Assembly (NCBI RefSeq): GCF_001028665.1
Contig: NZ_CP011504.1
Location: 1,550,001-1,614,000, forward strand
From: Burkholderia pyrrocinia
GTDB lineage: Bacteria > Pseudomonadota > Gammaproteobacteria > Burkholderiales > Burkholderiaceae
DNA: 64,000 nucleotides
Reading direction: 5' to 3'
Positions 1 through 64,000 of the stretch are shown piece by piece; the stretch's first letter is position 1; each line of letters starts with the position of its first letter. Under the pieces are notes generated by a model. That model was not told where the DNA came from. It was given only the letters and a program-made list of their open reading frames with translations, and ran no database searches. A program made the position numbers and the translations under genes.

Positions 1-473
1 AGGGCATCCGCAGCGAGGTCACGTGGAACGACGAGGCGTCGGGCGGCGGCGCGGGCGGCGGCGGCGTCAGTACGCTGTTCGACCTGCCGGCGTGGCAGCA
101 GGGGCTCGCCGTCACGCGTGCCGACGGCAGCAGCACGCCGCTCGCGAAGCGCGGCGTGCCGGACGTCGCCGGTGATGCATCGCCGCAGACGGGCTACGAG
201 GTGTCGGTCGCCGGCACGGCCGCCGTGATGGGCGGCACGAGCGCGGTCGCGCCGCTGTGGGCCGCGCTGATCGCGCGGATCAATGCGGCGGCCGGCGCAT
301 CGGCCGGCTGGGTCAATCCGGTGCTGTACAAGAATCCGGGCGCGCTGCGCGATATCACGAAAGGATCGAACGGCACGTACGCGGCCGCGTCGGGCTGGGA
401 CGCCTGCACGGGCCTCGGCAGCCCGGACGGCGCGCAGCTCGCCGCGATCCTCGCGCGCAAGCCGTCGAGCTGA
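1..473 (+). CDS. S53 (sedolisin/pseudomonalisin) serine peptidase, C-terminal part
   Basis: Only the 3' part is in the window; the first whole codon starts at base 3. Sedolisins are secreted acid-active endopeptidases. The frame shows the nucleophile motif GGTSAVAPLWAAL near bases 231-269, with Ser in the family's GTS context, preceded by a PDVAGDA segment of the kind that holds the oxyanion Asp. It ends with DITKGSNG and GWDACTGLGSPDG, typical of the calcium-binding end of the domain. The stop TGA at 471-473 is followed by a terminator and then, in the same direction, another protease active at low pH, so the pair may serve external peptide use. The N-terminal propeptide and signal peptide cannot be assessed. 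Confidence 0.88.
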   Translation, partial: GIRSEVTWNDEASGGGAGGGGVSTLFDLPAWQQGLAVTRADGSSTPLAKRGVPDVAGDASPQTGYEVSVAGTAAVMGGTSAVAPLWAALIARINAAAGASAGWVNPVLYKNPGALRDITKGSNGTYAAASGWDACTGLGSPDGAQLAAILARKPSS

Positions 474-499
474 CGCATCGCCACACGCCTTTTTCGTTC

Positions 500-528
500 G
501 ACGCGGGTTTCCTGCCCGCGTCTTTTTT
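500..528 (+). terminator. Rho-independent terminator after the S53 peptidase
   Basis: GACGCGGG (500-507) pairs perfectly with CCCGCGTC (515-522) around a 7-nt loop and is followed directly by six T residues (523-528). It lies only 20 bases before the start codon of the next gene, so the carboxypeptidase needs either read-through or a promoter within this short gap. Confidence 0.85.
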
Positions 529-547
529 CACCTCCAGGAGCAGCACG

Positions 548-2224
548 ATGGGCATCGATTCCGCATCTTCCGGCGGCGTTTATCCGCTGCATCACGGCGA
601 CCACAATTCGCAGAGCATGCCGCCGACCGTCAATCCGGTCGCGCTGAGCCACGGCCGCGACCAGCCGTTCTTCGATCCGGTTGCGTACGGCAACGGCCCC
701 GACGATTCGGTGACCGACACGACCGAAGCGGCCGCGATCACGCATCACACGATCCTGATCGGCGGGAAGCGCATCGCGTACACGGCGACGGCCGGCCACC
801 TCGTGACGGTCGACCCGAGCAGTTCGCAGCCTGCCGCGAAGATCTTCTACGTTGCATTCACGGCCGACGGCGCGACGGAGGAAACGCGGCCCGTGACGTT
901 CTTCTATAACGGCGGGCCCGGTTCGTCGTCGGTGTTCGTGCTGCTCGGCTCGTTCGCGCCGAAGCGCATCAAGACGTCGATGCCGGGTTTCACGCCGCCC
1001 GCGCCGTACCAGATGGAAGACAACCCGGACAGCATGATCGACCACAGCGACCTGGTGTTCATCAACCCGGTCGGCACCGGCTATTCGGCGGCCGTCGCGC
1101 CGAACAAGAACCGCAACTTCTGGGGCGTCGACCAGGATGCGGATTCGCTGAAGCAGTTCATCAAGCGCTACCTGACGAAGAACAACCGCTGGAATTCGCC
1201 GAAATACCTGTTCGGCGAATCGTACGGCACCGCGCGCAGCTGCGTGCTCGCGTACAAGCTGCACGAGGACGGCATCGACCTGAACGGCGTCACGCTGCAG
1301 TCGTCGATCCTCGACTACCGGCAGGCCGGCAACCCGGTCGGCGCGCTGCCGACCGCCGCGGCCGACGCGTGGTATCACAAGAAACTCGGCGTCACGCCGG
1401 CGCCGACCGATCTCGGCGCGTTCGTCGAGGAAGTCGCGCAGTTCTCGCGCACCGACTACCTGAACGCGTTGCGCACGGTCCCGCATGCGGACCCGGCCGC
1501 CGTGCAGAAACTGTCGCAATACACGGGCATCGACACGGCGACGCTGCAATCGTGGAGCCTCGATATCGCGGGCTACGACGCGCGCGGCAATTCGCTGTTC
1601 CTGACGACGCTGCTGCATGCGCAGGGGCTCGCGCTCGGTTCGTACGACGGCCGCGTGACCGCGATCTCGACGGGCATCGCCGGCAAGATCGACCCGAACT
1701 CGGGCGGCAACGACCCGACGATGACGGCCGTGACGGGCGTCTATACGGCGATGTGGAACAGCTATTTGAACGAGCAGTTGAAATACACGTCGAATTCCGC
1801 GTTCACGGACCTGAACGACCAGGCGTTCCGGAACTGGGATTTCAGCCACATCGATCCGACCGGCGCGCAGCAGGGCATCGATGCTCAGGGGAACGTGATC
1901 CTCTACACGGCCGGCGATCTTGCTGCCGTGATGGCGTTGAACGTCGACCTGAAGGTGCTGTCGGCGAACGGTTTGTACGATTTCGTCACGCCGTTCTACC
2001 AGACCGTGATCGACCTGCAGCAGATGCCGCTCGAGGATCAGAAGGTGCGGCAGAACCTGTCCGCGCGTTTCTATCCGTCGGGGCACATGGTGTATCTGGA
2101 CGGCGGCTCGCGCACCGCGCTCAAGCGCGACCTCGCGACGATGTACGACGCGACGGTCAGCGATACGGGCGCGCGGATGCGGATTCGCGCGCTGCAAACG
2201 AAGAAGACGGGCGGGCACGCGTAG
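548..2224 (+). CDS. S10 family serine carboxypeptidase
   Basis: A 558-residue alpha/beta-hydrolase peptidase of family S10, which removes C-terminal residues from peptides at acid pH. The oxyanion motif GGPGSSS is present, as are the catalytic Ser225 in FGESYGTARS, Asp478 in NGLYDFVTPF and His513 in SGHMVYL. The ATG at 548 was chosen because AGGAG lies about 9 bases upstream and the longer in-frame extension runs back into the peptidase gene and the terminator. I see no convincing signal peptide (it begins MGIDSASSGGVYPLHHG), so export is uncertain, although family members are usually exported or vacuolar. It follows an S53 peptidase with matching acid preference and is convergent with nadE. 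Confidence 0.9.
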   Translation: MGIDSASSGGVYPLHHGDHNSQSMPPTVNPVALSHGRDQPFFDPVAYGNGPDDSVTDTTEAAAITHHTILIGGKRIAYTATAGHLVTVDPSSSQPAAKIFYVAFTADGATEETRPVTFFYNGGPGSSSVFVLLGSFAPKRIKTSMPGFTPPAPYQMEDNPDSMIDHSDLVFINPVGTGYSAAVAPNKNRNFWGVDQDADSLKQFIKRYLTKNNRWNSPKYLFGESYGTARSCVLAYKLHEDGIDLNGVTLQSSILDYRQAGNPVGALPTAAADAWYHKKLGVTPAPTDLGAFVEEVAQFSRTDYLNALRTVPHADPAAVQKLSQYTGIDTATLQSWSLDIAGYDARGNSLFLTTLLHAQGLALGSYDGRVTAISTGIAGKIDPNSGGNDPTMTAVTGVYTAMWNSYLNEQLKYTSNSAFTDLNDQAFRNWDFSHIDPTGAQQGIDAQGNVILYTAGDLAAVMALNVDLKVLSANGLYDFVTPFYQTVIDLQQMPLEDQKVRQNLSARFYPSGHMVYLDGGSRTALKRDLATMYDATVSDTGARMRIRALQTKKTGGHA

Positions 2225-2344
2225 CGTTGCCTGTCTCCCGGTTGCCGCGCGTAGCCGCGATGGCTCGCGCGGCGGTCGGGTTCCGACGCTGCCGGCCGGT
2301 TGTCCGGCCGCAGCGCCGGATTGCGACGCGGCCGTATTTTCGCG

Positions 2345-3205
2345 TCAGCGGCCGGCTTGCGCGGTCGGCCAGTCGAACGGCGTGTACGGCAGCGCGCGCT
2401 TGTGGCGCGAACCGTCGTAGAAGCGCAGCACCGTTTCGTACACATGGTCGCTGACCGGCTTGCCTTCGAGGAAATCGTCGATCTCGTCGTAGCTGACGCC
2501 GTATGCGTGCTCGTCGGGGCGCAGCGGGCGCAGTTCCTCGAGGTCGGCCGTCGGCACCTTCATCACGATCGATTCCTCGCCGCCGAGCGCGCGGGCAACC
2601 GCGCGTACGCGGCGCTTGCTCAGGCCCGCGAGCGGCAGGATGTCCGCGCCGCCGTCGCCGAACTTCGTGAAGAAACCCATCAGCGATTCGGCTGCGTGAT
2701 CGGTGCCGATCACGATGCCGCGCCGCGCGCCGGCCACCGCGTATTGCGCGATCATGCGCTCGCGCGCCTTGATGTTGCCGTGCACGAAATCCTGTTGCGC
2801 GGGCGTGTCGAACGCATGGCCGGAGGCGACCAGCGACGCGAGCATCGCATCGGCAGCCGGCTTCACGTCGACGGTCAGTTCCTCGTCCGCGCGCACGAAC
2901 GCGAGCGCGCGCTGTGCATCGGCTTCGTCGTTCTGCACGCCGTTCGGCAAACGCATCGCGATGAAGCGCGCATCGTAGCCGTCGGCGCGCAGGCGTTCGA
3001 CCGACAGTTGCGCGAGCCGCCCGGCCGTCGATGAATCGACGCCGCCGCTGATGCCGAGCACGTAGGTCCGCAGGCCGGTCGAACGAAGGTATTGCGCGAG
3101 GAAATCGACGCGGCGGGCGATCTCGGCCTCGGCGTCGAAGTGCGGGGCGACGTTCAGTTCGGCAATGATCGCGCGTTGGCGGCTGGCGTAATCGGCGGAT
3201 GTCAT
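2345..3205 (-). CDS. nadE: NH3-dependent NAD synthetase
   Basis: A 286-residue enzyme that amidates nicotinate adenine dinucleotide to NAD using ammonia and ATP, the last step of cytoplasmic NAD synthesis. The PP-loop SGGVDSS binds ATP. Other NadE signatures are GTDHAAE followed by FTKFGDGGADILPLAGLSK. There is no N-terminal glutaminase domain, so this is the short, ammonia-using form (E. coli NadE is about 275 residues). The ATG at 3205 gives the family's normal N-terminus; a longer in-frame extension upstream is arginine-rich and not family-like. It appears monocistronic; the 247 bases upstream show no gene. Confidence 0.95.
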   Translation of the reverse strand: MTSADYASRQRAIIAELNVAPHFDAEAEIARRVDFLAQYLRSTGLRTYVLGISGGVDSSTAGRLAQLSVERLRADGYDARFIAMRLPNGVQNDEADAQRALAFVRADEELTVDVKPAADAMLASLVASGHAFDTPAQQDFVHGNIKARERMIAQYAVAGARRGIVIGTDHAAESLMGFFTKFGDGGADILPLAGLSKRRVRAVARALGGEESIVMKVPTADLEELRPLRPDEHAYGVSYDEIDDFLEGKPVSDHVYETVLRFYDGSRHKRALPYTPFDWPTAQAGR

Positions 3206-3452
3206 GAAGGTAGTTCCGGAACGAAATGCAAGGCGCCCATCATAAGCGCAATCGCGGCGGGGCGCCGCGCCGGGCGTGCGATCCGGCCGTCTCGCGTTGC
3301 TTCGGCGAGACGCGCTGCCTCGCGGTGGTGCACGGTGCGCCGGGCGGGTGCAGGATGCCGCGGGAAGGGCGTTCGTGACGCAGGTCTCGATGAGCTTGTC
3401 GGCATGCGTCGGCGCGGCCGCACGACCGCACGACCGCACATGTGCGCGTGCG

Positions 3453-4322
3453 TCAGCGCCGCGCGAGCACGACGCCCGCCAGCGCGAGCGCGAAGCCGAA
3501 TAGCTGGATCGCCGCGAGCGTCTCGCCGAACAGCAGGTAGCCCTGCAACGCGGCAAGCGGCGGCGCGAGAAACAGCAGCGACGTCGCGCGCGCCGCGTTG
3601 CCGCGCCGCAGCATCCACATCAGCATCGTGACCGCGCCGCCGGACAGGAACACGACGCCCCACACGAGCGACACCCACAGCGCCGGCGCGCCGATCCAGC
3701 GCGTTTCATGCAGCAGCACGACGAAGATCGCCGCGACGATCGCCGCGCCGAAGTTCTGCACGGCGACCGCGGTGCGCAGGTCGCTCTGCGCGAGCTTGCC
3801 TTTCTGGTACAGCGAACCGGCGGTGATCGATCCGACCGCGAGCACCGACACGGCAACGACGAACCACGCAGGCGCCGCGCCCGGCGGCGGCGCGACGCCG
3901 CCCGCGACCTTCGGCGCCAGCACGAGCACGACGCCGGCGAGCCCGAGCGCCATCCCGAACCAGCCGCGCGTGGGCAGGCGCTCGTTGAACAGCGGGACGG
4001 CGAGCACGGCGGTGGCGAGCGGCTGCAGCGCGCCGAGCAGCGCCATGACGCCCGCGTTCAGCCCTTGCGCGACGGCCCAGTAGCTCGCGCCGAGATAGAC
4101 GCCCTGCAGCAGCGCGCCCGCAATCAGGTGGCGCGGCCACTCGCGGCGGGCCGGCCACGGCGCGCGCGCGACGAGCGCCACCGCGCCGAACAGCGCGGCC
4201 GTGCCCGCGAAACGCGCGAGCAGGAACAGGTTGGGATCGGCGTAGGGCTTGATTGCCCGTGCAACGATGAAGCCGGTGGACCACAGCGCGACGAAAGCGG
4301 CGGCGACGATCGAGGTAAGCAT
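3453..4322 (-). CDS. EamA/DMT family transporter
   Basis: A 289-residue inner-membrane protein with about ten hydrophobic segments arranged as two EamA repeats, the usual size for the drug/metabolite transporter superfamily. The N-terminus MLTSIVAAAFVALWSTGF with WSTGF in helix 1 and a GALQPL-type motif in the first repeat fit the family. Members export amino acids, metabolites or drugs, and the substrate cannot be read from the sequence. The start ATG at 4322 begins the first helix. The neighbours nadE and a 61-residue protein are on the same strand but separated by more than 200 bases each, so it is probably transcribed alone. Confidence 0.85.
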   Translation of the reverse strand: MLTSIVAAAFVALWSTGFIVARAIKPYADPNLFLLARFAGTAALFGAVALVARAPWPARREWPRHLIAGALLQGVYLGASYWAVAQGLNAGVMALLGALQPLATAVLAVPLFNERLPTRGWFGMALGLAGVVLVLAPKVAGGVAPPPGAAPAWFVVAVSVLAVGSITAGSLYQKGKLAQSDLRTAVAVQNFGAAIVAAIFVVLLHETRWIGAPALWVSLVWGVVFLSGGAVTMLMWMLRRGNAARATSLLFLAPPLAALQGYLLFGETLAAIQLFGFALALAGVVLARR

Positions 4323-4561
4323 GCAAGGCGGGCCGCGATGCGGCCGGACGGAATCGTAAAGTCGGCCAGTATCGGGGGAAGCGGCGCCGGCGTCTTGTCG
4401 AATCCTGCACTCGGGCCGCGCATCGTGTGAATGCGCCGGCGCTCGTTGCGTGCCGGGCGTCCGGCTTCCGGTGCGGGCCGGCTATCGACCGGTGCAGGCG
4501 GGGCGCGGACGGGAAGGGCGCCGCACCGCACGCGGTGCGGGCAAGCGCGAAGCTGCGGAGA

Positions 4562-4747
4562 TCAGTCGATCGAGAACGTGTCGAGCGGCTGGTTGGCGCG
4601 CGCGTCGGTCGCGAAGCGTGCGGCGAGCTGCTCGTAGAGCCGGCGGGCCTCGTCGAGCGTCAGGTCGATCCAGTACGGATCGCCGGCCGCATCGTTGAGT
4701 CGTTCGGGCGGAAACTGGATTTCGATCACGCTGCCTTTGCGATACAT
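4562..4747 (-). CDS. Small hypothetical protein (61 aa)
   Basis: A 61-residue soluble, acidic protein beginning MYRKGSVIEIQFPPERL and containing YWIDLTLDEARRLYEQL, a likely amphipathic helix. I chose the ATG at 4747 because AAGGGG lies about 9 bases upstream; a longer frame to 4807 adds an unconvincing N-terminus. No enzyme motif, signal peptide or membrane segment is visible. It is divergent from the DeoR regulator. The good ribosome site and protein-like composition argue for a real gene; the function is unknown. Confidence 0.6.
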   Translation of the reverse strand: MYRKGSVIEIQFPPERLNDAAGDPYWIDLTLDEARRLYEQLAARFATDARANQPLDTFSID

Positions 4748-4880
4748 TGTGCGGGCCCCTTTGCCTGGTCTGTCGTTTGAGGAAGCGCAAAGTGTAGCAA
4801 CCGGCACCGCGCCGATTCGCGCGCACCAGGCAATACAGAATTTCGCTTTCGGGGAATGCGGCCGGCCGCGTTACGCGCCA

Positions 4881-4914
4881 CGGTCAAATGGCGGTCAAAC
4901 GGCCGTAATACAAT
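4881..4914 (+). promoter_or_regulatory. Candidate operator/promoter of the DeoR gene
   Basis: CGGTCAAA occurs twice as a direct repeat (4881-4888 and 4892-4899), 11 bases apart, one helical turn. A TACAAT -10 hexamer follows at 4909-4914. The site lies 42 bases before the DeoR start in the divergent gap shared with the 61-residue protein. Autoregulation is an inference; no good -35 hexamer is seen. Confidence 0.45.
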
Positions 4915-4955
4915 GGCCGGCTTACCCATTACCAGTCGCCTCGGGCGCACACGCG

Positions 4956-5714
4956 ATGCTGGCGGAACAACGTCATCAATACATCCTGTCGGAGCTCGGA
5001 CGGTCGGGCGCGTTGTCGGTCGCGGAGCTCGTGCGCTCGCTCGACGTGTCGCGCGAGACCGTGCGGCGCGACCTGAACGCGCTCGCCGCGCGCGGCCTGC
5101 TCGTGATGACGCATGGCGGCGCGCTGGCCGCCGACCGCCGCGAACCGAGCCTGTCCGAGCGCGAAGCCGCGAACGCCGAAGCGAAGCGCACGATCGGGCG
5201 GCGCGCGGCCGAATTCGTGCCCGACGACGCATCGGTGCTGATCGATTCGGGCAGCACGCCGCATGCGGTCGCGCTCGCGCTCGCCGACCGGCACCGGCTG
5301 TCGATCTACACGAACGACTGGCGCACCGCGTTCGTGCTCGCGCGGCGCAACGGCAACCGCGTGACGCTGCTCGGCGGCGAGCTGTCCGACGACGAAGACG
5401 CAACCTTCGGGCTCGACACGATCCACCAGCTCGCGCAATACCACGTCGATTTCGCGTTCGTCGGTGCCGGCGGCATCACGCCCGACGGCGAGTGCACCGA
5501 CTACTCGCGGATCGCGGCCGAGGTGCGCAGCCGGATGATCGCGGCGGCCGGCACGGCAGTCATCGTCGCCGACCATTCGAAATTCGGCCGCGTGACGCCG
5601 GTGCGGATCAACGGCGCGTCCGCCGCGCGCTATCTCGTGACCGAACGCGCACCCGACAAGGCCGTGCGCCGCGCGCTGACCGCGCGCGGGATCGAACTGC
5701 TGGTGTGCGACTGA
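4956..5714 (+). CDS. DeoR family transcriptional regulator
   Basis: A 252-residue regulator of normal DeoR length. The N-terminal winged helix carries the family signature LAEQRHQYILSELGR and VSRETVRRDLNALAARGLL. The C-terminal DeoRC sensor has the DSGSTPHAVALAL effector pocket and the GAGGITPDGECTDYS and VADHSKFG motifs of the sugar-phosphate-sensing isomerase-like fold. Regulators of this type usually repress sugar or nucleoside catabolic genes, but no such gene adjoins it: downstream is a phospholipase-D-like protein 105 bases away. The ATG at 4956 was chosen because it begins the family's conserved N-terminus; an upstream in-frame extension would cover the operator-like repeat. Confidence 0.9.
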   Translation: MLAEQRHQYILSELGRSGALSVAELVRSLDVSRETVRRDLNALAARGLLVMTHGGALAADRREPSLSEREAANAEAKRTIGRRAAEFVPDDASVLIDSGSTPHAVALALADRHRLSIYTNDWRTAFVLARRNGNRVTLLGGELSDDEDATFGLDTIHQLAQYHVDFAFVGAGGITPDGECTDYSRIAAEVRSRMIAAAGTAVIVADHSKFGRVTPVRINGASAARYLVTERAPDKAVRRALTARGIELLVCD

Positions 5715-5819
5715 CGCGCGTCCGACATACAAGGTTCATCGAACCGTCATTCCGCGGGAAGAACCTCCGCCGACACTGACCCATTCATTTCGACCGGCCT
5801 CGCGGCCAGGGAGCAACGA

Positions 5820-7607
5820 ATGACCGTCAGCGTGCGCAGCTATCTTTCCCCGACTCTCGTCCTGCTGGCCTTCGACTGGGCCGATGCGCAGTCGCGCAAC
5901 GATTTCCTCGGCTTTGCGATCCGGCGCACGCCGGGATTCTGGTCGGCCGACGGCAGGACGCGTGCGCCGAACAGCTGGCTGCCGAACCGCCTGACGTTCG
6001 ACGGCCCGGCCGCCGACACGCAGGGCGATGCGCCGACCGACCAGGCGCCGATCCAGAAATTCATGTGGTGGGATGCGCGCATCGATCCGCAGGACCGCGG
6101 CGCGTCGTTCCGCTACGACGTGTATCCGGTCGTCGGCACGCCGGCGAACCTGCAGGTGCTCGACGCGCAAGCCGGCGTGTGCGACGTCGTGCTCCCCGCG
6201 CATATCGAGGACGGTATCGGCACGTGGTTCAACCGCGCAGTGGTGAGCTCGCAGGCCTTTGCGAAGCAGGTCGCGGCGCTGGGCCTCGCGCCGAATGCGG
6301 CGCCGAGCGACGCGCAGGCACTGAAGCTGCGCACCTGGCTCGCGAACGACATGGAGCAGGTGTTCGCGGAGTTGCTCGACCCTGCGTCGCGCGCGGCATC
6401 GGCCGTTTATCACCTGACCGACACGCTGTGGGCGCTGCCTGCGTTCGAAGCGTTCGGGCGCAAGCACGGCGACGCGTCGCTCGCGATCGTCTACGACGCG
6501 CACACGACGGCCCGCAAGGGCAAGCCGCCGCTGCCGTCGCCGAACCAGCCGGCCGTCGATGCGCTGCAAGGGCTCGCGACGCTCGCGCCGCGCGACAAGA
6601 CGCACATCATGCACGACAAGTTCATCGTGACCGACGCGCCGTCGAACCCGGCGCCCGTGCGCGTGCTGACCGGTTCCGCAAACTTCACGACCGAGGGGCT
6701 GACGGAGCAGGCGAACGTGCTGCACGCATTCGACTCGTCCGCGCTCGCCGCGCTGTACAACGACCGTGCGCATGCGCTGGCCGGCAATCCGTCGATCGCG
6801 GACACGGCGCGCCTGTCGCCGGGCTGGTCGATGCCGATGACGATCGGTAGCGCGCAGGTGCGGCTGGCGTTCTCGCCCGAACCGGCGGGGCAGCGCACCG
6901 AGATCGACACGATCGTCGCCGCGATCGCGGCCGCGAAGCACTCGGTGTCGTTCTGCCTGTTCATGCCGACCGACGCGGCCTTGCGCGACGCGTGCTTCGC
7001 GGCCGGCGACCGCGGGCTGATGATGTTCGGGCTGGTGAACAAGATCAACATCGGCAGCGCGACGAAGGCCGATGCCGCGCAGCAGGCCGGCCAGCCGCTC
7101 GATGCGGCGACGCTCGCGAACCTCGAGCTGTATCACCGCAGCCGCGACAACCACGACGTGATCGACGCCGAGTACTTCTCGCCGGCGACGGTGCCGCAGG
7201 GCTTCGAGCCGGAATGGCGGCAGTTTCCGGGCGAACCGGCGCCGGCCTATCCGCCCGTCGTGATCCATCACAAGTTCATCGTGATCGATGCGGAAGGCGC
7301 AAATCCGGTCGTCTATACGGGCTCGGCGAACATGAGCCGCAATTCGGAGCAGTACAACGACGAGAACCTGCTCGAGATTCGCGACAAGCGGATCGCGGCG
7401 ATCTATCTGGCGGAATTCCTGCGGCTCTACGAGCACTATCGCGCACGGGCGCTGGCGATCGGCGCAAAGCAGCACGGCGCCGGCACGGGCACGCATGCGC
7501 GGCTCGCGCTCGCGCCCGATTCGAGCTGGGCGAAGAAGTATTACGTGGCGGGAAGCCCGGAAGAGAAGGCGCGGATCGCGCTGGCGTCGACCGCGCCGAC
7601 GGACTGA
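5820..7607 (+). CDS. Phospholipase D-like domain protein
   Basis: A 595-residue protein with two HKD catalytic motifs, HDKFIVTD followed by GSANFTTEG around residue 265, and HHKFIVID followed by GSANMS around residue 485. Each motif is completed by a GSxN pair, so both halves of a PLD-type active site are present and the enzyme could cleave phosphodiester bonds. The substrate (phospholipid, nucleic acid or other) is not evident. No signal peptide is obvious at MTVSVRSYLSPTLVLLAFDW. GGGAG lies 7 bases before the ATG. It is convergent with a TetR gene, and a strong GC hairpin separates the two. Confidence 0.85.
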   Translation: MTVSVRSYLSPTLVLLAFDWADAQSRNDFLGFAIRRTPGFWSADGRTRAPNSWLPNRLTFDGPAADTQGDAPTDQAPIQKFMWWDARIDPQDRGASFRYDVYPVVGTPANLQVLDAQAGVCDVVLPAHIEDGIGTWFNRAVVSSQAFAKQVAALGLAPNAAPSDAQALKLRTWLANDMEQVFAELLDPASRAASAVYHLTDTLWALPAFEAFGRKHGDASLAIVYDAHTTARKGKPPLPSPNQPAVDALQGLATLAPRDKTHIMHDKFIVTDAPSNPAPVRVLTGSANFTTEGLTEQANVLHAFDSSALAALYNDRAHALAGNPSIADTARLSPGWSMPMTIGSAQVRLAFSPEPAGQRTEIDTIVAAIAAAKHSVSFCLFMPTDAALRDACFAAGDRGLMMFGLVNKINIGSATKADAAQQAGQPLDAATLANLELYHRSRDNHDVIDAEYFSPATVPQGFEPEWRQFPGEPAPAYPPVVIHHKFIVIDAEGANPVVYTGSANMSRNSEQYNDENLLEIRDKRIAAIYLAEFLRLYEHYRARALAIGAKQHGAGTGTHARLALAPDSSWAKKYYVAGSPEEKARIALASTAPTD

Positions 7608-7645
7608 TACGGGAAGGGCGCGGTTGCTTCGTGCGCCGGGGGGCG

Positions 7646-7665
7646 CTGCCCGGGAGCCCGGGCAG
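7646..7665. terminator. GC-rich hairpin between convergent PLD and TetR genes
   Basis: CTGCCCGGG (7646-7654) and CCCGGGCAG (7657-7665) form a perfect 9-bp inverted repeat with only two bases between the arms. There is no T-run, so it is at best a weak intrinsic terminator for the converging transcripts; it could instead be a protein-binding palindrome. Confidence 0.4.
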
Positions 7666-7672
7666 CCGCCGC

Positions 7673-8347
7673 TTACGCGGCGACGTAGCGCAGCACGGCG
7701 TCGGCGATCGTGTCGCGATGCCGCGCGCGCAGGCGCGGCGCCGACGGGTCGCGGCCGAACGCGGCGCCGAAGGTGTAGCGGTTCGACACGCGGTGGAAGC
7801 AGAACGAACTGATCAGCAGGTGCAGGTCGAACGCGTCGATGTCCTTGCGGAACGCGCCGCTTGCCGCGCCGCGCTCGACCAGCTCCTCGAGCGTCTTGAT
7901 GATGCTGACGTTGCGGTTCTTGAACGACTTGAGCTGTTCGAGATACTTCGCGCCGTGGATGTTCTCGATCGACACGAGGCGGACGAAGTCGCGATGCTTG
8001 TCGTGATAGTCGAACGTGAATTCGACGAGGCGGCGCATGCCTTCGCGCGGCTCCATGTCGCCGACGTGCAGCTCCTGCTCGAGCGCGCGGATGTCGCCGT
8101 ACACCTTCTCCAGCACGGCCTCGTACAGGCCTTCCTTGCTTTCGAAGTAGTAATAGAGCATCCGCTTCGTCGTGTTCGTGCGCTCGGCGATCGCGTCGAC
8201 GCGCGCACCGGCGAGGCCCATCGCGGAAAATTCCTGCGTGGCGACATCGAGGATGTTGCGCTTGGTTTGCTCGGGATCGTATTTGCGCCGCGCGTCGGAC
8301 GCAAGCGCGCGGCTTTCGGACGTGGCGGCCTTGCTTCCTGCTTTCAT
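7673..8347 (-). CDS. TetR/AcrR family regulator
   Basis: A 224-residue TetR regulator. The helix-turn-helix region is clear: KRNILDVATQEFSAMGLAGA followed by RVDAIAERTNTTKRMLYYYF and the usual SKEGLYEAVLEKVY. The C-terminal ligand domain is helical, with a distinctive FVRLVSIENIHGAKYLEQL stretch. The start is set at the ATG at 8347 (MKAGSKAATSE); an upstream in-frame ATG at 8395 is possible. It sits between the PLD-like gene (convergent) and the FAD oxidase gene (same strand, 115 bases away). No operator palindrome was found upstream. Its target is unknown. Confidence 0.88.
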   Translation of the reverse strand: MKAGSKAATSESRALASDARRKYDPEQTKRNILDVATQEFSAMGLAGARVDAIAERTNTTKRMLYYYFESKEGLYEAVLEKVYGDIRALEQELHVGDMEPREGMRRLVEFTFDYHDKHRDFVRLVSIENIHGAKYLEQLKSFKNRNVSIIKTLEELVERGAASGAFRKDIDAFDLHLLISSFCFHRVSNRYTFGAAFGRDPSAPRLRARHRDTIADAVLRYVAA

Positions 8348-8462
8348 GTGATCTTGTTCTGGCTTTGCGGCGGCTTGGACGAGGCATTCTAGCATGTGGG
8401 AAATCCGCGTCCTGCCGACCTTCCGCTCTAATCGGCCGGGCCGTTTCGGCCGTCGCGGCTGC

Positions 8463-9731
8463 TCAGCGGCGGCAGGACGCGAGCGCGTCGCGGGCCTGGT
8501 ACGCCGTGTACGTGAGCTGCGCGGCGGCGAGGCCGGCCAGCCCGAACGTGCGCGTGAGCCCGAACGCGGCGAAGCCGTCCGGCACCGGCCGGCCTTCGGC
8601 CAGCGCGGCCGCGAGCGCTTCGCCGGCCACCGTGGTCGGCGCCATCCCGTGGCCGCCGAACGCGATCGCGTGCCATACGCCGTCCGCGTCGCGGCCGATC
8701 TGCGGCATCTTGTGCCGCGCGTAGCTCATCAGCCCGCCCCACGCGTAGTCGACCTTCACGCCTTCGAGTTGCGGATACACGCGCAGCAGGTCGCGCCGCA
8801 GCAGGCGCGCGATCGCGTCGGGGCCGCGGTCGAGCACCGAGATCCGGCCGCCCCACAGGATGCGCGTGTCCTTCAGCGGGCGGTAGTAGTCGAATGCGAA
8901 ACGCGTGTCGTAGATTGCGTACGGCGCGTCGATCGCGTCCGGCAGGCGCGCGCCGAGCGGTTCGGTCGCGATCACGTAGGTCGCGATCGGCAGCACCGCG
9001 CGCTCGATGCGCGGCGACACGCCGCGCGCGTAGCCGCCACCCGCGAACACGACGTCTTTCGCGCGCACCGCGCCCTGCGCCGTGCGCACGACGTATCCGG
9101 CGCCTTCGCGCGCGATGCCGAGCGCGGCCGAGCGTTCATAGACGCGCGCACCGCCGCGCGATGCGGCCGCCGCGACGCCGAGCACGTACTTGAGCGGATG
9201 GAAGTGGAATGCGTTCGGCTCGAACAGGCCGCCGTAGTAGCGCTGCGTCTTCAGCCGCGCGCGCAGCGCGTCCGTCGACACGGGTTCCCAGTCGACGCCG
9301 AGTTCGCGCTTCATCAGCGTGCGCACGCTGTCGAGCCGCGACGGATCGTCGAACCAGTTCGCGAGCATCACGCCCTCGTCGACGATGTCGCAGTCGATGC
9401 CGTAGCGTGCGATCCGCGCGCGGATCAGGTCGACCGCATCGACGGTGAGCCGGTACAGCCGGCGCCCTTCGTCGCGGCCGAGCGTGCGCAGCAGGTCGGC
9501 GTTGTCGAGGCTGTAGCCGCCGAATACGAAGCCGCCGTTGCGGCCCGATGCGCCGAAGCCGACCCGTTCGCTGTCGAGCACGACGACGTCGTGCACGCCG
9601 CGCTCGACGAGGCCGAGCGCCGTGCACAGGCCGGCGAGGCCGCCGCCGACGATGCAGACCTGCGTGTCGATCGTGCCGGTCAGTTGCGGGTAGGGCTGGC
9701 GGGTAACGGTGGCTTCGTAGAAGTTCTGCAT
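8463..9731 (-). CDS. amaA: FAD-dependent amine oxidase (DAO family), probable L-pipecolate oxidase
   Basis: A 422-residue flavoprotein of the D-amino-acid-oxidase/PuuB-like family. The dinucleotide motif VCIVGGGLAGLCTALGL is at residues 25-41, followed by GFGASGRNGGFVFGG, and the C-terminal FGGHGMAPTTVAGE closes the FAD site. Family members oxidise secondary or primary amines. It is named pipecolate oxidase by context: directly beside it are a LysP permease and an alpha-aminoadipate semialdehyde dehydrogenase, the transport and next-step functions of the pipecolate branch of lysine breakdown known from Pseudomonas (AmaA-AmaB). A gamma-glutamylputrescine oxidase is the main alternative. It is 135 bases downstream of lysP on the same strand and may be cotranscribed. 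Confidence 0.72.
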   Translation of the reverse strand: MQNFYEATVTRQPYPQLTGTIDTQVCIVGGGLAGLCTALGLVERGVHDVVVLDSERVGFGASGRNGGFVFGGYSLDNADLLRTLGRDEGRRLYRLTVDAVDLIRARIARYGIDCDIVDEGVMLANWFDDPSRLDSVRTLMKRELGVDWEPVSTDALRARLKTQRYYGGLFEPNAFHFHPLKYVLGVAAAASRGGARVYERSAALGIAREGAGYVVRTAQGAVRAKDVVFAGGGYARGVSPRIERAVLPIATYVIATEPLGARLPDAIDAPYAIYDTRFAFDYYRPLKDTRILWGGRISVLDRGPDAIARLLRRDLLRVYPQLEGVKVDYAWGGLMSYARHKMPQIGRDADGVWHAIAFGGHGMAPTTVAGEALAAALAEGRPVPDGFAAFGLTRTFGLAGLAAAQLTYTAYQARDALASCRR

Positions 9732-9866
9732 GCGATTCGATGACTCTTGACGGCGTAAAAACGGACGGTGCGCGTCGATCTTGCCTGAACGCGCGCGCCG
9801 CGTCGAATGGGGGTTGTCAGGGCGCCGGCTGCCGCGCGCTCGCGGCGGCCGGCGAGATGCGGGCCG

Positions 9867-11447
9867 TCAGGCGCCCGGCGTCGGGTTGGCCGGGCGGGCG
9901 ACGAAGCCCGCGTAGCCGGTTTCGGCCTGCGGTGCCGTTTCGGGTGTCGCGTTGCATTCGATCCACGGCGCGATCTCCATGTCCTCGTAGCGCACCAGGC
10001 GGCATTTGCGCACGAGCGCGTAGCCGAGCCAGATCGCGAGGAAGAACGGCAGGCCGATGTAGGTCGCGGCGATGCCGACCCAGTCGATCTTGTCGGCGAG
10101 GAACGCCTGGTAGTCCTGGCCGAGCGCGACGACTGCGCACAGCGCGAACGCGAACAGCGGGCCGAACGGGAACCACTTCGACCGGTACGGCAACTGGTCG
10201 AGCCGGTAGCCCTGCTTCAGGAAGCCCTTGCGGAACCGGTAGTGGCTGACCGCGATGCCGAGCCACGTGATGAAGCCGGCCATGCCCGACGTGTTCAGCA
10301 GCCACAGGTACACCGTCTTGTCGCCGTACAGCGACGTGAGGAAGCACAGCGCGCCGACGGCCGTCGTCGCATACAGCGCATTGCGCGGCACGCCGCCCGG
10401 CGACAGCCTCGCGAACAGCCGCGGCGCACGGCCTTCGACCGCGAGGTTGTAGAGCATCCGCGTCGACGCATACATGCCCGAGTTGCCGGCCGACAGCACG
10501 GCCGTCAGGATCACCGCGTTCATCACGCCGGCCGCGAACGCGAGGCCCGCGTGGCGGAACACGAGCGTGAACGGGCTCACGCCGATGTCGGTCACGTCGC
10601 TCTTGAGCAGGCTCGGGTCGGTATACGGAATCAGCACGCCGATCACGAAGATCGCGAACACGTAGAACAGCAGGATGCGCCAGAAGATCTGCTTCACCGC
10701 GCGCGGGATCGTCGTGCGCGGGTTTTCCGATTCGCCGGCCGCGACGCCGATCATTTCGGTGCCCTGGAACGAGAAGCCCGCGATCATCGCGACGCCGAGC
10801 ATCGTGGCCCAGCCGCCGGCGAACGGCGCGTCGCCGATCGTGAAGTTGCCCCAGCCCGCGCTCGGGCCGCCCTGCATGATCCCGAAGATCATCAGCAGGC
10901 CGACGCCGACGAACGCGAGCACCGTCAGCACCTTGATCAGCGCGAACCAGTATTCGGCCTCGCCGAAGCCGCGAACCGACAGCGCGTTGAGCGCGAAGAT
11001 CAGCGTGAGGAACAGCGCGCTCCACCAGACGCCCGGCACATGCGGAAACCAGTAGTGCATCACGAGCTGCGCGGCGACGAGCTCCACCGCCAGCGTCACG
11101 GCCCAGCTGTACCAGTAGTTCCAGCCGAGCGCGAAGCCGAAGCCTTCGTCGACGAACTTCGCGCCGTAGGTTGCGAACGAGCCCGACACGGGCATGAACG
11201 CGGCCATCTCGCCGAGGCTCGTCATCAGGAAATAGACCATCAGGCCGATCACCATGTACGCGAGCATCGCGCCGCCGGGGCCGGCCTGCGAGATCGACGC
11301 GCCGGACGCGACGAACAGGCCCGTGCCGATCGAGCCGCCGATCGCGATCATCCGCAGATGGCGGGCCTGCAGCGCGCGGTGGAGGGACGGCTTCGCGGGC
11401 GGCGAGCCGGACGGATGGGGCGAATCGGGGCGGGCATCTGAATGCAT
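9867..11447 (-). CDS. lysP: Lysine-specific permease
   Basis: A 526-residue, 12-helix amino-acid permease of the APC family. The body matches E. coli LysP almost motif for motif: RHLRMIAIGGSIGTGLFVAS, the run GLMVYFLMTSLGEMAAFMP, GFGFALGWNYWYSWAVT, GFSFQGTEMIG and VLSAGNSGMYASTRMLYNLA. LysP imports L-lysine by proton symport. The start at 11447 (MHSDARPD) gives the normal short cytoplasmic N-terminus; a longer frame upstream is low-quality. The C-terminal tail is longer than in E. coli. It is grouped with the FAD oxidase downstream and a semialdehyde dehydrogenase transcribed divergently, which supports a lysine/pipecolate catabolic role. Confidence 0.93.
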   Translation of the reverse strand: MHSDARPDSPHPSGSPPAKPSLHRALQARHLRMIAIGGSIGTGLFVASGASISQAGPGGAMLAYMVIGLMVYFLMTSLGEMAAFMPVSGSFATYGAKFVDEGFGFALGWNYWYSWAVTLAVELVAAQLVMHYWFPHVPGVWWSALFLTLIFALNALSVRGFGEAEYWFALIKVLTVLAFVGVGLLMIFGIMQGGPSAGWGNFTIGDAPFAGGWATMLGVAMIAGFSFQGTEMIGVAAGESENPRTTIPRAVKQIFWRILLFYVFAIFVIGVLIPYTDPSLLKSDVTDIGVSPFTLVFRHAGLAFAAGVMNAVILTAVLSAGNSGMYASTRMLYNLAVEGRAPRLFARLSPGGVPRNALYATTAVGALCFLTSLYGDKTVYLWLLNTSGMAGFITWLGIAVSHYRFRKGFLKQGYRLDQLPYRSKWFPFGPLFAFALCAVVALGQDYQAFLADKIDWVGIAATYIGLPFFLAIWLGYALVRKCRLVRYEDMEIAPWIECNATPETAPQAETGYAGFVARPANPTPGA

Positions 11448-12081
11448 GGCGGGTGCTGGGCGCTGTCTCCGGGATTGTCTTTCGGTGACGAAGCGCGACG
11501 CGTTGCCGGCCGCCGGCCGGGCAGCGGTGATGCTTCGCGGAAACGGGCCGGGTGAACCGGGCCGCGATGCGTGTCGCCTTCGTCTGTCGTCCGGCTGCCG
11601 TAGTGGCGGCCGGCGGCGCGCCGGGTGCGTTGCACCTCGACGTCGCATCGATTGTGTGTGCCCGATGCATGGGCCGGCAAACGATATTTCCGAACAGGGT
11701 GATGCGGCTTTGTCATCAACTTGCGTCATGTCGAGACGCGTCCGGCGGCCCGGCTACGGGCTTTGGAAACGTCCCGTATCGGCACAAAAACGCATCGGTC
11801 TGGCCGCCGAGGTGTTGCGTTTTGGGAATGAAGTCGTGAGTTAATATCAATAGCGGCCCGACTTGTGGCCGCCGACAATGTGTTTCATGGATCGTGCCTC
11901 GCGAGGCGAGGGCGTGCCGTCCGGCCGGGCTTCCGGCGGCGGCGCAGCGCGATGCGCCGTGCGGCGCACCGGGCCCGCCGAGTTGCGCATCCGCTTGCAC
12001 AGGGCGCGCGAACGCGCTCCAATCGAATCACGCGGGCGGCGCTGCCGCCGCACCGATCAATCTGTCCCTGAAGAGGAAGTG
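11448..12081. other. 634-bp divergent intergenic region lysP / amaB
   Basis: No convincing gene. The left part is GC-rich. From about 11650 to 11860 the sequence is more AT-rich (CGATATTTCC, TTTGTCATCAAC, GTTAATATCAATAG) and should hold the divergent promoters of lysP and the dehydrogenase. I see no clear operator palindrome and there is no local regulator gene. Confidence 0.5.
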
Positions 12082-13593
12082 ATGCAATTCAACGACATTC
12101 TTGCCGCGCTCGATATCGATCTCGCCCAGTGGAAAGGCAATGCGCTGACCGCGCGTTCGCCGCTCGACGGCGCGACGCTCGCGACGCTGGCTGTCGACAC
12201 GCCCGCCGACGCCGAGCGCAAGATCGACGCCGCGCACGAAGCATTCCTCAAGTGGCGCACGGTGCCGGCGCCGGTGCGCGGCGAGCTCGTGCGCGTGTTC
12301 GGCAACGTGCTGCGCGAACACAAGGCCGCGCTTGGCCACCTCGTCACGCTCGAGGCCGGCAAGATCACGTCGGAAGGCCTCGGCGAAGTGCAGGAAATGA
12401 TCGACATCTGCGATTTCGCGGTCGGCCTGTCGCGCCAGCTTTACGGCCTCACGATCGCGTCGGAGCGCCCGGGCCACCGGATGATGGAGACGTGGCACCC
12501 GATCGGCGTGTGCGGCGTGATTTCGGCGTTCAACTTCCCGGTCGCGGTGTGGGCGTGGAATGCGGCGCTCGCATTCGTGTGCGGCGACCCGGTCGTGTGG
12601 AAGCCGTCGGAGAAGACGCCGCTTACCGCGATCGCCTGCCATGTGCTGCTCGAGAAGGCGCTGCGCGAGTTCGACAAGACGCATCCGGGCGTCGCGCCGG
12701 AAGGGCTGAGCCAGCTCGTGCTCGGCATGCGCGATGTCGGCGAGGTGCTGACCGCGTCGAAGAAGGTGCCGGTCGTCAGCGCGACGGGCAGCGTGCGGAT
12801 GGGCACGGAAGTCGCGAAGGTGCTGAGCCAGCGTCTCGCGCGCGGCATCCTCGAGCTCGGCGGCAACAACGGGATGATCGTCGCGCCGAGCGCCGATCTC
12901 GATCTCGTCGTGCGCGCGGTCACGTTCGCGGCGGTCGGCACGGCCGGCCAGCGCTGCACGACGCTGCGCCGCCTGATCGTACATCGCAGCATCGTCGAGC
13001 AACTGCTGCCGCGCATCGAGAAGGCCTACACGTCGGTGAAGGTCGGCAGCCCGCTCGAAGAAGGCACGCTGGTCGGCCCGCTGGTCGATCGCGCGTCGTT
13101 CGACGCGATGCAGAAGGCGCTGGCCGATGCGCGCGAGCAGGGCGGCGAAGTGAAGGGCGGCGAGCGCATCGATATCGGTCACGCGGATGCGTACTACGTG
13201 CGTCCGGCAATCGTGCGGATGCCGAAGCAATCGGCGGTGGTCGAGCGCGAGACGTTCGCGCCGATCCTGTACGTGATGGTCTACGACAACTTCGAAGACG
13301 CGATCGACCTGCACAACGCGGTGCCGCAAGGGCTGTCGTCGGCGATCTTCACGAACGACATGCGCGAGGCCGAGCAGTTCATGTCGTCGGCGGGCAGCGA
13401 TTGCGGGATCGTCAACGTGAACATCGGCACGAGCGGCGCGGAGATCGGCGGCGCGTTCGGCGGCGAGAAGGAAACGGGCGGCGGGCGCGAGTCGGGTTCG
13501 GATGCGTGGAAGGCTTATATGCGTCGCGCGACGAATACGATCAACTACAGCCGGCAGCTGCCGCTGGCGCAGGGTGTGAAGTTCGACGTGTAA
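12082..13593 (+). CDS. amaB: Alpha-aminoadipate semialdehyde (piperideine-6-carboxylate) dehydrogenase
   Basis: A 503-residue aldehyde dehydrogenase resembling the ALDH7/antiquitin branch, which oxidises alpha-aminoadipate semialdehyde to alpha-aminoadipate in lysine breakdown. Catalytic Cys292 lies in TAGQRCTTLRR and the general base Glu258 in GILELGGNNG; the ALDH7-like features ISAFNFPVAVWAWNAAL, IGTSGAEIGGAFGGEKETGG and NTINYS are visible. The ATG at 12082 follows GAGGAAGTG, a good ribosome site. It is divergent from lysP and the FAD oxidase, and the three together would import lysine, oxidise pipecolate and remove the semialdehyde. A strong terminator follows. Confidence 0.88.
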   Translation: MQFNDILAALDIDLAQWKGNALTARSPLDGATLATLAVDTPADAERKIDAAHEAFLKWRTVPAPVRGELVRVFGNVLREHKAALGHLVTLEAGKITSEGLGEVQEMIDICDFAVGLSRQLYGLTIASERPGHRMMETWHPIGVCGVISAFNFPVAVWAWNAALAFVCGDPVVWKPSEKTPLTAIACHVLLEKALREFDKTHPGVAPEGLSQLVLGMRDVGEVLTASKKVPVVSATGSVRMGTEVAKVLSQRLARGILELGGNNGMIVAPSADLDLVVRAVTFAAVGTAGQRCTTLRRLIVHRSIVEQLLPRIEKAYTSVKVGSPLEEGTLVGPLVDRASFDAMQKALADAREQGGEVKGGERIDIGHADAYYVRPAIVRMPKQSAVVERETFAPILYVMVYDNFEDAIDLHNAVPQGLSSAIFTNDMREAEQFMSSAGSDCGIVNVNIGTSGAEIGGAFGGEKETGGGRESGSDAWKAYMRRATNTINYSRQLPLAQGVKFDV

Positions 13594-13628
13594 TGCGGGG
13601 CGCCTGAAAGGGCGCGGCGCATGAATCG

Positions 13629-13665
13629 AAAGGGCCGGTTGCCGCGATGCGGTAACCGGCCCTTT
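13629..13665. terminator. Bidirectional terminator between amaB and the MscS-type gene
   Basis: AAAGGGCCGGTTGCCGC (13629-13645) pairs with GCGGTAACCGGCCCTTT (13649-13665) across a 3-nt loop, with one mismatch. The A-start and T-end suit termination of both converging genes. Confidence 0.85.
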
Positions 13666-13701
13666 GTTCGTCTGCGCAACGGCGAGATCGCGTGCGCCGT
13701 G

Positions 13702-16149
13702 TTACGCGTCGCCCACCGCGGGCATGTTCTGCACGACCAGCATCTGCGGGCTCGACAGCGTGATCCCCGCCGCGCGCAACTGCTTGAGGATCTCGAACAG
13801 CAGGTCGCTCTTCGTCGAACTCGCGATCCGCGGGCTCGACACGTAGCCCGTCACGCTCAGCGTGATCCCTTCCGGCGTGAGCTGGCTGAACGTCACCGAC
13901 GGCGCCGGTTTCTCGAGAATCGCCTCATGCGCGCGGTACGCATCGAGCAGCAGGTCGCGCACCTGCTCGGGATCGGTGTTCAGCGGGAAGGTCAGCACCA
14001 GCGTCGCGACGCCCTGCGTGCTGTTGCCCATCGTCACGTTGCGCAGGTTCTGCGAGATCAGCTGCGAGTTCGGCACGATCACGGTCGAGCGGTCGCTGAG
14101 CTGGATCTCGGTCGCGCGCACGTTGATGCGGCGGATGTCGCCTTCGACGCCCGCGATGCTGATCATGTCGCCCACCTTCACCGGACGCTCGGTCAGCAGG
14201 ATCAGCCCCGACACGAAGTTCTTCACGATCTCCTGCAGGCCGAAGCCGATACCCACCGACAACGCACTGACGATCCACGCGAGGTTGTTCCACCTGACGC
14301 CGAGCAGGCCCAGCGTCATCAGCACGAGCAGCACGTAGCCGACGTTGGTGAACAGCGTGATCAGCGACACGCGCATCCCCGTATCCATGCCGAGCGCGGG
14401 CATGAACTCGCCGTCGAGCCAGCGGCGCAGCGAGCGCAGCAGGTAGAAGCCGATCGCGAACCCGATTACCGCGTTCAGGATCCGGTCGGGCATGATGTTC
14501 AGGCTCTGCAGCCGCTGGCTGCCGATCATCCCGACCGCGCTGTCGAGCAGGTCGCCCGGCGTCGTGCCGAAGCCGCCCGTCAGCAGCGCGATGGCCGCGA
14601 TCAGCATCAGCAGGCTCGTGCCGAAACCGGACAGGACCGTGCGGGCCTGGTCGAGGTGCCGGTCTTCGAGCGCGAACAGGTGCTTGATCTGCTGACCAGT
14701 CGACAGGCTCACGGAGAACAGGCTTTCGCTCGCATCGCGCGTCAACTGGATCAGGATATAGGTGGCGCACAGCACGATCTCGAACCACACGAGTTCGTAG
14801 GTGATGAAGCGCGCGACCGTGATGTAGCCGATCAGGAGTGCGATCAGCGACACGACGATCGCCAGCGTGACGCCGGCGTGGATCAGCCCGGCGAGCGTCG
14901 AGCGCTGCTCGGGCGCCTCGCCGGCCGCCGCGAGCGCGCTGCGCGCGCGGTTCGAGCGCAGCAGCGACGCGCCGACCGTCAATGCGACGACGACCGATAC
15001 GATGCCGCGGCCGAACAGCGTGACGGACAGGCTGGTGTCGACGATCCGGTTGATCGATTCGAGCGTGCCGGACATCAGCAGCAGCGCGGCCAGGATGCCG
15101 GGGAACGGCCTCATCGCGCGCGCGACGGGATCGGCGAGCGCCGGCAGGCGCCACGACGGATGCCTCGTGCAGAGCAGCGCGCGGCCGAGCCCGGCGATCA
15201 GTGCGCAGGTCGCGGCGAGCTTCGCGAACTGGTCCCACAGATCGGTCAGCGACGGCGTGAGCTCGTAGTGGCGCGCGACTGCGAGATAGAGGATCTGAAC
15301 GGCAAACGCGGTTGCCAGGAATGTCGACAGCGCGGTCGACAGCGCCAGCGCGCTGCGGCGCAAGCGGGTGGGCGGCAGGCGGTTCAGGCAGATCCACGCG
15401 AGCCCGCGCTCGATGAGCCGGCGGCCGCCGAGCCACATCGCGAACGACGCGATCAGCAGCAGCGCGGTGATTGCCCGTTGTCCGGGCACCCACGACGAAC
15501 GCAACATGTCGCGCAATTCGTCGTTGAAATCCTCGAGCCGCTGGATGTCGTCCGGCGAACGCTGGAACAGCGGCAGCCAGAATTGCGCGCTGAAGATGCC
15601 GCCCGAACGGAACGCGAGCTGGTTCTTCAGCTGGCTGCGATGCAGCTTCGCGAACTGTTCGGTCAGGTTCGCGAGATTGGTCTTCTGGTCGGCGGCCTGT
15701 TTCAGCGCGGCGTCGAGTTGCGTCTTGCGCGCGTCCAGCGTCGCGCGCTGCTTCACGACGGCCGGCGTTTCCGGCGCGGCGCCTTCGGCCGGCGCCGGGC
15801 CGAGCACGTCGAGTTGCGCCTGGACCTGCGCGCGCTGCGGAACGAGCTCGCTCTGCAGCTTCGCGACGTCGGTGCTCAGTTCCTGCGTCGCATCGCCGAG
15901 CGCGTCCAGCTCCTTGCTGTTGGACGCGGTCGAGGTCTGCTGCTTGATGCGGTCCTGGTCGCCCTGCATCCGCTTGAGCTGCGCGACGGCGTCGTTCAGC
16001 GAGATGGCCGGCACGGACGCGTCGGTGCCGCTCGCGCCCGGGGCGGAAGCGGGCGCCGGAAACGCCGACGCGGTCGCGATCGCCGCGAACTGCAGCAGCG
16101 CGACCAGCGCGACCCGGCGGGCGTACGTGGATAGTCGTTGTATGAACAT
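13702..16149 (-). CDS. Mechanosensitive channel (MscS family) with DUF3772-like N-terminus
   Basis: An 815-residue membrane protein. Residues 1-27 form a signal peptide (MFIQRLSTYARRVALVALLQ, then AAIATASA). A periplasmic Gln/Asp/Leu-rich coiled-coil region of about 180 residues follows, of the kind annotated DUF3772, then about ten membrane segments and the MscS core: NNLAWIVSALSVGIGFGLQE, NFVSGLILLTERPVKVGD and the beta-domain IRRINVRATEIQLSDRSTVI. Large MscS proteins of this type (compare MscK and YbiO) protect against osmotic downshock. The ATG at 16149 is preferred to an upstream TTG because it opens the signal peptide. A hairpin lies in its leader. It is convergent with amaB. Confidence 0.88.
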   Translation of the reverse strand: MFIQRLSTYARRVALVALLQFAAIATASAFPAPASAPGASGTDASVPAISLNDAVAQLKRMQGDQDRIKQQTSTASNSKELDALGDATQELSTDVAKLQSELVPQRAQVQAQLDVLGPAPAEGAAPETPAVVKQRATLDARKTQLDAALKQAADQKTNLANLTEQFAKLHRSQLKNQLAFRSGGIFSAQFWLPLFQRSPDDIQRLEDFNDELRDMLRSSWVPGQRAITALLLIASFAMWLGGRRLIERGLAWICLNRLPPTRLRRSALALSTALSTFLATAFAVQILYLAVARHYELTPSLTDLWDQFAKLAATCALIAGLGRALLCTRHPSWRLPALADPVARAMRPFPGILAALLLMSGTLESINRIVDTSLSVTLFGRGIVSVVVALTVGASLLRSNRARSALAAAGEAPEQRSTLAGLIHAGVTLAIVVSLIALLIGYITVARFITYELVWFEIVLCATYILIQLTRDASESLFSVSLSTGQQIKHLFALEDRHLDQARTVLSGFGTSLLMLIAAIALLTGGFGTTPGDLLDSAVGMIGSQRLQSLNIMPDRILNAVIGFAIGFYLLRSLRRWLDGEFMPALGMDTGMRVSLITLFTNVGYVLLVLMTLGLLGVRWNNLAWIVSALSVGIGFGLQEIVKNFVSGLILLTERPVKVGDMISIAGVEGDIRRINVRATEIQLSDRSTVIVPNSQLISQNLRNVTMGNSTQGVATLVLTFPLNTDPEQVRDLLLDAYRAHEAILEKPAPSVTFSQLTPEGITLSVTGYVSSPRIASSTKSDLLFEILKQLRAAGITLSSPQMLVVQNMPAVGDA

Positions 16150-16597
16150 GGAATGCTTACGATTTGCCGACAATACCGGCCGCCGAAAGGCGTCCGGAAG
16201 CCGGTAGTTGGCCCGGTAAGCATGTTACCGGGGCGGGGAACGCGTGGTTGTACCGATTGCGTACCCCGTTTGCGGCGATTTCCGCGGCGCGCGCCCGCGC
16301 GAAACGGCGTGTCAGGCCCGTACCGTCGGGCCGGGACCGCCGAGGCGCGGCGCGGGAGGCGCCGGATCGCCGTTCCGACGCGTTTGCCGTACCCGACAGA
16401 CGGTTACGCAATTTACACAATGTCCGGCGCGAAATCGGGGCGTCCGGTTCGGTTCGGGGCGTGCAATTCGGCGGGCACGCTGGCGTGCGCGTGCGCCGGA
16501 TGGGCGTGCCGGTACAATGCAGCGATTCGCCCGACGGCGGCTCGACGGTCGCCGGACAACAACACACAACACGACACGATCAGGAGACGCGCCCAAG
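16150..16597. other. 448-bp divergent intergenic region
   Basis: Between the MscS-type gene (minus) and the MFS gene (plus). Apart from the palindrome at 16212-16232, the only promoter-like element is TACAAT at 16513-16518, 80 bases before the MFS start, without a clear -35. No small gene is supported. Confidence 0.4.
16212..16232 (-). promoter_or_regulatory. Palindrome in the leader of the MscS-type gene
   Basis: CCCGGTAA (16212-16219), 5-base spacer, TTACCGGG (16225-16232): a perfect 8-bp inverted repeat 63 bases upstream of the channel start. It could be an operator or a leader RNA hairpin; no cognate regulator is known from the window. Confidence 0.4.
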
Positions 16598-18016
16598 ATG
16601 GCCTCAACGGACAGCCTTTCGCAGGCATCTTCCCAATCCCCATCCGTCGACCCCGGCTCGATCTCGGCCCGCCTCGACCGCCTGCCGCCCACCCGCAGCG
16701 TCTGGAAGCTCGTCATACTGCTGAGCCTCGGCTTCTTCTTCGAGCTCTACGATCTGCTCTACAGCGGCTACGTCGCGCCCGGCCTCGTGAAAAGCGGCAT
16801 CCTTTCGGCGACCACGCACGGGCTGTTCGGCACTACGGGTGTCGCGAGCTTCATCGCCGCGCTGTTCTCCGGGCTGTTCATCGGCACGATCGCGTGCGGC
16901 TTTCTCGCCGACCGCTTCGGCCGCCGCGCGATCTTCACGTGGTCGCTGCTGTGGTACACGGCCGCCAACGTCGTGATGGCGTTCCAGGACACCGCGGCCG
17001 GGCTGAACTTCTGGCGCTTCGTCGTCGGTCTCGGGCTTGGCGTCGAGATGGTGACGATCGGCACGTACATCTCCGAACTCGTGCCGAAGCAGATCCGCGG
17101 CCGCGCATTCGCGTGCGAGCAGGCGGTCGGGTTCGTCGCGGTGCCGGTGGTCGCGTTCCTCGCATACCTGTTCGTGCCGCACGCGCCGCTCGGCCTCGAC
17201 GGCTGGCGCTGGGTCGTGCTGATCGGCGCGCATGGCGCGCTGTTCGTGTGGTGGATTCGCCGCGAGCTGCCGGAAAGCCCGCGCTGGCTCGCGCAGCAGG
17301 GCCGGGTCGACGAAGCGGACCGCATCATGCGCGCGCTCGAGGCGAAGGTCGAAGCCGAATACGGGCGGCCGCTGCCGCCGCCTGCGCCGGCCGAACCGGT
17401 GCCGCCGCGCGGCAGCTTCCGCGACATGTGGGTGCCGCCGTATCGCCGCCGCACGATCATGATGACGATCTTCAACGTGTTCCAGACGGTCGGCTTCTAC
17501 GGCTTCGCGAACTGGGTGCCGACGCTGCTGATCAAGCAGGGCATCACGATCACGTCGAGCCTGATGTATTCGAGCGTGATCGCGCTCGCGGCGCCGATCG
17601 GCCCGCTGATCGGCCTCGTGATCGCCGACCGCTTCGAGCGCAAGTCGGTGATCGTCGCGATGGCGGCGGCGATCGTCGTCTGCGGGCTGCTGTTCAGCCA
17701 GACGACGGTGGGCGCATTCCTGATCGTGCTCGGCATCGGCCTCACGCTCGCGAGCAACATCATGTCGTACAGCTTCCACGCGTATCAGGCCGAGCTGTTC
17801 CCGACGTCGATCCGCGCACGGGCCGTCGGTTTCGTCTATTCGTGGAGCCGCTTCTCGGCGATCTTCTCGTCGTTCGCGATCGCGGCCGTGCTGAAGGGCT
17901 TCGGTACCTTCGGCGTGTTCGCGTTCATCGCAGGCGCGATGGCGATCGTGATGGCCGCGATCGGGCTCATGGGGCCGCGCACGAAGGGCATCGCGCTCGA
18001 AACCATCTCGAAGTAG
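16598..18016 (+). CDS. MFS transporter, sugar-porter/NiaP-like
   Basis: A 472-residue permease with 12 predicted helices. The loop 2-3 signature GFLADRFGRRAIF, the mid-loop motif RRELPESPRWLAQQGRVDEA and the C-terminal AELFPTSIRARAVGFVYSWS match the sugar-porter-like MFS group that includes the niacin transporter NiaP and several aromatic-acid permeases. The substrate is not determined; vitamins, organic acids and sugars are all possible. The ATG at 16598 follows CAGGAG by 9 bases. It stands alone between a divergent mechanosensitive channel and the L,D-transpeptidase, with a strong hairpin just after its stop. Confidence 0.85.
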   Translation: MASTDSLSQASSQSPSVDPGSISARLDRLPPTRSVWKLVILLSLGFFFELYDLLYSGYVAPGLVKSGILSATTHGLFGTTGVASFIAALFSGLFIGTIACGFLADRFGRRAIFTWSLLWYTAANVVMAFQDTAAGLNFWRFVVGLGLGVEMVTIGTYISELVPKQIRGRAFACEQAVGFVAVPVVAFLAYLFVPHAPLGLDGWRWVVLIGAHGALFVWWIRRELPESPRWLAQQGRVDEADRIMRALEAKVEAEYGRPLPPPAPAEPVPPRGSFRDMWVPPYRRRTIMMTIFNVFQTVGFYGFANWVPTLLIKQGITITSSLMYSSVIALAAPIGPLIGLVIADRFERKSVIVAMAAAIVVCGLLFSQTTVGAFLIVLGIGLTLASNIMSYSFHAYQAELFPTSIRARAVGFVYSWSRFSAIFSSFAIAAVLKGFGTFGVFAFIAGAMAIVMAAIGLMGPRTKGIALETISK

Positions 18017-18026
18017 TCAGTGGTTG

Positions 18027-18063
18027 CGCACGCGTGCCGCATGGTTCGTGCGGCACGCGTGCG
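18027..18063 (+). terminator. Long hairpin after the MFS gene
   Basis: CGCACGCGTGCCGCA (18027-18041) is the exact reverse complement of the 15 bases at 18049-18063, with a 7-nt loop, starting 10 bases after the stop codon. There is no good U-tract, but position and stability suit transcript termination or 3'-end protection. Confidence 0.6.
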
Positions 18064-18495
18064 ATGCGGCTTTGGGCGGAAACTGCATCGCCGAAATGAT
18101 TTGGCATACGAATTTATTTGGCGAGAACATCGTTGCGGACGGAATGCGCAAGCCTTCTTCCGGTTACACGCGCTGAAACGCCCAACACACAAGCTTGCCG
18201 CGCAATGAAGCCGCAAGCGGAAACGAGTTGAAACAATGCGTGACGAAGCGCAAATCTGCCGCAAAGCCGCGACTTTCGTCGCTGCAGATGCTGGCGCGGA
18301 CGCGTAAAATGAAGGGCCTGACGACTCATTAGCCGCCATCGGACCGCACGCGTTGCATCAGCGAACGGCTCCGCCGCGAAGAGGCGTCGGCGCCGGGCGC
18401 ACACGATGCGCCGGACGTATCGATGGCTCGCGCGGAAGATGCGCCGCCCGCAACAGCAACATGCGGCGGCCGGATCGGCCGATGGCTTCGAACGT
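18064..18495 (+). other. Intergenic region before the L,D-transpeptidase
   Basis: About 430 bases without a supported gene. It has an AT-richer core near 18090-18125 (AAATGATTTGGCATACGAAT) that may carry the transpeptidase promoter. The 5' end of the transpeptidase could extend back to 18406. Confidence 0.4.
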
Positions 18496-19743
18496 ATGAT
18501 GCTTTCCAGCCTGACGCGGCGATTTGCGAAGCCGCGTTGCCGTACCCGCGCAGTCGCCACGTATATGTGGCTCGCTGCCGCGCTGCCGGTTTCCGTTCTT
18601 GCCGGGCGGCCTGCCTTTGCCGCACCCGACGTCCCGTCGTCCGCTGCTACGTCATCCTCATCAGTTGCGTCGCCCGCGTCGGCGGCTTCCCGTGTGCATC
18701 CGGCGTCGCACGCGCATGCATCGTCGAGCGCATCGGCCGTGCAGCCCGCGCCCGCGGCATCGCACGTACATCATGCGGAGCCTGCCGGCGCGGCATCGGG
18801 CGCGTCGGCGGCTTCCGCCGCGTCCGCTGCAGCGCCTACGTCAGCGGCTTCCCCCGCGTCCACCGCCGAACCTGTGTCGGCCGCGTCCGCCGTGCCGGCC
18901 AACGAGGCCGAGCCGCCCGTGCCGACCCCGCCGCGCCGACATCCGCCGTTGTCGGCCGACGAGGCGAAAAACGCGACGGCTCGCGCGATCGACACGCGCA
19001 AGCGTTTCACGCAGGAAGTCACGCGGCGCCTGAACGTACCCATCAGCGAACAGCGCGCATACGGCGAGCGGCTCCAGAAGGCGCTCGCCGATGCGGACCT
19101 CGGCGACCTGGCCGGCGAATACGTCGCGATGGTCGACCGCGCGCCGAACGTGCAGGCGCTGTTCATCTACTTCCGCGCGACGCCGGCCAATGCGTGGCTG
19201 ATGATCGGCGCATCGCCGGTCGGCACCGGGCTGCCGGGCAAGTACGATCATTTCCTGACGCCGCTCGGCGTGTTCCATCATTCGCCCGACAACATGGATT
19301 TCCGCGCGGAAGGCACGACGAACGAGAACGGCATTCGCGGCTACGGCCACCGCGACATGCGCATCTACGACTTCGGATGGGAGGACGGCGAGCGCGGCTG
19401 GGGCAAGGGCGGCGTGTCGCCGATGCGCTTCCAGATGCATGCGACCGACCCCGACCGCCTCGAAGCGCTGCTCGGCATCCGGCACTCGAAGGGATGCGTG
19501 CGGATTCCCGCGTCGCTGAACATGTTCTTCGACCGGCACGGCCTGCTCGACGACGACTACCAGGCGCGCGTCGAGGCCGGCAAGTCGCTGTGGGTGCTGC
19601 GTCGCGATCGCGACATCACGCCGATCGCGGGCCGCTACCTGGTCGTGATCGACAGTGCACGCAACACGCGTCCGGCGTGGTCGCCGTCGCCGGGGCGCAA
19701 GGCATGGTCGAAGTTGCCGAAGGGCGGCGATACGGCGGATTGA
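18496..19743 (+). CDS. L,D-transpeptidase (YkuD domain), secreted
   Basis: A 415-residue envelope enzyme of the ErfK/YkuD family, which makes 3-3 peptidoglycan crosslinks or anchors proteins to murein. The signal region ends near VLAGRPAFAAP, then about 110 residues are almost pure Ala/Ser/Pro/His low-complexity sequence, probably a flexible tether. The catalytic domain follows, with the motif HSKGCVRIP containing Cys334 and the upstream GIRGYGHRD. The start is uncertain: ATGs at 18406, 18496 and 18499 are all in frame; 18496 gives the most normal signal peptide. It is downstream of an unrelated permease and upstream of a decayed WG-repeat gene and, on the opposite strand, a penicillin-binding protein. 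Confidence 0.85.
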   Translation: MMLSSLTRRFAKPRCRTRAVATYMWLAAALPVSVLAGRPAFAAPDVPSSAATSSSSVASPASAASRVHPASHAHASSSASAVQPAPAASHVHHAEPAGAASGASAASAASAAAPTSAASPASTAEPVSAASAVPANEAEPPVPTPPRRHPPLSADEAKNATARAIDTRKRFTQEVTRRLNVPISEQRAYGERLQKALADADLGDLAGEYVAMVDRAPNVQALFIYFRATPANAWLMIGASPVGTGLPGKYDHFLTPLGVFHHSPDNMDFRAEGTTNENGIRGYGHRDMRIYDFGWEDGERGWGKGGVSPMRFQMHATDPDRLEALLGIRHSKGCVRIPASLNMFFDRHGLLDDDYQARVEAGKSLWVLRRDRDITPIAGRYLVVIDSARNTRPAWSPSPGRKAWSKLPKGGDTAD

Positions 19744-19785
19744 CGGCCGGTCCGCCGGGCGCGGGAGGTGCAAGGATGAGAATAA

Positions 19786-20010
19786 ATCCAGGAGTTCGTG
19801 CGGGGCGAAGCCGTTGCCGTGTGCGAGCACGAGCACTGGGGCCTGGTCGGCCGCGACGGGCAGTGGCGCGCGCGGCCCGAATGGACGTCGCTCGACTGAT
19901 CGCCGGAGCGCGACGCGCTCCTGGCAGAACGCGACGGGAAGGTCGGTCTCGTCGACGTGACGGGGCGCGTCGTCTTCGAGCCACGCTATTCGGCGGCGAC
20001 GCGTCAATGA
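19786..20010 (+). pseudogene. Remnant of a WG-repeat protein
   Basis: Reading frame 19786-20010 encodes an unmistakable WG-repeat tail, with HWGLVGRDGQWRARPEW, then an in-frame TGA at 19897-19899, then RDGKVGLVDVTGRVVFEP RYS and a final TGA. WG repeats have the pattern WGLID..GK.V..P.YD. There is no start codon in frame before a TAA at 19783-19785, so both the 5' part is missing and an internal stop is present. It lies between the L,D-transpeptidase and the penicillin-binding protein gene. I read it as a degraded gene rather than a small functional one; a sequencing error could explain the TGA but not the missing 5' end. Confidence 0.65.
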
Positions 20011-20056
20011 AACGGGTAGCCGTCACGCCGGCCGGCGTTGCCCGCCGGCGGCACGC

Positions 20057-22288
20057 TCAGTGGAAAAACTTCAGCCAGTCGAACAGGCCGGGATGCGGAC
20101 GGCGCCTCGGCGCTGGCGCCGGCGCGCTGCGCGGCCGGAAGTCGGGCGAGAACTGCACGCGCGGATCGATCGCGCGCGCACGCAGCGCCGCATCGTAGAA
20201 ACCGCCGACGATCGGCAGCGCGCTGTGCGCGCCCTGCCCCCAGTAGTCGCTGCGAAGCGTCACGCTGCCGTCGTCGAAGCCGACCCACGCGCCGGCCACG
20301 AGCTGCGGATGCATCAGGATGAACCAGCCGTCCGCGTTGTCCTGCGTCGTGCCCGTCTTGCCGGCCACGTCGACGCGAATCCCGTAGCGCGAGCGGATGT
20401 CGGCGCCGGTGCCGTAATCGACGACATCGCGCATCACGTCGACGAGCGTCTGCGCGGCAGGCGCCGGCAACGCACGTTCGGGCGGCGCGCTGCCGAATGC
20501 GGCGAGCACCTTGCCGTCGCGATCCTCGATGCGCGTGATCATCTGCGGCGCGACGTACACGCCGCGGTTCGCGATCGTGCCGTACGCGGACACCATCTCC
20601 TTCAACGTGACGGGGCTCGTGCCGAGCGCGAGCGACGGCACCGCGTCGAGCGGACTGTCGCGCACACCCATCGCGCGCGCGAGCTGCGCGACCTTCGCGG
20701 CGCCTTCATGCTGCATCACCTGCGCGGTGATGCGATTGCGCGACAGCGCGAGCGCGTCGCGCAGCGTCATCGGCTCGCCGGTCGGCGGCTCCTCATCGGT
20801 CGGGCGCCAGACCGCGCGGCCGTCGATCGGGATCGCGACCGGGCGGTCGATGAACGTATCGCCCGGCCGCATGCCGTCCGCGAACGCCGCGCCATAGACG
20901 AACGGCTTGAACGTCGAGCCCGGCTGGCGTCGCGCCTGCGCGACGTGATCGAACGGCTCGCTGCCGAAATCGGGACTGCCGACCCATGCCCTGATCGCGC
21001 CGTTGCGCGGATCGATCGCGACGAAGCCAGCCTGCACCTGCGTCTTGCGCTCGCACAGCGCGCGCACGAATTCGCGATTCGCGCCGAGCTGCTTCAGTGC
21101 CGCCGCATCGGCGAGCCCTGCGTCGCGAGCACTGCGATAGTCGGGCGTCTGGCGGATGAAGCCGCGGAACAGGTCGTTGCGCAGCCCGCAGCCGGACGGG
21201 CCGCGCCATGCGCTGTCGGCGATCGCCTGCAGCCGCTCGGTCTGCTGCGTCAGCGCCTGCGTCGCGATGTCCTGCAGCCGTGCATCGAGCGTCGTGCGTA
21301 CGACGAGACCATCCGAGTAGAGGTCGTAGTTGTTGCGGTCGGCCCACGCGATCAGCCACTTGCGAAGCTGCACCGCGAAGTGCGGCGCGAGGCCGGGCTG
21401 CGCCGTCTGCGGTTCGAAGTCGACGCGCAGCGGCTGGCGCTGCAATTTCGCGAGCTGTCGCGGCGACAGCATGCCCATCGTCGCCATCCGGTCGAGCACG
21501 ATGTTGCGCCGCTGTACCGCGCGTTCCGGATTCAGCACCGGGTTGTAGTAGCTGTTGCCCTTCAGCATCCCGACGAGCGTCGCGCTTTCGGCGATGTCGA
21601 GCTGGTCCGCCGATTTGCCGAAGTAGGTGCGTGCGGCCATCTCGACGCCGTACGCGTTGTACAGGAACGGCACGGTATTCAGGTAGGTTTCGAGGATCTC
21701 GTCCTTGCTGTACACCGTCTCGATCTTGAAGGCGGTGATCAGCTCCTTCACCTTGCGCGTGAGCGTCAGCGAACGGCCGACTTCGTCCGGGTACAGGTTG
21801 CGCGCGAGCTGCTGCGTAATCGTCGAGCCGCCCTGGCGCGCGCCCGAGAACGTGTGCAGCCCGGCCGCGATCGTGCGGCGCCAGTCGATGCCGTGATGCG
21901 AGTAGAAGCGGTGGTCCTCGGTCGCGATCAGCGCGTCGACCATGTGCGGCGAGATCTGCTTGAGCGGCACCCATTCGCGGTTGACGGGCCGGAACTCGGC
22001 GATCAGCTCGCCGTCGGCCGACAGCACGCGCGCGGGGCGGTCGATGCGCGCCTTGCGGATGTCGCCGATGCTCGGCGTGAACGGAACGAACGCCAGCAGG
22101 ACCAGCAGGCCCAGCACCGGTATCGCGGCGAGCGTCAGCGCCACGCCGCGCCGCGTCGGATGACGCAGGCGATGCAGCGCGCCGGCGCACAGCGCGCGGG
22201 TGCGCGCACGGCAGGCGGCGGCGAGCGGTGCGACACGGGCGCGGCAGCGGAGCCACGCGTCTCGAAGAAACGGCACGAAGCGATTCAC
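20057..22288 (-). CDS. Class A penicillin-binding protein (PBP1A family)
   Basis: A 743-residue bifunctional murein synthase. After a basic cytoplasmic stretch there is one membrane anchor (LTLAAIPVLGLLVLLAFVPF, residues about 52-71). The glycosyltransferase domain has EDHRFYSHHGID and GGSTITQQLARNLYPDE, with catalytic Glu in the first motif. The transpeptidase domain has the three active-site motifs STFK, SRN and KTGTT. It polymerises and crosslinks peptidoglycan outside the inner membrane. The frame begins with GTG at 22288 without a clear ribosome site, so the start is not certain. The neighbouring L,D-transpeptidase also acts on murein but is on the other strand. Confidence 0.92.
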   Translation of the reverse strand: MNRFVPFLRDAWLRCRARVAPLAAACRARTRALCAGALHRLRHPTRRGVALTLAAIPVLGLLVLLAFVPFTPSIGDIRKARIDRPARVLSADGELIAEFRPVNREWVPLKQISPHMVDALIATEDHRFYSHHGIDWRRTIAAGLHTFSGARQGGSTITQQLARNLYPDEVGRSLTLTRKVKELITAFKIETVYSKDEILETYLNTVPFLYNAYGVEMAARTYFGKSADQLDIAESATLVGMLKGNSYYNPVLNPERAVQRRNIVLDRMATMGMLSPRQLAKLQRQPLRVDFEPQTAQPGLAPHFAVQLRKWLIAWADRNNYDLYSDGLVVRTTLDARLQDIATQALTQQTERLQAIADSAWRGPSGCGLRNDLFRGFIRQTPDYRSARDAGLADAAALKQLGANREFVRALCERKTQVQAGFVAIDPRNGAIRAWVGSPDFGSEPFDHVAQARRQPGSTFKPFVYGAAFADGMRPGDTFIDRPVAIPIDGRAVWRPTDEEPPTGEPMTLRDALALSRNRITAQVMQHEGAAKVAQLARAMGVRDSPLDAVPSLALGTSPVTLKEMVSAYGTIANRGVYVAPQMITRIEDRDGKVLAAFGSAPPERALPAPAAQTLVDVMRDVVDYGTGADIRSRYGIRVDVAGKTGTTQDNADGWFILMHPQLVAGAWVGFDDGSVTLRSDYWGQGAHSALPIVGGFYDAALRARAIDPRVQFSPDFRPRSAPAPAPRRRPHPGLFDWLKFFH

Positions 22289-22385
22289 GGCGGCAGGGGC
22301 GTGGACGGAAGAGGCGCGATCCTAGCAAACGGCGCACGCTTGCCGGCGGCCGAAACGGCCTTTTGCTTGCAGGAGTTACAGACGA

Positions 22386-23921
22386 TTACGTTTGTTGCCT
22401 GCGGACAACCTTTTGCGGTGCGACCGGCCGCGATTCTTCCGACGAAACCACGTCCGCGAGCCGCTGCGCGGCCGCCTCCATCTGCGCGCGGCCGAACCCG
22501 CCGAAGCCGAGCACGAGCCCCGGGCGGGCCGTGCCCGGCGCGAACATCGGCGACACCGCGCGCACCGCGACGCCGGCCTTCGCCGCGCGCGCGACCACGT
22601 CGAGATCGTCGATCCCTTCGGCGAGCCACAGCACGACGTGCATCCCCTGGTCGCCGGGCTGCACCCATGCGCGTTCGCGCGGCAGCCGCGCGCCGAGCGT
22701 GTCGATCAGCAGCGCGCGCTGCTCCGCGTACACGCCGCGTACGCGGCGGATGTGGCGGTCGAGATGGCCTTCCGCGATGAACGCGGCCAGCACGTGCTGG
22801 TCGGCGGTCGGCGCATGGCGATCCATCAGCACGCGCGCGCCGCAGAACGCGGGCACGAGATCGTCGGGTGCGATCACGTAGCCGAGCCGCAGCGACGGAA
22901 ACAGGATCTTGCTGAACGTGCCGAGATAGATCACGCGATCGGGGTCGAGCCCCTGCAGCGACGGGAACGGATAGCCTTCGTAGCGCAGTTCGCTGTCGTA
23001 GTCGTCCTCGACCACCCACGCGCGCTGTGCGCGTGCCCATGCAAGCAGCGCGTTGCGCCGCGCCATGCTCAGCGGCATGCCGAGCGGGTACTGATGCGAC
23101 GGCGTGACGAATGCGGCCCGCGCGTGCGGCGCCAGGCGGATGCCCGCGTCGACGTCGATGCCGTCGGCGTCGACCGGCACGCGGACCATCGCATCGCGTC
23201 GCCCGGTGCTTTCGAGCAGCGCGGTGATGCCGCGATAGGCCGGATTCTCGACCCAGGCCTGATCGTCCGCGCCGAGCAGCACCTGGCTCGCGAGATGCAG
23301 CCCCTGCTGCGTGCCGCTCGTGATCACGACCTGGTCGGCCGTGCAGCGCACCGAGCGCGACCGGCGCACGTAGTCGGCGATCGCTTCGCGCAGCGGCAGC
23401 GCGCCTTGCGGATCGGCATAGCCGGACGGCGCGCCGGCGCCGCGCGCGCGCAGGCGGTTGCCGAGCCGGCGCCAGATGTCGTCGGGCGCGGTGAGACCGA
23501 CCGGCACCGAGATCGCGAACGGCATGGCCGGCAGCGGAAGGAATTCGCGGGCGATCCGCGCGAAGGTGGCGGCCGGTTCGGGCAGCCCGGCGCGCGCCGG
23601 GCGCCCGCGTTGGGCGGGTGGTTCGGGTTTGTCGACGGGCGGTGGTTCGGCGAGCGCGTGCGCGACCCGCGTGCCCGCGCCGCCGCGCGATTCGAGGAAG
23701 CCTTCGGCGACCAGTTGCGCATACGCGTCGACGACGGTGCCGCGCGCGACCTGCAGCGCGGCCGCCAGCAGCCGCGTGGACGGCAGCGTGTCGCCCGGAC
23801 GAACGTCGCCGCGGCGCACGGCGTCGCGCAGCGCCTGCGCGAGCTGGCGGCTCAGGTCGCCGGCCGCGCGATCGAGCGCGCCGAGCGACGGGATTTCGAC
23901 GATCCGGGCCGTTCTTGCCAT
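22386..23921 (-). CDS. MocR/PdxR-type regulator (GntR HTH fused to aminotransferase)
   Basis: A 511-residue regulator. Residues 1-80 form a GntR winged helix (RPGDTLPSTRLLAAALQVAR then GTVVDAYAQLVAEGFLESR). The remaining 400 residues form a type I aminotransferase fold with the PLP-lysine in GTFSKILFPSLRLGY and the conserved VEDDYDSELRY. MocR proteins bind PLP, sometimes with an amino acid, and control vitamin B6 or amine genes. The start at 23921 (MARTARIVEIP) is chosen over a longer low-quality frame. It is divergent, 122 bases apart, from a PaiB-like FMN-binding protein, a pairing that suggests the latter is its target. Confidence 0.9.
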   Translation of the reverse strand: MARTARIVEIPSLGALDRAAGDLSRQLAQALRDAVRRGDVRPGDTLPSTRLLAAALQVARGTVVDAYAQLVAEGFLESRGGAGTRVAHALAEPPPVDKPEPPAQRGRPARAGLPEPAATFARIAREFLPLPAMPFAISVPVGLTAPDDIWRRLGNRLRARGAGAPSGYADPQGALPLREAIADYVRRSRSVRCTADQVVITSGTQQGLHLASQVLLGADDQAWVENPAYRGITALLESTGRRDAMVRVPVDADGIDVDAGIRLAPHARAAFVTPSHQYPLGMPLSMARRNALLAWARAQRAWVVEDDYDSELRYEGYPFPSLQGLDPDRVIYLGTFSKILFPSLRLGYVIAPDDLVPAFCGARVLMDRHAPTADQHVLAAFIAEGHLDRHIRRVRGVYAEQRALLIDTLGARLPRERAWVQPGDQGMHVVLWLAEGIDDLDVVARAAKAGVAVRAVSPMFAPGTARPGLVLGFGGFGRAQMEAAAQRLADVVSSEESRPVAPQKVVRRQQT

Positions 23922-23937
23922 GATTCTGGTCTGCTGA

Positions 23938-23977
23938 AAATGTTCCAAACCGGCTCTACAGCATAAACCAGTTTGAG
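23938..23977. promoter_or_regulatory. Candidate MocR operator region
   Basis: In the 122-base divergent gap there are two similar direct half-sites, AAACCGG (23946-23952) and AAACCAG (23965-23971), 19 bases apart in the AT-richest part. MocR-type regulators commonly bind spaced direct repeats. This is a pattern match by eye only. Confidence 0.35.
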
Positions 23978-24043
23978 GCCACAATCGGCGCATGACGGGC
24001 CAGCGCCCAGCCAATTCAACCCCTGCACGACCGTGGAGCCGAC

Positions 24044-24682
24044 ATGTACGTCCCCGCCGATTTCAACGAGCCCAACCCCGACGCGCTGCGCGAACTGATC
24101 GTGCAGCACCCGTTCGGCAGCCTGATCACGCACGGGAAGAACGGGCTCGACGCGAACCACATCCCGTTCGAGCTGCTGCCGGGCGACGGCGGGCTCGGCG
24201 AGCTGCACGCGCACGTCGCGCGCGCGAATCCGGTCTGGCAGGACGTCGCGAACGGCGACGAGGTGCTCGTGATCTTCCGCGCCGGCGACGCGTACATCTC
24301 GCCGAACTGGTACCCGAGCAAGCATGTCGCGCACCGGCAGGTGCCGACCTGGAACTACGTGGTCGTGCATGCGCACGGCCGCATCACGGTGCGCGACGAC
24401 GAGAAGTTCGTGCGCGGCGTGGTCGCCCGGCTGACGCGCACGCACGAAGCGTCGCAGCCGGTGCCGTGGAAGATGGGCGACGCGCCGGCCGATTATCTCG
24501 ACACGATGCTGCAGTCGATCGTCGGGCTGCAGATCGAGATCACGCGGCTCGTCGGCAAGCGCAAGCTTGGGCAGAACAAGGCGGTCGAGGATATCCGCGG
24601 TGCCGGCGACGCACTGATCGCGGACGGAAAGCTTGCGATCGGGGAAGCGATGCTGGCGGCGGCCGACGCGAAGCGCAACTGA
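24044..24682 (+). CDS. PaiB-like FMN-binding protein
   Basis: A 212-residue protein of the PaiB/FMN-binding split-barrel family (often annotated as a negative transcriptional regulator). Family motifs are visible: MYVPADFNEPN, LITHGKNGLDANHIPFEL, YISPNWYPSKH and PTWNYVVVHAHG, the last two forming the flavin or heme-like pocket. Its real activity is unsettled; the fold suggests FMN-dependent chemistry rather than DNA binding. The ATG at 24044 begins the canonical N-terminus. It faces a MocR regulator across 122 bases and converges with a thioredoxin-like gene, with a hairpin at 24696-24720 between them. Confidence 0.88.
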   Translation: MYVPADFNEPNPDALRELIVQHPFGSLITHGKNGLDANHIPFELLPGDGGLGELHAHVARANPVWQDVANGDEVLVIFRAGDAYISPNWYPSKHVAHRQVPTWNYVVVHAHGRITVRDDEKFVRGVVARLTRTHEASQPVPWKMGDAPADYLDTMLQSIVGLQIEITRLVGKRKLGQNKAVEDIRGAGDALIADGKLAIGEAMLAAADAKRN

Positions 24683-24695
24683 GCGCATGACGCAC

Positions 24696-24720
24696 GCGCG
24701 GGCGAGTGCCGCGCCCGCGC
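24696..24720. terminator. Hairpin between convergent PaiB-like and thioredoxin-like genes
   Basis: GCGCGGGC (24696-24703) and GCCCGCGC (24713-24720) form a perfect 8-bp stem with a 9-nt loop in the 46-base convergent gap. It lacks a T-run. Confidence 0.45.
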
Positions 24721-24728
24721 TCCGGCAG

Positions 24729-25310
24729 TTACTGCGTGCGCGTCGCTCCCTTCATGCCTTCCCCCGCCTGCGCGAGCGCACCGCGAATCGCCGCCTCGGT
24801 CTTGTCGTACCCGCCTTCGCCATAGCGCGTATAGACGACCTTTCCGTTCGCATCGATCAGGTACAGCGCGGGCCAGTACTGGTTGCCGTACGCGCGCCAC
24901 GTGGCGTAGCGGTTGTCCTGCGCGACCGGATACTGGATGCCGAAGCGCTTGATCGCATCGGCGACGTTGCCGGCGTCGCGCTCGAACGGATATTCGGGCG
25001 TATGCACGCCGACCACGACGAGCCCCTGGTCGCGATACTTCCGATACCAGTCGTTCACGTACGGAATCGTATGAATGCAGTTGATGCACGAGTACGTCCA
25101 GAAATCGACCAGCACGACCTTGCCGTGCAACTGGTCGAGCTTGAGCGGCGCGCTGTTGTGCCAGCGGTCGATGCCGGTGAAGTCGGGCGCTTGCGTGCCG
25201 GCCAGCGAGGTCGCCATGCCCGCGTCGTCGCGGGTGCCGGCGAAGGCGGCGAGCCCGGCCGTGGCGGCGAGGGCGATGACAAGGGCGGCGGTCTTGAGTC
25301 GGGGCAGCAT
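24729..25310 (-). CDS. Exported thioredoxin-like protein (TlpA/DipZ C-terminal type)
   Basis: A 193-residue protein with an N-terminal signal peptide or anchor (MLPRLKTAALVIALAATAGL) and a thioredoxin fold. The redox motif is CINC within YSCINCIHTIPYVNDWY, preceded by GKVVLVDFW, and PALYLIDANGKVVY carries the cis-Pro region. This arrangement resembles the periplasmic C-terminal domain of DipZ and redoxin-type TlpA proteins, which reduce or oxidise envelope thiols. The ATG at 25310 follows AGGAG by 7 bases; longer frames are rejected. It is divergent from a two-component system across 233 bases, so it may be a target of that system. Confidence 0.88.
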   Translation of the reverse strand: MLPRLKTAALVIALAATAGLAAFAGTRDDAGMATSLAGTQAPDFTGIDRWHNSAPLKLDQLHGKVVLVDFWTYSCINCIHTIPYVNDWYRKYRDQGLVVVGVHTPEYPFERDAGNVADAIKRFGIQYPVAQDNRYATWRAYGNQYWPALYLIDANGKVVYTRYGEGGYDKTEAAIRGALAQAGEGMKGATRTQ

Positions 25311-25451
25311 GGCGTTCTCCTGATCGGGAGGCCGTCGCTCGGGTGCGGCGGCCGGACGTGTTTCGACAGGCCCCATTAGGCTGCGCCGACGTATCTGCGA
25401 TGTGTCCGGCGAGCCGCGCGTGTGCAATGTTGTGTGTCGTCGCGGCGGCGC

Positions 25452-25493
25452 GATACATTGGGATACAAACGCGCGCCCGCCGTGCGGTATAAC
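25452..25493 (+). promoter_or_regulatory. Candidate OmpR-type site and -10 before the response regulator
   Basis: GATACA is repeated at 25452-25457 and 25462-25467, a 10-base period typical of OmpR-family half-sites, in the divergent gap. A TATAAC hexamer at 25488-25493 could be the -10 of the regulator gene. Autoregulation or control of the thioredoxin-like gene is inferred. Confidence 0.4.
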
Positions 25494-25543
25494 AGCGGAC
25501 ATCGCCAGCCCGAACGACCCGACACCGACAGCGACACCGACTT

Positions 25544-26284
25544 ATGGACAAGACCGACCACGTGCTGATCGTCGACGACGATCGCGCGATCCGCGAACTG
25601 ATCGCGGACTACCTGGAGAAGAACGGCATGCGCGTGTCGCTGGCCGCGAATGGCCGCGAGATGCGCAACGCGCTGGACGACGGCGCGCCCGACCTGATCG
25701 TGCTCGACCTGATGCTGCCGGGCGAGGACGGCCTCACGCTGTGCCGCGACCTGCGCGCCGGCAGGTTCCGCACGGTGCCCGTGCTGATGCTGACCGCGCG
25801 CGGCGAGGAAACCGACCGCATCATCGGCCTCGAGATGGGCGCCGACGACTACCTGGCCAAGCCGTTCGCGGTGCGCGAGCTGCTCGCGCGGATCCGCTCG
25901 GTGCTGCGCCGCGCGCGCATGCTGCCGCCCGGCATGCAGGTGACGGAAACGGCCGAGATGCTCGCGTTCGGCGAATGGCGGCTCGACACGACGGGGCGCC
26001 ACCTGCTCGACGCCGAAGGCACGCTGGTCGCGCTGAGCGGCGCCGAATACCGGCTGCTGCGCGTGTTCCTCGACCATCCGCAGCGCGTGCTGACGCGCGA
26101 CCAGTTGCTCAACCTCACGCAGGGGCGGCAGTCCGACCCGTTCGACCGGTCGATCGACCTGCTCGTGAGCCGGCTGCGCCAGCGGCTGCGCGACGGTGCG
26201 CGCGAACCGCGCTACATCAAGACACTGCGCAACGAGGGCTACGTGTTCTCGTCGGCCGTCACTGCCGTCGACGGTACGTCATGA
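25544..26284 (+). CDS. OmpR-family response regulator
   Basis: A 246-residue regulator. The receiver domain has acidic residues Asp11-Asp13, the phosphorylation site Asp55 in LIVLDLMLPGEDG, Thr in MLTARGEE and Lys in DDYLAKPF. The C-terminal winged helix shows LSGAEYRLLRVFLDHPQRVL, RDQLLNLTQG and the recognition segment SIDLLVSRLRQRL. It overlaps the sensor kinase gene by 4 bases (ATGA at 26281-26284), so the two are translationally coupled. The signal and regulon are unknown; the divergent thioredoxin-like gene is the nearest candidate target. Confidence 0.95.
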   Translation: MDKTDHVLIVDDDRAIRELIADYLEKNGMRVSLAANGREMRNALDDGAPDLIVLDLMLPGEDGLTLCRDLRAGRFRTVPVLMLTARGEETDRIIGLEMGADDYLAKPFAVRELLARIRSVLRRARMLPPGMQVTETAEMLAFGEWRLDTTGRHLLDAEGTLVALSGAEYRLLRVFLDHPQRVLTRDQLLNLTQGRQSDPFDRSIDLLVSRLRQRLRDGAREPRYIKTLRNEGYVFSSAVTAVDGTS

Positions 26285-27603
26285 GCGCGCGCACGCTGTG
26301 GCACTGGCCGCGCTCGCTGTTCGCGCGGCTCGCGCTGATCCTGTGCGTGGGCCTCGCGCTCGCGCAGACGCTGTCGTTCTGGCTCACGGTGACCGAGCGC
26401 GACCAGGCGACCACCAACCTGATGATGGGCTACATCGAGCGCGAGGTCGCGAGCTCGGTCGCGCTGCTCGACCACCTGCCGGCGGCCGAGCGCGCCGCGT
26501 GGCTGCCGCGCCTCGCGCGGCGCAGCTATGCGTTCATCCTCGGGCCCGGCGAGACCGGCACGCCGCCGGAAGCGCGGCTGTCGGCGCGCGTCGAGCGGTC
26601 GATTTCCGACGGCATCGGCGGCGACTATCCGCTGACCGCGAACGCAATCCCCGGCGACCGCGAACACCTGCAGGTGCATCTGCGGCTGACCGACGGGTCG
26701 CCGCTGACGATCGACATCCAGCCGATGTCGACGGTGCCGCTGTCGGGCTGGCTGCCGGTCGTGCTCGTGCTGCAGCTCGCGGTGCTGGCCGCGTGCTGCT
26801 GGCTCGCGGTGCGGCTCGCGACGCGCCCGCTCAAGCAGCTCGCGCAGGCCGCCGACGCGCTCGGCCCCGACCTGAAGGGCGAGCGCCTGAACGAGGGCGG
26901 GCCGTCCGAGGTTGCGCGCGCCGCGCGTGCGTTCAACGCGATGCAGGACCGTATCGCGCAGTACATGGCGGAGCGCATGCAGATCCTCGCGTCGATCTCG
27001 CACGACCTGCAGACGCCGATCACGCGGATGCGGTTGCGGGTCGACGTGATGGACGACGACGTGCAGGGCACGAAGCTGCGCCAGGACCTGCTCGAGATGG
27101 AGCATCTGGTGAAGGAGGGCGTCGCGTATGCGCGGACGCTGCACGGCACCGAGGAAGCCGCGCGCCGCATCGATCTCGACGCGCTGCTCGACAGCATCGT
27201 GTGCGACTACACGGATGCGGGGCAGGACGTCGCGCTGCACAGCCGCACGCCGCTGGCACTCGTCACGCGGCCGAAGGCGCTGCGCCGCATCGTCGGCAAC
27301 CTCGTCGACAACGCGCTGAAGTTCGCGGGCGCGGCCGAGATCGACGTGCACGCCGCGCCGGACGGCGGCGCGGTCATTGCCGTGCTCGACCGCGGGCCCG
27401 GCATTCCGGACGATCAGCTCGATGCGGTGTTCGAACCGTTCCGGCGCGTGGAGACGTCGCGCAACCGCGAGACGGGCGGCACGGGGCTCGGCCTTGCGAT
27501 CGCACGGCAACTGGCGCTCGCGATGGGCGGCACGCTCACGCTGAACAACCGGCCGGACGGTGGCGGGCTGGAGGCGAAGCTGACGCTCAGGAATGCGGGG
27601 TGA
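26281..27603 (+). CDS. Sensor histidine kinase, EnvZ-like
   Basis: A 440-residue inner-membrane kinase. The first membrane helix is at residues 14-34 (ALILCVGLALAQTLSFWLTV), a periplasmic sensor of about 120 residues follows, and a second helix lies near residues 153-178. A HAMP linker leads to the H-box ILASISHDLQTPITRMRLR with phospho-acceptor His241. The ATP domain has the N-box NLVDNALKF, G1 DRGPGIPDD and G2 TGGTGLGLAIARQ. It pairs with the overlapping response regulator. The sensor domain has no recognised ligand motif. Confidence 0.94.
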   Translation: MSARTLWHWPRSLFARLALILCVGLALAQTLSFWLTVTERDQATTNLMMGYIEREVASSVALLDHLPAAERAAWLPRLARRSYAFILGPGETGTPPEARLSARVERSISDGIGGDYPLTANAIPGDREHLQVHLRLTDGSPLTIDIQPMSTVPLSGWLPVVLVLQLAVLAACCWLAVRLATRPLKQLAQAADALGPDLKGERLNEGGPSEVARAARAFNAMQDRIAQYMAERMQILASISHDLQTPITRMRLRVDVMDDDVQGTKLRQDLLEMEHLVKEGVAYARTLHGTEEAARRIDLDALLDSIVCDYTDAGQDVALHSRTPLALVTRPKALRRIVGNLVDNALKFAGAAEIDVHAAPDGGAVIAVLDRGPGIPDDQLDAVFEPFRRVETSRNRETGGTGLGLAIARQLALAMGGTLTLNNRPDGGGLEAKLTLRNAG

Positions 27604-27708
27604 TGCGACGCCGCGCGCGTGAGCGTCGCGGTATCAGGTTCAGGTTGAAGCAGCGGCGCGCGCGGTCACACGCGCCGCAGATGCGCGTCGACGAGCGGCG
27701 CGGGCGCG

Positions 27709-28443
27709 TCAGCACCGGCCGGTTTGCAGCGCGACGGTCCAGTCGTCGCGCCCGCGCGATGCCGCGGTGGCGGCGGCCGTGTGCCAGTCGTATTCGACCG
27801 CATGGAATTCGACGTTCCAGCCGGCTGCCGTGCGCGACACCATCGCGTAGCGCGCATGCGGCGAGCCCGTTTCGATCCGGTGCGGGTGCGGCAGGTCGTC
27901 CGCGTACGCCTGCAGCCCGACGCTGCCCGGGTTGACGATCAACCGGCCGTCCGCGAGTTTCGCGGTGCGCGGCAGGTGCGTGTGGCCGCACAGGATCAGC
28001 GACGCCGGCGCGTCGCCCGCGCGCTGCGCGATTTCATCGGGCGTTGCCGCGCGGCAGCCGTCGGGCGTGACCGTTTCGAGGAAATAGACGAAGTCGCTGG
28101 CCGGCGTGCCGTGCACCATCAGCACGTCGTCGTCGAGCGTCACGCGTTCGGGCAGCGCGGCGATCCAGTCGAGATGATCGGCGCGCAGCGTGTCGCGCGC
28201 CCAGCGATCCGACAGCCGCATCGACTCGCGATCGTCGGCGAGCAGTTGCCGTTCGTGATTGCCCTTGACGGTCGGCAGGTCGAGCGCGATCAGGCGGTCG
28301 GCCGTTTCGGCCGGATGAAGCGCGCCCGACACGATGTCGCCGAGATTGACGATCACGTCGGCGCCGCGGCGGCGGACGTCGTCGAGCACCGCGTCGAGCG
28401 CGGCGAGGTTGCCGTGGATGTCGGAGAGCGCAGCGATTTTCAT
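27709..28443 (-). CDS. Metallophosphoesterase (YfcE-like)
   Basis: A 244-residue calcineurin-like phosphoesterase. All metal-binding motifs are present: DIHGN at residues 8-12, the GD of NLGDIVSG, GNHER and CGHTHLPR near residue 170, plus the late His in MVHGTP. This group hydrolyses small phosphodiesters; the substrate is not known. Length and single-domain build are normal for the family. It converges with the sensor kinase gene and is followed upstream by an acetyltransferase gene on the same strand 89 bases away, with no functional link evident. Confidence 0.9.
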   Translation of the reverse strand: MKIAALSDIHGNLAALDAVLDDVRRRGADVIVNLGDIVSGALHPAETADRLIALDLPTVKGNHERQLLADDRESMRLSDRWARDTLRADHLDWIAALPERVTLDDDVLMVHGTPASDFVYFLETVTPDGCRAATPDEIAQRAGDAPASLILCGHTHLPRTAKLADGRLIVNPGSVGLQAYADDLPHPHRIETGSPHARYAMVSRTAAGWNVEFHAVEYDWHTAAATAASRGRDDWTVALQTGRC

Positions 28444-28532
28444 GGCGGACCGTCGAGGCAGGGAACGGCGATTGTCGCCAATTCAGTGCGGGCCGTCCAT
28501 TCGCGCTCGCGGGTGACGCCGCGCGCGGCGCG

Positions 28533-29069
28533 TCAGTCGGTCGCGAGCCGCGCGTACATCGCGAAATCGCCCGGTGTGCCGCGCACGATCCGGTACGCGC
28601 GCAACAACCCTTCGTAGCGGTAGCCGCACTTCTGCAGCACGCGCGCGGAGCCCGCGTTGCTGGTCAGCACGACACCCTGGACGCGCATGAAGCCGCCGTC
28701 CGCGAATGCCCACGCGGTGACGGCTTCGCACAGCGCGCTCGCGATCCCGCGCCCCCAGTGCGCCGGCGCGAGGTCGTATGCGATCTCCGCCGAGCGGTTC
28801 GCGGTGGATACCGTATGCAGCCCGATCGTGCCGGCGAGCGCACCCGATGCGGTATCGACGATCGCGAGACGCCGGATCGAATCGGGGGCGGCCGATTCGA
28901 TGTGGTCGAACAGCGGCAGCAGATCGTCGCGCGAGCGCAGGTCCCAGCTCGTGTGGCGAACGACGTCGGGGTTCGACAGGTACGCGTACCACGCGTCGAG
29001 ATCCGCGCGTTCGAGCTGCCTGAGCGACAGGCCCGGAAAGCCGGGGCGAGGCGGCGCATCGACCCTCAT
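28533..29069 (-). CDS. GNAT family acetyltransferase (RimJ/RimL-like)
   Basis: A 178-residue GNAT enzyme. It has the RimJ-type layout: LSLRQLERADLDAWYAYLSN at the start, then ALAGTIGLHTVSTANRSAEI, a Q/RxxGxG/A-like acetyl-CoA loop (HWGRGIASALCEAV) and the C-terminal NAGSARVLQKCGYRYEGLLR. Such proteins acetylate protein N-termini or small amines; the substrate is not evident. The stop and start leave only 12 bases to the LysE gene upstream on the same strand, so the two probably form an operon. Confidence 0.88.
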   Translation of the reverse strand: MRVDAPPRPGFPGLSLRQLERADLDAWYAYLSNPDVVRHTSWDLRSRDDLLPLFDHIESAAPDSIRRLAIVDTASGALAGTIGLHTVSTANRSAEIAYDLAPAHWGRGIASALCEAVTAWAFADGGFMRVQGVVLTSNAGSARVLQKCGYRYEGLLRAYRIVRGTPGDFAMYARLATD

Positions 29070-29081
29070 CGGAACCCGCCC

Positions 29082-29714
29082 CTACGCGGCATGACGCCGG
29101 TACAGCGCCAGCGAACCGGCGAGCGCGAGCAGCATCGCGCCGCACGTGCGTTCGAGCCACAGCGCGCCCGAGCGCTTCAGCAGCCGCACCGCACGTGCGC
29201 CGAGCAGCGCATAGCCGAACATCACGACGCCGTCGAGCAGCGCGAACGTGACCGCGAGCGCGACGTATTGCGGCGCGAGCGGCGCAGACGGATCGAGGAA
29301 CTGCGGCAGGAACGCGGAGAAGAACAGATAGCCCTTCGGGTTCGTCACCGCGGTCAGGAAGCTTTTCGCGAAAATCGACGCGTTGCGTTCGGGCGTCGCG
29401 CTCGCGTGCGCTGTGGCGACGTCGAGTGAACCCTTCGACGCCAGCAGCCGGATGCCGACATACGCGAGGTACGCGGCGCCGAGCCACTTCACCACCGAGA
29501 ACCAGAACGCCGACGCCATCAGCAGCGCGCCGAGGCCGAGCGCGACCGCGACGATCAGCACGAAGTCGGACAGCATCGCGCCCGCGAAGCCGTACGCGGA
29601 GCGGCGCACGCCGTAGCGCGAGCCGTTGGTCAGCGCGAGCAGCACGGTCGGGCCGGGTGTCGCGATGCCGACGAACGCGACGGCGGCGAAGATGAGCAGG
29701 GTCGTTTCATGCAT
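29082..29714 (-). CDS. LysE/RhtB family amino-acid exporter
   Basis: A 210-residue inner-membrane exporter with about six helices. The family hallmark is near the N-terminus: FVGIATPGPTVLLAL, followed by GVRRSAYGFAGAMLSD and the NPKGYLFFSAFLPQFLD motif. LysE/RhtB proteins export amino acids such as lysine, homoserine or threonine, but the substrate cannot be assigned here. The ATG at 29714 is preceded by GGGAG. It is first in a likely two-gene operon with the acetyltransferase and divergent from a porin gene. Confidence 0.9.
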   Translation of the reverse strand: MHETTLLIFAAVAFVGIATPGPTVLLALTNGSRYGVRRSAYGFAGAMLSDFVLIVAVALGLGALLMASAFWFSVVKWLGAAYLAYVGIRLLASKGSLDVATAHASATPERNASIFAKSFLTAVTNPKGYLFFSAFLPQFLDPSAPLAPQYVALAVTFALLDGVVMFGYALLGARAVRLLKRSGALWLERTCGAMLLALAGSLALYRRHAA

Positions 29715-30037
29715 GAAGGAACTCCCGAGGGAAGGCGCGCGTTCGATTATCGGGTGCGTGCGCCTGCGTTGTACAGGCACGGCAGCCGTGCGGCCGGTCG
29801 CGCTTTCGACTATCTCGATTTTGGCAAGAAACTGTTTTCATCATTGCGCTTTAGTCTGGGACCGGTTCCATCTACCATGGCGGCCGCAGCGGGCCTGCCC
29901 GCCGCGACGCCGCGCGCGCCCGTCGCATGCGCGCATTCCCGCGTGCGGATGCCACGACCGCGCACGGCCGGCGGCGCTCGCCGCCGCACGCGCTACTCGC
30001 ACAGAACAACGGGTTCACCGCCCGGAGACATAAAACC
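29715..30037. other. 323-bp divergent region lysE-type / porin
   Basis: No gene. An AT-richer segment at 29805-29865 (GATTTTGGCAAGAAACTG, TTTTCATCATTGCGCTTTAG) is the likely porin promoter area, leaving a leader of about 170 bases. Such long leaders are common for regulated porins. No sRNA or riboswitch pattern was recognised. Confidence 0.4.
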
Positions 30038-31231
30038 ATGAACAAGCAACTGATCGCAGGACCGCTGCTGCTCTCGCTCGCGGGCGGCGCCTTCGCGCAA
30101 AGCTCCGTCACGTTGTACGGCATCGTCGATGCGGGCGTGACCTATCGCAGCAACGAACGGGTCGGCTCGGCCGGGGCGTACACCGGGCATTCGAGCGTCG
30201 GGCTCACGACCGGCAACCTGTCCGGCAGCCGCTGGGGCATCAAGGGTTCCGAGGATCTCGGCGGCGGGATGCGCGCGCTGTTCGTCCTCGAGAACGGCTT
30301 CGACATCACCAACGGCACGTCGGGCCAGGGCGGCCGCCAGTTCGGCCGGCAGGCATTCGTCGGCATCGGCAGCGACCGCTACGGCTCGGTCACGCTCGGC
30401 CGGCAGTACACGTCGCTCGACGACTTCGTGAGCCCGGTCGGCCCGTCGTCGTTCATCGGCGGGTTCGGCGCACACCCGGGCGACATCGACGATCTCGACC
30501 AGACCGCGCGCGTCGACAGCTCGATCAAGTACACGAGCGCCAACTACGCGGGCTTCACGTTCGGCGCGCTGTACGGCTTCGGCGGCCAGCCGGGCAGCAT
30601 GAAGCAGCGCAACACGTGGAGCGTCGGCGCGGCATACGCGGCGGGCCCGCTGCGTGTCGGCGTCGGCTACGAGCGCTCGGACAACAGCAAGACGGGCGCG
30701 ACCGACCCGACAACGGGCAAGTGGCAGAGCACCGACGACGGCCTGTTCAACTCGTCGATCAACGAAGGTTATGCGAGCGCGCAGTCGCAGCAGGTCATCG
30801 CGACGGGTGCGACGGTCGACTTCGGCCCGGCCGTCGTCGGCGTGAACTACAGCAACGTGCAGTACCGCGGCGGCGACCGATCGCTGTTCGCCGGCCACGC
30901 GACGTTCAACGTCGCGGGCGTGTTCACGCGCTGGAACGTGCGGCCGCAGACGCAACTGTTCGCCGGCTACAGCTACACGCGCGGCAGCGATGTCGATGGC
31001 GTCGACGACCGCGCGCAGTACCACAACGTGACGCTCGGCGCCGTCTACGACCTGTCGAAGCGCAGCAGCGTGTACCTGCTCGGCGCGTACCAGCATGCGT
31101 CGGGCATGACGCTCGACGCGCTCGGCCGGCCGGTGGCCGCGACCGCGTCGGTGTCCGACAAGGCGAACGGCCATTCATCGGACTCGCGGTCGCAGGCGAT
31201 CGTCAGCCTCGGGCTGCGCCAGAAGTTCTGA
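30038..31231 (+). CDS. Gram-negative porin (Burkholderia type)
   Basis: A 397-residue outer-membrane protein. A signal peptide (MNKQLIAGPLLLSLAGGAFA) is followed by the mature start QSSVTLYGIVDAGVTYRSN, the hallmark of betaproteobacterial trimeric porins. The text alternates as amphipathic beta strands, contains GSRWGIKGSEDLGGGMRALF and FGRQAFVGI, and ends in the terminal Phe (LGLRQKF) needed for BAM-dependent assembly. It lets small hydrophilic solutes diffuse into the periplasm. It is monocistronic, divergent from a LysE-type gene, and followed by a 16-bp palindrome. Confidence 0.95.
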   Translation: MNKQLIAGPLLLSLAGGAFAQSSVTLYGIVDAGVTYRSNERVGSAGAYTGHSSVGLTTGNLSGSRWGIKGSEDLGGGMRALFVLENGFDITNGTSGQGGRQFGRQAFVGIGSDRYGSVTLGRQYTSLDDFVSPVGPSSFIGGFGAHPGDIDDLDQTARVDSSIKYTSANYAGFTFGALYGFGGQPGSMKQRNTWSVGAAYAAGPLRVGVGYERSDNSKTGATDPTTGKWQSTDDGLFNSSINEGYASAQSQQVIATGATVDFGPAVVGVNYSNVQYRGGDRSLFAGHATFNVAGVFTRWNVRPQTQLFAGYSYTRGSDVDGVDDRAQYHNVTLGAVYDLSKRSSVYLLGAYQHASGMTLDALGRPVAATASVSDKANGHSSDSRSQAIVSLGLRQKF

Positions 31232-31242
31232 CACGCAGCATT

Positions 31243-31258
31243 CGTTGCGGCCGCAACG
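31243..31258. repeat. 16-bp perfect palindrome after the porin gene
   Basis: CGTTGCGGCCGCAACG reads the same on both strands. It lies 11 bases after the porin stop and 73 bases before the next start. Without a loop or T-run it is a poor terminator; it may be a binding site. Confidence 0.35.
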
Positions 31259-31331
31259 TCGTTCGCAGCCGGTGCGGGCGACGTTGCACGCGTGCTCCTA
31301 TACTGTCGCCTCTGTTCTTCGAGGAGACGAC

Positions 31332-31763
31332 ATGACCCGAACGCTTTCTGCGCGCTGCCTGTGCGGTGCCGTCACCGTCACGCTGCGCGGCGAGCCGGCG
31401 GCACGCGCGAACTGCCATTGCGCGACTTGCCGCGATTTCTACGGCACGTCGATGCTGTCCGCGACCGCGTGGCCGCCGGAGCAGGTTGCCGTCGACGGCA
31501 CCGGCGCAACGTTCCCGCACCCGTCGAAGTCGATGTCGCGCACGTGGTGCGCGTCGTGCGGCGAGATCGTGTCCGGGACGAACCGGCTCGGCATGCGCGT
31601 CGTGCCGAACAGCCTGACCGCGCGTGCGCACGGCGGGCAACTGCCTGACCATCTGCAGCCGACGATGCACCTGTTCTACCGGCACCGCGTGATCGACGTC
31701 GTCGACGCGCTGCCGAAATACCTCGACGGCTGGGACGGCCCGACGCTCGACAGCGCAAACTGA
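31332..31763 (+). CDS. GFA (glutathione-dependent formaldehyde-activating enzyme-like) zinc protein
   Basis: A 143-residue protein with the GFA/CENP-V fold. Zinc cysteines occur in the family order: ARCLCGAV, then NCHCATCRDFYG, then WCASCGEIVSG. True Gfa accelerates addition of formaldehyde to glutathione, but most family members have unknown activity, so the name is structural only. The ATG at 31332 follows GAGGAGACG, a strong ribosome site. It is downstream of the porin with no linked pathway genes. Confidence 0.85.
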   Translation: MTRTLSARCLCGAVTVTLRGEPAARANCHCATCRDFYGTSMLSATAWPPEQVAVDGTGATFPHPSKSMSRTWCASCGEIVSGTNRLGMRVVPNSLTARAHGGQLPDHLQPTMHLFYRHRVIDVVDALPKYLDGWDGPTLDSAN

Positions 31764-32232
31764 ACGATCGCGACCGCGTGCCGGCACGGCCGGCGCGCGG
31801 CTTGTACCGCCGCATCCTTCTTCCCCCTTGCTTGCTTCCGCCCGCCGCGTTCGCGGCACGCCCGATACGTCGAATCGCGAAACGCCGATTGCGCCGGATA
31901 ATATTTTTTCTCTTTCATTTTAATTTCGATTTGTAATCATCGGGCCTGTTTTCGGGGAATGAAAAGGCAATGCGGGCATGTCAGAAAAAATGACGCATTC
32001 GCATTGCGAGACCCGGAAGAAAATGCCGGGAAAAGCGCCGAAGTCGCGCTGCCGGTGGGCCGTTGCGGCGCGGTGAGCGGGTTTGACCATCATTGACGAA
32101 AAAACGCCGGACGGGATAAAAGCACGCGGTTAATAATTCGGGATGACGGCGAATGTGCTTTTGCCGGAATCACCAATATTTCATGCGTCGAGATTTACAG
32201 TGTCGACACACGATCGTCCGGGAGCATTATTC
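31764..32232 (+). other. AT-rich 469-bp region before a secreted protein gene
   Basis: No gene is supported. From about 31890 the base composition drops sharply (runs such as TAATATTTTTTCTCTTTCAT), unlike the rest of the window, and many A-tracts occur. The segment carries a good promoter (32093-32121) and a 110-base leader for the gene at 32233. This kind of AT-rich patch is typical of silenced or recently acquired loci; no integrase or repeat accompanies it. Confidence 0.5.
32093..32121 (+). promoter_or_regulatory. Sigma70-type promoter for the secreted propeller-like protein
   Basis: TTGACG (32093-32098), a 17-base spacer with an A-tract, then ATAAAA (32116-32121). Five of six -35 bases match consensus. 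It is 112 bases upstream of the ATG. Confidence 0.5.
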
Positions 32233-34158
32233 ATGTCAATGAAACAAATTCGCGCGGCATTGCTGGGAATGTGCGTGGCCATGCTGGCGCCGGCGAGTCA
32301 CGCGCAGGCGCAATACACGACGGACTGGCTCGCGAACACGTTCGGCACGCTGGCCGCGCACGTGGGCAACGGCGCGCGCTCGATGTGGGTCGCGCCCGAG
32401 GGCGTGATCTACACGGCGTCGCGCTGGGACGAGAACGCGGGCGGCGTCGCGATCTACCAGAACGGCCAGCCGCTCGGCACGATCGGCATCCACGACGAAT
32501 TCCAGGGCGGCGCGATCACCGGCAACTCGACGTCGCTGTTCGTCGCGCTCGGCTACAACCGCACGTTCGGCAGCGGCTCGGTGGGCCGCTACAATCGCGG
32601 CACGAACCTGCGCGACCTGCGCATCCCGGTCAGCACTTGGACGGGCATCCAGTACGCGGACGTGATCACGGGCCTCGCGACAGCCGGCAACCTGCTGTAC
32701 GTGAGCGACTTCTACGGCAACCGCGTGCGCGTCTATACGACGGACGGCGTGTGGCAGCGCGACATCGGCGTATCCGGGCCGGGCGCGCTGGCGCTCGACG
32801 CCGCCGGCAACCTGTGGGTCGCGCGCAAGAGCGCGGGCGTCGTCGCGCAATTCAGCGCGACCGGCACGGCGATGAACACGATCCAGATGGCGGCCGGCGC
32901 GCGGCCGGCGTCGCTGTACTTCGATGCGTCGATGGGCCAGTTGATGGTGGGCGACCAAGGGCCCGACATGAACATCAAGGTCTACAGCGGGCTGCTCGGC
33001 CTGCCGATGCAGGTCGGCACGTTCGGCGTGCAGGGCGGCTATCTCGACACGACGACGGGCATCAAGGGGCAGGTCGGCGACAAGCGCTTCACGCGCGTCG
33101 CCGCGCTCGGCAAGGATTCGGCCGGCAACCTGTACGTGCTGAACAACGCCTGGGGCGGCGGCTGGGATCTCGGCCGCAACGGCAGCACCGACCTGCATTC
33201 GTACAGCCCGACGGGCGCGCTGCAATGGAAGCTGCAGGCGCTGAACTTCGAGGGCATCGCCGCGCCCGATCCGGTGACGGACGGCGCGTTCTTCTACAGC
33301 GGCAACAACGTGTACACGGGCGGGGCAGGCGGCACGTTCGTCGCGAACACGGTCGACCCGTTCACCTATCCGAAGGACCCGCGCCTCGACATGAACGACT
33401 ACCAGCGCGGCCAGCACTTCGGCCAGCTCGTGATGGTCGGCGGCAACCGGATCCTCGTCGCGTCGGGCCAGAACCCGGGCAACTTCAACTTCTATTACTT
33501 CAATACGGCGAGCGGCTATATCGCGATTCCGGCCGGCTCGCTCCCGGGCAAGCCGTTCAATACGACGCTCCAGGTGACGGCCGGTTTCGACATCGACGGA
33601 AATGGCGACGTGTGGGCGGGGCTGAACGGATCCAACGTGATTTCCCGCTACCCGATGACGGGCTTCGACGCGACCGGCAAGCCGTCATGGGGCAAGCCGA
33701 CGACGACGCCCGTGCCGAGCAGCGTGGCGCCGGTCACGCGCATCATCTACCAGGCGGACAGCGACACGATGATCCTCGCGCAGGGCCTCGCGGGCAACTG
33801 GGACTGGACCGCGATGAACGGGCACATCGAGGTCTATCACGGCTGGAAGAACGGCAACACGAACGCGCCGAATCCGGTGATCAACCTGACGAGCGCGAAT
33901 CCGAAATCGATCGCGGCGGCCGGCCACTACCTGTTCGTCGGCTACGTGCACACCGTGCCGAACATCGACGTGTTCGACCTGAACACCGGTGCGCTCGTCA
34001 CCACGCTGACGAATTCGAACGCGTCGGCGATGGACGTCGGCAACGACGTCGACTCGATGTACGGCGTGCGCGCCTACCTGCGCTCGACCGGCGAGTACGT
34101 GATCACCAAGGACAACTACAACGGCACGAGCATCGTCGTGTATCGCTGGCGTCCGTGA
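32233..34158 (+). CDS. Secreted NHL/SMP-30-like beta-propeller protein, unknown function
   Basis: A 641-residue protein with a signal peptide (MSMKQIRAALLGMCVAMLAP, ending ASHAQAQ). The mature part is built from about six to nine short repeats of the kind ALALDAAGNLWVARKSAGVV, LYVSDFYGNRVRVYTTDG and DIDGNGDVWAGLNGS, typical of NHL or gluconolactonase-like propellers. It lacks obvious lipid-anchor or catalytic motifs, and the family role (binding, lactonase, dehydrogenase) cannot be fixed. The ATG at 32233 follows GGGAG; a second ATG at 32239 is possible. The gene sits behind an unusually AT-rich leader while its own coding sequence is GC-rich. It is convergent with the thiosulfate operon. Confidence 0.75.
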   Translation: MSMKQIRAALLGMCVAMLAPASHAQAQYTTDWLANTFGTLAAHVGNGARSMWVAPEGVIYTASRWDENAGGVAIYQNGQPLGTIGIHDEFQGGAITGNSTSLFVALGYNRTFGSGSVGRYNRGTNLRDLRIPVSTWTGIQYADVITGLATAGNLLYVSDFYGNRVRVYTTDGVWQRDIGVSGPGALALDAAGNLWVARKSAGVVAQFSATGTAMNTIQMAAGARPASLYFDASMGQLMVGDQGPDMNIKVYSGLLGLPMQVGTFGVQGGYLDTTTGIKGQVGDKRFTRVAALGKDSAGNLYVLNNAWGGGWDLGRNGSTDLHSYSPTGALQWKLQALNFEGIAAPDPVTDGAFFYSGNNVYTGGAGGTFVANTVDPFTYPKDPRLDMNDYQRGQHFGQLVMVGGNRILVASGQNPGNFNFYYFNTASGYIAIPAGSLPGKPFNTTLQVTAGFDIDGNGDVWAGLNGSNVISRYPMTGFDATGKPSWGKPTTTPVPSSVAPVTRIIYQADSDTMILAQGLAGNWDWTAMNGHIEVYHGWKNGNTNAPNPVINLTSANPKSIAAAGHYLFVGYVHTVPNIDVFDLNTGALVTTLTNSNASAMDVGNDVDSMYGVRAYLRSTGEYVITKDNYNGTSIVVYRWRP

Positions 34159-34185
34159 CCGCGCCGGCCGGGCCGGCCGGCGCGG
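34159..34185. terminator. Strong hairpin between convergent genes
   Basis: CCGCGCCGGCC (34159-34169) and GGCCGGCGCGG (34175-34185) form a perfect 11-bp stem with a 5-nt loop immediately after the stop at 34158 and 8 bases from the end of tsdA. It has no T-run but probably insulates the converging transcripts. Confidence 0.6.
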
Positions 34186-34192
34186 CATGGCG

Positions 34193-35140
34193 TCATGGCG
34201 CGCCGAGCACGCGGCCGTTCACGCTGAGCCCGTACATCGAGTCGGGCGAATCGTGGAACTTCGCGCGCGTGTCCTGCACGGAGCCCGTGAAGCGCGGATC
34301 CTGCGGACGTTCGTGGCTGTCCATGAAGGTCGCGACGTCCCACGCCTCCTGATCGGTCAGCGTGCCGCCGAGCCCGAGCGGCATGTTGGCCTTGATGAAG
34401 CCGGCCGCATTGCGGATGTCGCCCATCCCCGCACCCCAGTTGAACGAGCGCGCGCCCCACAGCGCCGGGAAAGCCGGCTTGCCGCCGCTCGACTGGCCCT
34501 GGCCGTCCGCGCCGTGGCACAGCGCGCAGTGCTGCGTGTAGACGGCGGCGCCGCGCGCGTAGTCGGCCTTCTGCGCGGGCGGCGGCAGTTTCGGGAAGCC
34601 TTGCCCCGGCAGCTTCGTGCCGACCGGCGCGCCCTTCGCGAGCCAGTACGAATACGTTTCGAGCGCGACGAGGATCGGGTCGCCGGCCGGCGGCGCCTTG
34701 CCGTTCATGCTGTATTGGAAGCAGCCCTGCAGCCGTTCGGCGAACGTGTTCACGTGCCCGTTCTTGCTGCGGTAGGCCGGATACAGCAGGTACGCGGCCC
34801 ACATCGGGCTCGAGTCGGGCCGGCGGCCCGCATCGAGGTGGCAGCTCGCGCAGGTCAGCTTGTTGCCGACGTACTTGCCCGCGAACTCGGGCGTGTGCAG
34901 GAAGATCTGCTCGCCGAGCTTCACGGTCTTGCCGAAGCCGTCGGCGGGCATCGCGGATTCGGCGGGCGGCGTGAACGGCTTGGCCGTCGCTGCGGTTGCG
35001 GCCGGTGCCGGTGTGGTCACGGGTGCGGAAGCGGCGGCCGGCGTGTCCTGTGGCGCCGCCGCGAACGTGAGCGCGGGCATCCAGGCCGCGCCGAGCAGCA
35101 AGGCGCGTGCGCGGCGGATCAGCGTCGTGCGGTCGATCAT
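34193..35140 (-). CDS. tsdA: Diheme cytochrome c, probable thiosulfate dehydrogenase TsdA
   Basis: A 315-residue periplasmic cytochrome with a signal peptide. Heme sites are CASCH (97-101) and CALCH (205-209). Between them lie HLDAGRRPDSSPMWAAYLLY, RLQGCFQYSMNGKAP and SYWLAKGAPVG, then GADGQGQ, SFNWGAGMGDI, GFIKANMPLG and DSHERPQDPRF, the layout of TsdA enzymes that join two thiosulfates to tetrathionate (or do the reverse). Cys140 in LQGC is the probable unusual Cys axial ligand of heme 1. The start codon overlaps the stop of the tsdB-like gene (ATGA at 35137-35140). The reaction direction cannot be read from sequence. Confidence 0.85.
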   Translation of the reverse strand: MIDRTTLIRRARALLLGAAWMPALTFAAAPQDTPAAASAPVTTPAPAATAATAKPFTPPAESAMPADGFGKTVKLGEQIFLHTPEFAGKYVGNKLTCASCHLDAGRRPDSSPMWAAYLLYPAYRSKNGHVNTFAERLQGCFQYSMNGKAPPAGDPILVALETYSYWLAKGAPVGTKLPGQGFPKLPPPAQKADYARGAAVYTQHCALCHGADGQGQSSGGKPAFPALWGARSFNWGAGMGDIRNAAGFIKANMPLGLGGTLTDQEAWDVATFMDSHERPQDPRFTGSVQDTRAKFHDSPDSMYGLSVNGRVLGAP

Positions 35141-35823
35141 CGCTTGTCTCCTTGTGCGGCGCCGCCGCGCGCATAGTAGGCGGCCACCGCGTCGATGTCG
35201 GCATCCGACAGCTTGCCGGCGATCATCGGCATCAGCGCCATCGGCCCGGGCGGGCGCGTGCCGTGTTTCCAGCCGTTCAACTGGCCGGCGATATACGCGG
35301 CAGGCTGCCCCGCGAGCGGCGGAAATGCGCTGCCGACGCCGAGGCCGCCGGGGCCGTGACATTGCGCGCACGCGGGCAGGCCCTGCGACCAGCGCCCGCG
35401 CGTCGCGAGCCACACGCCGGTGTTCGCGGGATCCACCGACGCGGTGTCGGGGGTGAAGACGCCGGCCGGCGCGGACAGGCTCGCGAAGTACGCGGATACC
35501 GCGTCGCGTTCGTGCGGCGTCAGCAGTTTCGACAGCGGTTGCATGACGGGATTCTGGCGGCTGCCGTCCGCGAATGCGGCAAGCTGCGCGGACAGATACG
35601 CGGCGTTCGTGCCCGCGAGACGCGGGAAGCCGGCCGCCGCATTCCCTTCACCCTGGCTGCCGTGGCAGCCGATGCAGGCGGCGACGCCCGTCGCCGAGCC
35701 CTGTGTCGCGAGCGTCTTGCCGAGCGTCGCGTCGTCTGCGTGCGCATGGCCGGCCAGCAGCGCCGCTGCGGCAAGCAGCAGCGGTGCGAACCGGCGTCGC
35801 CGTGTGTCGACCGTATCGTTCAC
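35137..35823 (-). CDS. tsdB: Diheme cytochrome c4-like, probable TsdB electron acceptor
   Basis: A 228-residue periplasmic protein with a signal peptide ending near AGHAHA and two c4-type halves. Heme sites are CIGCH (50-54) and CAQCH (152-156); GFPRLAG and FPPLAGQPAAYI precede the methionine-ligand segments NPVMQPL and ALMPMIAG. TsdB-type cytochromes take electrons from TsdA. The GTG at 35823 was chosen because AAGGAGGGG lies 6 bases upstream, the best ribosome site of the operon, and the signal peptide starts there. It overlaps tsdA by 4 bases, so expression is coupled. A general cytochrome c4 is the alternative. Confidence 0.82.
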   Translation of the reverse strand: MNDTVDTRRRRFAPLLLAAAALLAGHAHADDATLGKTLATQGSATGVAACIGCHGSQGEGNAAAGFPRLAGTNAAYLSAQLAAFADGSRQNPVMQPLSKLLTPHERDAVSAYFASLSAPAGVFTPDTASVDPANTGVWLATRGRWSQGLPACAQCHGPGGLGVGSAFPPLAGQPAAYIAGQLNGWKHGTRPPGPMALMPMIAGKLSDADIDAVAAYYARGGAAQGDKR

Positions 35824-35883
35824 GTGTCCCCTCCTTGTTGTATGTCGCGTGTGCGCCGCCACGCGGCCGGCGCGGCCACGCGG

Positions 35884-36948
35884 TCAGCCGGCGTCGGGCC
35901 GGTCATCCGCCGGCGCGAGGTGCTGCACCGGTGTCGTCGCATCGTATCGCCCGAAGCCGTAGCGCTGGAAGATCCGGAACGCTTCCGGCGACCGGATGAA
36001 CGCGAGCCACGCGCGCGCGGCTTCCGGATGCGGCGCGTCCTTCACCATCGCCCCCGCATAAATCGCCGTCGTATTCTGCGCGGCCGGAATGTCGATGTGC
36101 ATCAGCGGATGCCCGACCTGTTCCTGGAACGCCGCTTCGGATTGCCACAGCACGCCGGCGTCCGCGCGATCCTGCATCAGGAACAGCGCGGTTTCCCGAT
36201 GGTGGATGTGCGTGAGCTCGGTCGTGCCGGCGCGCACCTTGTCGTCGTAGACGGTGCGCGCGAGCGCGTCGCCGCCGGCCTTCACGAGCGAGGCGCGGAT
36301 CTGCCGCGCGACGCCTTCGAATGCCGGGTTCGGCATCGCGAGCTTCACGTCGGGCCGCGCGAGATCGTTCAGCGATGCGATGCGCTTCGGATTGCCCGCG
36401 CGCACCATGATCGTCAACTGGTTCGTCACGTACGGCACGGCGGGGCCCGCGAGCGTGCCGTCCGCGATCAGCCCGTCGATCTTGCCGAGCCCCGCGAAAT
36501 ACGCGTCGGGCTTGACCGTCCACGTCATGTTGCCGACCGTGATCGTGCCGCCCGCTTGGATCTGCTTCACGAGCAGGCCGGGAGGGATCGTTTCCCAGTA
36601 GATGCGGCCGCGGTAGTCGGGATGGTCTTCCTCGAACTTCGCGACGAGCGGCGCCATCGCGAAGAAATAGTTGCCGCCGACGAACAGCACGAGCTTCGGC
36701 GCGGTGAGGTCGCCGTGGAAATCGGCGAGCACGTCGACCTGCGGCACCGTGAATTCGAGGCCACGATGAATCGCGTCGTTGTTGCGGCCTTCCTGCCAGG
36801 GCGGAAAGATGCTTGCGGCGGTGTCGGCGGGTGCGGCGAGCGACAGCGCCGACGCGCAGCACAGCCAGGCGGCCAGCGCGGCGCGCAGCGTGCGCTGCCG
36901 GCGGCGCGACGGCGACTGCGGGTGGATCGAGGTCATCGCGGGCCTCAT
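35884..36948 (-). CDS. Periplasmic substrate-binding protein (type 2 PBP)
   Basis: A 354-residue exported binding protein. The signal peptide is AALAAWLCCASALSLAAPAD after an Arg-rich start. The mature protein has type 2 binding-protein features (LVLFVGGNYFFAMAPLVAKF, then VKLAMPNPAFEGVARQIRAS and ALFLMQDRADAGVLWQSEAA) and resembles anion-binding proteins such as ModA. The ATG at 36948 overlaps the stop of the upstream gene (ATGA), so translation is coupled; 36936 is an alternative start. No ABC permease or ATPase adjoins it, so it may work as a binding or chaperone component of the thiosulfate cytochrome system. Its ligand is unknown. Confidence 0.78.
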   Translation of the reverse strand: MRPAMTSIHPQSPSRRRQRTLRAALAAWLCCASALSLAAPADTAASIFPPWQEGRNNDAIHRGLEFTVPQVDVLADFHGDLTAPKLVLFVGGNYFFAMAPLVAKFEEDHPDYRGRIYWETIPPGLLVKQIQAGGTITVGNMTWTVKPDAYFAGLGKIDGLIADGTLAGPAVPYVTNQLTIMVRAGNPKRIASLNDLARPDVKLAMPNPAFEGVARQIRASLVKAGGDALARTVYDDKVRAGTTELTHIHHRETALFLMQDRADAGVLWQSEAAFQEQVGHPLMHIDIPAAQNTTAIYAGAMVKDAPHPEAARAWLAFIRSPEAFRIFQRYGFGRYDATTPVQHLAPADDRPDAG

Positions 36949-37736
36949 TTCGCGTACGTGAAACCGGCCTGCTGCAATTCGGGCAGCGTGCCGACCGCGC
37001 CGGGCGTGACGATCGCCGACGGGATCACGTGATTGGTCAGGTCGGCCGCGAGCGCGTCGAGCGGCAGCTTGTCGGGATTCGCGTTCGCGCCGTCGAGCCG
37101 TTCCGCGAGTTCCCAGATCGCGTTGTGGCATGACAGGAACACGACGCCGCGCTGTTGCAGCGCGGCGATGCTGTTGTCGTGCGACGAGAAGGCGCCGTCG
37201 GGCAACGCGCGATCCTGCGCGCCTTTCGATTGCGCGGGCTTCGCGTCGAGCAGCGTGTTGGCCGGGAACGCGGCGCCGGCGAATTTCGCGAGGCCGTATT
37301 TGTCCCACGCGGCCTGGTCGAACAGCGCAAGATGCGCGCTGCCGTGCGTGGCCGACACGACGAGGAAATCCGGATGACCGTACGACCAGATCTGCGCGTT
37401 CAGCGAATTGCGCATCAGGTTCAGCCACGGGCCGCCGAGCTCGGTGTTGTCCCACACCTGCTTCGGGCCGCCGCGATAGCCGATCACTTCGGCGAGCGCC
37501 TCGTGATCCCACTGGTCGGGGTGGTTGAGGATCATCGGCACCGTCTTGAAGTCGCGTCGTCTCGGCGCGGCCGCGAGGCGGCGCGTGAGGTCGGCGAGGC
37601 GCGCGGCGCCGCCGGGCAGCAGCGCGCCGGTTTCGGGCGCCGCCGCGTGAGCACGGCGCGCGGCGGCGAGCAGCGCGGTGCCGGCCGCGAGGCCGAGTGT
37701 CTTCAGCGCGCCTCGGCGCGCGTGCCGGTCGGACAT
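36945..37736 (-). CDS. Tat-exported DsrE-like protein
   Basis: A 263-residue protein with a Tat-like N-terminus (RRGALKTLGLAAGTALLAAA; the twin Arg is at residues 7-8). The C-terminal part ends like the DsrE/DsrF sulfur-carrier fold: GVVFLSCHNAIWELAERLDG with Cys203, then VIPSAIVTPGAVGTLPELQQ and AGFTYAK. The match is by pattern, and the rest of the protein is longer than classical DsrE (about 120 residues). It is the first gene of a coupled operon with a binding protein and TsdBA-like cytochromes, and GGGAG lies 8 bases before the ATG at 37736. A periplasmic sulfur-transfer role is inferred from Cys203 and context. Confidence 0.65.
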   Translation of the reverse strand: MSDRHARRGALKTLGLAAGTALLAAARRAHAAAPETGALLPGGAARLADLTRRLAAAPRRRDFKTVPMILNHPDQWDHEALAEVIGYRGGPKQVWDNTELGGPWLNLMRNSLNAQIWSYGHPDFLVVSATHGSAHLALFDQAAWDKYGLAKFAGAAFPANTLLDAKPAQSKGAQDRALPDGAFSSHDNSIAALQQRGVVFLSCHNAIWELAERLDGANANPDKLPLDALAADLTNHVIPSAIVTPGAVGTLPELQQAGFTYAK

Positions 37737-38012
37737 GGCATATCTCCCAGGATCGTTGTTGTGGGGGCGTGTCGCGTTGCCGTGCGGCGGCGCAGCGTCG
37801 CCATCGCGTAGCCAGTCTAGAGGCGCGCGATCGATCCCGGAAATCGCGATATCGGATGGGAGATATTCGGGGGTCTGATGATTCGGCGGGAGGGCACCGG
37901 CTGACGCGGTATCGTGCGCGGGGTACGGCTTGCGCCGCCGGCCCGCGTGCGTCGATTGCCTCCAGCGGGCGTGTCCAGCGCATTTGCGCATGGCCTCCGG
38001 TTCGGCGAACAC

Positions 38013-38432
38013 TCAGCCGCGGTCGACCGAAAAGCGTCCCGGGCCCGCTGCACAGAGCGCGAGAAGCCCCCCCATGATCGACAGGTTCTTGTAGAAATGA
38101 ATCATGTTGTTCATCTGCTGGGAGCCATCCGTCAACCAGAATGGGTGACCGATAATCGCGGCGCCGAGCGTATAGAGTGCGAGCAGCAACGCGACGGGGC
38201 GGGTATGGAATCCGATCAGAATCGCGATCGCAACGACGACGTCCATTGCGATCAGGATCGCCGCTGCCAGCATTGGCATGGGTGCGTCGATGCGGGTCAT
38301 GTAGGCGATTGCTCCGCCGAAGTCCATCAACTTTGGAATCCCGATTTTCAAGTAAAGTGCAACGATCAGCACACGGGCGATCAACAGCAGGAAATCCTGA
38401 AATGTGTTTGGCAGTTGTGGTCGGGTTGTCAT
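38013..38432 (-). CDS. DoxX family membrane protein
   Basis: A 139-residue protein with four predicted helices, beginning MTTRPQLPNTFQDFLLLIAR and containing the DoxX region IGIPKLMDFGGAIAYMTRID, IGHPFWLTDG and NMIHFYKNLSIMGGLLAL. DoxX proteins are linked to membrane redox and thiol-stress complexes. It is the last gene of the lower-GC operon below the LysR regulator, 58 bases after the DHA2-type pump. DoxD/DoxA subunits of thiosulfate:quinone reductase share the name, and the thiosulfate genes begin 276 bases further on, but base composition and spacing group this gene with the island. Confidence 0.85.
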   Translation of the reverse strand: MTTRPQLPNTFQDFLLLIARVLIVALYLKIGIPKLMDFGGAIAYMTRIDAPMPMLAAAILIAMDVVVAIAILIGFHTRPVALLLALYTLGAAIIGHPFWLTDGSQQMNNMIHFYKNLSIMGGLLALCAAGPGRFSVDRG

Positions 38433-38490
38433 GGCTCAAGAAGGCGAAAGCGACCGGCACACACTCGGGAGCGCGCAGGTCGCAGATGTT

Positions 38491-40164
38491 TTACGTTGCG
38501 TCGTGACGCGCACCGTCGTCGTTCGGCGCTGAGCCGAACCGGACTTCGAGAATGGTCAGCGTGGTCAGAAGGGCGACGAGGGCTGCTGCTGCGGTCAGTT
38601 GGAATCCGGTGTGCAGGACGTCGCTGAAGACACTGCGCAACGCGTCAATGACATGCTGGCCAGCGAACGGTGCGCCGGCCATCGATTCGATGATCGCGGA
38701 CTGCTTCTTTGGGTCGATGAGCAGTTGGGGGTCTCCCAGCAGGCTGTTCAGGTGCCGGTCGACAGTTGTCACGCCCAGGGTGTTCAGTGCTTGAACCGCA
38801 CCGACCTTGTAGTGGGCCGATACCCAGGCGCCGAGCGTGGATAGCCCCACCATCCCGCCGATCATCCGTGTGGACTGGATGAGCGATGTCGCGATACCGA
38901 CGCGTGTTTTTCCCGCGATCTCCTGCGTGAAGATGTTGACGTTGTTGAGGATAAGCCCCAGGCCGACGCCCGCCCCGAACAACGAAACGATCAGAAGCGC
39001 ATGCGTGTTCGTCAGCGCGACGAGCGACAAGCCATAGCAGGCGAGCACGAGCATCGAGAAGCCGGTGAGCACGATGATCGCAGGGCGCTCGACGCGCGTG
39101 ACGATTGCCGTGTTGAACAGACTGCCGACGGCTATCGACGCGGCGAGCGGCGTCGATAGCCTGCCTGCCGCCGTAGCGGACAGTCCGAAGCCGCTCTGGA
39201 GCAGCAATGGCGCATAGAAGATCGTCGAAAACATCACCGCGCCGGTCAGAAACGAAAGCCCGAGCAACGTCAGGATGCGTCGATTGCGCAGCAGGTCGAG
39301 GGGTACCAGCGGTGCTGCTGCGCGCCGTTCGCAACGCACGAACAATGCGACAAGCACGGGCAGGCTGGCGATTGCGATGCAGCGCAGTTGTGTCGACGCT
39401 TCGCCAAGCTCGCTGCTGAACGCGAACAACATGCATCCCAGCAACAAGGAGAGCACCAGCGCTCCGGCGATGTCGATACGGATTCGCGTTCCCGACGACG
39501 GGGCGAGGCGCGGGAGATAGCGTTGTGTGAAGTAGAGTGCCGCGAACCCGACCGGCAAGTTGATCACGAATGTCGAGCGCCAGCCGTATTGATCGGTCAG
39601 CCATCCACCCAGGGACGGCCCCGCGGCGGTACCGATGCCGTATGCCGCAGCGAGTACGACCTGCCATCGGGCGCGTTCCAGCGGCGCGGGAAACAGATCC
39701 GGTATCGAGGCGAACGCGGTCCCCGTCATCATCCCGGCACCGATGCCCTGAAGCGCTCGTGCGGCGACGAGCGTAGCCATGTTCGGGGCGGATGCACACA
39801 GGACGGAGGCTGCGGTAAACGTCGCGATTGCGCCGATGACGAATGGTTTGCGCCCGTAGTAGTCACCCAGTCGACCGAAAATCGGTACGGTAATCAACGA
39901 CGTCAACAGATACGCGGTCGCTATCCACGTGTACCATTCGAAGCCGCCCAATGTTGCGACGATCTGTGGCAGCGCCGTGCTGACGGTGGTTTGATCGAGC
40001 GCGACGAGCATATTGACGATCCCGATACCTGTCATGGCGGCCAGCGACTGACCGAACGGGCGTGGCGATGCGGATGGCGTGGGTACGGCGGAGAGGGATG
40101 GCAGTTCTGCCGGAACAAGGGACGACGCGCCGCCGGTAGCCGGCGCTTTGGCTGGGGATTGCAT
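38491..40164 (-). CDS. DHA2-family (14-helix) MFS multidrug efflux pump
   Basis: A 557-residue permease of the EmrB/QacA type with about 14 hydrophobic segments. Signature motifs include LDQTTVSTALPQIVATLGGF near the first helix, GRLGDYYGRKPFVIGAI (loop 2-3), ALQGIGAGMMTGTAFASIPD and GWRSTFVINLPVG. Such pumps export drugs or toxic intermediates by proton antiport. The ATG at 40164 was chosen; the longer frame is low-quality. It lies in the lower-GC operon after the quinol-monooxygenase-like gene (149-base gap) and before doxX. A second pump of a different MFS family lies at the other side of the same regulon. Confidence 0.92.
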   Translation of the reverse strand: MQSPAKAPATGGASSLVPAELPSLSAVPTPSASPRPFGQSLAAMTGIGIVNMLVALDQTTVSTALPQIVATLGGFEWYTWIATAYLLTSLITVPIFGRLGDYYGRKPFVIGAIATFTAASVLCASAPNMATLVAARALQGIGAGMMTGTAFASIPDLFPAPLERARWQVVLAAAYGIGTAAGPSLGGWLTDQYGWRSTFVINLPVGFAALYFTQRYLPRLAPSSGTRIRIDIAGALVLSLLLGCMLFAFSSELGEASTQLRCIAIASLPVLVALFVRCERRAAAPLVPLDLLRNRRILTLLGLSFLTGAVMFSTIFYAPLLLQSGFGLSATAAGRLSTPLAASIAVGSLFNTAIVTRVERPAIIVLTGFSMLVLACYGLSLVALTNTHALLIVSLFGAGVGLGLILNNVNIFTQEIAGKTRVGIATSLIQSTRMIGGMVGLSTLGAWVSAHYKVGAVQALNTLGVTTVDRHLNSLLGDPQLLIDPKKQSAIIESMAGAPFAGQHVIDALRSVFSDVLHTGFQLTAAAALVALLTTLTILEVRFGSAPNDDGARHDAT

Positions 40165-40313
40165 GGTGCTTTGATTCGGATCGGTCGCGGTCCGGGATAG
40201 CGGGTTGACGCGATGGAGATCGGGGAGGGAGATACATCCCGATGGAAGCGAGGGAGGATGCAAGGAAGCCGAGCCGTCTCCGGAACCGGCGTTCCTTCAC
40301 GCATCCGGATGCG

Positions 40314-40604
40314 TTACTGGACCTTCCTGGTGATGAGCAATTCCTTGCGCTCGACGAGATCCGGAACAAGCGTGCGGTAGGTGGCGATATGTGGCGTATT
40401 CAAGTGCCCGTCGAGCGCTTCCTGACTCTCCCAGATCTCGTGGAAGACGAAGATGCGGGGATTCCGCAGGTCGCGACTGAGTTCGTAGCGGATCATGCCC
40501 GGGTCGCTTCGGGTCGGGGCGACGAGGCTGCTCAGCAGCGCTTCGAGCGCGGCTTCCTTTCCGGCCTTCGCTACGTTGATGGAGATAACGACGATTTCAG
40601 ACAT
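40314..40604 (-). CDS. Antibiotic biosynthesis monooxygenase (ABM) domain protein
   Basis: A 96-residue single-domain protein of the ABM/YgiN type, a dimeric ferredoxin-like barrel. Motifs are VISINVAKAGKEAALEALLS, RSDPGMIRYELSRDLRNPRI and FVFHEIWESQEALDGHLNTP. Family members are cofactor-free oxygenases acting on quinols or polyketides, or quinone-reduction partners. It follows the cupin gene by 17 bases in the island operon, so the two are very likely coexpressed. The substrate is unknown. Confidence 0.9.
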   Translation of the reverse strand: MSEIVVISINVAKAGKEAALEALLSSLVAPTRSDPGMIRYELSRDLRNPRIFVFHEIWESQEALDGHLNTPHIATYRTLVPDLVERKELLITRKVQ

Positions 40605-40621
40605 GCTCTATGCTCTTTGAG

Positions 40622-41059
40622 TCAGTTTTGTTCCAGGGTGCGCAGGGGTTGCCCCTTGGCGCCGGCAAAGAACACGACCATCTCGGCCGGTTCGTCGGTC
40701 GTATAGCCGTGGTGAATCGTTCCGACGGTGTCCGCGATGACCTGTCCCGCGGTAAACGTCGTCCGGGATTCACCGTTCTTTTTCTCGACAGTGAGCCTGC
40801 CGCTCAACAGATAGACAGCGTTGACCACACCGTGGCTATGCCACGGAAGCGTCGTGTGAGCAGGGATTCGCACGTGCTGCACGTCGATGAGCGGCGTACC
40901 TTCCGGATAATGCGTGTAGTAGGCGCCATCCCATGATTGCGACGTGTGCGCGAGCGGCATGACCGTCACCCCCTCCTCGGACGCTTGCGCGCCGGAAGCG
41001 AGTGACAGCGCACTGATTGCAGCCGCCAGAAAACGGATGGGCCACTTCGTCTGGTTCAT
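40622..41059 (-). CDS. Exported cupin-domain protein
   Basis: A 145-residue protein with a signal peptide (FLAAAISALSLASGAQA) and a single cupin barrel. The metal-binding motif is seen as PWHSHGVVNAVYLLSGRLTV, with a second conserved segment GQVIADTVGTIHHGYTTDEP. Small exported cupins may be oxygenases, isomerases or lectin-like; the true activity is unclear. The ATG at 41059 opens the signal peptide. It is 38 bases after the ThDP enzyme and 17 bases before the ABM gene on the minus strand. Confidence 0.85.
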   Translation of the reverse strand: MNQTKWPIRFLAAAISALSLASGAQASEEGVTVMPLAHTSQSWDGAYYTHYPEGTPLIDVQHVRIPAHTTLPWHSHGVVNAVYLLSGRLTVEKKNGESRTTFTAGQVIADTVGTIHHGYTTDEPAEMVVFFAGAKGQPLRTLEQN

Positions 41060-41097
41060 TCTTTTCAACGTCCCGTATCGTTCAGTCTCTTTCAACA

Positions 41098-42933
41098 TCA
41101 ATCGATGCACTCGGGGGTGTCGATTGCTGCGGCCGGCGAGGCGGCATATGCGTCGACCTGCTCGTTCTTCGTTGGTGCTGCCGTCGAGGATTCGGCGTAG
41201 TAACGGTTTGGCGAAGGGAAGACACCCACGGCCACTTCAATGACGAAGGGCCCGTCGCATGCCGACGCGTCGCCGACGGCCTGCTCGAGACCGGCCAGGC
41301 AATCGACCTGGCGGGCCGGCACTCCCACCGATTGGGCGAACCGTGTCCAGTCGTGGCGAGGCAACTTGCTGAACTGCTCTGCGACGGTTCGCTTGGTGAT
41401 GGCGTCGATGTGAATCGCACCGTGAGCGGAGTTGTTCAGGACGATAAAGATCACCTTGATCCCGTAACGAGCCGCGGTTTGAATCTCCATTCCGTGCATC
41501 AGCATGCAGCCGTCCCCGGTGACCACGAGGCAGGGGCGATGCGGTGCGGCGAGCTTGACACCAATCCCGGCTGCGACTGCCCAACCCATCGGGGCAAGCG
41601 CGCTCGACGAGAAGTAGTTTCCGAGGCCTGACGAGAGCCAGTAGTGCGCCATGAAGATTCGATGCGCACCTGAATCGACGACAACGTTGGTGTCGTCTGG
41701 CACAAGGTCGCAGAGCCGTCGGACGACGTCACCCGGATAGAGTGAAAGTGAATCGGATGCGCTTCCGATCGACGTAGGTTCGAAGCGATGATCGTAAAGC
41801 GGAGCGTGCTTGACACGCTCGAGCCACGCATCCCGGTGGGCGAATGCCGCCTGGAATTCCTGTGCTGATCCCGCCGGCATATGCGCGAGCATTCGAATGG
41901 TCGCAGTAATGCCGGAGAAAATGCTTCGGCTCGGAACGTGGCCGGTTGCCGGCGCATCGAAGCTGTCGTCGAAAATGACGAGTTCCTTGCCGGCGCTCAG
42001 CTTGTCGCTCCAATTCAGACTGTCGCGTTGATTGAGATCGCAACCAAGAACGACGAGTGCATCGAGATCGTTTGAGTTGATCAGTTGTACCGCTCGCGTG
42101 TGCCCGGAAAATCCATAAACACCCAACGCAAGGGGGTGCCGCTCGGGAAAGGCGCCTTTGCCGGACAGAGTTGTCGCAACCGGAATATTGAATCGTTCGG
42201 CAACCTTGAGCAGGACCTGGGCAGTCTCCGGATCGTTTCCGCGACCACCGACGAGAAATGCAACCTTCTTTTCCTGAAAGAGATATTGCTTGCAAAGTGC
42301 CTGCACCGCGACCGGGTTGGCCGGGACATGGTTCATGTCCACGATGCTTTGGGCGTAGGGGCGTTGCATTCGATCGTGCGGGACCGGCACCGGTTGCTGT
42401 TGAACGTCGAGCGGGATGCTGATGAACGAACGGGCACGTCGCATCCAGTTCAGACCGTCGGTAGCCCGACGCATTTCCGCCAGAAGGTTGTGCTTGTTTT
42501 TCAGTTCGACAATGTCGTCGACGAGATTTTGCACCACGCTGCTTTCGGCGATTCCTCCCAGCGTACCGTCCTGGAACGCACCTTTTCCCTCGGCGTTGGA
42601 CGATATGCCGCCGGCAAGATAGAGAACCGGGATTCGATCGGCGAGGGCGGCGGCCATGCCGGGAACGAGATTCATCGTGCCGGGCCCGGAGATGGCGAGA
42701 CACACACCGAACTTGCGACTGGCTCGTGCGTAACCGTCGGCCATGAAGGCACTGCCGGTCTCGTGTGCGGCAACGATGCCACGAATTTCTGGCGTCTTGT
42801 CCATCGCGTCAAGCAACGGATAAACCATCTTTCCGGGGACCAGAAAAATGTGGTCGATGTGCAGCGACCGGAGGAGATTCATAACGCTTCCCGAAACGTC
42901 GCATCGGGCCGGAATGTGAGTTGCCTTTTCCAT
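41098..42933 (-). CDS. ThDP-dependent enzyme, acetolactate-synthase-like
   Basis: A 611-residue thiamine-diphosphate enzyme with the three-domain AHAS/POX layout. Catalytic Glu58 sits in VAAHETGSAFMADGYARAS. The cofactor motif is TGDGCMLMHGMEIQTAARYG, then VIFIVLNNSAHG. The middle domain (LLKVAERFNIPVATTLSGKG) is present. It lacks the residues that would let me separate acetolactate synthase from a 2-keto-acid decarboxylase or lyase, and a regulatory small subunit is absent, so biosynthesis of branched amino acids is unlikely. It heads the lower-GC operon facing the LysR gene and probably performs the key catabolic or detoxifying step. The ATG at 42933 lacks a strong ribosome site; residue 18 (MNLLRSL) is an alternative start. 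Confidence 0.85.
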   Translation of the reverse strand: MEKATHIPARCDVSGSVMNLLRSLHIDHIFLVPGKMVYPLLDAMDKTPEIRGIVAAHETGSAFMADGYARASRKFGVCLAISGPGTMNLVPGMAAALADRIPVLYLAGGISSNAEGKGAFQDGTLGGIAESSVVQNLVDDIVELKNKHNLLAEMRRATDGLNWMRRARSFISIPLDVQQQPVPVPHDRMQRPYAQSIVDMNHVPANPVAVQALCKQYLFQEKKVAFLVGGRGNDPETAQVLLKVAERFNIPVATTLSGKGAFPERHPLALGVYGFSGHTRAVQLINSNDLDALVVLGCDLNQRDSLNWSDKLSAGKELVIFDDSFDAPATGHVPSRSIFSGITATIRMLAHMPAGSAQEFQAAFAHRDAWLERVKHAPLYDHRFEPTSIGSASDSLSLYPGDVVRRLCDLVPDDTNVVVDSGAHRIFMAHYWLSSGLGNYFSSSALAPMGWAVAAGIGVKLAAPHRPCLVVTGDGCMLMHGMEIQTAARYGIKVIFIVLNNSAHGAIHIDAITKRTVAEQFSKLPRHDWTRFAQSVGVPARQVDCLAGLEQAVGDASACDGPFVIEVAVGVFPSPNRYYAESSTAAPTKNEQVDAYAASPAAAIDTPECID

Positions 42934-43080
42934 CTTTTTATGCTTTTTCTTTCGATCTGAAACGATCTATGCGAGTCGAATACGCCGGCTGTATTTTTAA
43001 AACCCTCAATATGGCGAGGGAAATCACGGTTGCCGGAATGCCGCGATATACCGTTTGATACGGGGGCCTGATTATCTCTG

Positions 43081-43109
43081 TTGGAGAGCATGGGCTCAAC
43101 TTGTATAAT
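43081..43109 (+). promoter_or_regulatory. Sigma70 promoter of the LysR gene
   Basis: TTGGAG (43081-43086), a 17-base spacer and a perfect TATAAT (43104-43109). The ATG is 48 bases after the -10. The regulator palindrome begins inside the -10. Confidence 0.7.
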
Positions 43110-43127
43110 TGCATCCAAAGAATGCAA
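43109..43127. promoter_or_regulatory. LysR-type operator 1 (T-N11-A palindrome)
   Basis: TTGCAT (43109-43114), 7 bases, ATGCAA (43122-43127): a perfect 6-bp inverted repeat with T43110-N11-A43122, the LysR core. It overlaps the LysR -10, so binding would repress the regulator, and it faces the ThDP operon 176 bases away. A near copy lies at 45389-45407. Confidence 0.7.
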
Positions 43128-43156
43128 AAGTGCTTTACCGAGAGAGAACGTTATTC

Positions 43157-44032
43157 ATGAATTGGGACGATGCACGCGTCTTTTTGGCAGTTCATCGCGC
43201 CGGGACGCTGCGCGAGGCTGCAGTTTTTCTCGATGTCGATCAGGCAACCGTGGGGCGGCGGCTGACGGCACTTGAGAAGGCGCTGGGTGCGAAGCTGTTT
43301 CTCAAGACGTCGTCCGGCTATGTCGTGACGCAGATCGGCGAGCATTCGCTGCAGGCCGCGGAGGAGATGGAGCGAGCGGCATACGAGTTCGAGCGCCGCG
43401 CGCATGGCTCGGACGACCGGCTCGAAGGTGAGGTTCGGGTGACGACAACCGATTCCCTGGCGATGGATTTTGTCGTTCCCGCAATACGGGCGTTACGGCG
43501 GAAATATCCCGGGATACACGTGGTCCTGACGACTTCCGTGCAGGTGCTCAACCTGACGCGACGTGATGCGGATCTCGCGATTCGAACCGTGATGCCGGAA
43601 AATCCCGATCTCGTCCGCCGGAAGCTGGCCGAATGGGAGGTCGGGCTGTTCGCGAGTCGCGAGTATCTGGATGCGCGTGGTGCCCCCGCGATCGGTTCCG
43701 CTTTCGAAGGTCATGATCTGGTGGTCTACCAGCCCTCCGTCACGTCCAACCAGGGGCTCTCGCTATGCGGCGAGTCGATGGAACAAGGGCGCGTCGTCGC
43801 GCAAGTGAGTTCGAGCCTGATGCTGGCGACATCGATCCGGTCGGGCATCGGAATAGGCGAGCTCCCGGTGTATATGGCGCAGGCGGACGATTCGCTCGTG
43901 CGCATCTGGCCCGACAGGACTCGAACCGCGCCGTACCAGGTCTGGCTCGTGTCGCATACGGACCTGAACCGGACGGCGCGCGTTCGGGCGGTCACCGACG
44001 AGATCGCTGCTTCGTTCGACCGCTATCGATAA
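43157..44032 (+). CDS. LysR family transcriptional regulator
   Basis: A 291-residue LysR regulator. The helix-turn-helix is MNWDDARVFLAVHRAGTLRE followed by AAVFLDVDQATVGRRLTALE and KALGAKLF. The C-terminal part is a type 2 binding-protein-like effector domain (VRVTTTDSLAMDFVVPAIRA). The ATG at 43157 was chosen because it begins the family N-terminus. It faces the ThDP operon across 223 bases and is 33 bases from the end of the Bcr/CflA pump gene, which converges with it. Palindromes of matching sequence at its own promoter and upstream of that pump argue that it controls both transcripts. Confidence 0.92.
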   Translation: MNWDDARVFLAVHRAGTLREAAVFLDVDQATVGRRLTALEKALGAKLFLKTSSGYVVTQIGEHSLQAAEEMERAAYEFERRAHGSDDRLEGEVRVTTTDSLAMDFVVPAIRALRRKYPGIHVVLTTSVQVLNLTRRDADLAIRTVMPENPDLVRRKLAEWEVGLFASREYLDARGAPAIGSAFEGHDLVVYQPSVTSNQGLSLCGESMEQGRVVAQVSSSLMLATSIRSGIGIGELPVYMAQADDSLVRIWPDRTRTAPYQVWLVSHTDLNRTARVRAVTDEIAASFDRYR

Positions 44033-44065
44033 CGGCCGGGATCTCGTCGGTGCAAGGCCGGGTGT

Positions 44066-45268
44066 TTAACGTGGCAGGGTCTTGCGCATCGAGAGCGTGC
44101 GCCGCGCGGCATACCAGCGGGGGACGATCGCGACCGCGGCGACGATCGCGAAGAACGGAATTGCCGTCGCCAGCACGTGGCTTCCGGTACCGAGCAGGCC
44201 GCTGGACACGGTGGCTGCGAGCGACGCGCTGCCGATCTGGAAGAAGCCGACCAGTCCGGACGCCGTGGCGGCGCGCCCATGTTCGCTCGCGATGGCGCCC
44301 GAGACGGCGAGTGACAGCGACGATCCGTTTGACAGGCTGACGAGAAACATCGGCACGACGATTGCGATGATGCCTTTGAATTGCCACGACTCGCACAACG
44401 CGAACGCAACGCCGCCGGCGACGAAGCAGCACACCCCGGCCACGACGATCGAGTCGTAGGACATCCGGTCGAGCATGCGGCGCGAGATCATGTTCGCGGA
44501 AATGATGCCGGCGGTCAGCGGCAGATAAAGCCAGCCGCTTTGCTGTTCCGAAAGACCGAGGCCGGAAAAGATGAAGGGCGATTGCGTCAGGTAGACGAAC
44601 CACGCGCAATAGATTGCGCAGACGACGAGCGTATACCGGATGAACACGCGATCTCCGAGCACGTCGGAGAAACCGGCCAGCGGAACTGCGCGATGTTGGC
44701 CCGGCGCGACGGGCGGCCGCGTTTCTTTCAGAAGCAGTTGGACCAGCGCGAGCGCGACTGCGCCAAATCCGGCGACGAAAACGAAATCGCTCCGCCACCC
44801 GAACCAGGCGGCCAGATATCCGCCGATCGCCGGGGCGATTGCCGGAGACAGCGAGACGAGCGGATACACGATGCTGTAGACCTTTGCGGATTCCTTTTTG
44901 TCGCAGGTGTCGGCGATGATTGCGCGGCCGATCACGAGGCCGGAAGCCGCGCCGAGGGCCTCGAGCACTCGCCATCCGAGAAAGCTCGCGAAGCCGCCGG
45001 CACTTGCGCAGCCGATCGAGCCAAGAATGTACAGAAGGATCCCGACCGTCAGCACGGGTTTGCGCCCCCATCGATCGGAGAGGGGGCCGTAGAACAGCTG
45101 GGCGCACGCGAGCGCGATCAGGTAGGCCGATACCGTCTGCGGCATCTGCCATGCACCGATTGAAAATTCATGGGCCATCGATGGCATGGCGGGCAGGTAG
45201 ACGTCGGACGCGATCAGGCCGAAGGCGCTCAACATTGAGACGACAAGTATCAGTGAGAAGTTGGACAT
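44066..45268 (-). CDS. Bcr/CflA family MFS efflux pump
   Basis: A 400-residue, 12-helix drug/metabolite exporter. The Bcr/CflA signature is VVSMLSAFGLIASDVYLPAM, with LFYGPLSDRWGRKPVLTVG in the 2-3 loop and SGLVIGRAIIADTCDKKESA. Such pumps export bicyclomycin, chloramphenicol, sulfonamides or small peptides; the real substrate here is probably tied to the LysR operon. The start at 45268 (MSNFSLI) begins the first helix; the upstream frame is low-quality. Its promoter region carries a LysR-like palindrome 121-139 bases upstream. Confidence 0.92.
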   Translation of the reverse strand: MSNFSLILVVSMLSAFGLIASDVYLPAMPSMAHEFSIGAWQMPQTVSAYLIALACAQLFYGPLSDRWGRKPVLTVGILLYILGSIGCASAGGFASFLGWRVLEALGAASGLVIGRAIIADTCDKKESAKVYSIVYPLVSLSPAIAPAIGGYLAAWFGWRSDFVFVAGFGAVALALVQLLLKETRPPVAPGQHRAVPLAGFSDVLGDRVFIRYTLVVCAIYCAWFVYLTQSPFIFSGLGLSEQQSGWLYLPLTAGIISANMISRRMLDRMSYDSIVVAGVCCFVAGGVAFALCESWQFKGIIAIVVPMFLVSLSNGSSLSLAVSGAIASEHGRAATASGLVGFFQIGSASLAATVSSGLLGTGSHVLATAIPFFAIVAAVAIVPRWYAARRTLSMRKTLPR

Positions 45269-45668
45269 ATTCGCTGGGTTGTTGTGGCGAAACGCGTAAG
45301 CGGATGAAGATGGCGACGCGCATTGGGCGGCCTTGAGAAACGGCGAGGGGATCATACGGCGTACGATGCGGTTCGCGATCAGACGGAATTGCATCGCTGG
45401 GATGCATTTTCGCGGTCGTCGGAGTTGTTGCCGGGGACGCATGCGAATGACGGCGTCAGGTGTCGCGCGGGCCGGCTGTCAACAGGATTCCGGCGCTATA
45501 TCGAGCGATTTTCCGGCGCATCGCGTATGCGCCTGCCGTGACCGATCATGAAGCGGCCGTGATGCTGCGCAGAGGGGGAACCGAGCCGCCGCGTAGAGCG
45601 AGCGGCACATCGAGGCGGGGTTTGCGCGCGGGCCGTCGCTTGCGGGCCGGCCCACGCGCGTCAGGACG
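45269..45668. other. 400-bp region between the efflux pump and the TonB scar
   Basis: No gene is supported. It contains the pump promoter area with LysR-type site 2 and then GC-rich sequence without recognisable coding signal. It marks the transition from the lower-GC island to typical GC content. Confidence 0.45.
45389..45407. promoter_or_regulatory. LysR-type operator 2
   Basis: TTGCAT (45389-45394), 7 bases, ATGCAT (45402-45407). The flanks match operator 1 (AATTGCAT at both), including T-N11-A. It lies 121 bases upstream of the Bcr/CflA start. Confidence 0.6.
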
Positions 45669-45760
45669 TTAGAGCGACACCGTCGTCAGCGCGTCGGGAA
45701 CTTGCCGGTCGCCGTTTCGCAGGCCGCGAACGCTTCGACGGTCACGTAGCCGCGCGGCGT
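45669..45760 (-). pseudogene. 3' scar of a TonB-dependent receptor gene
   Basis: On the minus strand the sequence reads GYVTVEAFAACETATGKFPTR, then after a frame jump LTTVSL and a TAA at 45669-45671. The intact receptor at 54365-56557 has GYVTVDAFAAYETTIGKFPTR in its last 65 residues and ends LTTTVSF. Comparing 63 bases (45689-45751 against 54485-54547), only 4 differ. About 90 bases between PTR and LTT are deleted. Similarity runs up to the MFS stop codon at 45760-45762, so the receptor body was replaced or removed exactly there. Non-functional. Confidence 0.8.
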
Positions 45761-47034
45761 CAGTGCGCCGCGCGTTCGCGCAGGACTTCCGACGGCCGGC
45801 TGTTGCGCACGAATACGGCTGCCAGCACGGCGCCCGTCAGCGCGATCGCGCCGGCCAGCACGAACGCGGTCGCGAACGAGCCGCTGCGTTCGACGATGAA
45901 GCCGGTCACGGCCGGCCCGATCACGCCCGACAGGCTGCCCATGCAGTGCAGGAAGCCGCTCACGCCGCCGACGCGCGTCGGGTGCACGACATCCTGCACG
46001 ATCGCCCAGTAGATCGCGCCGGTGACGTACAGGAAGAACAGCGACACGGACATCAGCGCGACCGCGCCTTGCGTCGACTGCACGGTGCCCGCGATCGCGA
46101 CGCATGCACCCGCGCCGAGCAGGCACGTGACGAGCACGATCCGGCGCGACAGCAGCAGGTTGCCGGTGAGCCGGTAGAGCGCATCCGAGATGGCGCCGCC
46201 GCACGCGAGGCCGACCGTGCCGACGAGCCAGGGCACGACGGTGGCGATGCTCATCTCCTTGATGTTGAGGTGGTGCGCGCGCACGAGATAGCTCGGGAAC
46301 CAGCTCAGGAAGAAGAACAGCACGTAGTTGTAGCTGAAGAACGCGGCCGCCGTGGCGAGGATGCGCGGCTGGCGCACGTAGTGCGACAGCGTGCGCGCGG
46401 GCGCCGATGCGTCGTCGTCACCCGAGCGGGCGGCGGCAGGCACGTCCGGCGCGTTGTTTACCGGTGCGGCGGGACGATCCGACGTCGACACCATCCACAG
46501 CACGACCCACGCGAGCCCGATCGCGCAGACGATCCAGAACGCCGGCCGCCAGCCGAACTGCGCGGCCAGCAGGCCGACGATCGGCCCCGCGATCGCGCCG
46601 CCGAGCGGCGAGCCCGCGCTGAGCAGGCCCATCGCGGTCGCGGCGGCGTCGCGCGGCAGCCAGTTGTTGACCATCTTGTTCGCGGCCGAGCACAGCGGGC
46701 CCTCGGCCATGCCGAACAGCAGCCGCACGATCAACAGGCTCACGAAGCCGACGGTCAGCGCGGTCATCCCGCAGAAGATCGACCAGAGGCCGACCGACAG
46801 CACGTACACGAGCTTCGGCCCGAGCCGGTCGGACGCGAGGCCGCCGATGAAATTGAACAGCGCATAACCGACGAAGAACGTGCTGAAGACGAGGCCCATC
46901 TGCGCGGCGTCGATACCGAGATCGGTCTGCACGATCGGCGCGACGATCGACAGCGCGACACGGTCGAGATAGTTGATGCCGTACACGAGAAACAGCAGGA
47001 ATACCGTGAACCACGCCTGCGACTTTTGCTTCAT
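45760..47034 (-). CDS. MFS transporter, anion:cation symporter (ACS) family, sugar-acid type
   Basis: A 424-residue, 12-helix permease. The start MKQKSQAWFTVFLLFLVYGI followed by NYLDRVALSIVAP is the hexuronate/galactarate/glucarate (GudP/ExuT-like) N-terminus. GGLASDRLGPKLVYVLSVGL and FGMAEGPLCSAANKMVNNWL are further family motifs. AAGGAG lies 7 bases before the ATG at 47034. It is 127 bases downstream of the mannonate/fructuronate-type oxidoreductase and likely cotranscribed with it. Its stop codon sits directly on a degraded TonB receptor tail. The substrate is probably a sugar acid such as mannonate, fructuronate or gluconate. Confidence 0.9.
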   Translation of the reverse strand: MKQKSQAWFTVFLLFLVYGINYLDRVALSIVAPIVQTDLGIDAAQMGLVFSTFFVGYALFNFIGGLASDRLGPKLVYVLSVGLWSIFCGMTALTVGFVSLLIVRLLFGMAEGPLCSAANKMVNNWLPRDAAATAMGLLSAGSPLGGAIAGPIVGLLAAQFGWRPAFWIVCAIGLAWVVLWMVSTSDRPAAPVNNAPDVPAAARSGDDDASAPARTLSHYVRQPRILATAAAFFSYNYVLFFFLSWFPSYLVRAHHLNIKEMSIATVVPWLVGTVGLACGGAISDALYRLTGNLLLSRRIVLVTCLLGAGACVAIAGTVQSTQGAVALMSVSLFFLYVTGAIYWAIVQDVVHPTRVGGVSGFLHCMGSLSGVIGPAVTGFIVERSGSFATAFVLAGAIALTGAVLAAVFVRNSRPSEVLRERAAH

Positions 47035-47161
47035 GTTCGTCTCCTTCGTGCCGGTGGGCCGGCCGTCATGTCTGGTCTGTCGTTCGCCGCGCCGGCATGC
47101 GCGCCAGCGGGAAGGTGTCATGCGGTTCGCGCGTGGCAGCGCAAACCGGTCGTGCGGTCGG

Positions 47162-48628
47162 TCAGCGTGCGTGCAGCGGCGCGAGCAGCGCGTCGGTGCC
47201 GTGCGCACGCAGCGTCGACAGATGCGCGCCGACGCGCGCGACCAGCGCGTCGGGCCACGCGGCCGGGCCGGCGAGCGCGGCACAGGCGAGCGCCGCCCGC
47301 ACCGCGCCGTTCGCATCGCCGGCCGCGTCGAGCGTCTCGGCTAGCGCCGCCGCGCCCGGGTCGCTGATCGTCAGCGGCCGGCCGCCGGCGTCGTGCGCGG
47401 TGGTCAGGTAGTGCAGCCAGAGCGCGAGCGCGCGCTCCAGGTACGGGCGCTCGACGCCCGCCGCGGCGCTGTCGGCGAGCGCGGGCAGCCAGCGCAGCGG
47501 CACCTTCTGCGTGCCGTCCATCGCGATCTGTTCGGTGCGGTGCGCGAGCGTCGGATTCCGGAAGCGCCGCACGAGCGTCGCGCAATAGTCGTGCGCATCG
47601 AAGCCGGACGGTACGTCGACGGTCGCGAGCAGGTCGTGCGTCATCACGCCGTCGACGAACGCCGCGATCGCCGGATCGGCCATCGCGTCCGACACGGTCG
47701 CGCGGCCGCGCAGTTGTCCCGCATACGCGATCGCCGAATGCGAGCCGTTCAGCAGCCGCAGCTTCATCGTTTCGTACGGCCGCACGTCGGCGACGAGGCG
47801 CGCGCCGGCGTCTTCCCAGCGCGGGCGCGGGCCGGCGAAGCGGTCCTCGATCACCCATTGCGAGAACGGTTCGCAGACGATCGCGGCCGCGTCGCGTGCA
47901 CCGAGATGGGTTTGCGCCCAGTCGAGCGACTCGGGCGTGGCAGCCGGCACTATCCGGTCGACCATGCTGTTCGGGAAGGCGACGTCGTCGCGGATGCGCC
48001 GCGCAAGCGCGCCGTCGTCGATGCATGCCGCGTAGTCGAGCAGCAGCGCGCGCAGCGTGTCGCCGTTCGACGTCATGTTGTCGCAGCAGACGACGGTGAG
48101 CGGCGCGCCGGCCGGCCGCTGCCGGAGGCCGGCGGCGATCACGCCGAGTGCGGTACGTGGCGTGGCGGGCGCGGCGAGGTCCGCGCGGAGGGCGGGATCG
48201 TCGGTGTCGAGGCCGCCGCCGGGACGGCGGCAATAGCCTTTCTCGGTCACGGTCAGGCTGACGATCGACACGCCCGGATCGGCGGTCAGCGCGAGCAGCG
48301 CGGGCAGCGATTCCGGTGCGAACAGTGCGCCGTGCACGGCGCCGACGATCCGGGTGCGCGCGCCGTCGCCGTCGCGTTCGGTCACCGTGTACAGGTGGTC
48401 CTGAGCGGCGAGCAGGTCGACGGTATGGCGCCGCCGCAGCTCGACGCCGACGATCCCCCAGCGCAGGTCGCCCTGCTCGAGCACGGTCTCGGTATGGATC
48501 GCCTGATGCGCGCGGTGGAACGCGCCGAGGCCGAGATGGACGATGCCCGTGCGGACCGCGTGCCGGTCATAGCGGGGGCGGCGCGTGCCGGGCGGCGCGG
48601 TGCGCAGGAAGTCGGGTGAGGGTGGCAT
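47162..48628 (-). CDS. Mannitol dehydrogenase family oxidoreductase (mannonate/fructuronate type)
   Basis: A 488-residue polyol/aldonate dehydrogenase. The NAD site is GIVHLGLGAFHRAHQAIHTE. Family motifs are NMTSNGDTLRALL, FPNSMVDRIVPAA and the catalytic region YETMKLRLLNGSHSAIAYAG. The family includes D-mannonate oxidoreductase (UxuB), mannitol and arabinitol dehydrogenases. Next to a mannonate dehydratase, reversible conversion of fructuronate and mannonate is the likeliest reaction, but tagaturonate or mannitol cannot be excluded. It is divergent from the GntR gene, and an operator palindrome lies 20 bases upstream of its start. Confidence 0.88.
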   Translation of the reverse strand: MPPSPDFLRTAPPGTRRPRYDRHAVRTGIVHLGLGAFHRAHQAIHTETVLEQGDLRWGIVGVELRRRHTVDLLAAQDHLYTVTERDGDGARTRIVGAVHGALFAPESLPALLALTADPGVSIVSLTVTEKGYCRRPGGGLDTDDPALRADLAAPATPRTALGVIAAGLRQRPAGAPLTVVCCDNMTSNGDTLRALLLDYAACIDDGALARRIRDDVAFPNSMVDRIVPAATPESLDWAQTHLGARDAAAIVCEPFSQWVIEDRFAGPRPRWEDAGARLVADVRPYETMKLRLLNGSHSAIAYAGQLRGRATVSDAMADPAIAAFVDGVMTHDLLATVDVPSGFDAHDYCATLVRRFRNPTLAHRTEQIAMDGTQKVPLRWLPALADSAAAGVERPYLERALALWLHYLTTAHDAGGRPLTISDPGAAALAETLDAAGDANGAVRAALACAALAGPAAWPDALVARVGAHLSTLRAHGTDALLAPLHAR

Positions 48629-48647
48629 GACGGTCGGTGACGGCTTG

Positions 48648-48657
48648 TACCATGGTA
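48648..48657. promoter_or_regulatory. GntR/FCD operator 1
   Basis: TACCATGGTA, a perfect 10-bp palindrome, in the context TTGTACCATGGTAG. It lies 20 bases upstream of the mannonate/fructuronate-type gene start. An identical 10-mer occurs at 48744-48753. Confidence 0.7.
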
Positions 48658-48743
48658 GATAATGGAGTGAGTGAAGGTTATTGCGAGTTTTTGCTGGGAG
48701 TTATTGGTGTAAACGCCAGTTCGATCAATTTCATTGTGTTGTG

Positions 48744-48753
48744 TACCATGGTA
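48744..48753. promoter_or_regulatory. GntR/FCD operator 2
   Basis: Second copy of TACCATGGTA, in the context GTGTACCATGGTAG, 34 bases before the GntR start at 48787 and 96 bases from operator 1. An ATG inside the palindrome (48748) is in frame with gntR but is unlikely to be the start because it would overlap the site. Confidence 0.7.
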
Positions 48754-48786
48754 GTCATCGATATCAAGTCGGAAGCATCGGCAAAC

Positions 48787-49515
48787 ATGAACGAAACCGC
48801 AGCATTCGAGGAAGGCGTCGTCGTCACGGCGTTGCAGGCGTTCTCGCTGGACGAGAGCCGGTCCTATACGGAGCAGGTACACGCGCTGCTGCGCAACGCG
48901 ATCGTGCGGGGCGCGTTGCCGCCGCACACCGCGTTATCCGAAGCCGTGATCTCGACGACGATCAAGGTCAGCCGCACGCCCGTGCGGGAAGCGTTCGCGC
49001 AACTGGCCGACGAGCGGCTCGTGCAGATCCACCGGAAGGTCGGCACGTTCGTCGCGCCGATCTCGGTATCGCTCCTCGAGGAAGGGCGGTTCGCGCGCAG
49101 CACGCTCGAATGTGCGAACCACGTCGAACTCGCGCAGAAGATTGCGCCCGCCCAACTGACCGAACTCGCGCGGCTCATCGACGCGCAACGCGACGCGGTC
49201 GATGTTGGCGATGTCGATGTGTTTTTTGCGCTGGACGAGAAGATGCACGCCCGCATGTTCGAGTTCGCCGGACGGCCGCACGTGTGGGAAATGCTGCAGC
49301 CAATCAAGCGTCAGTACGATCGCGTGCGCTGGCTGCTGCTCGACGACGTCGAGGGTCACGCTCGTCTCGCGCTGCAGGAACACGAACAGATTCTCACGCA
49401 TATCGCGTCGCGCAACATGGCGCTGCTCGGCGCGTCGGTCGCGTCGCACGTCGACCGGATCGGCTCGCATCTGCCGGACGTGCGCAGCCGCGCCCCCCAA
49501 TACTTTGTCGACTGA
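48787..49515 (+). CDS. GntR family (FadR/FCD) transcriptional regulator
   Basis: A 242-residue regulator. The GntR winged helix shows SYTEQVHALLRNAIVRGALP, ISTTIKVSRTPVREAFAQLA and LVQIHRKVGTFVAPIS. The C-terminal FCD domain (FFALDEKMHARMFEFAGRPH and QEHEQILTHIASRN) has the Asp/His metal positions of this fold and would sense a sugar-acid ligand. It lies at the head of an operon with manD (21-base gap), rspB, the YiaK-like gene and an MFS gene. Two identical palindromes in the divergent promoter should be its binding sites. Confidence 0.92.
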   Translation: MNETAAFEEGVVVTALQAFSLDESRSYTEQVHALLRNAIVRGALPPHTALSEAVISTTIKVSRTPVREAFAQLADERLVQIHRKVGTFVAPISVSLLEEGRFARSTLECANHVELAQKIAPAQLTELARLIDAQRDAVDVGDVDVFFALDEKMHARMFEFAGRPHVWEMLQPIKRQYDRVRWLLLDDVEGHARLALQEHEQILTHIASRNMALLGASVASHVDRIGSHLPDVRSRAPQYFVD

Positions 49516-49536
49516 ATCGCCCGCTGGAGGAGCGCA

Positions 49537-50745
49537 GTGAAAATCGAACGCTTGCAGACCATCGTCACGTGTCCGGGCCGGAACTTCGTGACGGTGAAGA
49601 TCGTGACCGACGAAGGCGTCTACGGCCTCGGCGACGCGACGCTCAACGGGCGCGAGCTCGCGGTGCGCGCGTATCTGGAGGATCACGTGTTTCCGTGTCT
49701 CGTCGGCCGCGACCCGCGCAACATCGAGGACATCTGGCAATACCTGTATCGCGGCGCGTACTGGCGGCGCGGGCCCGTGACGATGACGGCGATCGCCGCG
49801 ATCGACATGGCGTTGTGGGACATCAAGGGCAAGCTCGCGGGCATGCCCGTCTACCAGCTGCTCGGCGGCAAGAGCCGCGACGGGCTGATGGTGTACGGCC
49901 ACGCGAACGGGCGCGATCACGAAGAAGCGGTCGACGCGGTGCGCGCGCACATCGAGGCCGGCTATCGCGCGATCCGCGTGCAGTCGGGCGTGCCGGGGCT
50001 CGACAAGGTGTACGGCGTCGGCAAGACCGCGGGTGCGTACGAACCCGCCGAAAAGGGCCTGCCGCCTGAAGAACCGTGGGACACCGCGCTCTATCTGCGC
50101 CATACGCCGGACCTGTTCCGCAAGGTGCGCGACGCGGTCGGCGATGCGCCGCACCTGCTGCACGACGCGCATCACCGGCTCACGCCGATCGAGGCCGCGC
50201 GGCTCGGCCGCGATCTCGAGCCGCATCGTCTCTTCTGGCTGGAAGACGCGACGCCCGCCGAGAACCAGGACGCGTTCCGCCTGATCCGCCAGCACACGAC
50301 GACGCCGCTCGCGGTCGGCGAAGTGTTCAACTCGATCTGGGATTGCAAGGACCTGATCCGCGACCAGCTGATCGACTACATCCGCGCGACGATCGTGCAT
50401 GCGGGCGGGATCACGCACGTGCGGCGCATCGCCGACTACGCGGCGATGTACCAGGTGCGTACGGGCTTTCATGGCGCGACCGACCTGTCGCCGGTCTGCA
50501 TGGCGGCGGCGGTCAACTTCGGGTTGTGGGCGCCGAACTTCGGCATCCAGGAACTGATGCCGCACAGCCCGCTGACCGACGAGGTGTTTCCGCACAGCTA
50601 CCGGTTCGAGGACGGTTATCTCGTGACGGACGACGTGCCGGGCCTCGGCGTCGACATCGACGAGACGCTGGCCGCGAAGTACCCGTACGAGCGCGCGTAC
50701 CTGCCGGTCGCCCGGTTGCGCGACGGGTCGATGTGGAACTGGTGA
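49537..50745 (+). CDS. manD: D-mannonate dehydratase, enolase superfamily (ManD/RspA)
   Basis: A 402-residue enolase-superfamily enzyme that dehydrates D-mannonate to 2-keto-3-deoxygluconate. Metal ligands are seen in [18 protein letters not shown] and LAVGEVFNS; the ManD-specific loop [18 protein letters not shown] and the C-terminal [19 protein letters not shown] are present. As I recall, in this subgroup Ala in HG(A/P)TD is typical of efficient mannonate dehydratases and Pro of weak ones, which favours true ManD activity; this should be confirmed. The ribosome site GGAGGAG lies about 6 bases upstream. No 2-keto-3-deoxygluconate kinase or aldolase is in the window. Confidence 0.92.
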
Positions 50746-50774
50746 GCGGCGAAGAACCGAAGGAGAGAACCGAA

Positions 50775-51806
50775 ATGTTGAGCGTCGTTGTCGATCGTCC
50801 GAACAGCATGAGCGTGCGCGAAGTGCCGCTGCCCGCGCCCGCCGCCGGCGAAGTGCGCGTGAAGGTGCGTTATGCGGGCATCTGCGGGTCGGACCTGCAC
50901 ATCTTTCACGGCAAGAATCCGTTCGTGTCGTATCCGCGCATCATCGGCCACGAGTTCGTCGGGACGATCGAGTCGGTCGGCGACGGCGTCGACGCGGCGC
51001 GGCTCGGCGAGACCGTCGCGGTCGATCCCGTGATCAGCTGCGGGCATTGCCATGCGTGCACGATCGGCCGGCGCAACGTGTGCCGGCACCTGACCGTGCT
51101 CGGCGTGCATCGCGACGGCGGGTTCAGCCAGTACACGTGCGTGCCGGCCGGCAATGCCTACCGGATTCCGGCGGAGATCGCCGATACCTGCGCGGCGATC
51201 GTCGAGCCGTTCGCGGTCGCCGCGAACGCGACGTCGCGCACCGGCGTGCTGCCGGGCGATGTCGCGCTGATCTATGGCGCGGGCACCGTCGGGCTGACGA
51301 TCCTGCAGGTGCTCAAGCGCGTGTACGGCATCCGCGCGTTCATCACCGACCGGCTCGACGCGCGCCTGCAGCTCGCGCGCAAGTGCGGCGCGGCGGAGGA
51401 CGAGGTCATCAACACGAGCGTCGAGTCGCTGCCGGACGCGCTGGAGAAGCGCGGCGTCGACGGCGGCCCGACGCTGATTTTCGATGCGGTCTGCCATCCG
51501 TCGATTCTCGAGGAAGCGGTGCGGCTTGCGGCGCCCGCCGGCCGGATCGGCGTGCTCGGCTTCTCGTCGGAACCGTCGGCGATCGTGCAGGCGGAACTGA
51601 CGAAGAAGGAACTGACGCTCGCCGCGTCGCGGCTCAATTGCGCGATGTTCCCGCAGGTGATCGACTGGATCGGCCGCGGGCTGATCCAGCCGGAGCACAT
51701 CGTCACGCACAAGGTCGGTTTCCGCGACGTCGCGCAGGCGTTCGAGATGGCCGAGCAGCGGCCTGCCGAGAGCTGCAAGATCCTGCTCGATTTCGCGGGC
51801 GATTGA
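50775..51806 (+). CDS. rspB: Zinc-containing alcohol dehydrogenase, RspB-like
   Basis: A 343-residue medium-chain dehydrogenase. The catalytic zinc ligands are in AGICGSDLHIFHGKNPFV and IIGHEFVG; the structural-zinc cysteine cluster is CGHCHACTIGRRNVC; the NAD fold is LIYGAGTVGLTILQVLKRVY. Proteins of this type oxidise sugar alcohols or sugar acids; RspB is the classic neighbour of RspA/ManD and is related to L-gulonate and L-idonate dehydrogenases. It starts 29 bases after manD with AAGGAGAG upstream. Its substrate may be a C5-epimeric aldonate feeding mannonate or fructuronate. Confidence 0.88.
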   Translation: MLSVVVDRPNSMSVREVPLPAPAAGEVRVKVRYAGICGSDLHIFHGKNPFVSYPRIIGHEFVGTIESVGDGVDAARLGETVAVDPVISCGHCHACTIGRRNVCRHLTVLGVHRDGGFSQYTCVPAGNAYRIPAEIADTCAAIVEPFAVAANATSRTGVLPGDVALIYGAGTVGLTILQVLKRVYGIRAFITDRLDARLQLARKCGAAEDEVINTSVESLPDALEKRGVDGGPTLIFDAVCHPSILEEAVRLAAPAGRIGVLGFSSEPSAIVQAELTKKELTLAASRLNCAMFPQVIDWIGRGLIQPEHIVTHKVGFRDVAQAFEMAEQRPAESCKILLDFAGD

Positions 51807-51895
51807 CGAGCGATACCGGCTCGCGCCGCGAGCCGGGGCGGCGGTTTCCGGTTCCGGATCGAACCGCACCACAAGAACTTCAGGAGACACGCAAG

Positions 51896-52912
51896 ATGAT
51901 CCGAATTCCGTTCGAGGAGTTGCAGGGCGCCATTTATCTCGCGCTCCTGAATGCGGGCATGAACGAGCACGACGCGGGCGTCTGCGCACGGGTTCATGCG
52001 GAGGCGACCTGCGACGGCGTCAATTCCCACGGCATCAATCGCGTCGCGCGCTTCGTCGACTACGTCCGCAAGGGCTGGGTGAATCTGCAGGGCGCACCCA
52101 CGCCGGTCAAGCGCTTCGGCGCGATCGAGATCCTGGACGGCAATCGCGGCCCCGGCATTCTCAATGCGTTGTCCGTGACCGAGCGCGCGATGGCGATTGC
52201 GGACGAGCAGGGCGTCGGCATCGTCGCGCTGCGCAACACGACGCACTGGATGCGTGGCGGGACCTATGGCTGGCACGCGGCGGATCGCGGCTACATCGCG
52301 ATCTGCTGGACGAATACCGAATCCTGCATGCCGGGCTGGGGCGCCAAAAAACCGCGCGTCGGCAACAACCCGTTCGTGATGGCGGTGCCGCGGGACAAGG
52401 GCCCTATCGTGCTCGACATGGCCATGTCGCAGTACTCGTACGGAAAACTGCAGGCGACCCGCCTCAAGGGGAAAAACATGCCGTTTCCCGCCGGTTTCGA
52501 CAGCGAAGGGAAGCTGACCGTCGAGCCCGGCCCGATCGAGGCATCGATGCGGATCCTGCCGATGGGTTACTGGAAGGGCTCGGGATTCGCGATCATGCTC
52601 GACGTGCTGGCTGCCGTGCTGTCGGAGGGGCTGGCGACGAACGGGATCGATGCCGTGCAGCAGGGCAGCTGCACCGGCTGCTCGCAGGTGTTCATCCTGA
52701 TCGACCCGCGCAAGCTGGGCGGCGAAGCGTTCACGAACGAGGTCGCCGACGGCGTGGCCGATTACGTGAATACGTCGGAACTCGCGGAAGACAGCGACGA
52801 GGTGCTGTATCCCGGACAAAGCGCGCTGCGGACCCGCATCGAACAGCGGCGGCACGGCGTTGCCGTCGACGACGGAATCTGGGCCGACGTGCTCGCGCTC
52901 GCGCAGCGGTGA
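51896..52912 (+). CDS. Ldh/YiaK-like NAD(P)H oxidoreductase
   Basis: A 338-residue member of the malate/L-lactate dehydrogenase (Ldh2) family that includes YiaK (2,3-diketo-L-gulonate reductase). The catalytic His45 lies in CDGVNSHGINRVARFVDYVR. NAD motifs and substrate loops are seen in NTTHWMRGGTYGWHAADRGY and WGAKKPRVGNNPFVMA, and the Lys-Gly turn in YWKGSGFAIMLDVLAAVLSE. YiaK-type function fits the sugar-acid context. It follows rspB by 89 bases and precedes an MFS gene by 125 bases. Confidence 0.88.
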   Translation: MIRIPFEELQGAIYLALLNAGMNEHDAGVCARVHAEATCDGVNSHGINRVARFVDYVRKGWVNLQGAPTPVKRFGAIEILDGNRGPGILNALSVTERAMAIADEQGVGIVALRNTTHWMRGGTYGWHAADRGYIAICWTNTESCMPGWGAKKPRVGNNPFVMAVPRDKGPIVLDMAMSQYSYGKLQATRLKGKNMPFPAGFDSEGKLTVEPGPIEASMRILPMGYWKGSGFAIMLDVLAAVLSEGLATNGIDAVQQGSCTGCSQVFILIDPRKLGGEAFTNEVADGVADYVNTSELAEDSDEVLYPGQSALRTRIEQRRHGVAVDDGIWADVLALAQR

Positions 52913-53037
52913 GGTCACCGCATCCGTGACGCGGCGCCGGCACGCAACCCGGCCCGCACACGCGCATGCGAAACGAACCGGCGTACGGATCGATTCCATC
53001 GCCGTCGAGGTGCTTGTTTTCATCGGGAGAACTGACC

Positions 53038-54327
53038 ATGAAGGCGGACGTCACGCTTGCGCTCGGCGCAAGCACCGAAGCACTGCACGAAGACGCGTTG
53101 TACCGGAAGGTGATACTGAGGATCGTCCCGCTGTTTTTCCTCGGGTTCATCATGTCCTATCTGGACCGCGTGAACATCGGCTTCGCCAAGCTGCAGATGG
53201 CGGCCGATTTCGGGCTGACGAACGCGTCCTTCGCACTCGGCGCGAGCGTGTTCTTCTGGGGCTACATGCTGTTCGAGATTCCGAGCAACCTGATCCTCCG
53301 GCGGGTCGGCGCACGCGCATGGATCGCGCGGATCATGATCACGTGGGGGATCGTGTCGACCCTGATGATCTTCTCGAGGAACGAGGCCGCGTTCTATTCG
53401 CTCCGCTTCCTGCTTGGCGTATGCGAGGCCGGGTTCGTTCCGGGCGTGATGTATTACACGAACACGTGGCTGCCCGCCCGGCGCCAGAGCGGCATGTATT
53501 CGCTGTTCCTGATGGCGTTGCCGATTGCCGTCGTGTTCGGTGCGCCGCTGTCCGGCGCGATCATGGAGACGATGGACGGCGTGGCGGGCATCAGGGGATG
53601 GCAGTGGCTGTTCCTGCTCGAAGGGCTGCCGTCCGCGGTGCTGGGCGTCGTGATCCTGGCGCTGCTGCGGAACCGGCCGGCCGACGTCGACTGGCTGACG
53701 CCGCGCGAGAAGCAGATCATCGAGGCGAATGTCGCGAAGGAGGCGGCGTTCAAGTCGCATCGCGTCGCGGATGCGTTCCGGACACCGAAGATCTATGCGC
53801 TGATCGTCGTGATGATCCTCTTCAACACTGCCTTCTATGGGCTGACGTTCTGGATGCCGACGCTGTTTCATGACGCCGGCGTCGCAAACAGCCTGGATGT
53901 CGGGCTGTTCACGGCCATTCCGTTCGGCGTCGCGGCGATCTGCATGTACGTGAACGCGAAGATCGCGGAGCGGTCCGGGCGGCTGCGCAGGCACGGCGTG
54001 GTGCCGGTCGCGCTGGCCGCCGTCGGCCTGTTCGTCGCGACGGTGGCGCACGACAGCTTCTGGCTCGCGCTGATCATGCTGACCGTCGCGACGTCGGGCA
54101 TCCTGTCGCTGATGCCGATCTACTGGACGCTGCCGGGGCGCGTGCTGTCCGGTGCGGCCGCAGCGGCCGGTCTCGCGCTGATCAACGCGTGCGGAAGCCT
54201 GTCGGGGATCCTCGGCGCGATGATCATCGGCTATGCGGGCATCCGGATCGGCATGGCGATCCTTGCAGGCTTCCTGTTGCTGTGCAGCGTGGTGTTCTAC
54301 CGGGTCTGTCCGCCGACGGCGGAATGA
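53038..54327 (+). CDS. MFS transporter, ACS family
   Basis: A 429-residue, 12-helix permease. The family mark LDRVNIGFAKLQMAADFGLT follows the first helix, with FGLT before SFALGASVFFWGYMLFEIPS and NLILRRVGARAW. FLLGVCEAGFVPGVMYYTNT and LPARRQSGMYSLFLMALPIA are further motifs. It transports organic or sugar acids and is the second permease of the cassette. GGGAG lies 10 bases before the ATG at 53038. It converges with the TonB receptor gene, with only 37 bases between their stops. Confidence 0.92.
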   Translation: MKADVTLALGASTEALHEDALYRKVILRIVPLFFLGFIMSYLDRVNIGFAKLQMAADFGLTNASFALGASVFFWGYMLFEIPSNLILRRVGARAWIARIMITWGIVSTLMIFSRNEAAFYSLRFLLGVCEAGFVPGVMYYTNTWLPARRQSGMYSLFLMALPIAVVFGAPLSGAIMETMDGVAGIRGWQWLFLLEGLPSAVLGVVILALLRNRPADVDWLTPREKQIIEANVAKEAAFKSHRVADAFRTPKIYALIVVMILFNTAFYGLTFWMPTLFHDAGVANSLDVGLFTAIPFGVAAICMYVNAKIAERSGRLRRHGVVPVALAAVGLFVATVAHDSFWLALIMLTVATSGILSLMPIYWTLPGRVLSGAAAAAGLALINACGSLSGILGAMIIGYAGIRIGMAILAGFLLLCSVVFYRVCPPTAE

Positions 54328-54364
54328 CGTCGAGCCGGGCCCGGTTTCCGGCTGCCCCGCGCCG

Positions 54365-56557
54365 TCAGAACGACACCGTCGTCGTCAGCGTGACGAGCCG
54401 CGGCTCGCCGACCGCGACGATCAGGTTGTTGTTGCTCGACGGGTAGTAGGTCTTGTCGAGCAGGTTCTTCACGTTGAGCTGGATGCGCGTCGGGAACTTG
54501 CCGATCGTCGTTTCGTAGGCCGCGAACGCGTCGACGGTCACGTAGCCGGGCAGCGTGAAGCTGTTCGCGGTGTCGCCGGAGCGTGTGCCGACAAGCCGTG
54601 CGCCGCCGCCGAAGCGCCAGCGGCCGGGCAGGTTCGCGATCGCCGTGTCGTACACCGCGAACAGGCTGCCTGTGTGGCGCGCGACGTTGACGAGCGGCGT
54701 GTTGCTGTCGCGATCCGTCGCGTTCGTGTACGCATAGCTGCCGATCACGCTCAGGTGGCGCGTGATCTGCCCCGCGACGTCGAGTTCGATCCCGCGCGAG
54801 CGCGCGGTGCCGATCGTCGACGTGATGTCGCCGTTCGTGACCGCGACGTTGCGCTTGTCGATCTGGTAGACCGCGAGCGTGCCCGTGATCGCGGGTTTCA
54901 GGCTGAACTTGAGCCCGGCTTCGAGCACGCGGCCGTATTCCGGCGCGAGCGGCGCGGCGACATTCGTTGCGACGTTCGGCTTGAACGAGCGGCTCACGTT
55001 CGCATACGCGGTCAGCGCGGGCGTGAGTGCATACGCGAGCCCGAACTGCGGCAACCAGACATTGCCGCGCGAACGGTCGGCGAACACGAACGGCCGGCCC
55101 ATCCCCGATTCCTGCTGCCAGTTTTCCCAGCGCAGCCCGCCGACTGCGGTGAGGCGCTCGGTGAGCTTCACCGAATCCTGCACGACCATCGAATACGCAT
55201 GCACGACCGAGCGCGAATCGCTTTGCTTCGGGTTGGGCGTGCCGCCCGGCGCGAGCAGGCCGTACACGGGATCGTAGAGATTGAAGCCCGACGTCGCCTT
55301 GCCGCGGATCGTGTCGCCGCGGAAGCTGCGCTGCCGCTCGTATTCGCCGCCGACGTAGAGCGCGTGGTTCATTCCGGCAAGCGTCACGTTGCCGAGCAGG
55401 CCGAGCGTCGCGATCTGGTCCGAGTCGTTGCGCCCGAGGTTTGCATCGGACGAGCGCGTCATTGCGCCCGTCTTGCTGTTGAACGAGTTGCCGCGCGTAA
55501 TGTATTGGTCGTAGCGGTCGCGGCCCCAACCGTAGGTCGCGCGCACGCGCCACGCGTCGGAGAAGCGGTGCTCGATGCGCGCGCGCAGCGTTTCCTGGAT
55601 GCCGCTGCTCTGCGACCACGCTTCCTCGTAGCGGCGGTAGCGCAGCGCATCGTCGAGCTGGCCGTTCACGAGCACGGTGCCGCGATCGAACGGTGTCGTG
55701 TAGTCGACGTACTGGTAGCTGACGTCGACCGACGTGTTCGCGTCGTGCCACGACAGCGCGGGCGCGATCAGCGCGTCGCGCTGGCGGCCGAAGCTGCGCC
55801 AGTAGCGGCTCGTGTCGTATTCGCCGGTCAGCCGGAACGCGAGCGTGCCGCCCGCGACCTGGCCGGGCTTGCCGAGCGGGCCGGTGAGATCGAACAGCGC
55901 GCTGCCGCCGCCGTGGCTCGTGCGCGACGCGGAGATCGAGCCGCCGAACGTGTCTTCCGGCTTGCGCGTGACGAGGTTGATCACGCCGCCCGGATCCTGC
56001 ATCCCGTAGAGCAGCGACGCGGGGCCCTTCAGCACTTCGACTCGGTCGATCGTCGCGAGATAGCTGTGCAGCACCGGCGTGCGCACGCCGTCGACGAGCA
56101 CGGAGCCGTCGTTGTTCGACCCGAAGCCGCGCTTGGTGAACGCGTCGCGCGTGCCGCCGAGCGTGTTCGTCTGCGTGACGCCGCTGATGTTGCCGAGCAC
56201 GTCGTCGAGCGAGCGCGCCTGCTGGTCCTGCATCACGCTGCTGCTGACCACCGCGACCGATTGCGGAATCTCCTTGAGCGGGCGGTCGCTGCCGCCTGTG
56301 ATGCTGCTGGTGCGCGGCTGATAACCGATCGTCGGATCGACGGCCGCCGATGCGTTGACGCTGATCGCCGGGAGTTCGTGTTCGGCCGGCGTAACGGGCG
56401 TTGATGCGGGCGTGGAGGCGGGCGTGGAGGCGGATGCGGCACGTTCGGCGGCATCGGCATGCGCGCCGCTTGCGACGCACAGGGTGATCAGGGCAGGCAG
56501 GCTCGTGCGCCACGGACGAAGGGTCCGGACGCGGCGGGGCGTTCGACGGGATGGCAT
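54365..56557 (-). CDS. TonB-dependent siderophore receptor
   Basis: A 730-residue outer-membrane receptor. A signal peptide ends near CVASGAHADA; an Ala/Ser/Thr/Pro segment of about 25 residues precedes the plug domain (PQSVAVVSSSVMQDQQARSL, LGNISGVTQTNT, VEVLKGPASLLYGMQDPGGV, INLVTRKP). The rest is a 22-strand barrel ending LTTTVSF with the terminal Phe. The plug motif and length fit FhuA/FpvA-like ferric-siderophore receptors. A Fur box upstream at 56636-56654 implies iron control. Its siderophore is unknown; no biosynthesis or ABC genes adjoin it. A near-identical 3' tail fragment lies at 45669-45760. Confidence 0.95.
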   Translation of the reverse strand: MPSRRTPRRVRTLRPWRTSLPALITLCVASGAHADAAERAASASTPASTPASTPVTPAEHELPAISVNASAAVDPTIGYQPRTSSITGGSDRPLKEIPQSVAVVSSSVMQDQQARSLDDVLGNISGVTQTNTLGGTRDAFTKRGFGSNNDGSVLVDGVRTPVLHSYLATIDRVEVLKGPASLLYGMQDPGGVINLVTRKPEDTFGGSISASRTSHGGGSALFDLTGPLGKPGQVAGGTLAFRLTGEYDTSRYWRSFGRQRDALIAPALSWHDANTSVDVSYQYVDYTTPFDRGTVLVNGQLDDALRYRRYEEAWSQSSGIQETLRARIEHRFSDAWRVRATYGWGRDRYDQYITRGNSFNSKTGAMTRSSDANLGRNDSDQIATLGLLGNVTLAGMNHALYVGGEYERQRSFRGDTIRGKATSGFNLYDPVYGLLAPGGTPNPKQSDSRSVVHAYSMVVQDSVKLTERLTAVGGLRWENWQQESGMGRPFVFADRSRGNVWLPQFGLAYALTPALTAYANVSRSFKPNVATNVAAPLAPEYGRVLEAGLKFSLKPAITGTLAVYQIDKRNVAVTNGDITSTIGTARSRGIELDVAGQITRHLSVIGSYAYTNATDRDSNTPLVNVARHTGSLFAVYDTAIANLPGRWRFGGGARLVGTRSGDTANSFTLPGYVTVDAFAAYETTIGKFPTRIQLNVKNLLDKTYYPSSNNNLIVAVGEPRLVTLTTTVSF

Positions 56558-56635
56558 GAATCGATGCAGGACGGAGTGCTAAGGATCGTGGCGCGGGCCG
56601 CAGCACTGCGCCGCAACCGGGATGCGCATGATATA

Positions 56636-56654
56636 TGTAATGAGAATCATTTGC
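56636..56654 (-). promoter_or_regulatory. Fur box upstream of the TonB receptor
   Basis: On the minus strand GCAAATGATTCTCATTACA matches the 19-base Fur consensus (GATAATGATAATCATTATC) at 13 of 19 positions by hand count. It sits 79 bases before the receptor start in the only AT-rich stretch there. A second degenerate half-site overlaps at about 56655-56672. Confidence 0.75.
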
Positions 56655-56773
56655 AATTGTAATGAAATGATCGGAGGCGTGCGGGCGTTGGTTGCCGGGC
56701 CATCGGCCGTCTGCTACCGTAGCGGCCAAAATCAGACGCAGTGAAATTCAACGAGAGAGCCGGGGGCCGCACC

Positions 56774-56878
56774 ATGTCATCTTCCTGTCGTGTCGCGTTC
56801 AGCGCGACGCTACGCACCGCACTCGACCATGCGGGTGGCGAAGTGATCGCAGCCGTGTTCCGCCATTCGAACGATTAA
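56774..56878 (+). CDS. Possible 34-aa peptide
   Basis: A short frame, MSSSCRVAFSATLRTALDHA followed by GGEVIAAVFRHSND, in the 416-base gap between the receptor and the next gene. It lacks a convincing ribosome site and no family was recognised. It could be a leader peptide, a gene remnant or chance coding. Listed because it is the only candidate in this interval; treat as doubtful. Confidence 0.2.
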   Translation: MSSSCRVAFSATLRTALDHAGGEVIAAVFRHSND

Positions 56879-56973
56879 AGCAACGGAAGCGAATTCATCT
56901 GGCGTTGTGCCGCGCAGCCGGCGCCGCGCCGCTTTCAATCACTTCAACCACCACGCTAGACGGGAGACCACCC

Positions 56974-57420
56974 ATGAAAAAGAGTTCCGCGCCGTTCGCG
57001 GCGGCCGCGCTTGCGGCGTGCGCCATGTTGGCGGGCGTTCACCAGGCGGCTTGCGCCGCACCGGCGGACGAACCCGCGATCGATGCGCATTACAGCGCCG
57101 TGATCGAGGCCTATACGCAGGACATGGCCGCCGCGAAGACGAAATACGACGGCAAGCGCCTCGCGTTCGTCGGCGCCGTGATCCGGATGGGCAGCGATCC
57201 GGGCGGCACGTACTTCGGCGCGCTGACGACCGACGGCGGGCAGTTCGACACGCATTTCGACGTGGCCGACCAGGATGCGCTGAAACCGAAATTCCCCGGC
57301 GGCGAGATCAAGCCGTTCACGGCGTCCGCGAATTTCCGGTTCAGCTGCGTGAACGAAGGTTATATCGATGCGCCCGTGTTGCCGGGGTTGAAGCTGGCGC
57401 ACTGCCGACTCGCCAACTGA
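56974..57420 (+). CDS. Exported OB-fold-like protein, unknown function
   Basis: A 148-residue secreted protein. The signal peptide is FAAAALAACAMLAGVHQAAC with cleavage near CAAPADEP. The mature part contains AAKTKYDGKRLAFVGAVIRM, a pattern like the tRNA_anti/OB-fold secreted proteins, and ends with NFRFSCVNEGYIDAP and LAHCRL, two cysteines that could form a disulfide. No catalytic motif is visible. The ATG at 56974 follows CGGGAG. It converges with the TetR gene; a strong terminator hairpin lies between them. Confidence 0.75.
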   Translation: MKKSSAPFAAAALAACAMLAGVHQAACAAPADEPAIDAHYSAVIEAYTQDMAAAKTKYDGKRLAFVGAVIRMGSDPGGTYFGALTTDGGQFDTHFDVADQDALKPKFPGGEIKPFTASANFRFSCVNEGYIDAPVLPGLKLAHCRLAN

Positions 57421-57430
57421 TCGACGCGTC

Positions 57431-57468
57431 GCGGCGGTTGTGCCGGAGCATCGGCACAACCCCGCCGC
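57431..57468. terminator. Bidirectional hairpin between convergent genes
   Basis: GGTTGTGCCG (57436-57445) and CGGCACAACC (57452-57461) form a perfect 10-bp stem with a 6-nt loop; GCGGC (57431-57435) and GCCGC (57464-57468) extend it past a 2-base bulge. It occupies most of the 54-base gap between the OB-fold gene and the TetR gene. Confidence 0.65.
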
Positions 57469-57474
57469 TGCGCA

Positions 57475-58221
57475 TCACGCGCGCGTGTTTTCCCCTTCCA
57501 GCCGCCGCACCGCTTCCGCCACCTCGTTCCTGAAGCGCACGAGCGCCGCCTGTTCCGGCGCGGGCGGCTGCACGGCGGCCCACAGCATGTCGACCAGTTG
57601 CGTGGCCATCGTTTCCGTATCGAGCTTGCGGTGTCCGAGGATCGCATCCCACAGCACGTGCTCGATCGGCCCGAACACCATCGAGCGCAGCAGGCTCAGC
57701 GGCAGGTCCGCGCGCACCTGCCCGGCCGCCTGGCCGCGCGCGAGCACGTCCATCAGCGGCGCCGTATAGCGGCGCTGCAGCGCGGTGAGCTCGTCGCTCA
57801 GCGCATGCTGCTTCGCACGGCCTTCCGACAGCACCAGCGCGCACAGCCCCGTGCCGTTCACGAGCATCAGCCGCAGGTGAGTGCGCACGATGAACGCGAA
57901 CTGCTGCTGCACCGACGCATCCTGCGGCATCCCGTGCTCGAACGCGGCGATGATTTCGTCGTACCAATCCGCGATGACACGGGCACACAGCTCGCGCTTG
58001 CCACGGAAGTAGCTGAACACCGTCGCCTCCGACACGCCCACGCGCTGCGCGATCTCGGCGGCCGTCGCATGCTCGTAACCTTTTTCGGCAAACACTTCAC
58101 GACCGGCGCGCAGGATGTCCTGCACGCGCTGCTGGGATTTGCGCCCGGCGGGCGCGCGGGGCGTGTCGGCGCGGTCGGCTTTGACGGTGGCGGTCATGGT
58201 GTCGGCGGTAGCGGCTGTCAT
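57475..58221 (-). CDS. TetR family regulator of the liu operon
   Basis: A 248-residue TetR regulator divergent from liuABCD. The HTH is VQDILRAGREVFAEKGYEHA followed by TAAEIAQRVGVSEATVFSYF and RGKRELCARVI. The C-terminal domain is all-helical (LLRSMVFGPIEHVLWDAILG). Betaproteobacteria are known to control leucine degradation with a TetR protein called LiuQ; this gene occupies that position, but orthology is not shown here. The ATG at 58221 is 15 bases from an operator palindrome; 58197 is an alternative start. It probably represses both its own gene and liuA through two matching sites. Confidence 0.85.
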   Translation of the reverse strand: MTAATADTMTATVKADRADTPRAPAGRKSQQRVQDILRAGREVFAEKGYEHATAAEIAQRVGVSEATVFSYFRGKRELCARVIADWYDEIIAAFEHGMPQDASVQQQFAFIVRTHLRLMLVNGTGLCALVLSEGRAKQHALSDELTALQRRYTAPLMDVLARGQAAGQVRADLPLSLLRSMVFGPIEHVLWDAILGHRKLDTETMATQLVDMLWAAVQPPAPEQAALVRFRNEVAEAVRRLEGENTRA

Positions 58222-58235
58222 GTCGGCATGATATC

Positions 58236-58248
58236 TGAGTGTCACTCA
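58236..58248. promoter_or_regulatory. TetR operator O1
   Basis: TGAGTGTCACTCA, a 6-bp inverted repeat around one base, 15 bases upstream of the TetR start. It shares the TGAG-N5-CTCA form with O2 at 58337-58349 (10 of 13 bases identical). Confidence 0.65.
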
Positions 58249-58336
58249 AAAAACTATTGACGCCGAACCCGACGAGGCGCGAAACTGTGCAAAATTACCG
58301 CTGTATTGGTCAATGAATCGACGCATTAATTCGATT

Positions 58337-58349
58337 TGAGCGAAACTCA
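58337..58349. promoter_or_regulatory. TetR operator O2
   Basis: TGAGCGAAACTCA, the same TGAG-N5-CTCA architecture as O1, 43 bases before the liuA start. Binding here would repress the liu operon. Confidence 0.6.
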
Positions 58350-58391
58350 GAAATCGGTGCGTGCGACACACTTTCTGGAGACGGAGGAGAC

Positions 58392-59573
58392 ATGATCAAC
58401 CTGCCCGGCGTGCAATTCATGCTCGGTGAAGACATCGAGATGCTGCGCGATGCCGTCGCGACGTTCGCGGCGAAGGAAATCACGCCGCGCGCGGCGGAGG
58501 TCGACCGCACCGACCAGTTTCCGATGGATCTGTGGAAGAAGTTCGGCGATCTCGGCGTGCTCGGCATGACGGTCGCCGAGGAATACGGCGGCGCGAACAT
58601 GGGCTACACGGCACACATGGTCGCGATGGAAGAGATCTCGCGCGCATCGGCGTCGATCGGCCTGTCGTACGGCGCGCACTCGAACCTGTGCGTGAACCAG
58701 ATCCACCGCAACGGCACCGACGCGCAGAAACAGAAATACCTGCCGAAGCTCGTGTCGGGCGAACACATCGGCGCGCTCGCGATGAGCGAACCGAACGCCG
58801 GTTCCGACGTCGTCAGCATGAAGCTGCGCGCCGACAAGCGCGGCGATCGCTACGTGCTGAACGGCACGAAGATGTGGATCACCAACGGCCCCGATTGCGA
58901 CACGCTCGTCGTCTACGCGAAGACGGACGTCGAAGCCAATTCGCGCGGCATCACCGCGTTCATCGTCGAGAAGGGGATGAAGGGTTTCTCGGTCGCGCAG
59001 AAGCTCGACAAGCTCGGCATGCGCGGCTCGCACACGGGCGAGCTGGTGTTCCAGGACGTCGAAGTGCCGGAAGAGAATATCCTCGGCCAGCTCAACGGCG
59101 GCGTGAAGGTGCTGATGAGCGGCCTCGACTACGAGCGCGCGGTGCTGTCGGGCGGCCCGACGGGCATCATGGCCGCATGCCTCGACGCGGTCGTGCCGTA
59201 TATCCACGACCGCAAGCAGTTCGGCCAGTCGATCGGCGAATTCCAGCTGATCCAGGGCAAGGTCGCCGACATGTACACCACGTTCCAGGCATGCCGCGCG
59301 TACCTGTACGCGGTCGGCCGCCATCTCGATTCGGCGGGCAGCGACCACATCCGCCAGGTGCGCAAGGACTGCGCCGGCGTGATCCTCTATACGGCCGAGA
59401 AAGCGACGTGGATGGCCGGCGAGGCGATCCAGATCCTCGGCGGCAACGGCTACATCAACGAATACCCGGTCGGCCGCCTGTGGCGCGATGCGAAGCTCTA
59501 TGAAATCGGCGCCGGCACGAGCGAGATCCGCCGGATGCTGATCGGCCGCGAGCTGTTCGCGGAAACGATGTAA
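58392..59573 (+). CDS. liuA: Isovaleryl-CoA dehydrogenase
   Basis: A 393-residue FAD acyl-CoA dehydrogenase that oxidises isovaleryl-CoA to 3-methylcrotonyl-CoA in leucine breakdown. Catalytic Glu248 lies in [13 protein letters not shown], the isovaleryl-type position (within the helix rather than near the C-terminus). Family motifs are [38 protein letters not shown] and the C-terminal [22 protein letters not shown] lies 7 bases before the ATG at 58392. It is first in an operon liuABCD with gaps of 31, 17 and 39 bases. Confidence 0.95.
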
Positions 59574-59604
59574 CGCCCTACGACACGCGAACGGAGCCCC
59601 GTCG

Positions 59605-61212
59605 ATGCCGATCATCGAATCCAGACTGAACCCGCGTTCGGAAGACTTCCGCGCGAATACCGCGGCGCTCGAGGCGGTCGTCGCCGACCTGCGCGCGAAG
59701 ATCGAACAGCTTGCGCAGGGCGGCGGCCAGGCCGCGCGCGACAAGCACCTGTCGCGCGGCAAGCTGCTGCCGCGCGATCGCATCGCGCAACTGCTCGATC
59801 CGGGCGCGCCGTTCCTCGAGTTTTCGCAACTCGCGGCGAACGGCATGTACAACGACGACGCGCCGGGCGCGGGTGTCATCACCGGCATCGGCCGGATCGC
59901 GGGCCGCGAGTGCGTGATCGTGTGCAACGACGCGACGGTCAAGGGCGGCACCTACTACCCGGTCACCGTGAAGAAGCACGTGCGCGCACAGGAGATTGCC
60001 GCGGAAAACCGGCTGCCGTGCGTGTACCTGGTCGATTCGGGCGGCGCGAACCTGCCGAACCAGGACGACGTGTTCCCCGATCGCGACCACTTCGGCCGCA
60101 TCTTCTTCAATCAGGCGACGATGTCGGCGGCCGGGATCGCGCAGATCGCGGTCGTGATGGGCTCGTGCACGGCGGGCGGCGCGTACGTGCCCGCGATGAG
60201 CGACGAGTCGATCATCGTGAAGGACCAGGGCACGATTTTCCTCGGCGGGCCGCCGCTCGTGAAGGCCGCGACCGGCGAGGAAGTGAGCGCCGAGGATCTC
60301 GGCGGCGGCGACGTGCACACGCGCCTGTCGGGCGTGGCCGACCACCTTGCGCAGAACGACGCGCATGCGCTGTCGATCGCGCGCAGCATCGTCGATCATC
60401 TCGCGCCGAAGATCGCATCGCCGGTCGCGCTGCGCGAGCCGAAGCCGCCGCGTTACGACGCGAAGAGCCTGTACGGCGTGATTCCGGTCGATACGCGCAA
60501 GCCGTTCGACGTGCGCGAGGTGATCGCGCGCATCGTCGACGATTCCGAGTTCGACGAATTCAAGGCGCGCTACGGCACGACGCTCGTCACGGGCTTCGCG
60601 CACATCTGGGGCCACCCGGTCGGGATCGTCGCGAACAACGGCATCCTGTTTTCCGAATCGGCCGTGAAGGGCGCGCATTTCATCGAGCTGTGCTGCCAGC
60701 GCAAGATCCCGCTCGTGTTCCTGCAGAACATCACGGGCTTCATGGTCGGGCGCAAGTACGAGAACGAAGGCATCGCGCGGCACGGCGCGAAGATGGTGAC
60801 GGCCGTGTCGAACGCGAAGGTGCCGAAGTTCACGGTGATCATCGGCGGCTCGTTCGGCGCCGGCAACTACGGGATGTGCGGCCGCGCATTCGGGCCGCGT
60901 TTCCTGTGGATGTGGCCGAACGCGCGGATCTCGGTGATGGGCGGCGAGCAGGCCGCGTCGGTGCTCGCGACCGTGCGCCGCGACGGCATCGAGGCGAAGG
61001 GCGGTTCGTGGTCGACCGACGAAGAGGAAGCGTTCAAGCAGCCGATCCGCGACCAGTACGAGCGCCAGGGCCATCCGTATTACGCGAGCGCGCGGCTGTG
61101 GGACGACGGCGTGATCGATCCCGCGCAGACGCGCGACGTGCTCGGGCTCGGTCTTGCCGCATCGATGAACGCGCCGATCGACGATACGCGCTTCGGCGTG
61201 TTCCGGATGTAA
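59605..61212 (+). CDS. liuB: 3-Methylcrotonyl-CoA carboxylase, beta (carboxyltransferase) subunit
   Basis: A 535-residue carboxyltransferase that moves carboxybiotin CO2 to 3-methylcrotonyl-CoA. It has two crotonase-like halves; recognisable motifs are [60 protein letters not shown] and [20 protein letters not shown]. The length is normal for MccB/LiuB. It works with the biotin-carrying LiuD encoded two genes downstream. The ATG at 59605 is 31 bases after liuA. Confidence 0.95.
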
Positions 61213-61229
61213 CGAGCAAGGAGCGGACG

Positions 61230-62015
61230 ATGCGATACGAAACCATCAAGGTCAACGAAGCAAACCGCGTGGCGACCGTCACGCTCGCGCGTCCCGACGT
61301 GCGCAACGCGTTCAACGAGACGACGATCGCCGAGCTGACCACCGCGTTCGAATGGCTCGACGCGCACGAAGGCGTGCGCGCGATCGTGCTCGCGGCGGAA
61401 GGCACTGCGTTCTGCGCGGGCGCGGACCTGAACTGGATGAAGAAGATGGCCGGTTACTCGGACGACGAGAACCGTGCCGACGCGCGCAAGCTCGCGCGGA
61501 TGCTCGAGGCGATTCATCGCTGCGGCAAGCCGGTGATCGCGCGCGTGCATGGCGACGCGTATGCGGGCGGCGTGGGCCTCGTCGCGGCGGCCGATATCGC
61601 GATCGCCGCCGACGGCGTGAAGTTCTGCCTGTCGGAAGCGCGGCTCGGGCTGATTCCCGCGACGATCGCGCCGTACGTCGTGCGCGCGATGGGCGAGCGC
61701 GCGGCGCGCCGTTACTTCACGACGGCCGAGGTGTTCGACAGCGCGCGCGCCGCATCGCTCGGCTTCATTCACGACGCGGTGCCGGCCGACGCGGTCGACG
61801 AAACGGTCGCGAAGCTGGCCGCGACGCTCGTCGCGAACGGCCCCGACGCGGTGCGTGCGTGCAAGCGGCTCGTCGCCGACGTCGCCGGTCGCGCGCTCGA
61901 CGCGACGCTGATCGACCAGACCGCCGACTGGATCGCGCGCACCCGCGCAGGCGCGGAAGCGCGCGAAGGGATTGCGGCCTTCCTCGAGAAACGCACGCCG
62001 TCGTGGCGTGAATGA
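61230..62015 (+). CDS. liuC: 3-Methylglutaconyl-CoA hydratase
   Basis: A 261-residue crotonase-fold enzyme that hydrates 3-methylglutaconyl-CoA to HMG-CoA. The oxyanion region is EGTAFCAGADLNWMKKMAGY and the second loop RVHGDAYAGGVGLVAAADIA; FCLSEARLGLIPATIAPYVV contains the conserved catalytic Glu. GCAAGGAG precedes the ATG by 8 bases. Position between the two carboxylase subunit genes is the standard liu order and secures the assignment over a generic enoyl-CoA hydratase. Confidence 0.93.
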   Translation: MRYETIKVNEANRVATVTLARPDVRNAFNETTIAELTTAFEWLDAHEGVRAIVLAAEGTAFCAGADLNWMKKMAGYSDDENRADARKLARMLEAIHRCGKPVIARVHGDAYAGGVGLVAAADIAIAADGVKFCLSEARLGLIPATIAPYVVRAMGERAARRYFTTAEVFDSARAASLGFIHDAVPADAVDETVAKLAATLVANGPDAVRACKRLVADVAGRALDATLIDQTADWIARTRAGAEAREGIAAFLEKRTPSWRE

Positions 62016-62054
62016 CGTCGTCGTGATCCACCCTTTCCGGACGAAACCGAAGCC

Positions 62055-64000
62055 ATGTTCGACAAGATTCTGATCGCCAACCGCGGCGAAATCGCGTGCC
62101 GCGTCGCCGCGACGTGCAAACGTCTCGGGATCGCGAGCGTCGCCGTCTATTCCGACGCCGATGCGAACGCGAAGCACGTGGCCGCATGCGACGAAGCCGT
62201 GCATATCGGCGGCTCGGCGGCCGCGGACAGCTATCTGCGCATCGAGCGCATCATCGAAGCCGCGCGCGCGACCGGCGCGCAGGCGATCCACCCCGGCTAC
62301 GGCTTCCTGTCGGAGAACGAGGATTTCGCGCATGCGTGCGAAGCGGCCGGCATTGCGTTCATCGGGCCGCCGGTCGACGCGATCGCGGCGATGGGATCGA
62401 AGGCCGCCGCGAAGGCGCTGATGCACGCGGCCGCCGTGCCGCTCGTGCCCGGCTATCACGGTGACGACCAGGACACGGCCTACCTGCATCGCGAAGCCGA
62501 CGAGATCGGCTACCCGGTGCTGCTGAAGGCCAGCGCGGGCGGCGGCGGCAAGGGGATGCGCGTCGTCGAGCGCTCCGACGATTTCCCGGCGGCGCTCGCG
62601 TCGTGCCAGCGCGAAGCCGCGAGCAGCTTCGGCAACGACCGCGTGCTCATCGAGAAATACCTGACGCGCCCGCGCCACGTCGAGGTGCAGGTGTTCGGCG
62701 ACACGCACGGCAATGCCGTGTACCTGTTCGACCGCGACTGCTCGGTGCAGCGCCGTCACCAGAAGGTGCTCGAGGAAGCGCCGGCGCCGGGCCTGCCCGA
62801 CGACCTGCGCCGCGCGATGGGCGAGGCGGCCGTCGCGGCCGCGCGCGCGGTCCGTTATGTCGGCGCGGGCACCGTCGAATTCATCATGACGGGCGACGCG
62901 TTCTACTTCATGGAAATGAACACGCGCCTGCAGGTCGAGCATCCGGTCACCGAGATGGTCACCGGGCTCGATCTCGTCGAGTGGCAACTGCGCGTCGCGT
63001 CCGGCGAGCCGCTGCCGATGAAGCAGGACGAGCTGCGCGTGCAGGGCCACGCGCTCGAGGCGCGCCTTTATGCGGAGAACCCCGCGCGCGGCTTCCTGCC
63101 GTCCACGGGCACGCTGAAGCACCTGCGGCTGCCGGAAGGCGTCGAGTTCGACATCGGCGCAGCGGTGCGTGTCGACAGCGGCGTGCGCGAAGGCGATGCG
63201 ATCACGCCGTTCTACGATCCGATGATCGCGAAGCTGATCGTCCACGGCGCGGACCGCGCGGAAGCGCTGGGCCTGATGCTGCGCGCGCTGCGCGCATGCG
63301 AGGTGGTCGGCCTGCACACGAACGCAGCGTTCCTGCAGCGGATCGTCGCGTGCGAGCCGTTCGCGACGGCCGATCTCGACACGGGCCTGATCGAGCGCAA
63401 CCACGACGCGCTGTTCGCACCGCAACAGCCGCCGCGCGCGACGCTCGCGCTCGCTTGCGCGGCGCTGCTCGCGCGCGAACGCGGAGCGGCCGCACCGGGT
63501 GCGTCGCCGTGGGGCGCGCTGCCGGACTGGCGACTGAACGGCGGCTATCGCCGCACGCTCGAATGGCGCGCGGTCGATCGCGAAGCGGACGTGACGGTCG
63601 CGTACGAAGACGACGGCGCCGTTGCGCGTATCGCGACCGGCGACGCGGCCGCGCAGCCGTTCGCATGGACGCGCGGCGCAACGCCGCTCGATTTCGACGT
63701 GACGCTCGGCGGCGTGCGCAGCAGCGGCCGCGTGTATGCGGACGGCGACACGTTCCATGTGTTCACGCAGGGCGCGGCCGAGACGTTCGAATGGCGCAAC
63801 CTGCTCGCGCATGCGGGCGATACCGAACAGGGCGGCGGGCGTTTGACCGCGCCGATGCCCGGCAAGGTGATCGCGGTGCTGGTCGAACCCGGCCAGAAGG
63901 TCGAAGCCGGTACGCCGCTGATCGTGATGGAAGCGATGAAGATGGAGCACACGATCGGCGCACCGGGCGCGGGCGTCGTCGCGGAAGTGCTGTACGGTGT
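62055..64000 (+). CDS. liuD: 3-Methylcrotonyl-CoA carboxylase, alpha (biotin) subunit, 3' end outside
   Basis: The first about 648 residues of the biotin carboxylase/BCCP subunit; the stop lies beyond the window. The N-terminal biotin carboxylase domain shows FDKILIANRGEIACRVAATC, the ATP-grasp loop KASAGGGGKGMRVV, FMEMNTRLQVEHPVTEMVTG and RLYAENPARGFLPSTGTL. A BT linker of about 120 residues leads to the carrier domain with the biotinylation site EAMKMEH, Lys629. It loads CO2 onto biotin for LiuB. The ATG at 62055 is 39 bases after liuC. The missing 3' end should be only the last few dozen residues. Confidence 0.95.
   Translation, partial: MFDKILIANRGEIACRVAATCKRLGIASVAVYSDADANAKHVAACDEAVHIGGSAAADSYLRIERIIEAARATGAQAIHPGYGFLSENEDFAHACEAAGIAFIGPPVDAIAAMGSKAAAKALMHAAAVPLVPGYHGDDQDTAYLHREADEIGYPVLLKASAGGGGKGMRVVERSDDFPAALASCQREAASSFGNDRVLIEKYLTRPRHVEVQVFGDTHGNAVYLFDRDCSVQRRHQKVLEEAPAPGLPDDLRRAMGEAAVAAARAVRYVGAGTVEFIMTGDAFYFMEMNTRLQVEHPVTEMVTGLDLVEWQLRVASGEPLPMKQDELRVQGHALEARLYAENPARGFLPSTGTLKHLRLPEGVEFDIGAAVRVDSGVREGDAITPFYDPMIAKLIVHGADRAEALGLMLRALRACEVVGLHTNAAFLQRIVACEPFATADLDTGLIERNHDALFAPQQPPRATLALACAALLARERGAAAPGASPWGALPDWRLNGGYRRTLEWRAVDREADVTVAYEDDGAVARIATGDAAAQPFAWTRGATPLDFDVTLGGVRSSGRVYADGDTFHVFTQGAAETFEWRNLLAHAGDTEQGGGRLTAPMPGKVIAVLVEPGQKVEAGTPLIVMEAMKMEHTIGAPGAGVVAEVLYG

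What the first reader, a model, noticed from the sequence alone, without database searches (positions are those of the whole stretch)
38013..45407. LysR-controlled lower-GC island of unknown chemistry: ThDP enzyme, exported cupin, ABM oxygenase, DoxX and two unrelated efflux pumps
Seen: five minus-strand genes (ThDP enzyme, cupin, ABM protein, 14-TM pump, DoxX) face a LysR gene, and a Bcr/CflA pump follows it. Base content is lower: 33 of 60 bases are G/C in 42181-42240, against 45 of 60 in 60301-60360. Known: cupins and ABM proteins often handle oxygenated aromatics or quinols, ThDP enzymes cleave or join 2-keto acids, DoxX proteins sit in membrane redox complexes. Inference: a transferred module that converts a toxic carbonyl or quinone-type compound and exports it or its products. 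I do not recognise this gene set as a named pathway, and the exported cupin next to a cytoplasmic ThDP enzyme is unusual.
Basis: partly seen in the sequence, partly recalled or inferred. Interest (0 to 1): 0.7.

Follow-up and report, generated by a model that had tools for sequence, protein, structure and literature searches.

The report
LysR-controlled ThDP carboligase and pump island
A small block of acquired genes seems to let one regulator switch on a probable carbon-joining enzyme, an exported helper protein and efflux pumps together; the same regulator, DNA switch and enzyme pair occur in Serratia, but the chemical they handle is still unknown.

Summary
In detail: seven genes (DoxX, DHA2-type pump, ABM, exported cupin, ThDP enzyme, LysR, Bcr/CflA pump) form a 61% GC block in 68% GC DNA. 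It is a clean 7.9-kb insertion: five sister Burkholderia genomes carry 26-69 bp there, and 3 of 61 genomes carry this enzyme gene at 98-100% identity.

The ThDP enzyme is not an ordinary acetolactate synthase. It scores under half the curated cut-off, has no partner subunit beside it, and has Asp where AHAS has its acceptor Arg and Trp. Its nearest solved fold is "ThDP-dependent HKA synthase".

New here: the divergent LysR-ThDP-exported-cupin core recurs in Serratia and Rouxiella with an orthologous LysR. A shared motif, TGCATC-N5-GATGCA, lies in the LysR/ThDP promoter and before a separate pump gene. Its only perfect copy in the 7.96-Mb genome is the one before Bcr. A -10-like hexamer starts 41-42 bp from its centre at four kinds of promoter, although the Burkholderia and Serratia pumps are not close kin. 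So the Bcr pump probably belongs to the same LysR regulon.

Best reading: a LysR-activated carboligation-and-export module. Substrate, product, and whether it makes or detoxifies something, are unknown.

The parts
37884..45749 (.). inserted block (genomic island) between a thiosulfate dehydrogenase gene (36945-37736) and an MFS transporter gene (45760-47037); boundaries good to about 25 bp
   Evidence: five sister genomes join the two flanks with 26-69 bp between them; GC 61.3% vs 68.3%
38013..38432 (-). DoxX-family membrane protein (139 aa)
   Evidence: Pfam DoxX 56.1 bits, cut-off 23.6
38491..40164 (-). DHA2-type MFS exporter
   Evidence: Pfam MFS_1 173 bits; best NCBIfam EmrB 178.9 bits, below its 230.2 cut-off
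40314..40604 (-). ABM-fold protein (96 aa)
   Evidence: Pfam ABM 69.9 bits; PDB 1x7v 42.2 bits
40622..41059 (-). exported three-His cupin
   Evidence: Pfam Cupin_2 31.5 bits, cut-off 27.2; H74, H76, H116 conserved; Sec-like signal peptide by eye; AF2 cupin fold
41098..42933 (-). ThDP-dependent enzyme, predicted carboligase
   Evidence: Pfam TPP_enzyme N, M and C; E58, D474, N500, N501 invariant in 44 rows; nearest fold HKA synthase 8x3x
43071..43099 (-). predicted promoter of the ThDP operon (TTGAGC-17-GATAAT)
   Evidence: 4 promoter-like sites in the region, 2.1 expected; -10 starts 42 bp from motif centre
43082..43109 (+). predicted LysR promoter (TGGAGA-16-TATAAT), abutting the motif
43110..43126 (.). 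predicted operator copy 1, TGCATCCAAAGAATGCA (extended three half-sites 43110-43136)
   Evidence: best site of the 64-kb window in the scan
43157..44032 (+). LysR-type regulator
   Evidence: Pfam HTH_1 + LysR_substrate; reciprocal best hit with the Serratia regulator
44066..45268 (-). Bcr/CflA-family MFS exporter
   Evidence: TIGR00710 249.3 bits, cut-off 200.9
45390..45406 (.). predicted operator copy 2, TGCATCGCTGGGATGCA, perfect, upstream of the Bcr/CflA gene
   Evidence: only perfect copy in 7,961,346 bp
45351..45356 (-). predicted -10 hexamer TATGAT of the pump promoter, 42 bp from motif centre

Best explanation
A horizontally acquired LysR regulon that couples C-C bond formation to export. 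Inferred: the LysR protein binds TGCATC-N5-GATGCA and, with an unknown co-inducer, activates two transcription units. One is ThDP-cupin-ABM-DHA2 pump-DoxX; the other is the Bcr/CflA pump. It represses its own gene, whose predicted -10 abuts the motif. Inferred from fold and residues: the ThDP enzyme decarboxylates a 2-keto acid and adds the acyl carbanion to an acceptor (carboligation, as in HKA synthase and AHAS). The AHAS acceptor Arg and Trp are both Asp here, so the acceptor is probably neutral or cationic rather than a 2-keto acid carboxylate. Inferred: the product, an alpha-hydroxy ketone, is pumped out and met outside the cytoplasm by the exported three-His cupin. Shown by comparison: the block, its insertion, the conserved core, the motif and its spacing. 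Not shown: any reaction, metal, inducer, DNA binding or transcript.
For: Clean insertion. LysR and Serratia LysR are reciprocal best hits by a wide margin (257 vs 147 bits; 254 vs 124). Divergent LysR + ThDP + cupin in 10 of 10 Serratia/Rouxiella loci held. Motif: one perfect copy in the whole genome, before the Bcr pump; the LysR/ThDP copy is among the 53 sites with at most 1 mismatch (pattern read backwards: 8). In the Serratia/Rouxiella loci it is in the LysR/ThDP promoter of 10 of 10 and before the separate MFS gene in 9 of 10, at up to 2 mismatches. A -10-like hexamer starts at +42 (both Burkholderia promoters), +42 (Serratia pump, 9 of 9) and +41 (Serratia ThDP, 9 of 9). Composite motif-33 bp-TATGAT pattern: the best match in 6 of 7 genomes is this pump promoter, reversed control 0 of 7. 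The two pumps are not close kin (BLASTP E 0.09), so the shared layout is not merely one copied pump gene. Enzyme: E58, Q121, D474, N500, N501 in 44 of 44 rows; AF2 model pLDDT 86.3, best PDB fold 8x3x 'ThDP-dependent HKA synthase', E 1.1e-47; phmmer 257 bits to it versus 161 to the best AHAS. D510 in 25 of 25 and D299 in 24 of 25 of the closer relatives.
Against: No substrate is known; identity to HKA synthase is only 29%. In 17 of 17 distinct Paraburkholderia/Caballeronia/Trinickia loci examined the enzyme (65-69%) has no cupin and no close LysR beside it but a chemoreceptor gene, so there it works without the exported cupin. Rouxiella lacks the pump motif and has its ThDP -10 candidate at +46. 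The Serratia promoters hold further -10 candidates (+17; +21; +32 in most), so the spacing there is a choice among several. The motif was derived from these sequences, so the shuffle test is after the fact; within the window at 2 mismatches it has 8 matches where shuffles give 3.6 on average and 3 of 100 reach 8, other 1-2-mismatch sites lie in Serratia loci outside these promoters, and 10 places of the own genome match the composite at up to 3 mismatches. No expression data.
Confidence: 0.5

Rival explanations
1. Detoxification module: LysR senses a toxic carbonyl, quinone or natural product; the ThDP enzyme consumes it by ligation and the two pumps and exported cupin clear it.
For: Both pumps are most like drug-exporter families; the one-LysR, two-unit layout with a pump under its own motif copy suits an export response; ABM and DoxX proteins often sit in redox-stress operons (recalled).
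Against: No substrate evidence; ABM, DHA2-type pump and DoxX are not in the conserved core. It predicts nothing in the sequence that the biosynthesis reading does not, so genomics cannot separate them.
Confidence: 0.33
2. A stray acetolactate synthase paralog making acetolactate/acetoin.
For: AHAS-like fold; several sources name relatives 'acetolactate synthase'.
Against: 244.3 bits against a TIGR00118 cut-off of 538.35, AlsS models likewise under half; no small-subunit gene in the block; AHAS Arg and Trp replaced by Asp, shared by the closer relatives.
Confidence: 0.07
3. Two or more unrelated gene sets that landed together (a chance island); only LysR-ThDP-cupin is a unit and the rest are passengers.
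For: cupin-ABM-DHA2 pump occurs without ThDP/LysR in L086; DoxX has no conserved partner in the loci compared.
Against: The Bcr pump carries the only perfect motif of the genome at the same spacing; the minus-strand genes run closely spaced behind the ThDP promoter; a metagenome contig length of 8,685 bases is listed for ThDP, cupin and ABM relatives alike.
Confidence: 0.1

Closest known systems
ThDP-dependent HKA synthases: 8x3x/8xod (BbmA), 8x3z (CsmA); HKA read as alpha-hydroxy-beta-keto acid from PMC12395478
   Same: Nearest solved fold and best sequence match; same three-domain layout and catalytic Glu
   Different: 29% identity; the specificity position (Trp in IlvI, G484 in BbmA, changed to F in 8xod) is Asp510 here; BbmA is outside the clade in the tree (with a long-branch warning)
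Acetohydroxyacid synthase / catabolic AlsS
   Same: Fold and ThDP/Mg motif
   Different: Scores under half the family cut-offs; acceptor Arg and Trp replaced by Asp; no small subunit in the block
LysR-type divergent regulons (LTTR)
   Same: Divergent promoter, palindromic motif containing T-N11-A, motif centre about 54 bp before the expected start (the 54 by hand)
   Different: A second promoter, for a pump, shares motif and spacing; the pump differs between Burkholderia and Serratia
Small metal cupins (DddQ, TM1459, quercetinase, Mn hydroxynitrile lyase)
   Same: Fold; HxH...H metal-type residues
   Different: Query-normalised TM 0.44-0.59 and 11-23% identity among the 50 matches listed; the usual metal Glu position is not Glu; exported

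Membership tests
Biosynthetic acetolactate synthase (TIGR00118) | Score at or above curated cut-off 538.35 | tested here: not met
   244.3 bits
Biosynthetic acetolactate synthase (TIGR00118) | Adjacent regulatory (IlvH-type) subunit | tested here: not met
   none among the ORFs and family hits of the block; E. coli ilvIH pair for contrast; rest of genome not tested
Biosynthetic acetolactate synthase (TIGR00118) | Acceptor-site Arg (RFDDR) and Trp (GMVxQW); their role is recalled | tested here: not met
   Arg->D299, Trp->D510; D299 24/25, D510 25/25 in closer relatives
ThDP decarboxylase/carboligase superfamily | Catalytic Glu and GDG...NN ThDP/Mg motif | tested here: met
   window has E58, G473-D474-G475...N500-N501; E, D, N, N in 44/44 rows, the two G in 43/44 each
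HKA synthase | Nearest fold and sequence | tested here: met
   8x3x rank 1; 257 bits
HKA synthase | Condensation of two 2-keto acids to an alpha-hydroxy-beta-keto acid | not testable with these tools
   needs enzyme assay
HKA synthase | Same specificity residue (BbmA G484) | tested here: not met
   aligned residue is D510
LysR-type regulator | HTH_1 plus LysR_substrate domains | tested here: met
LysR-type regulator | Palindromic site with T-N11-A in a divergent promoter | tested here: met
   TGCATCCAAAGAATGCA at 43110; T1-A13 and T5-A17 by eye; binding not tested
Bcr/CflA exporter | Score above TIGR00710 cut-off 200.9 | tested here: met
   249.3 bits
Cupin metalloprotein | HxH and distal His of the metal site | tested here: met
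   H74 39/39, H76 39/39, H116 38/39 rows
Cupin metalloprotein | Metal-site Glu of cupin motif 1 | tested here: not met
   position 80 reads N 24, S 10, A 4, I 1 and position 81 A, I or V in 39 rows, never E
Genomic island | Empty site in relatives and deviant composition | tested here: met
Genomic island | Integrase or transposase inside | tested here: not met
   the seven genes fill the block and none is one; a flanking tRNA was not looked for

The most novel reading that the evidence does not exclude
A compact, mobile carboligation-and-export pathway, shared by Burkholderia and Serratia, makes a secreted alpha-hydroxy ketone that acts as a signal or antibiotic. The exported cupin finishes or destroys it outside the cytoplasm, the LysR regulator matches synthesis to export through one operator, and in Paraburkholderia the enzyme is paired with a chemoreceptor that may sense the compound or its precursor.
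Probability: 0.25. Interest if true: 0.75.

Novelty: new variant of a known kind. Interest (0 to 1): 0.5.

Why it matters
It turns an anonymous "acetolactate synthase-like" gene group into a predicted regulon with a testable DNA switch, two pump genes and a clade of ThDP enzymes whose acceptor pocket differs from AHAS. If the chemistry is carboligation, it offers new C-C bond-forming biocatalysts and possibly a new exported small molecule in Burkholderia and Serratia. Two different pumps placed under one motif with the same promoter spacing would be a clear case of exporters being swapped while control is kept.

Tried and rejected
Ordinary acetolactate synthase: rejected. A chance GC dip: rejected by the empty sites. 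A plasmid-borne system: the plasmid search gave 6 records: three large Paraburkholderia replicons (65-66%), one Serratia record that also carries nuo genes, and two 35-36% relatives with other neighbours. Cupin function from structure: no decisive match; the Serratia cupin's hit to (R)-mandelonitrile lyase is far below its cut-off (22 vs 140 bits). Spread of single parts: cupin relatives (E up to 1e-12) in 18 of 200 family genomes (ten of those genomes were read in context); ABM (E up to 1e-25) in 1 of 300 order genomes, the own one; DHA2-type pump (E up to 1e-120) in 180 of 249 family genomes, so a common family, best outside hit 62% in L086's genome. Literature: eight searches. Searches returned no paper. 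One search (BbmA, thiamine) listed 20 of 130 papers and (furanolide, ThDP, acyloin, Burkholderia) 25 of 75; none of those listed describes this set by title or abstract start; the rest were not seen. led to PMC12395478, read as passages; one search also listed PMC7466098, not opened. PMC12247030 was read as passages only and is not relied on. Liu et al., Nat. Chem. 2025, was seen only as a citation inside PMC12395478. What ABM/DoxX operons often do, the AHAS Arg/Trp role and the usual LysR activation distance are recalled.
Full report
WHAT IS THERE. The island aligns out cleanly: in five sister genomes (G035, G258, G024, G001, G015; loci L093-L097) the DNA on both sides of about 37,884-45,749 is continuous, with 26-69 bp in place of the 7.87-kb block. 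Separate searches with the two flanks gave the same picture where both were found close together. The block is 61.3% GC against 68.3% for the rest of the window. The genome is a Burkholderia by its closest enzyme matches (98% to Burkholderia cepacia LK29 and a Burkholderia MAG); the tool names no species for the window. Of 61 genomes searched, 6 match the ThDP protein at E 1e-50 or better, and 3 of these (own included) at 98-100% identity. Of 398 genomes of the family, 16 match at E 1e-100 or better. The seven genes fill the block; none is an integrase or transposase.

THE THDP ENZYME. It has all three TPP_enzyme domains. E58, Q121, D474, N500 and N501 are invariant in 44 aligned proteins and the two Gly of GDG are kept in 43 each. 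It is not a standard acetolactate synthase: 244.3 bits against a cut-off of 538.35 for TIGR00118, and AlsS models likewise score under half their cut-offs. The residues that align with E. coli IlvI Arg (RFDDR) and Trp (GMVxQW) are Asp299 and Asp510. Taking the first 25 rows of alignment A1 (45% identity or more) as the closer relatives, D510 is kept in 25 and D299 in 24; in the 19 other rows position 510 is Arg in 16, Asp in 2, Glu in 1. phmmer puts BbmA first (257 bits), then CsmA (188), then AHAS (161). The AlphaFold2 model (pLDDT 86.3, pTM 0.89) matches 8x3x, "ThDP-dependent HKA synthase", best of the PDB (E 1.1e-47, 29% identity). PMC12395478 (passages) describes CybE as forming an acid by acyloin condensation of two keto acids and cites CsmA and "BpmA" as CybE homologs giving alpha-hydroxy-beta-keto acids; I take "BpmA" and the PDB's "BbmA" to be the same protein. 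Carboligation is therefore the best guess; the two Asp suggest a neutral or cationic acceptor (inference). In the tree the Burkholderia, Paraburkholderia and Serratia enzymes form one supported clade (20 of 37 rows, 100/100), with BbmA outside; the program warned of long branches.

THE CONSERVED CORE. Ten Serratia/Rouxiella loci (L017-L024, L049, L071) have the enzyme at 51-52% (in L049 in several pieces), a divergent LysR (43-45% in the nine measured) and a cupin at 35-39%. The two LysR proteins are reciprocal best hits by a wide margin (257 vs 147 bits in the Burkholderia genome; 254 vs 124 in the S. plymuthica genome). Downstream in Serratia lie a DMT (EamA) transporter and a separate MFS pump. 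In Rouxiella the same order LysR-ThDP-cupin-DMT-MFS lies beside a different upstream gene, so the block sits in another place there. A Paraburkholderia strain (SIMBA_027) has ThDP (74%, P0002) and cupin (68%, P0123) whose listed longest contigs have the same length, 65,643; a metagenome contig length of 8,685 is listed for ThDP (P0004), cupin (P0127) and ABM (P0135) relatives. By contrast, in 17 of 17 distinct Paraburkholderia/Caballeronia/Trinickia loci examined the enzyme gene follows a methyl-accepting chemotaxis gene on the same strand, with no cupin and only two weak (28-29%) LysR matches nearby. Five further fetched loci (L144-L146, L150, L151) were left out because their contig lengths show them to be contigs already in the set.

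THE CUPIN. It carries a Sec-like signal peptide, as do the Serratia cupins (by eye). Across 39 aligned cupins H74 and H76 are kept in 39 and H116 in 38; the exception, L057/L086, has an in-frame internal deletion. Position 80, where the usual metal Glu would fall, reads N, S, A or I, and position 81 A, I or V. The fold search gives general small cupins and no function.

THE MOTIF. Comparing intergenic regions revealed shared half-sites, whose core is TGCATC-N5-GATGCA. In the 7,961,346-bp genome there is one perfect copy, at window 45390-45406, in front of the Bcr/CflA gene; 53 places have at most one mismatch, one of them at 43110-43126 in the LysR/ThDP promoter (the pattern read backwards gave 8). 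The other 51 places were not examined for nearby genes. In the window at up to 2 mismatches there are 8 matches against 3.6 expected from shuffles; 3 of 100 shuffles reach 8. In the Serratia/Rouxiella loci the motif lies in the LysR/ThDP promoter in 10 of 10 and directly before the MFS pump frame in 9 of 10 (two promoter copies and one pump copy with 2 mismatches; Rouxiella lacks the pump copy); a few 1-2-mismatch sites also lie elsewhere in these loci. A -10-like hexamer starts +42 from the motif centre in both Burkholderia promoters (the only candidate found there) and at the Serratia pump, and +41 at the Serratia ThDP promoter; in Serratia weaker or equal candidates also stand at +17, or at +21 and in most also +32, and Rouxiella's ThDP promoter has its candidate at +46. 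A composite pattern (motif, 33 bp, TATGAT) finds this pump promoter as the best match in 6 of 7 genomes (0-2 mismatches); the seventh (Rouxiella) has only 3-mismatch places elsewhere; the reversed control gave 0 in all 7. At up to 3 mismatches the own genome has 10 places, which include both island promoters and the pump palindrome read the other way. The Burkholderia and Serratia pumps align only at E 0.09, so they are different pumps under the same kind of promoter. Ten of the 17 chemoreceptor-type loci were scanned and lack the motif at one mismatch. The motif was found on these sequences, so the shuffle result (1 of 1000 for the window; 0 of 1000 for the four Serratia/Rouxiella loci tested) is after the fact; the genome-wide uniqueness and the spacing are better evidence.

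HOW IT LIKELY WORKS. The motif sits between the predicted LysR promoter (-10 at 43104-43109, next to the motif) and the LysR gene, and just upstream of the predicted ThDP promoter on the other strand (TTGAGC-17-GATAAT; 4 promoter-like sites in that scan, 2.1 expected). An expected start about 54 bp from the motif centre (by hand) is a usual place for an activating LysR protein (recalled). With co-inducer it would switch on ThDP-cupin-ABM-DHA2-DoxX and, through the second motif copy, the Bcr pump. The enzyme would make a carboligation product, the pumps export it, and the exported cupin acts on it outside the cytoplasm. Steps shown by comparison: block, insertion, conservation, motif, spacing, enzyme class. 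Steps inferred: binding, activation, reaction, product, export, order of action.

NOVELTY. I found no description of this set in the eight paper searches named under Tried and rejected, which saw open-licence papers only. The parts are of known kinds; the combination with a shared two-promoter motif and this ThDP clade is a new variant.

Noticed in passing
   Followed up: partly
L009-L016, L045, L048, L072, L143, L147-L149, L152, L153: In 17 of 17 of these loci the ThDP gene follows a methyl-accepting chemotaxis gene (4HB/Tar-type sensor in the one scanned, L012) on the same strand: a chemoreceptor-enzyme pair.
   Followed up: partly
L049 (10001-11652): Serratia rubidaea NCTC12971 ThDP gene matches only in several pieces, so it may be decayed or mis-sequenced.
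   Followed up: no
L071: A Serratia record filed as a plasmid carries nuo genes beside this block, so it is perhaps a chromosome piece or a mis-filed record.
   Followed up: no
L073 (5113-9931): Pandoraea vervacti conjugative plasmid pPV15 has a 36% ThDP relative with a SAM methyltransferase, a hypothetical gene and an MFS pump: another small cluster of unknown product.
   Followed up: no
L074 (4506-9719): Paraburkholderia phenoliruptrix plasmid pSYMBR3459 has a 35% ThDP relative with acetaldehyde dehydrogenase, dmpG aldolase and a carboxymuconolactone decarboxylase-like gene.
   Followed up: no
window 36945-37736: The left flank of the island is a thiosulfate dehydrogenase (TetH) gene (409.7 bits, cut-off 300), with cytochrome c-like frames (CxxCH motifs, by eye) further left at 34193-35862.
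   Followed up: no
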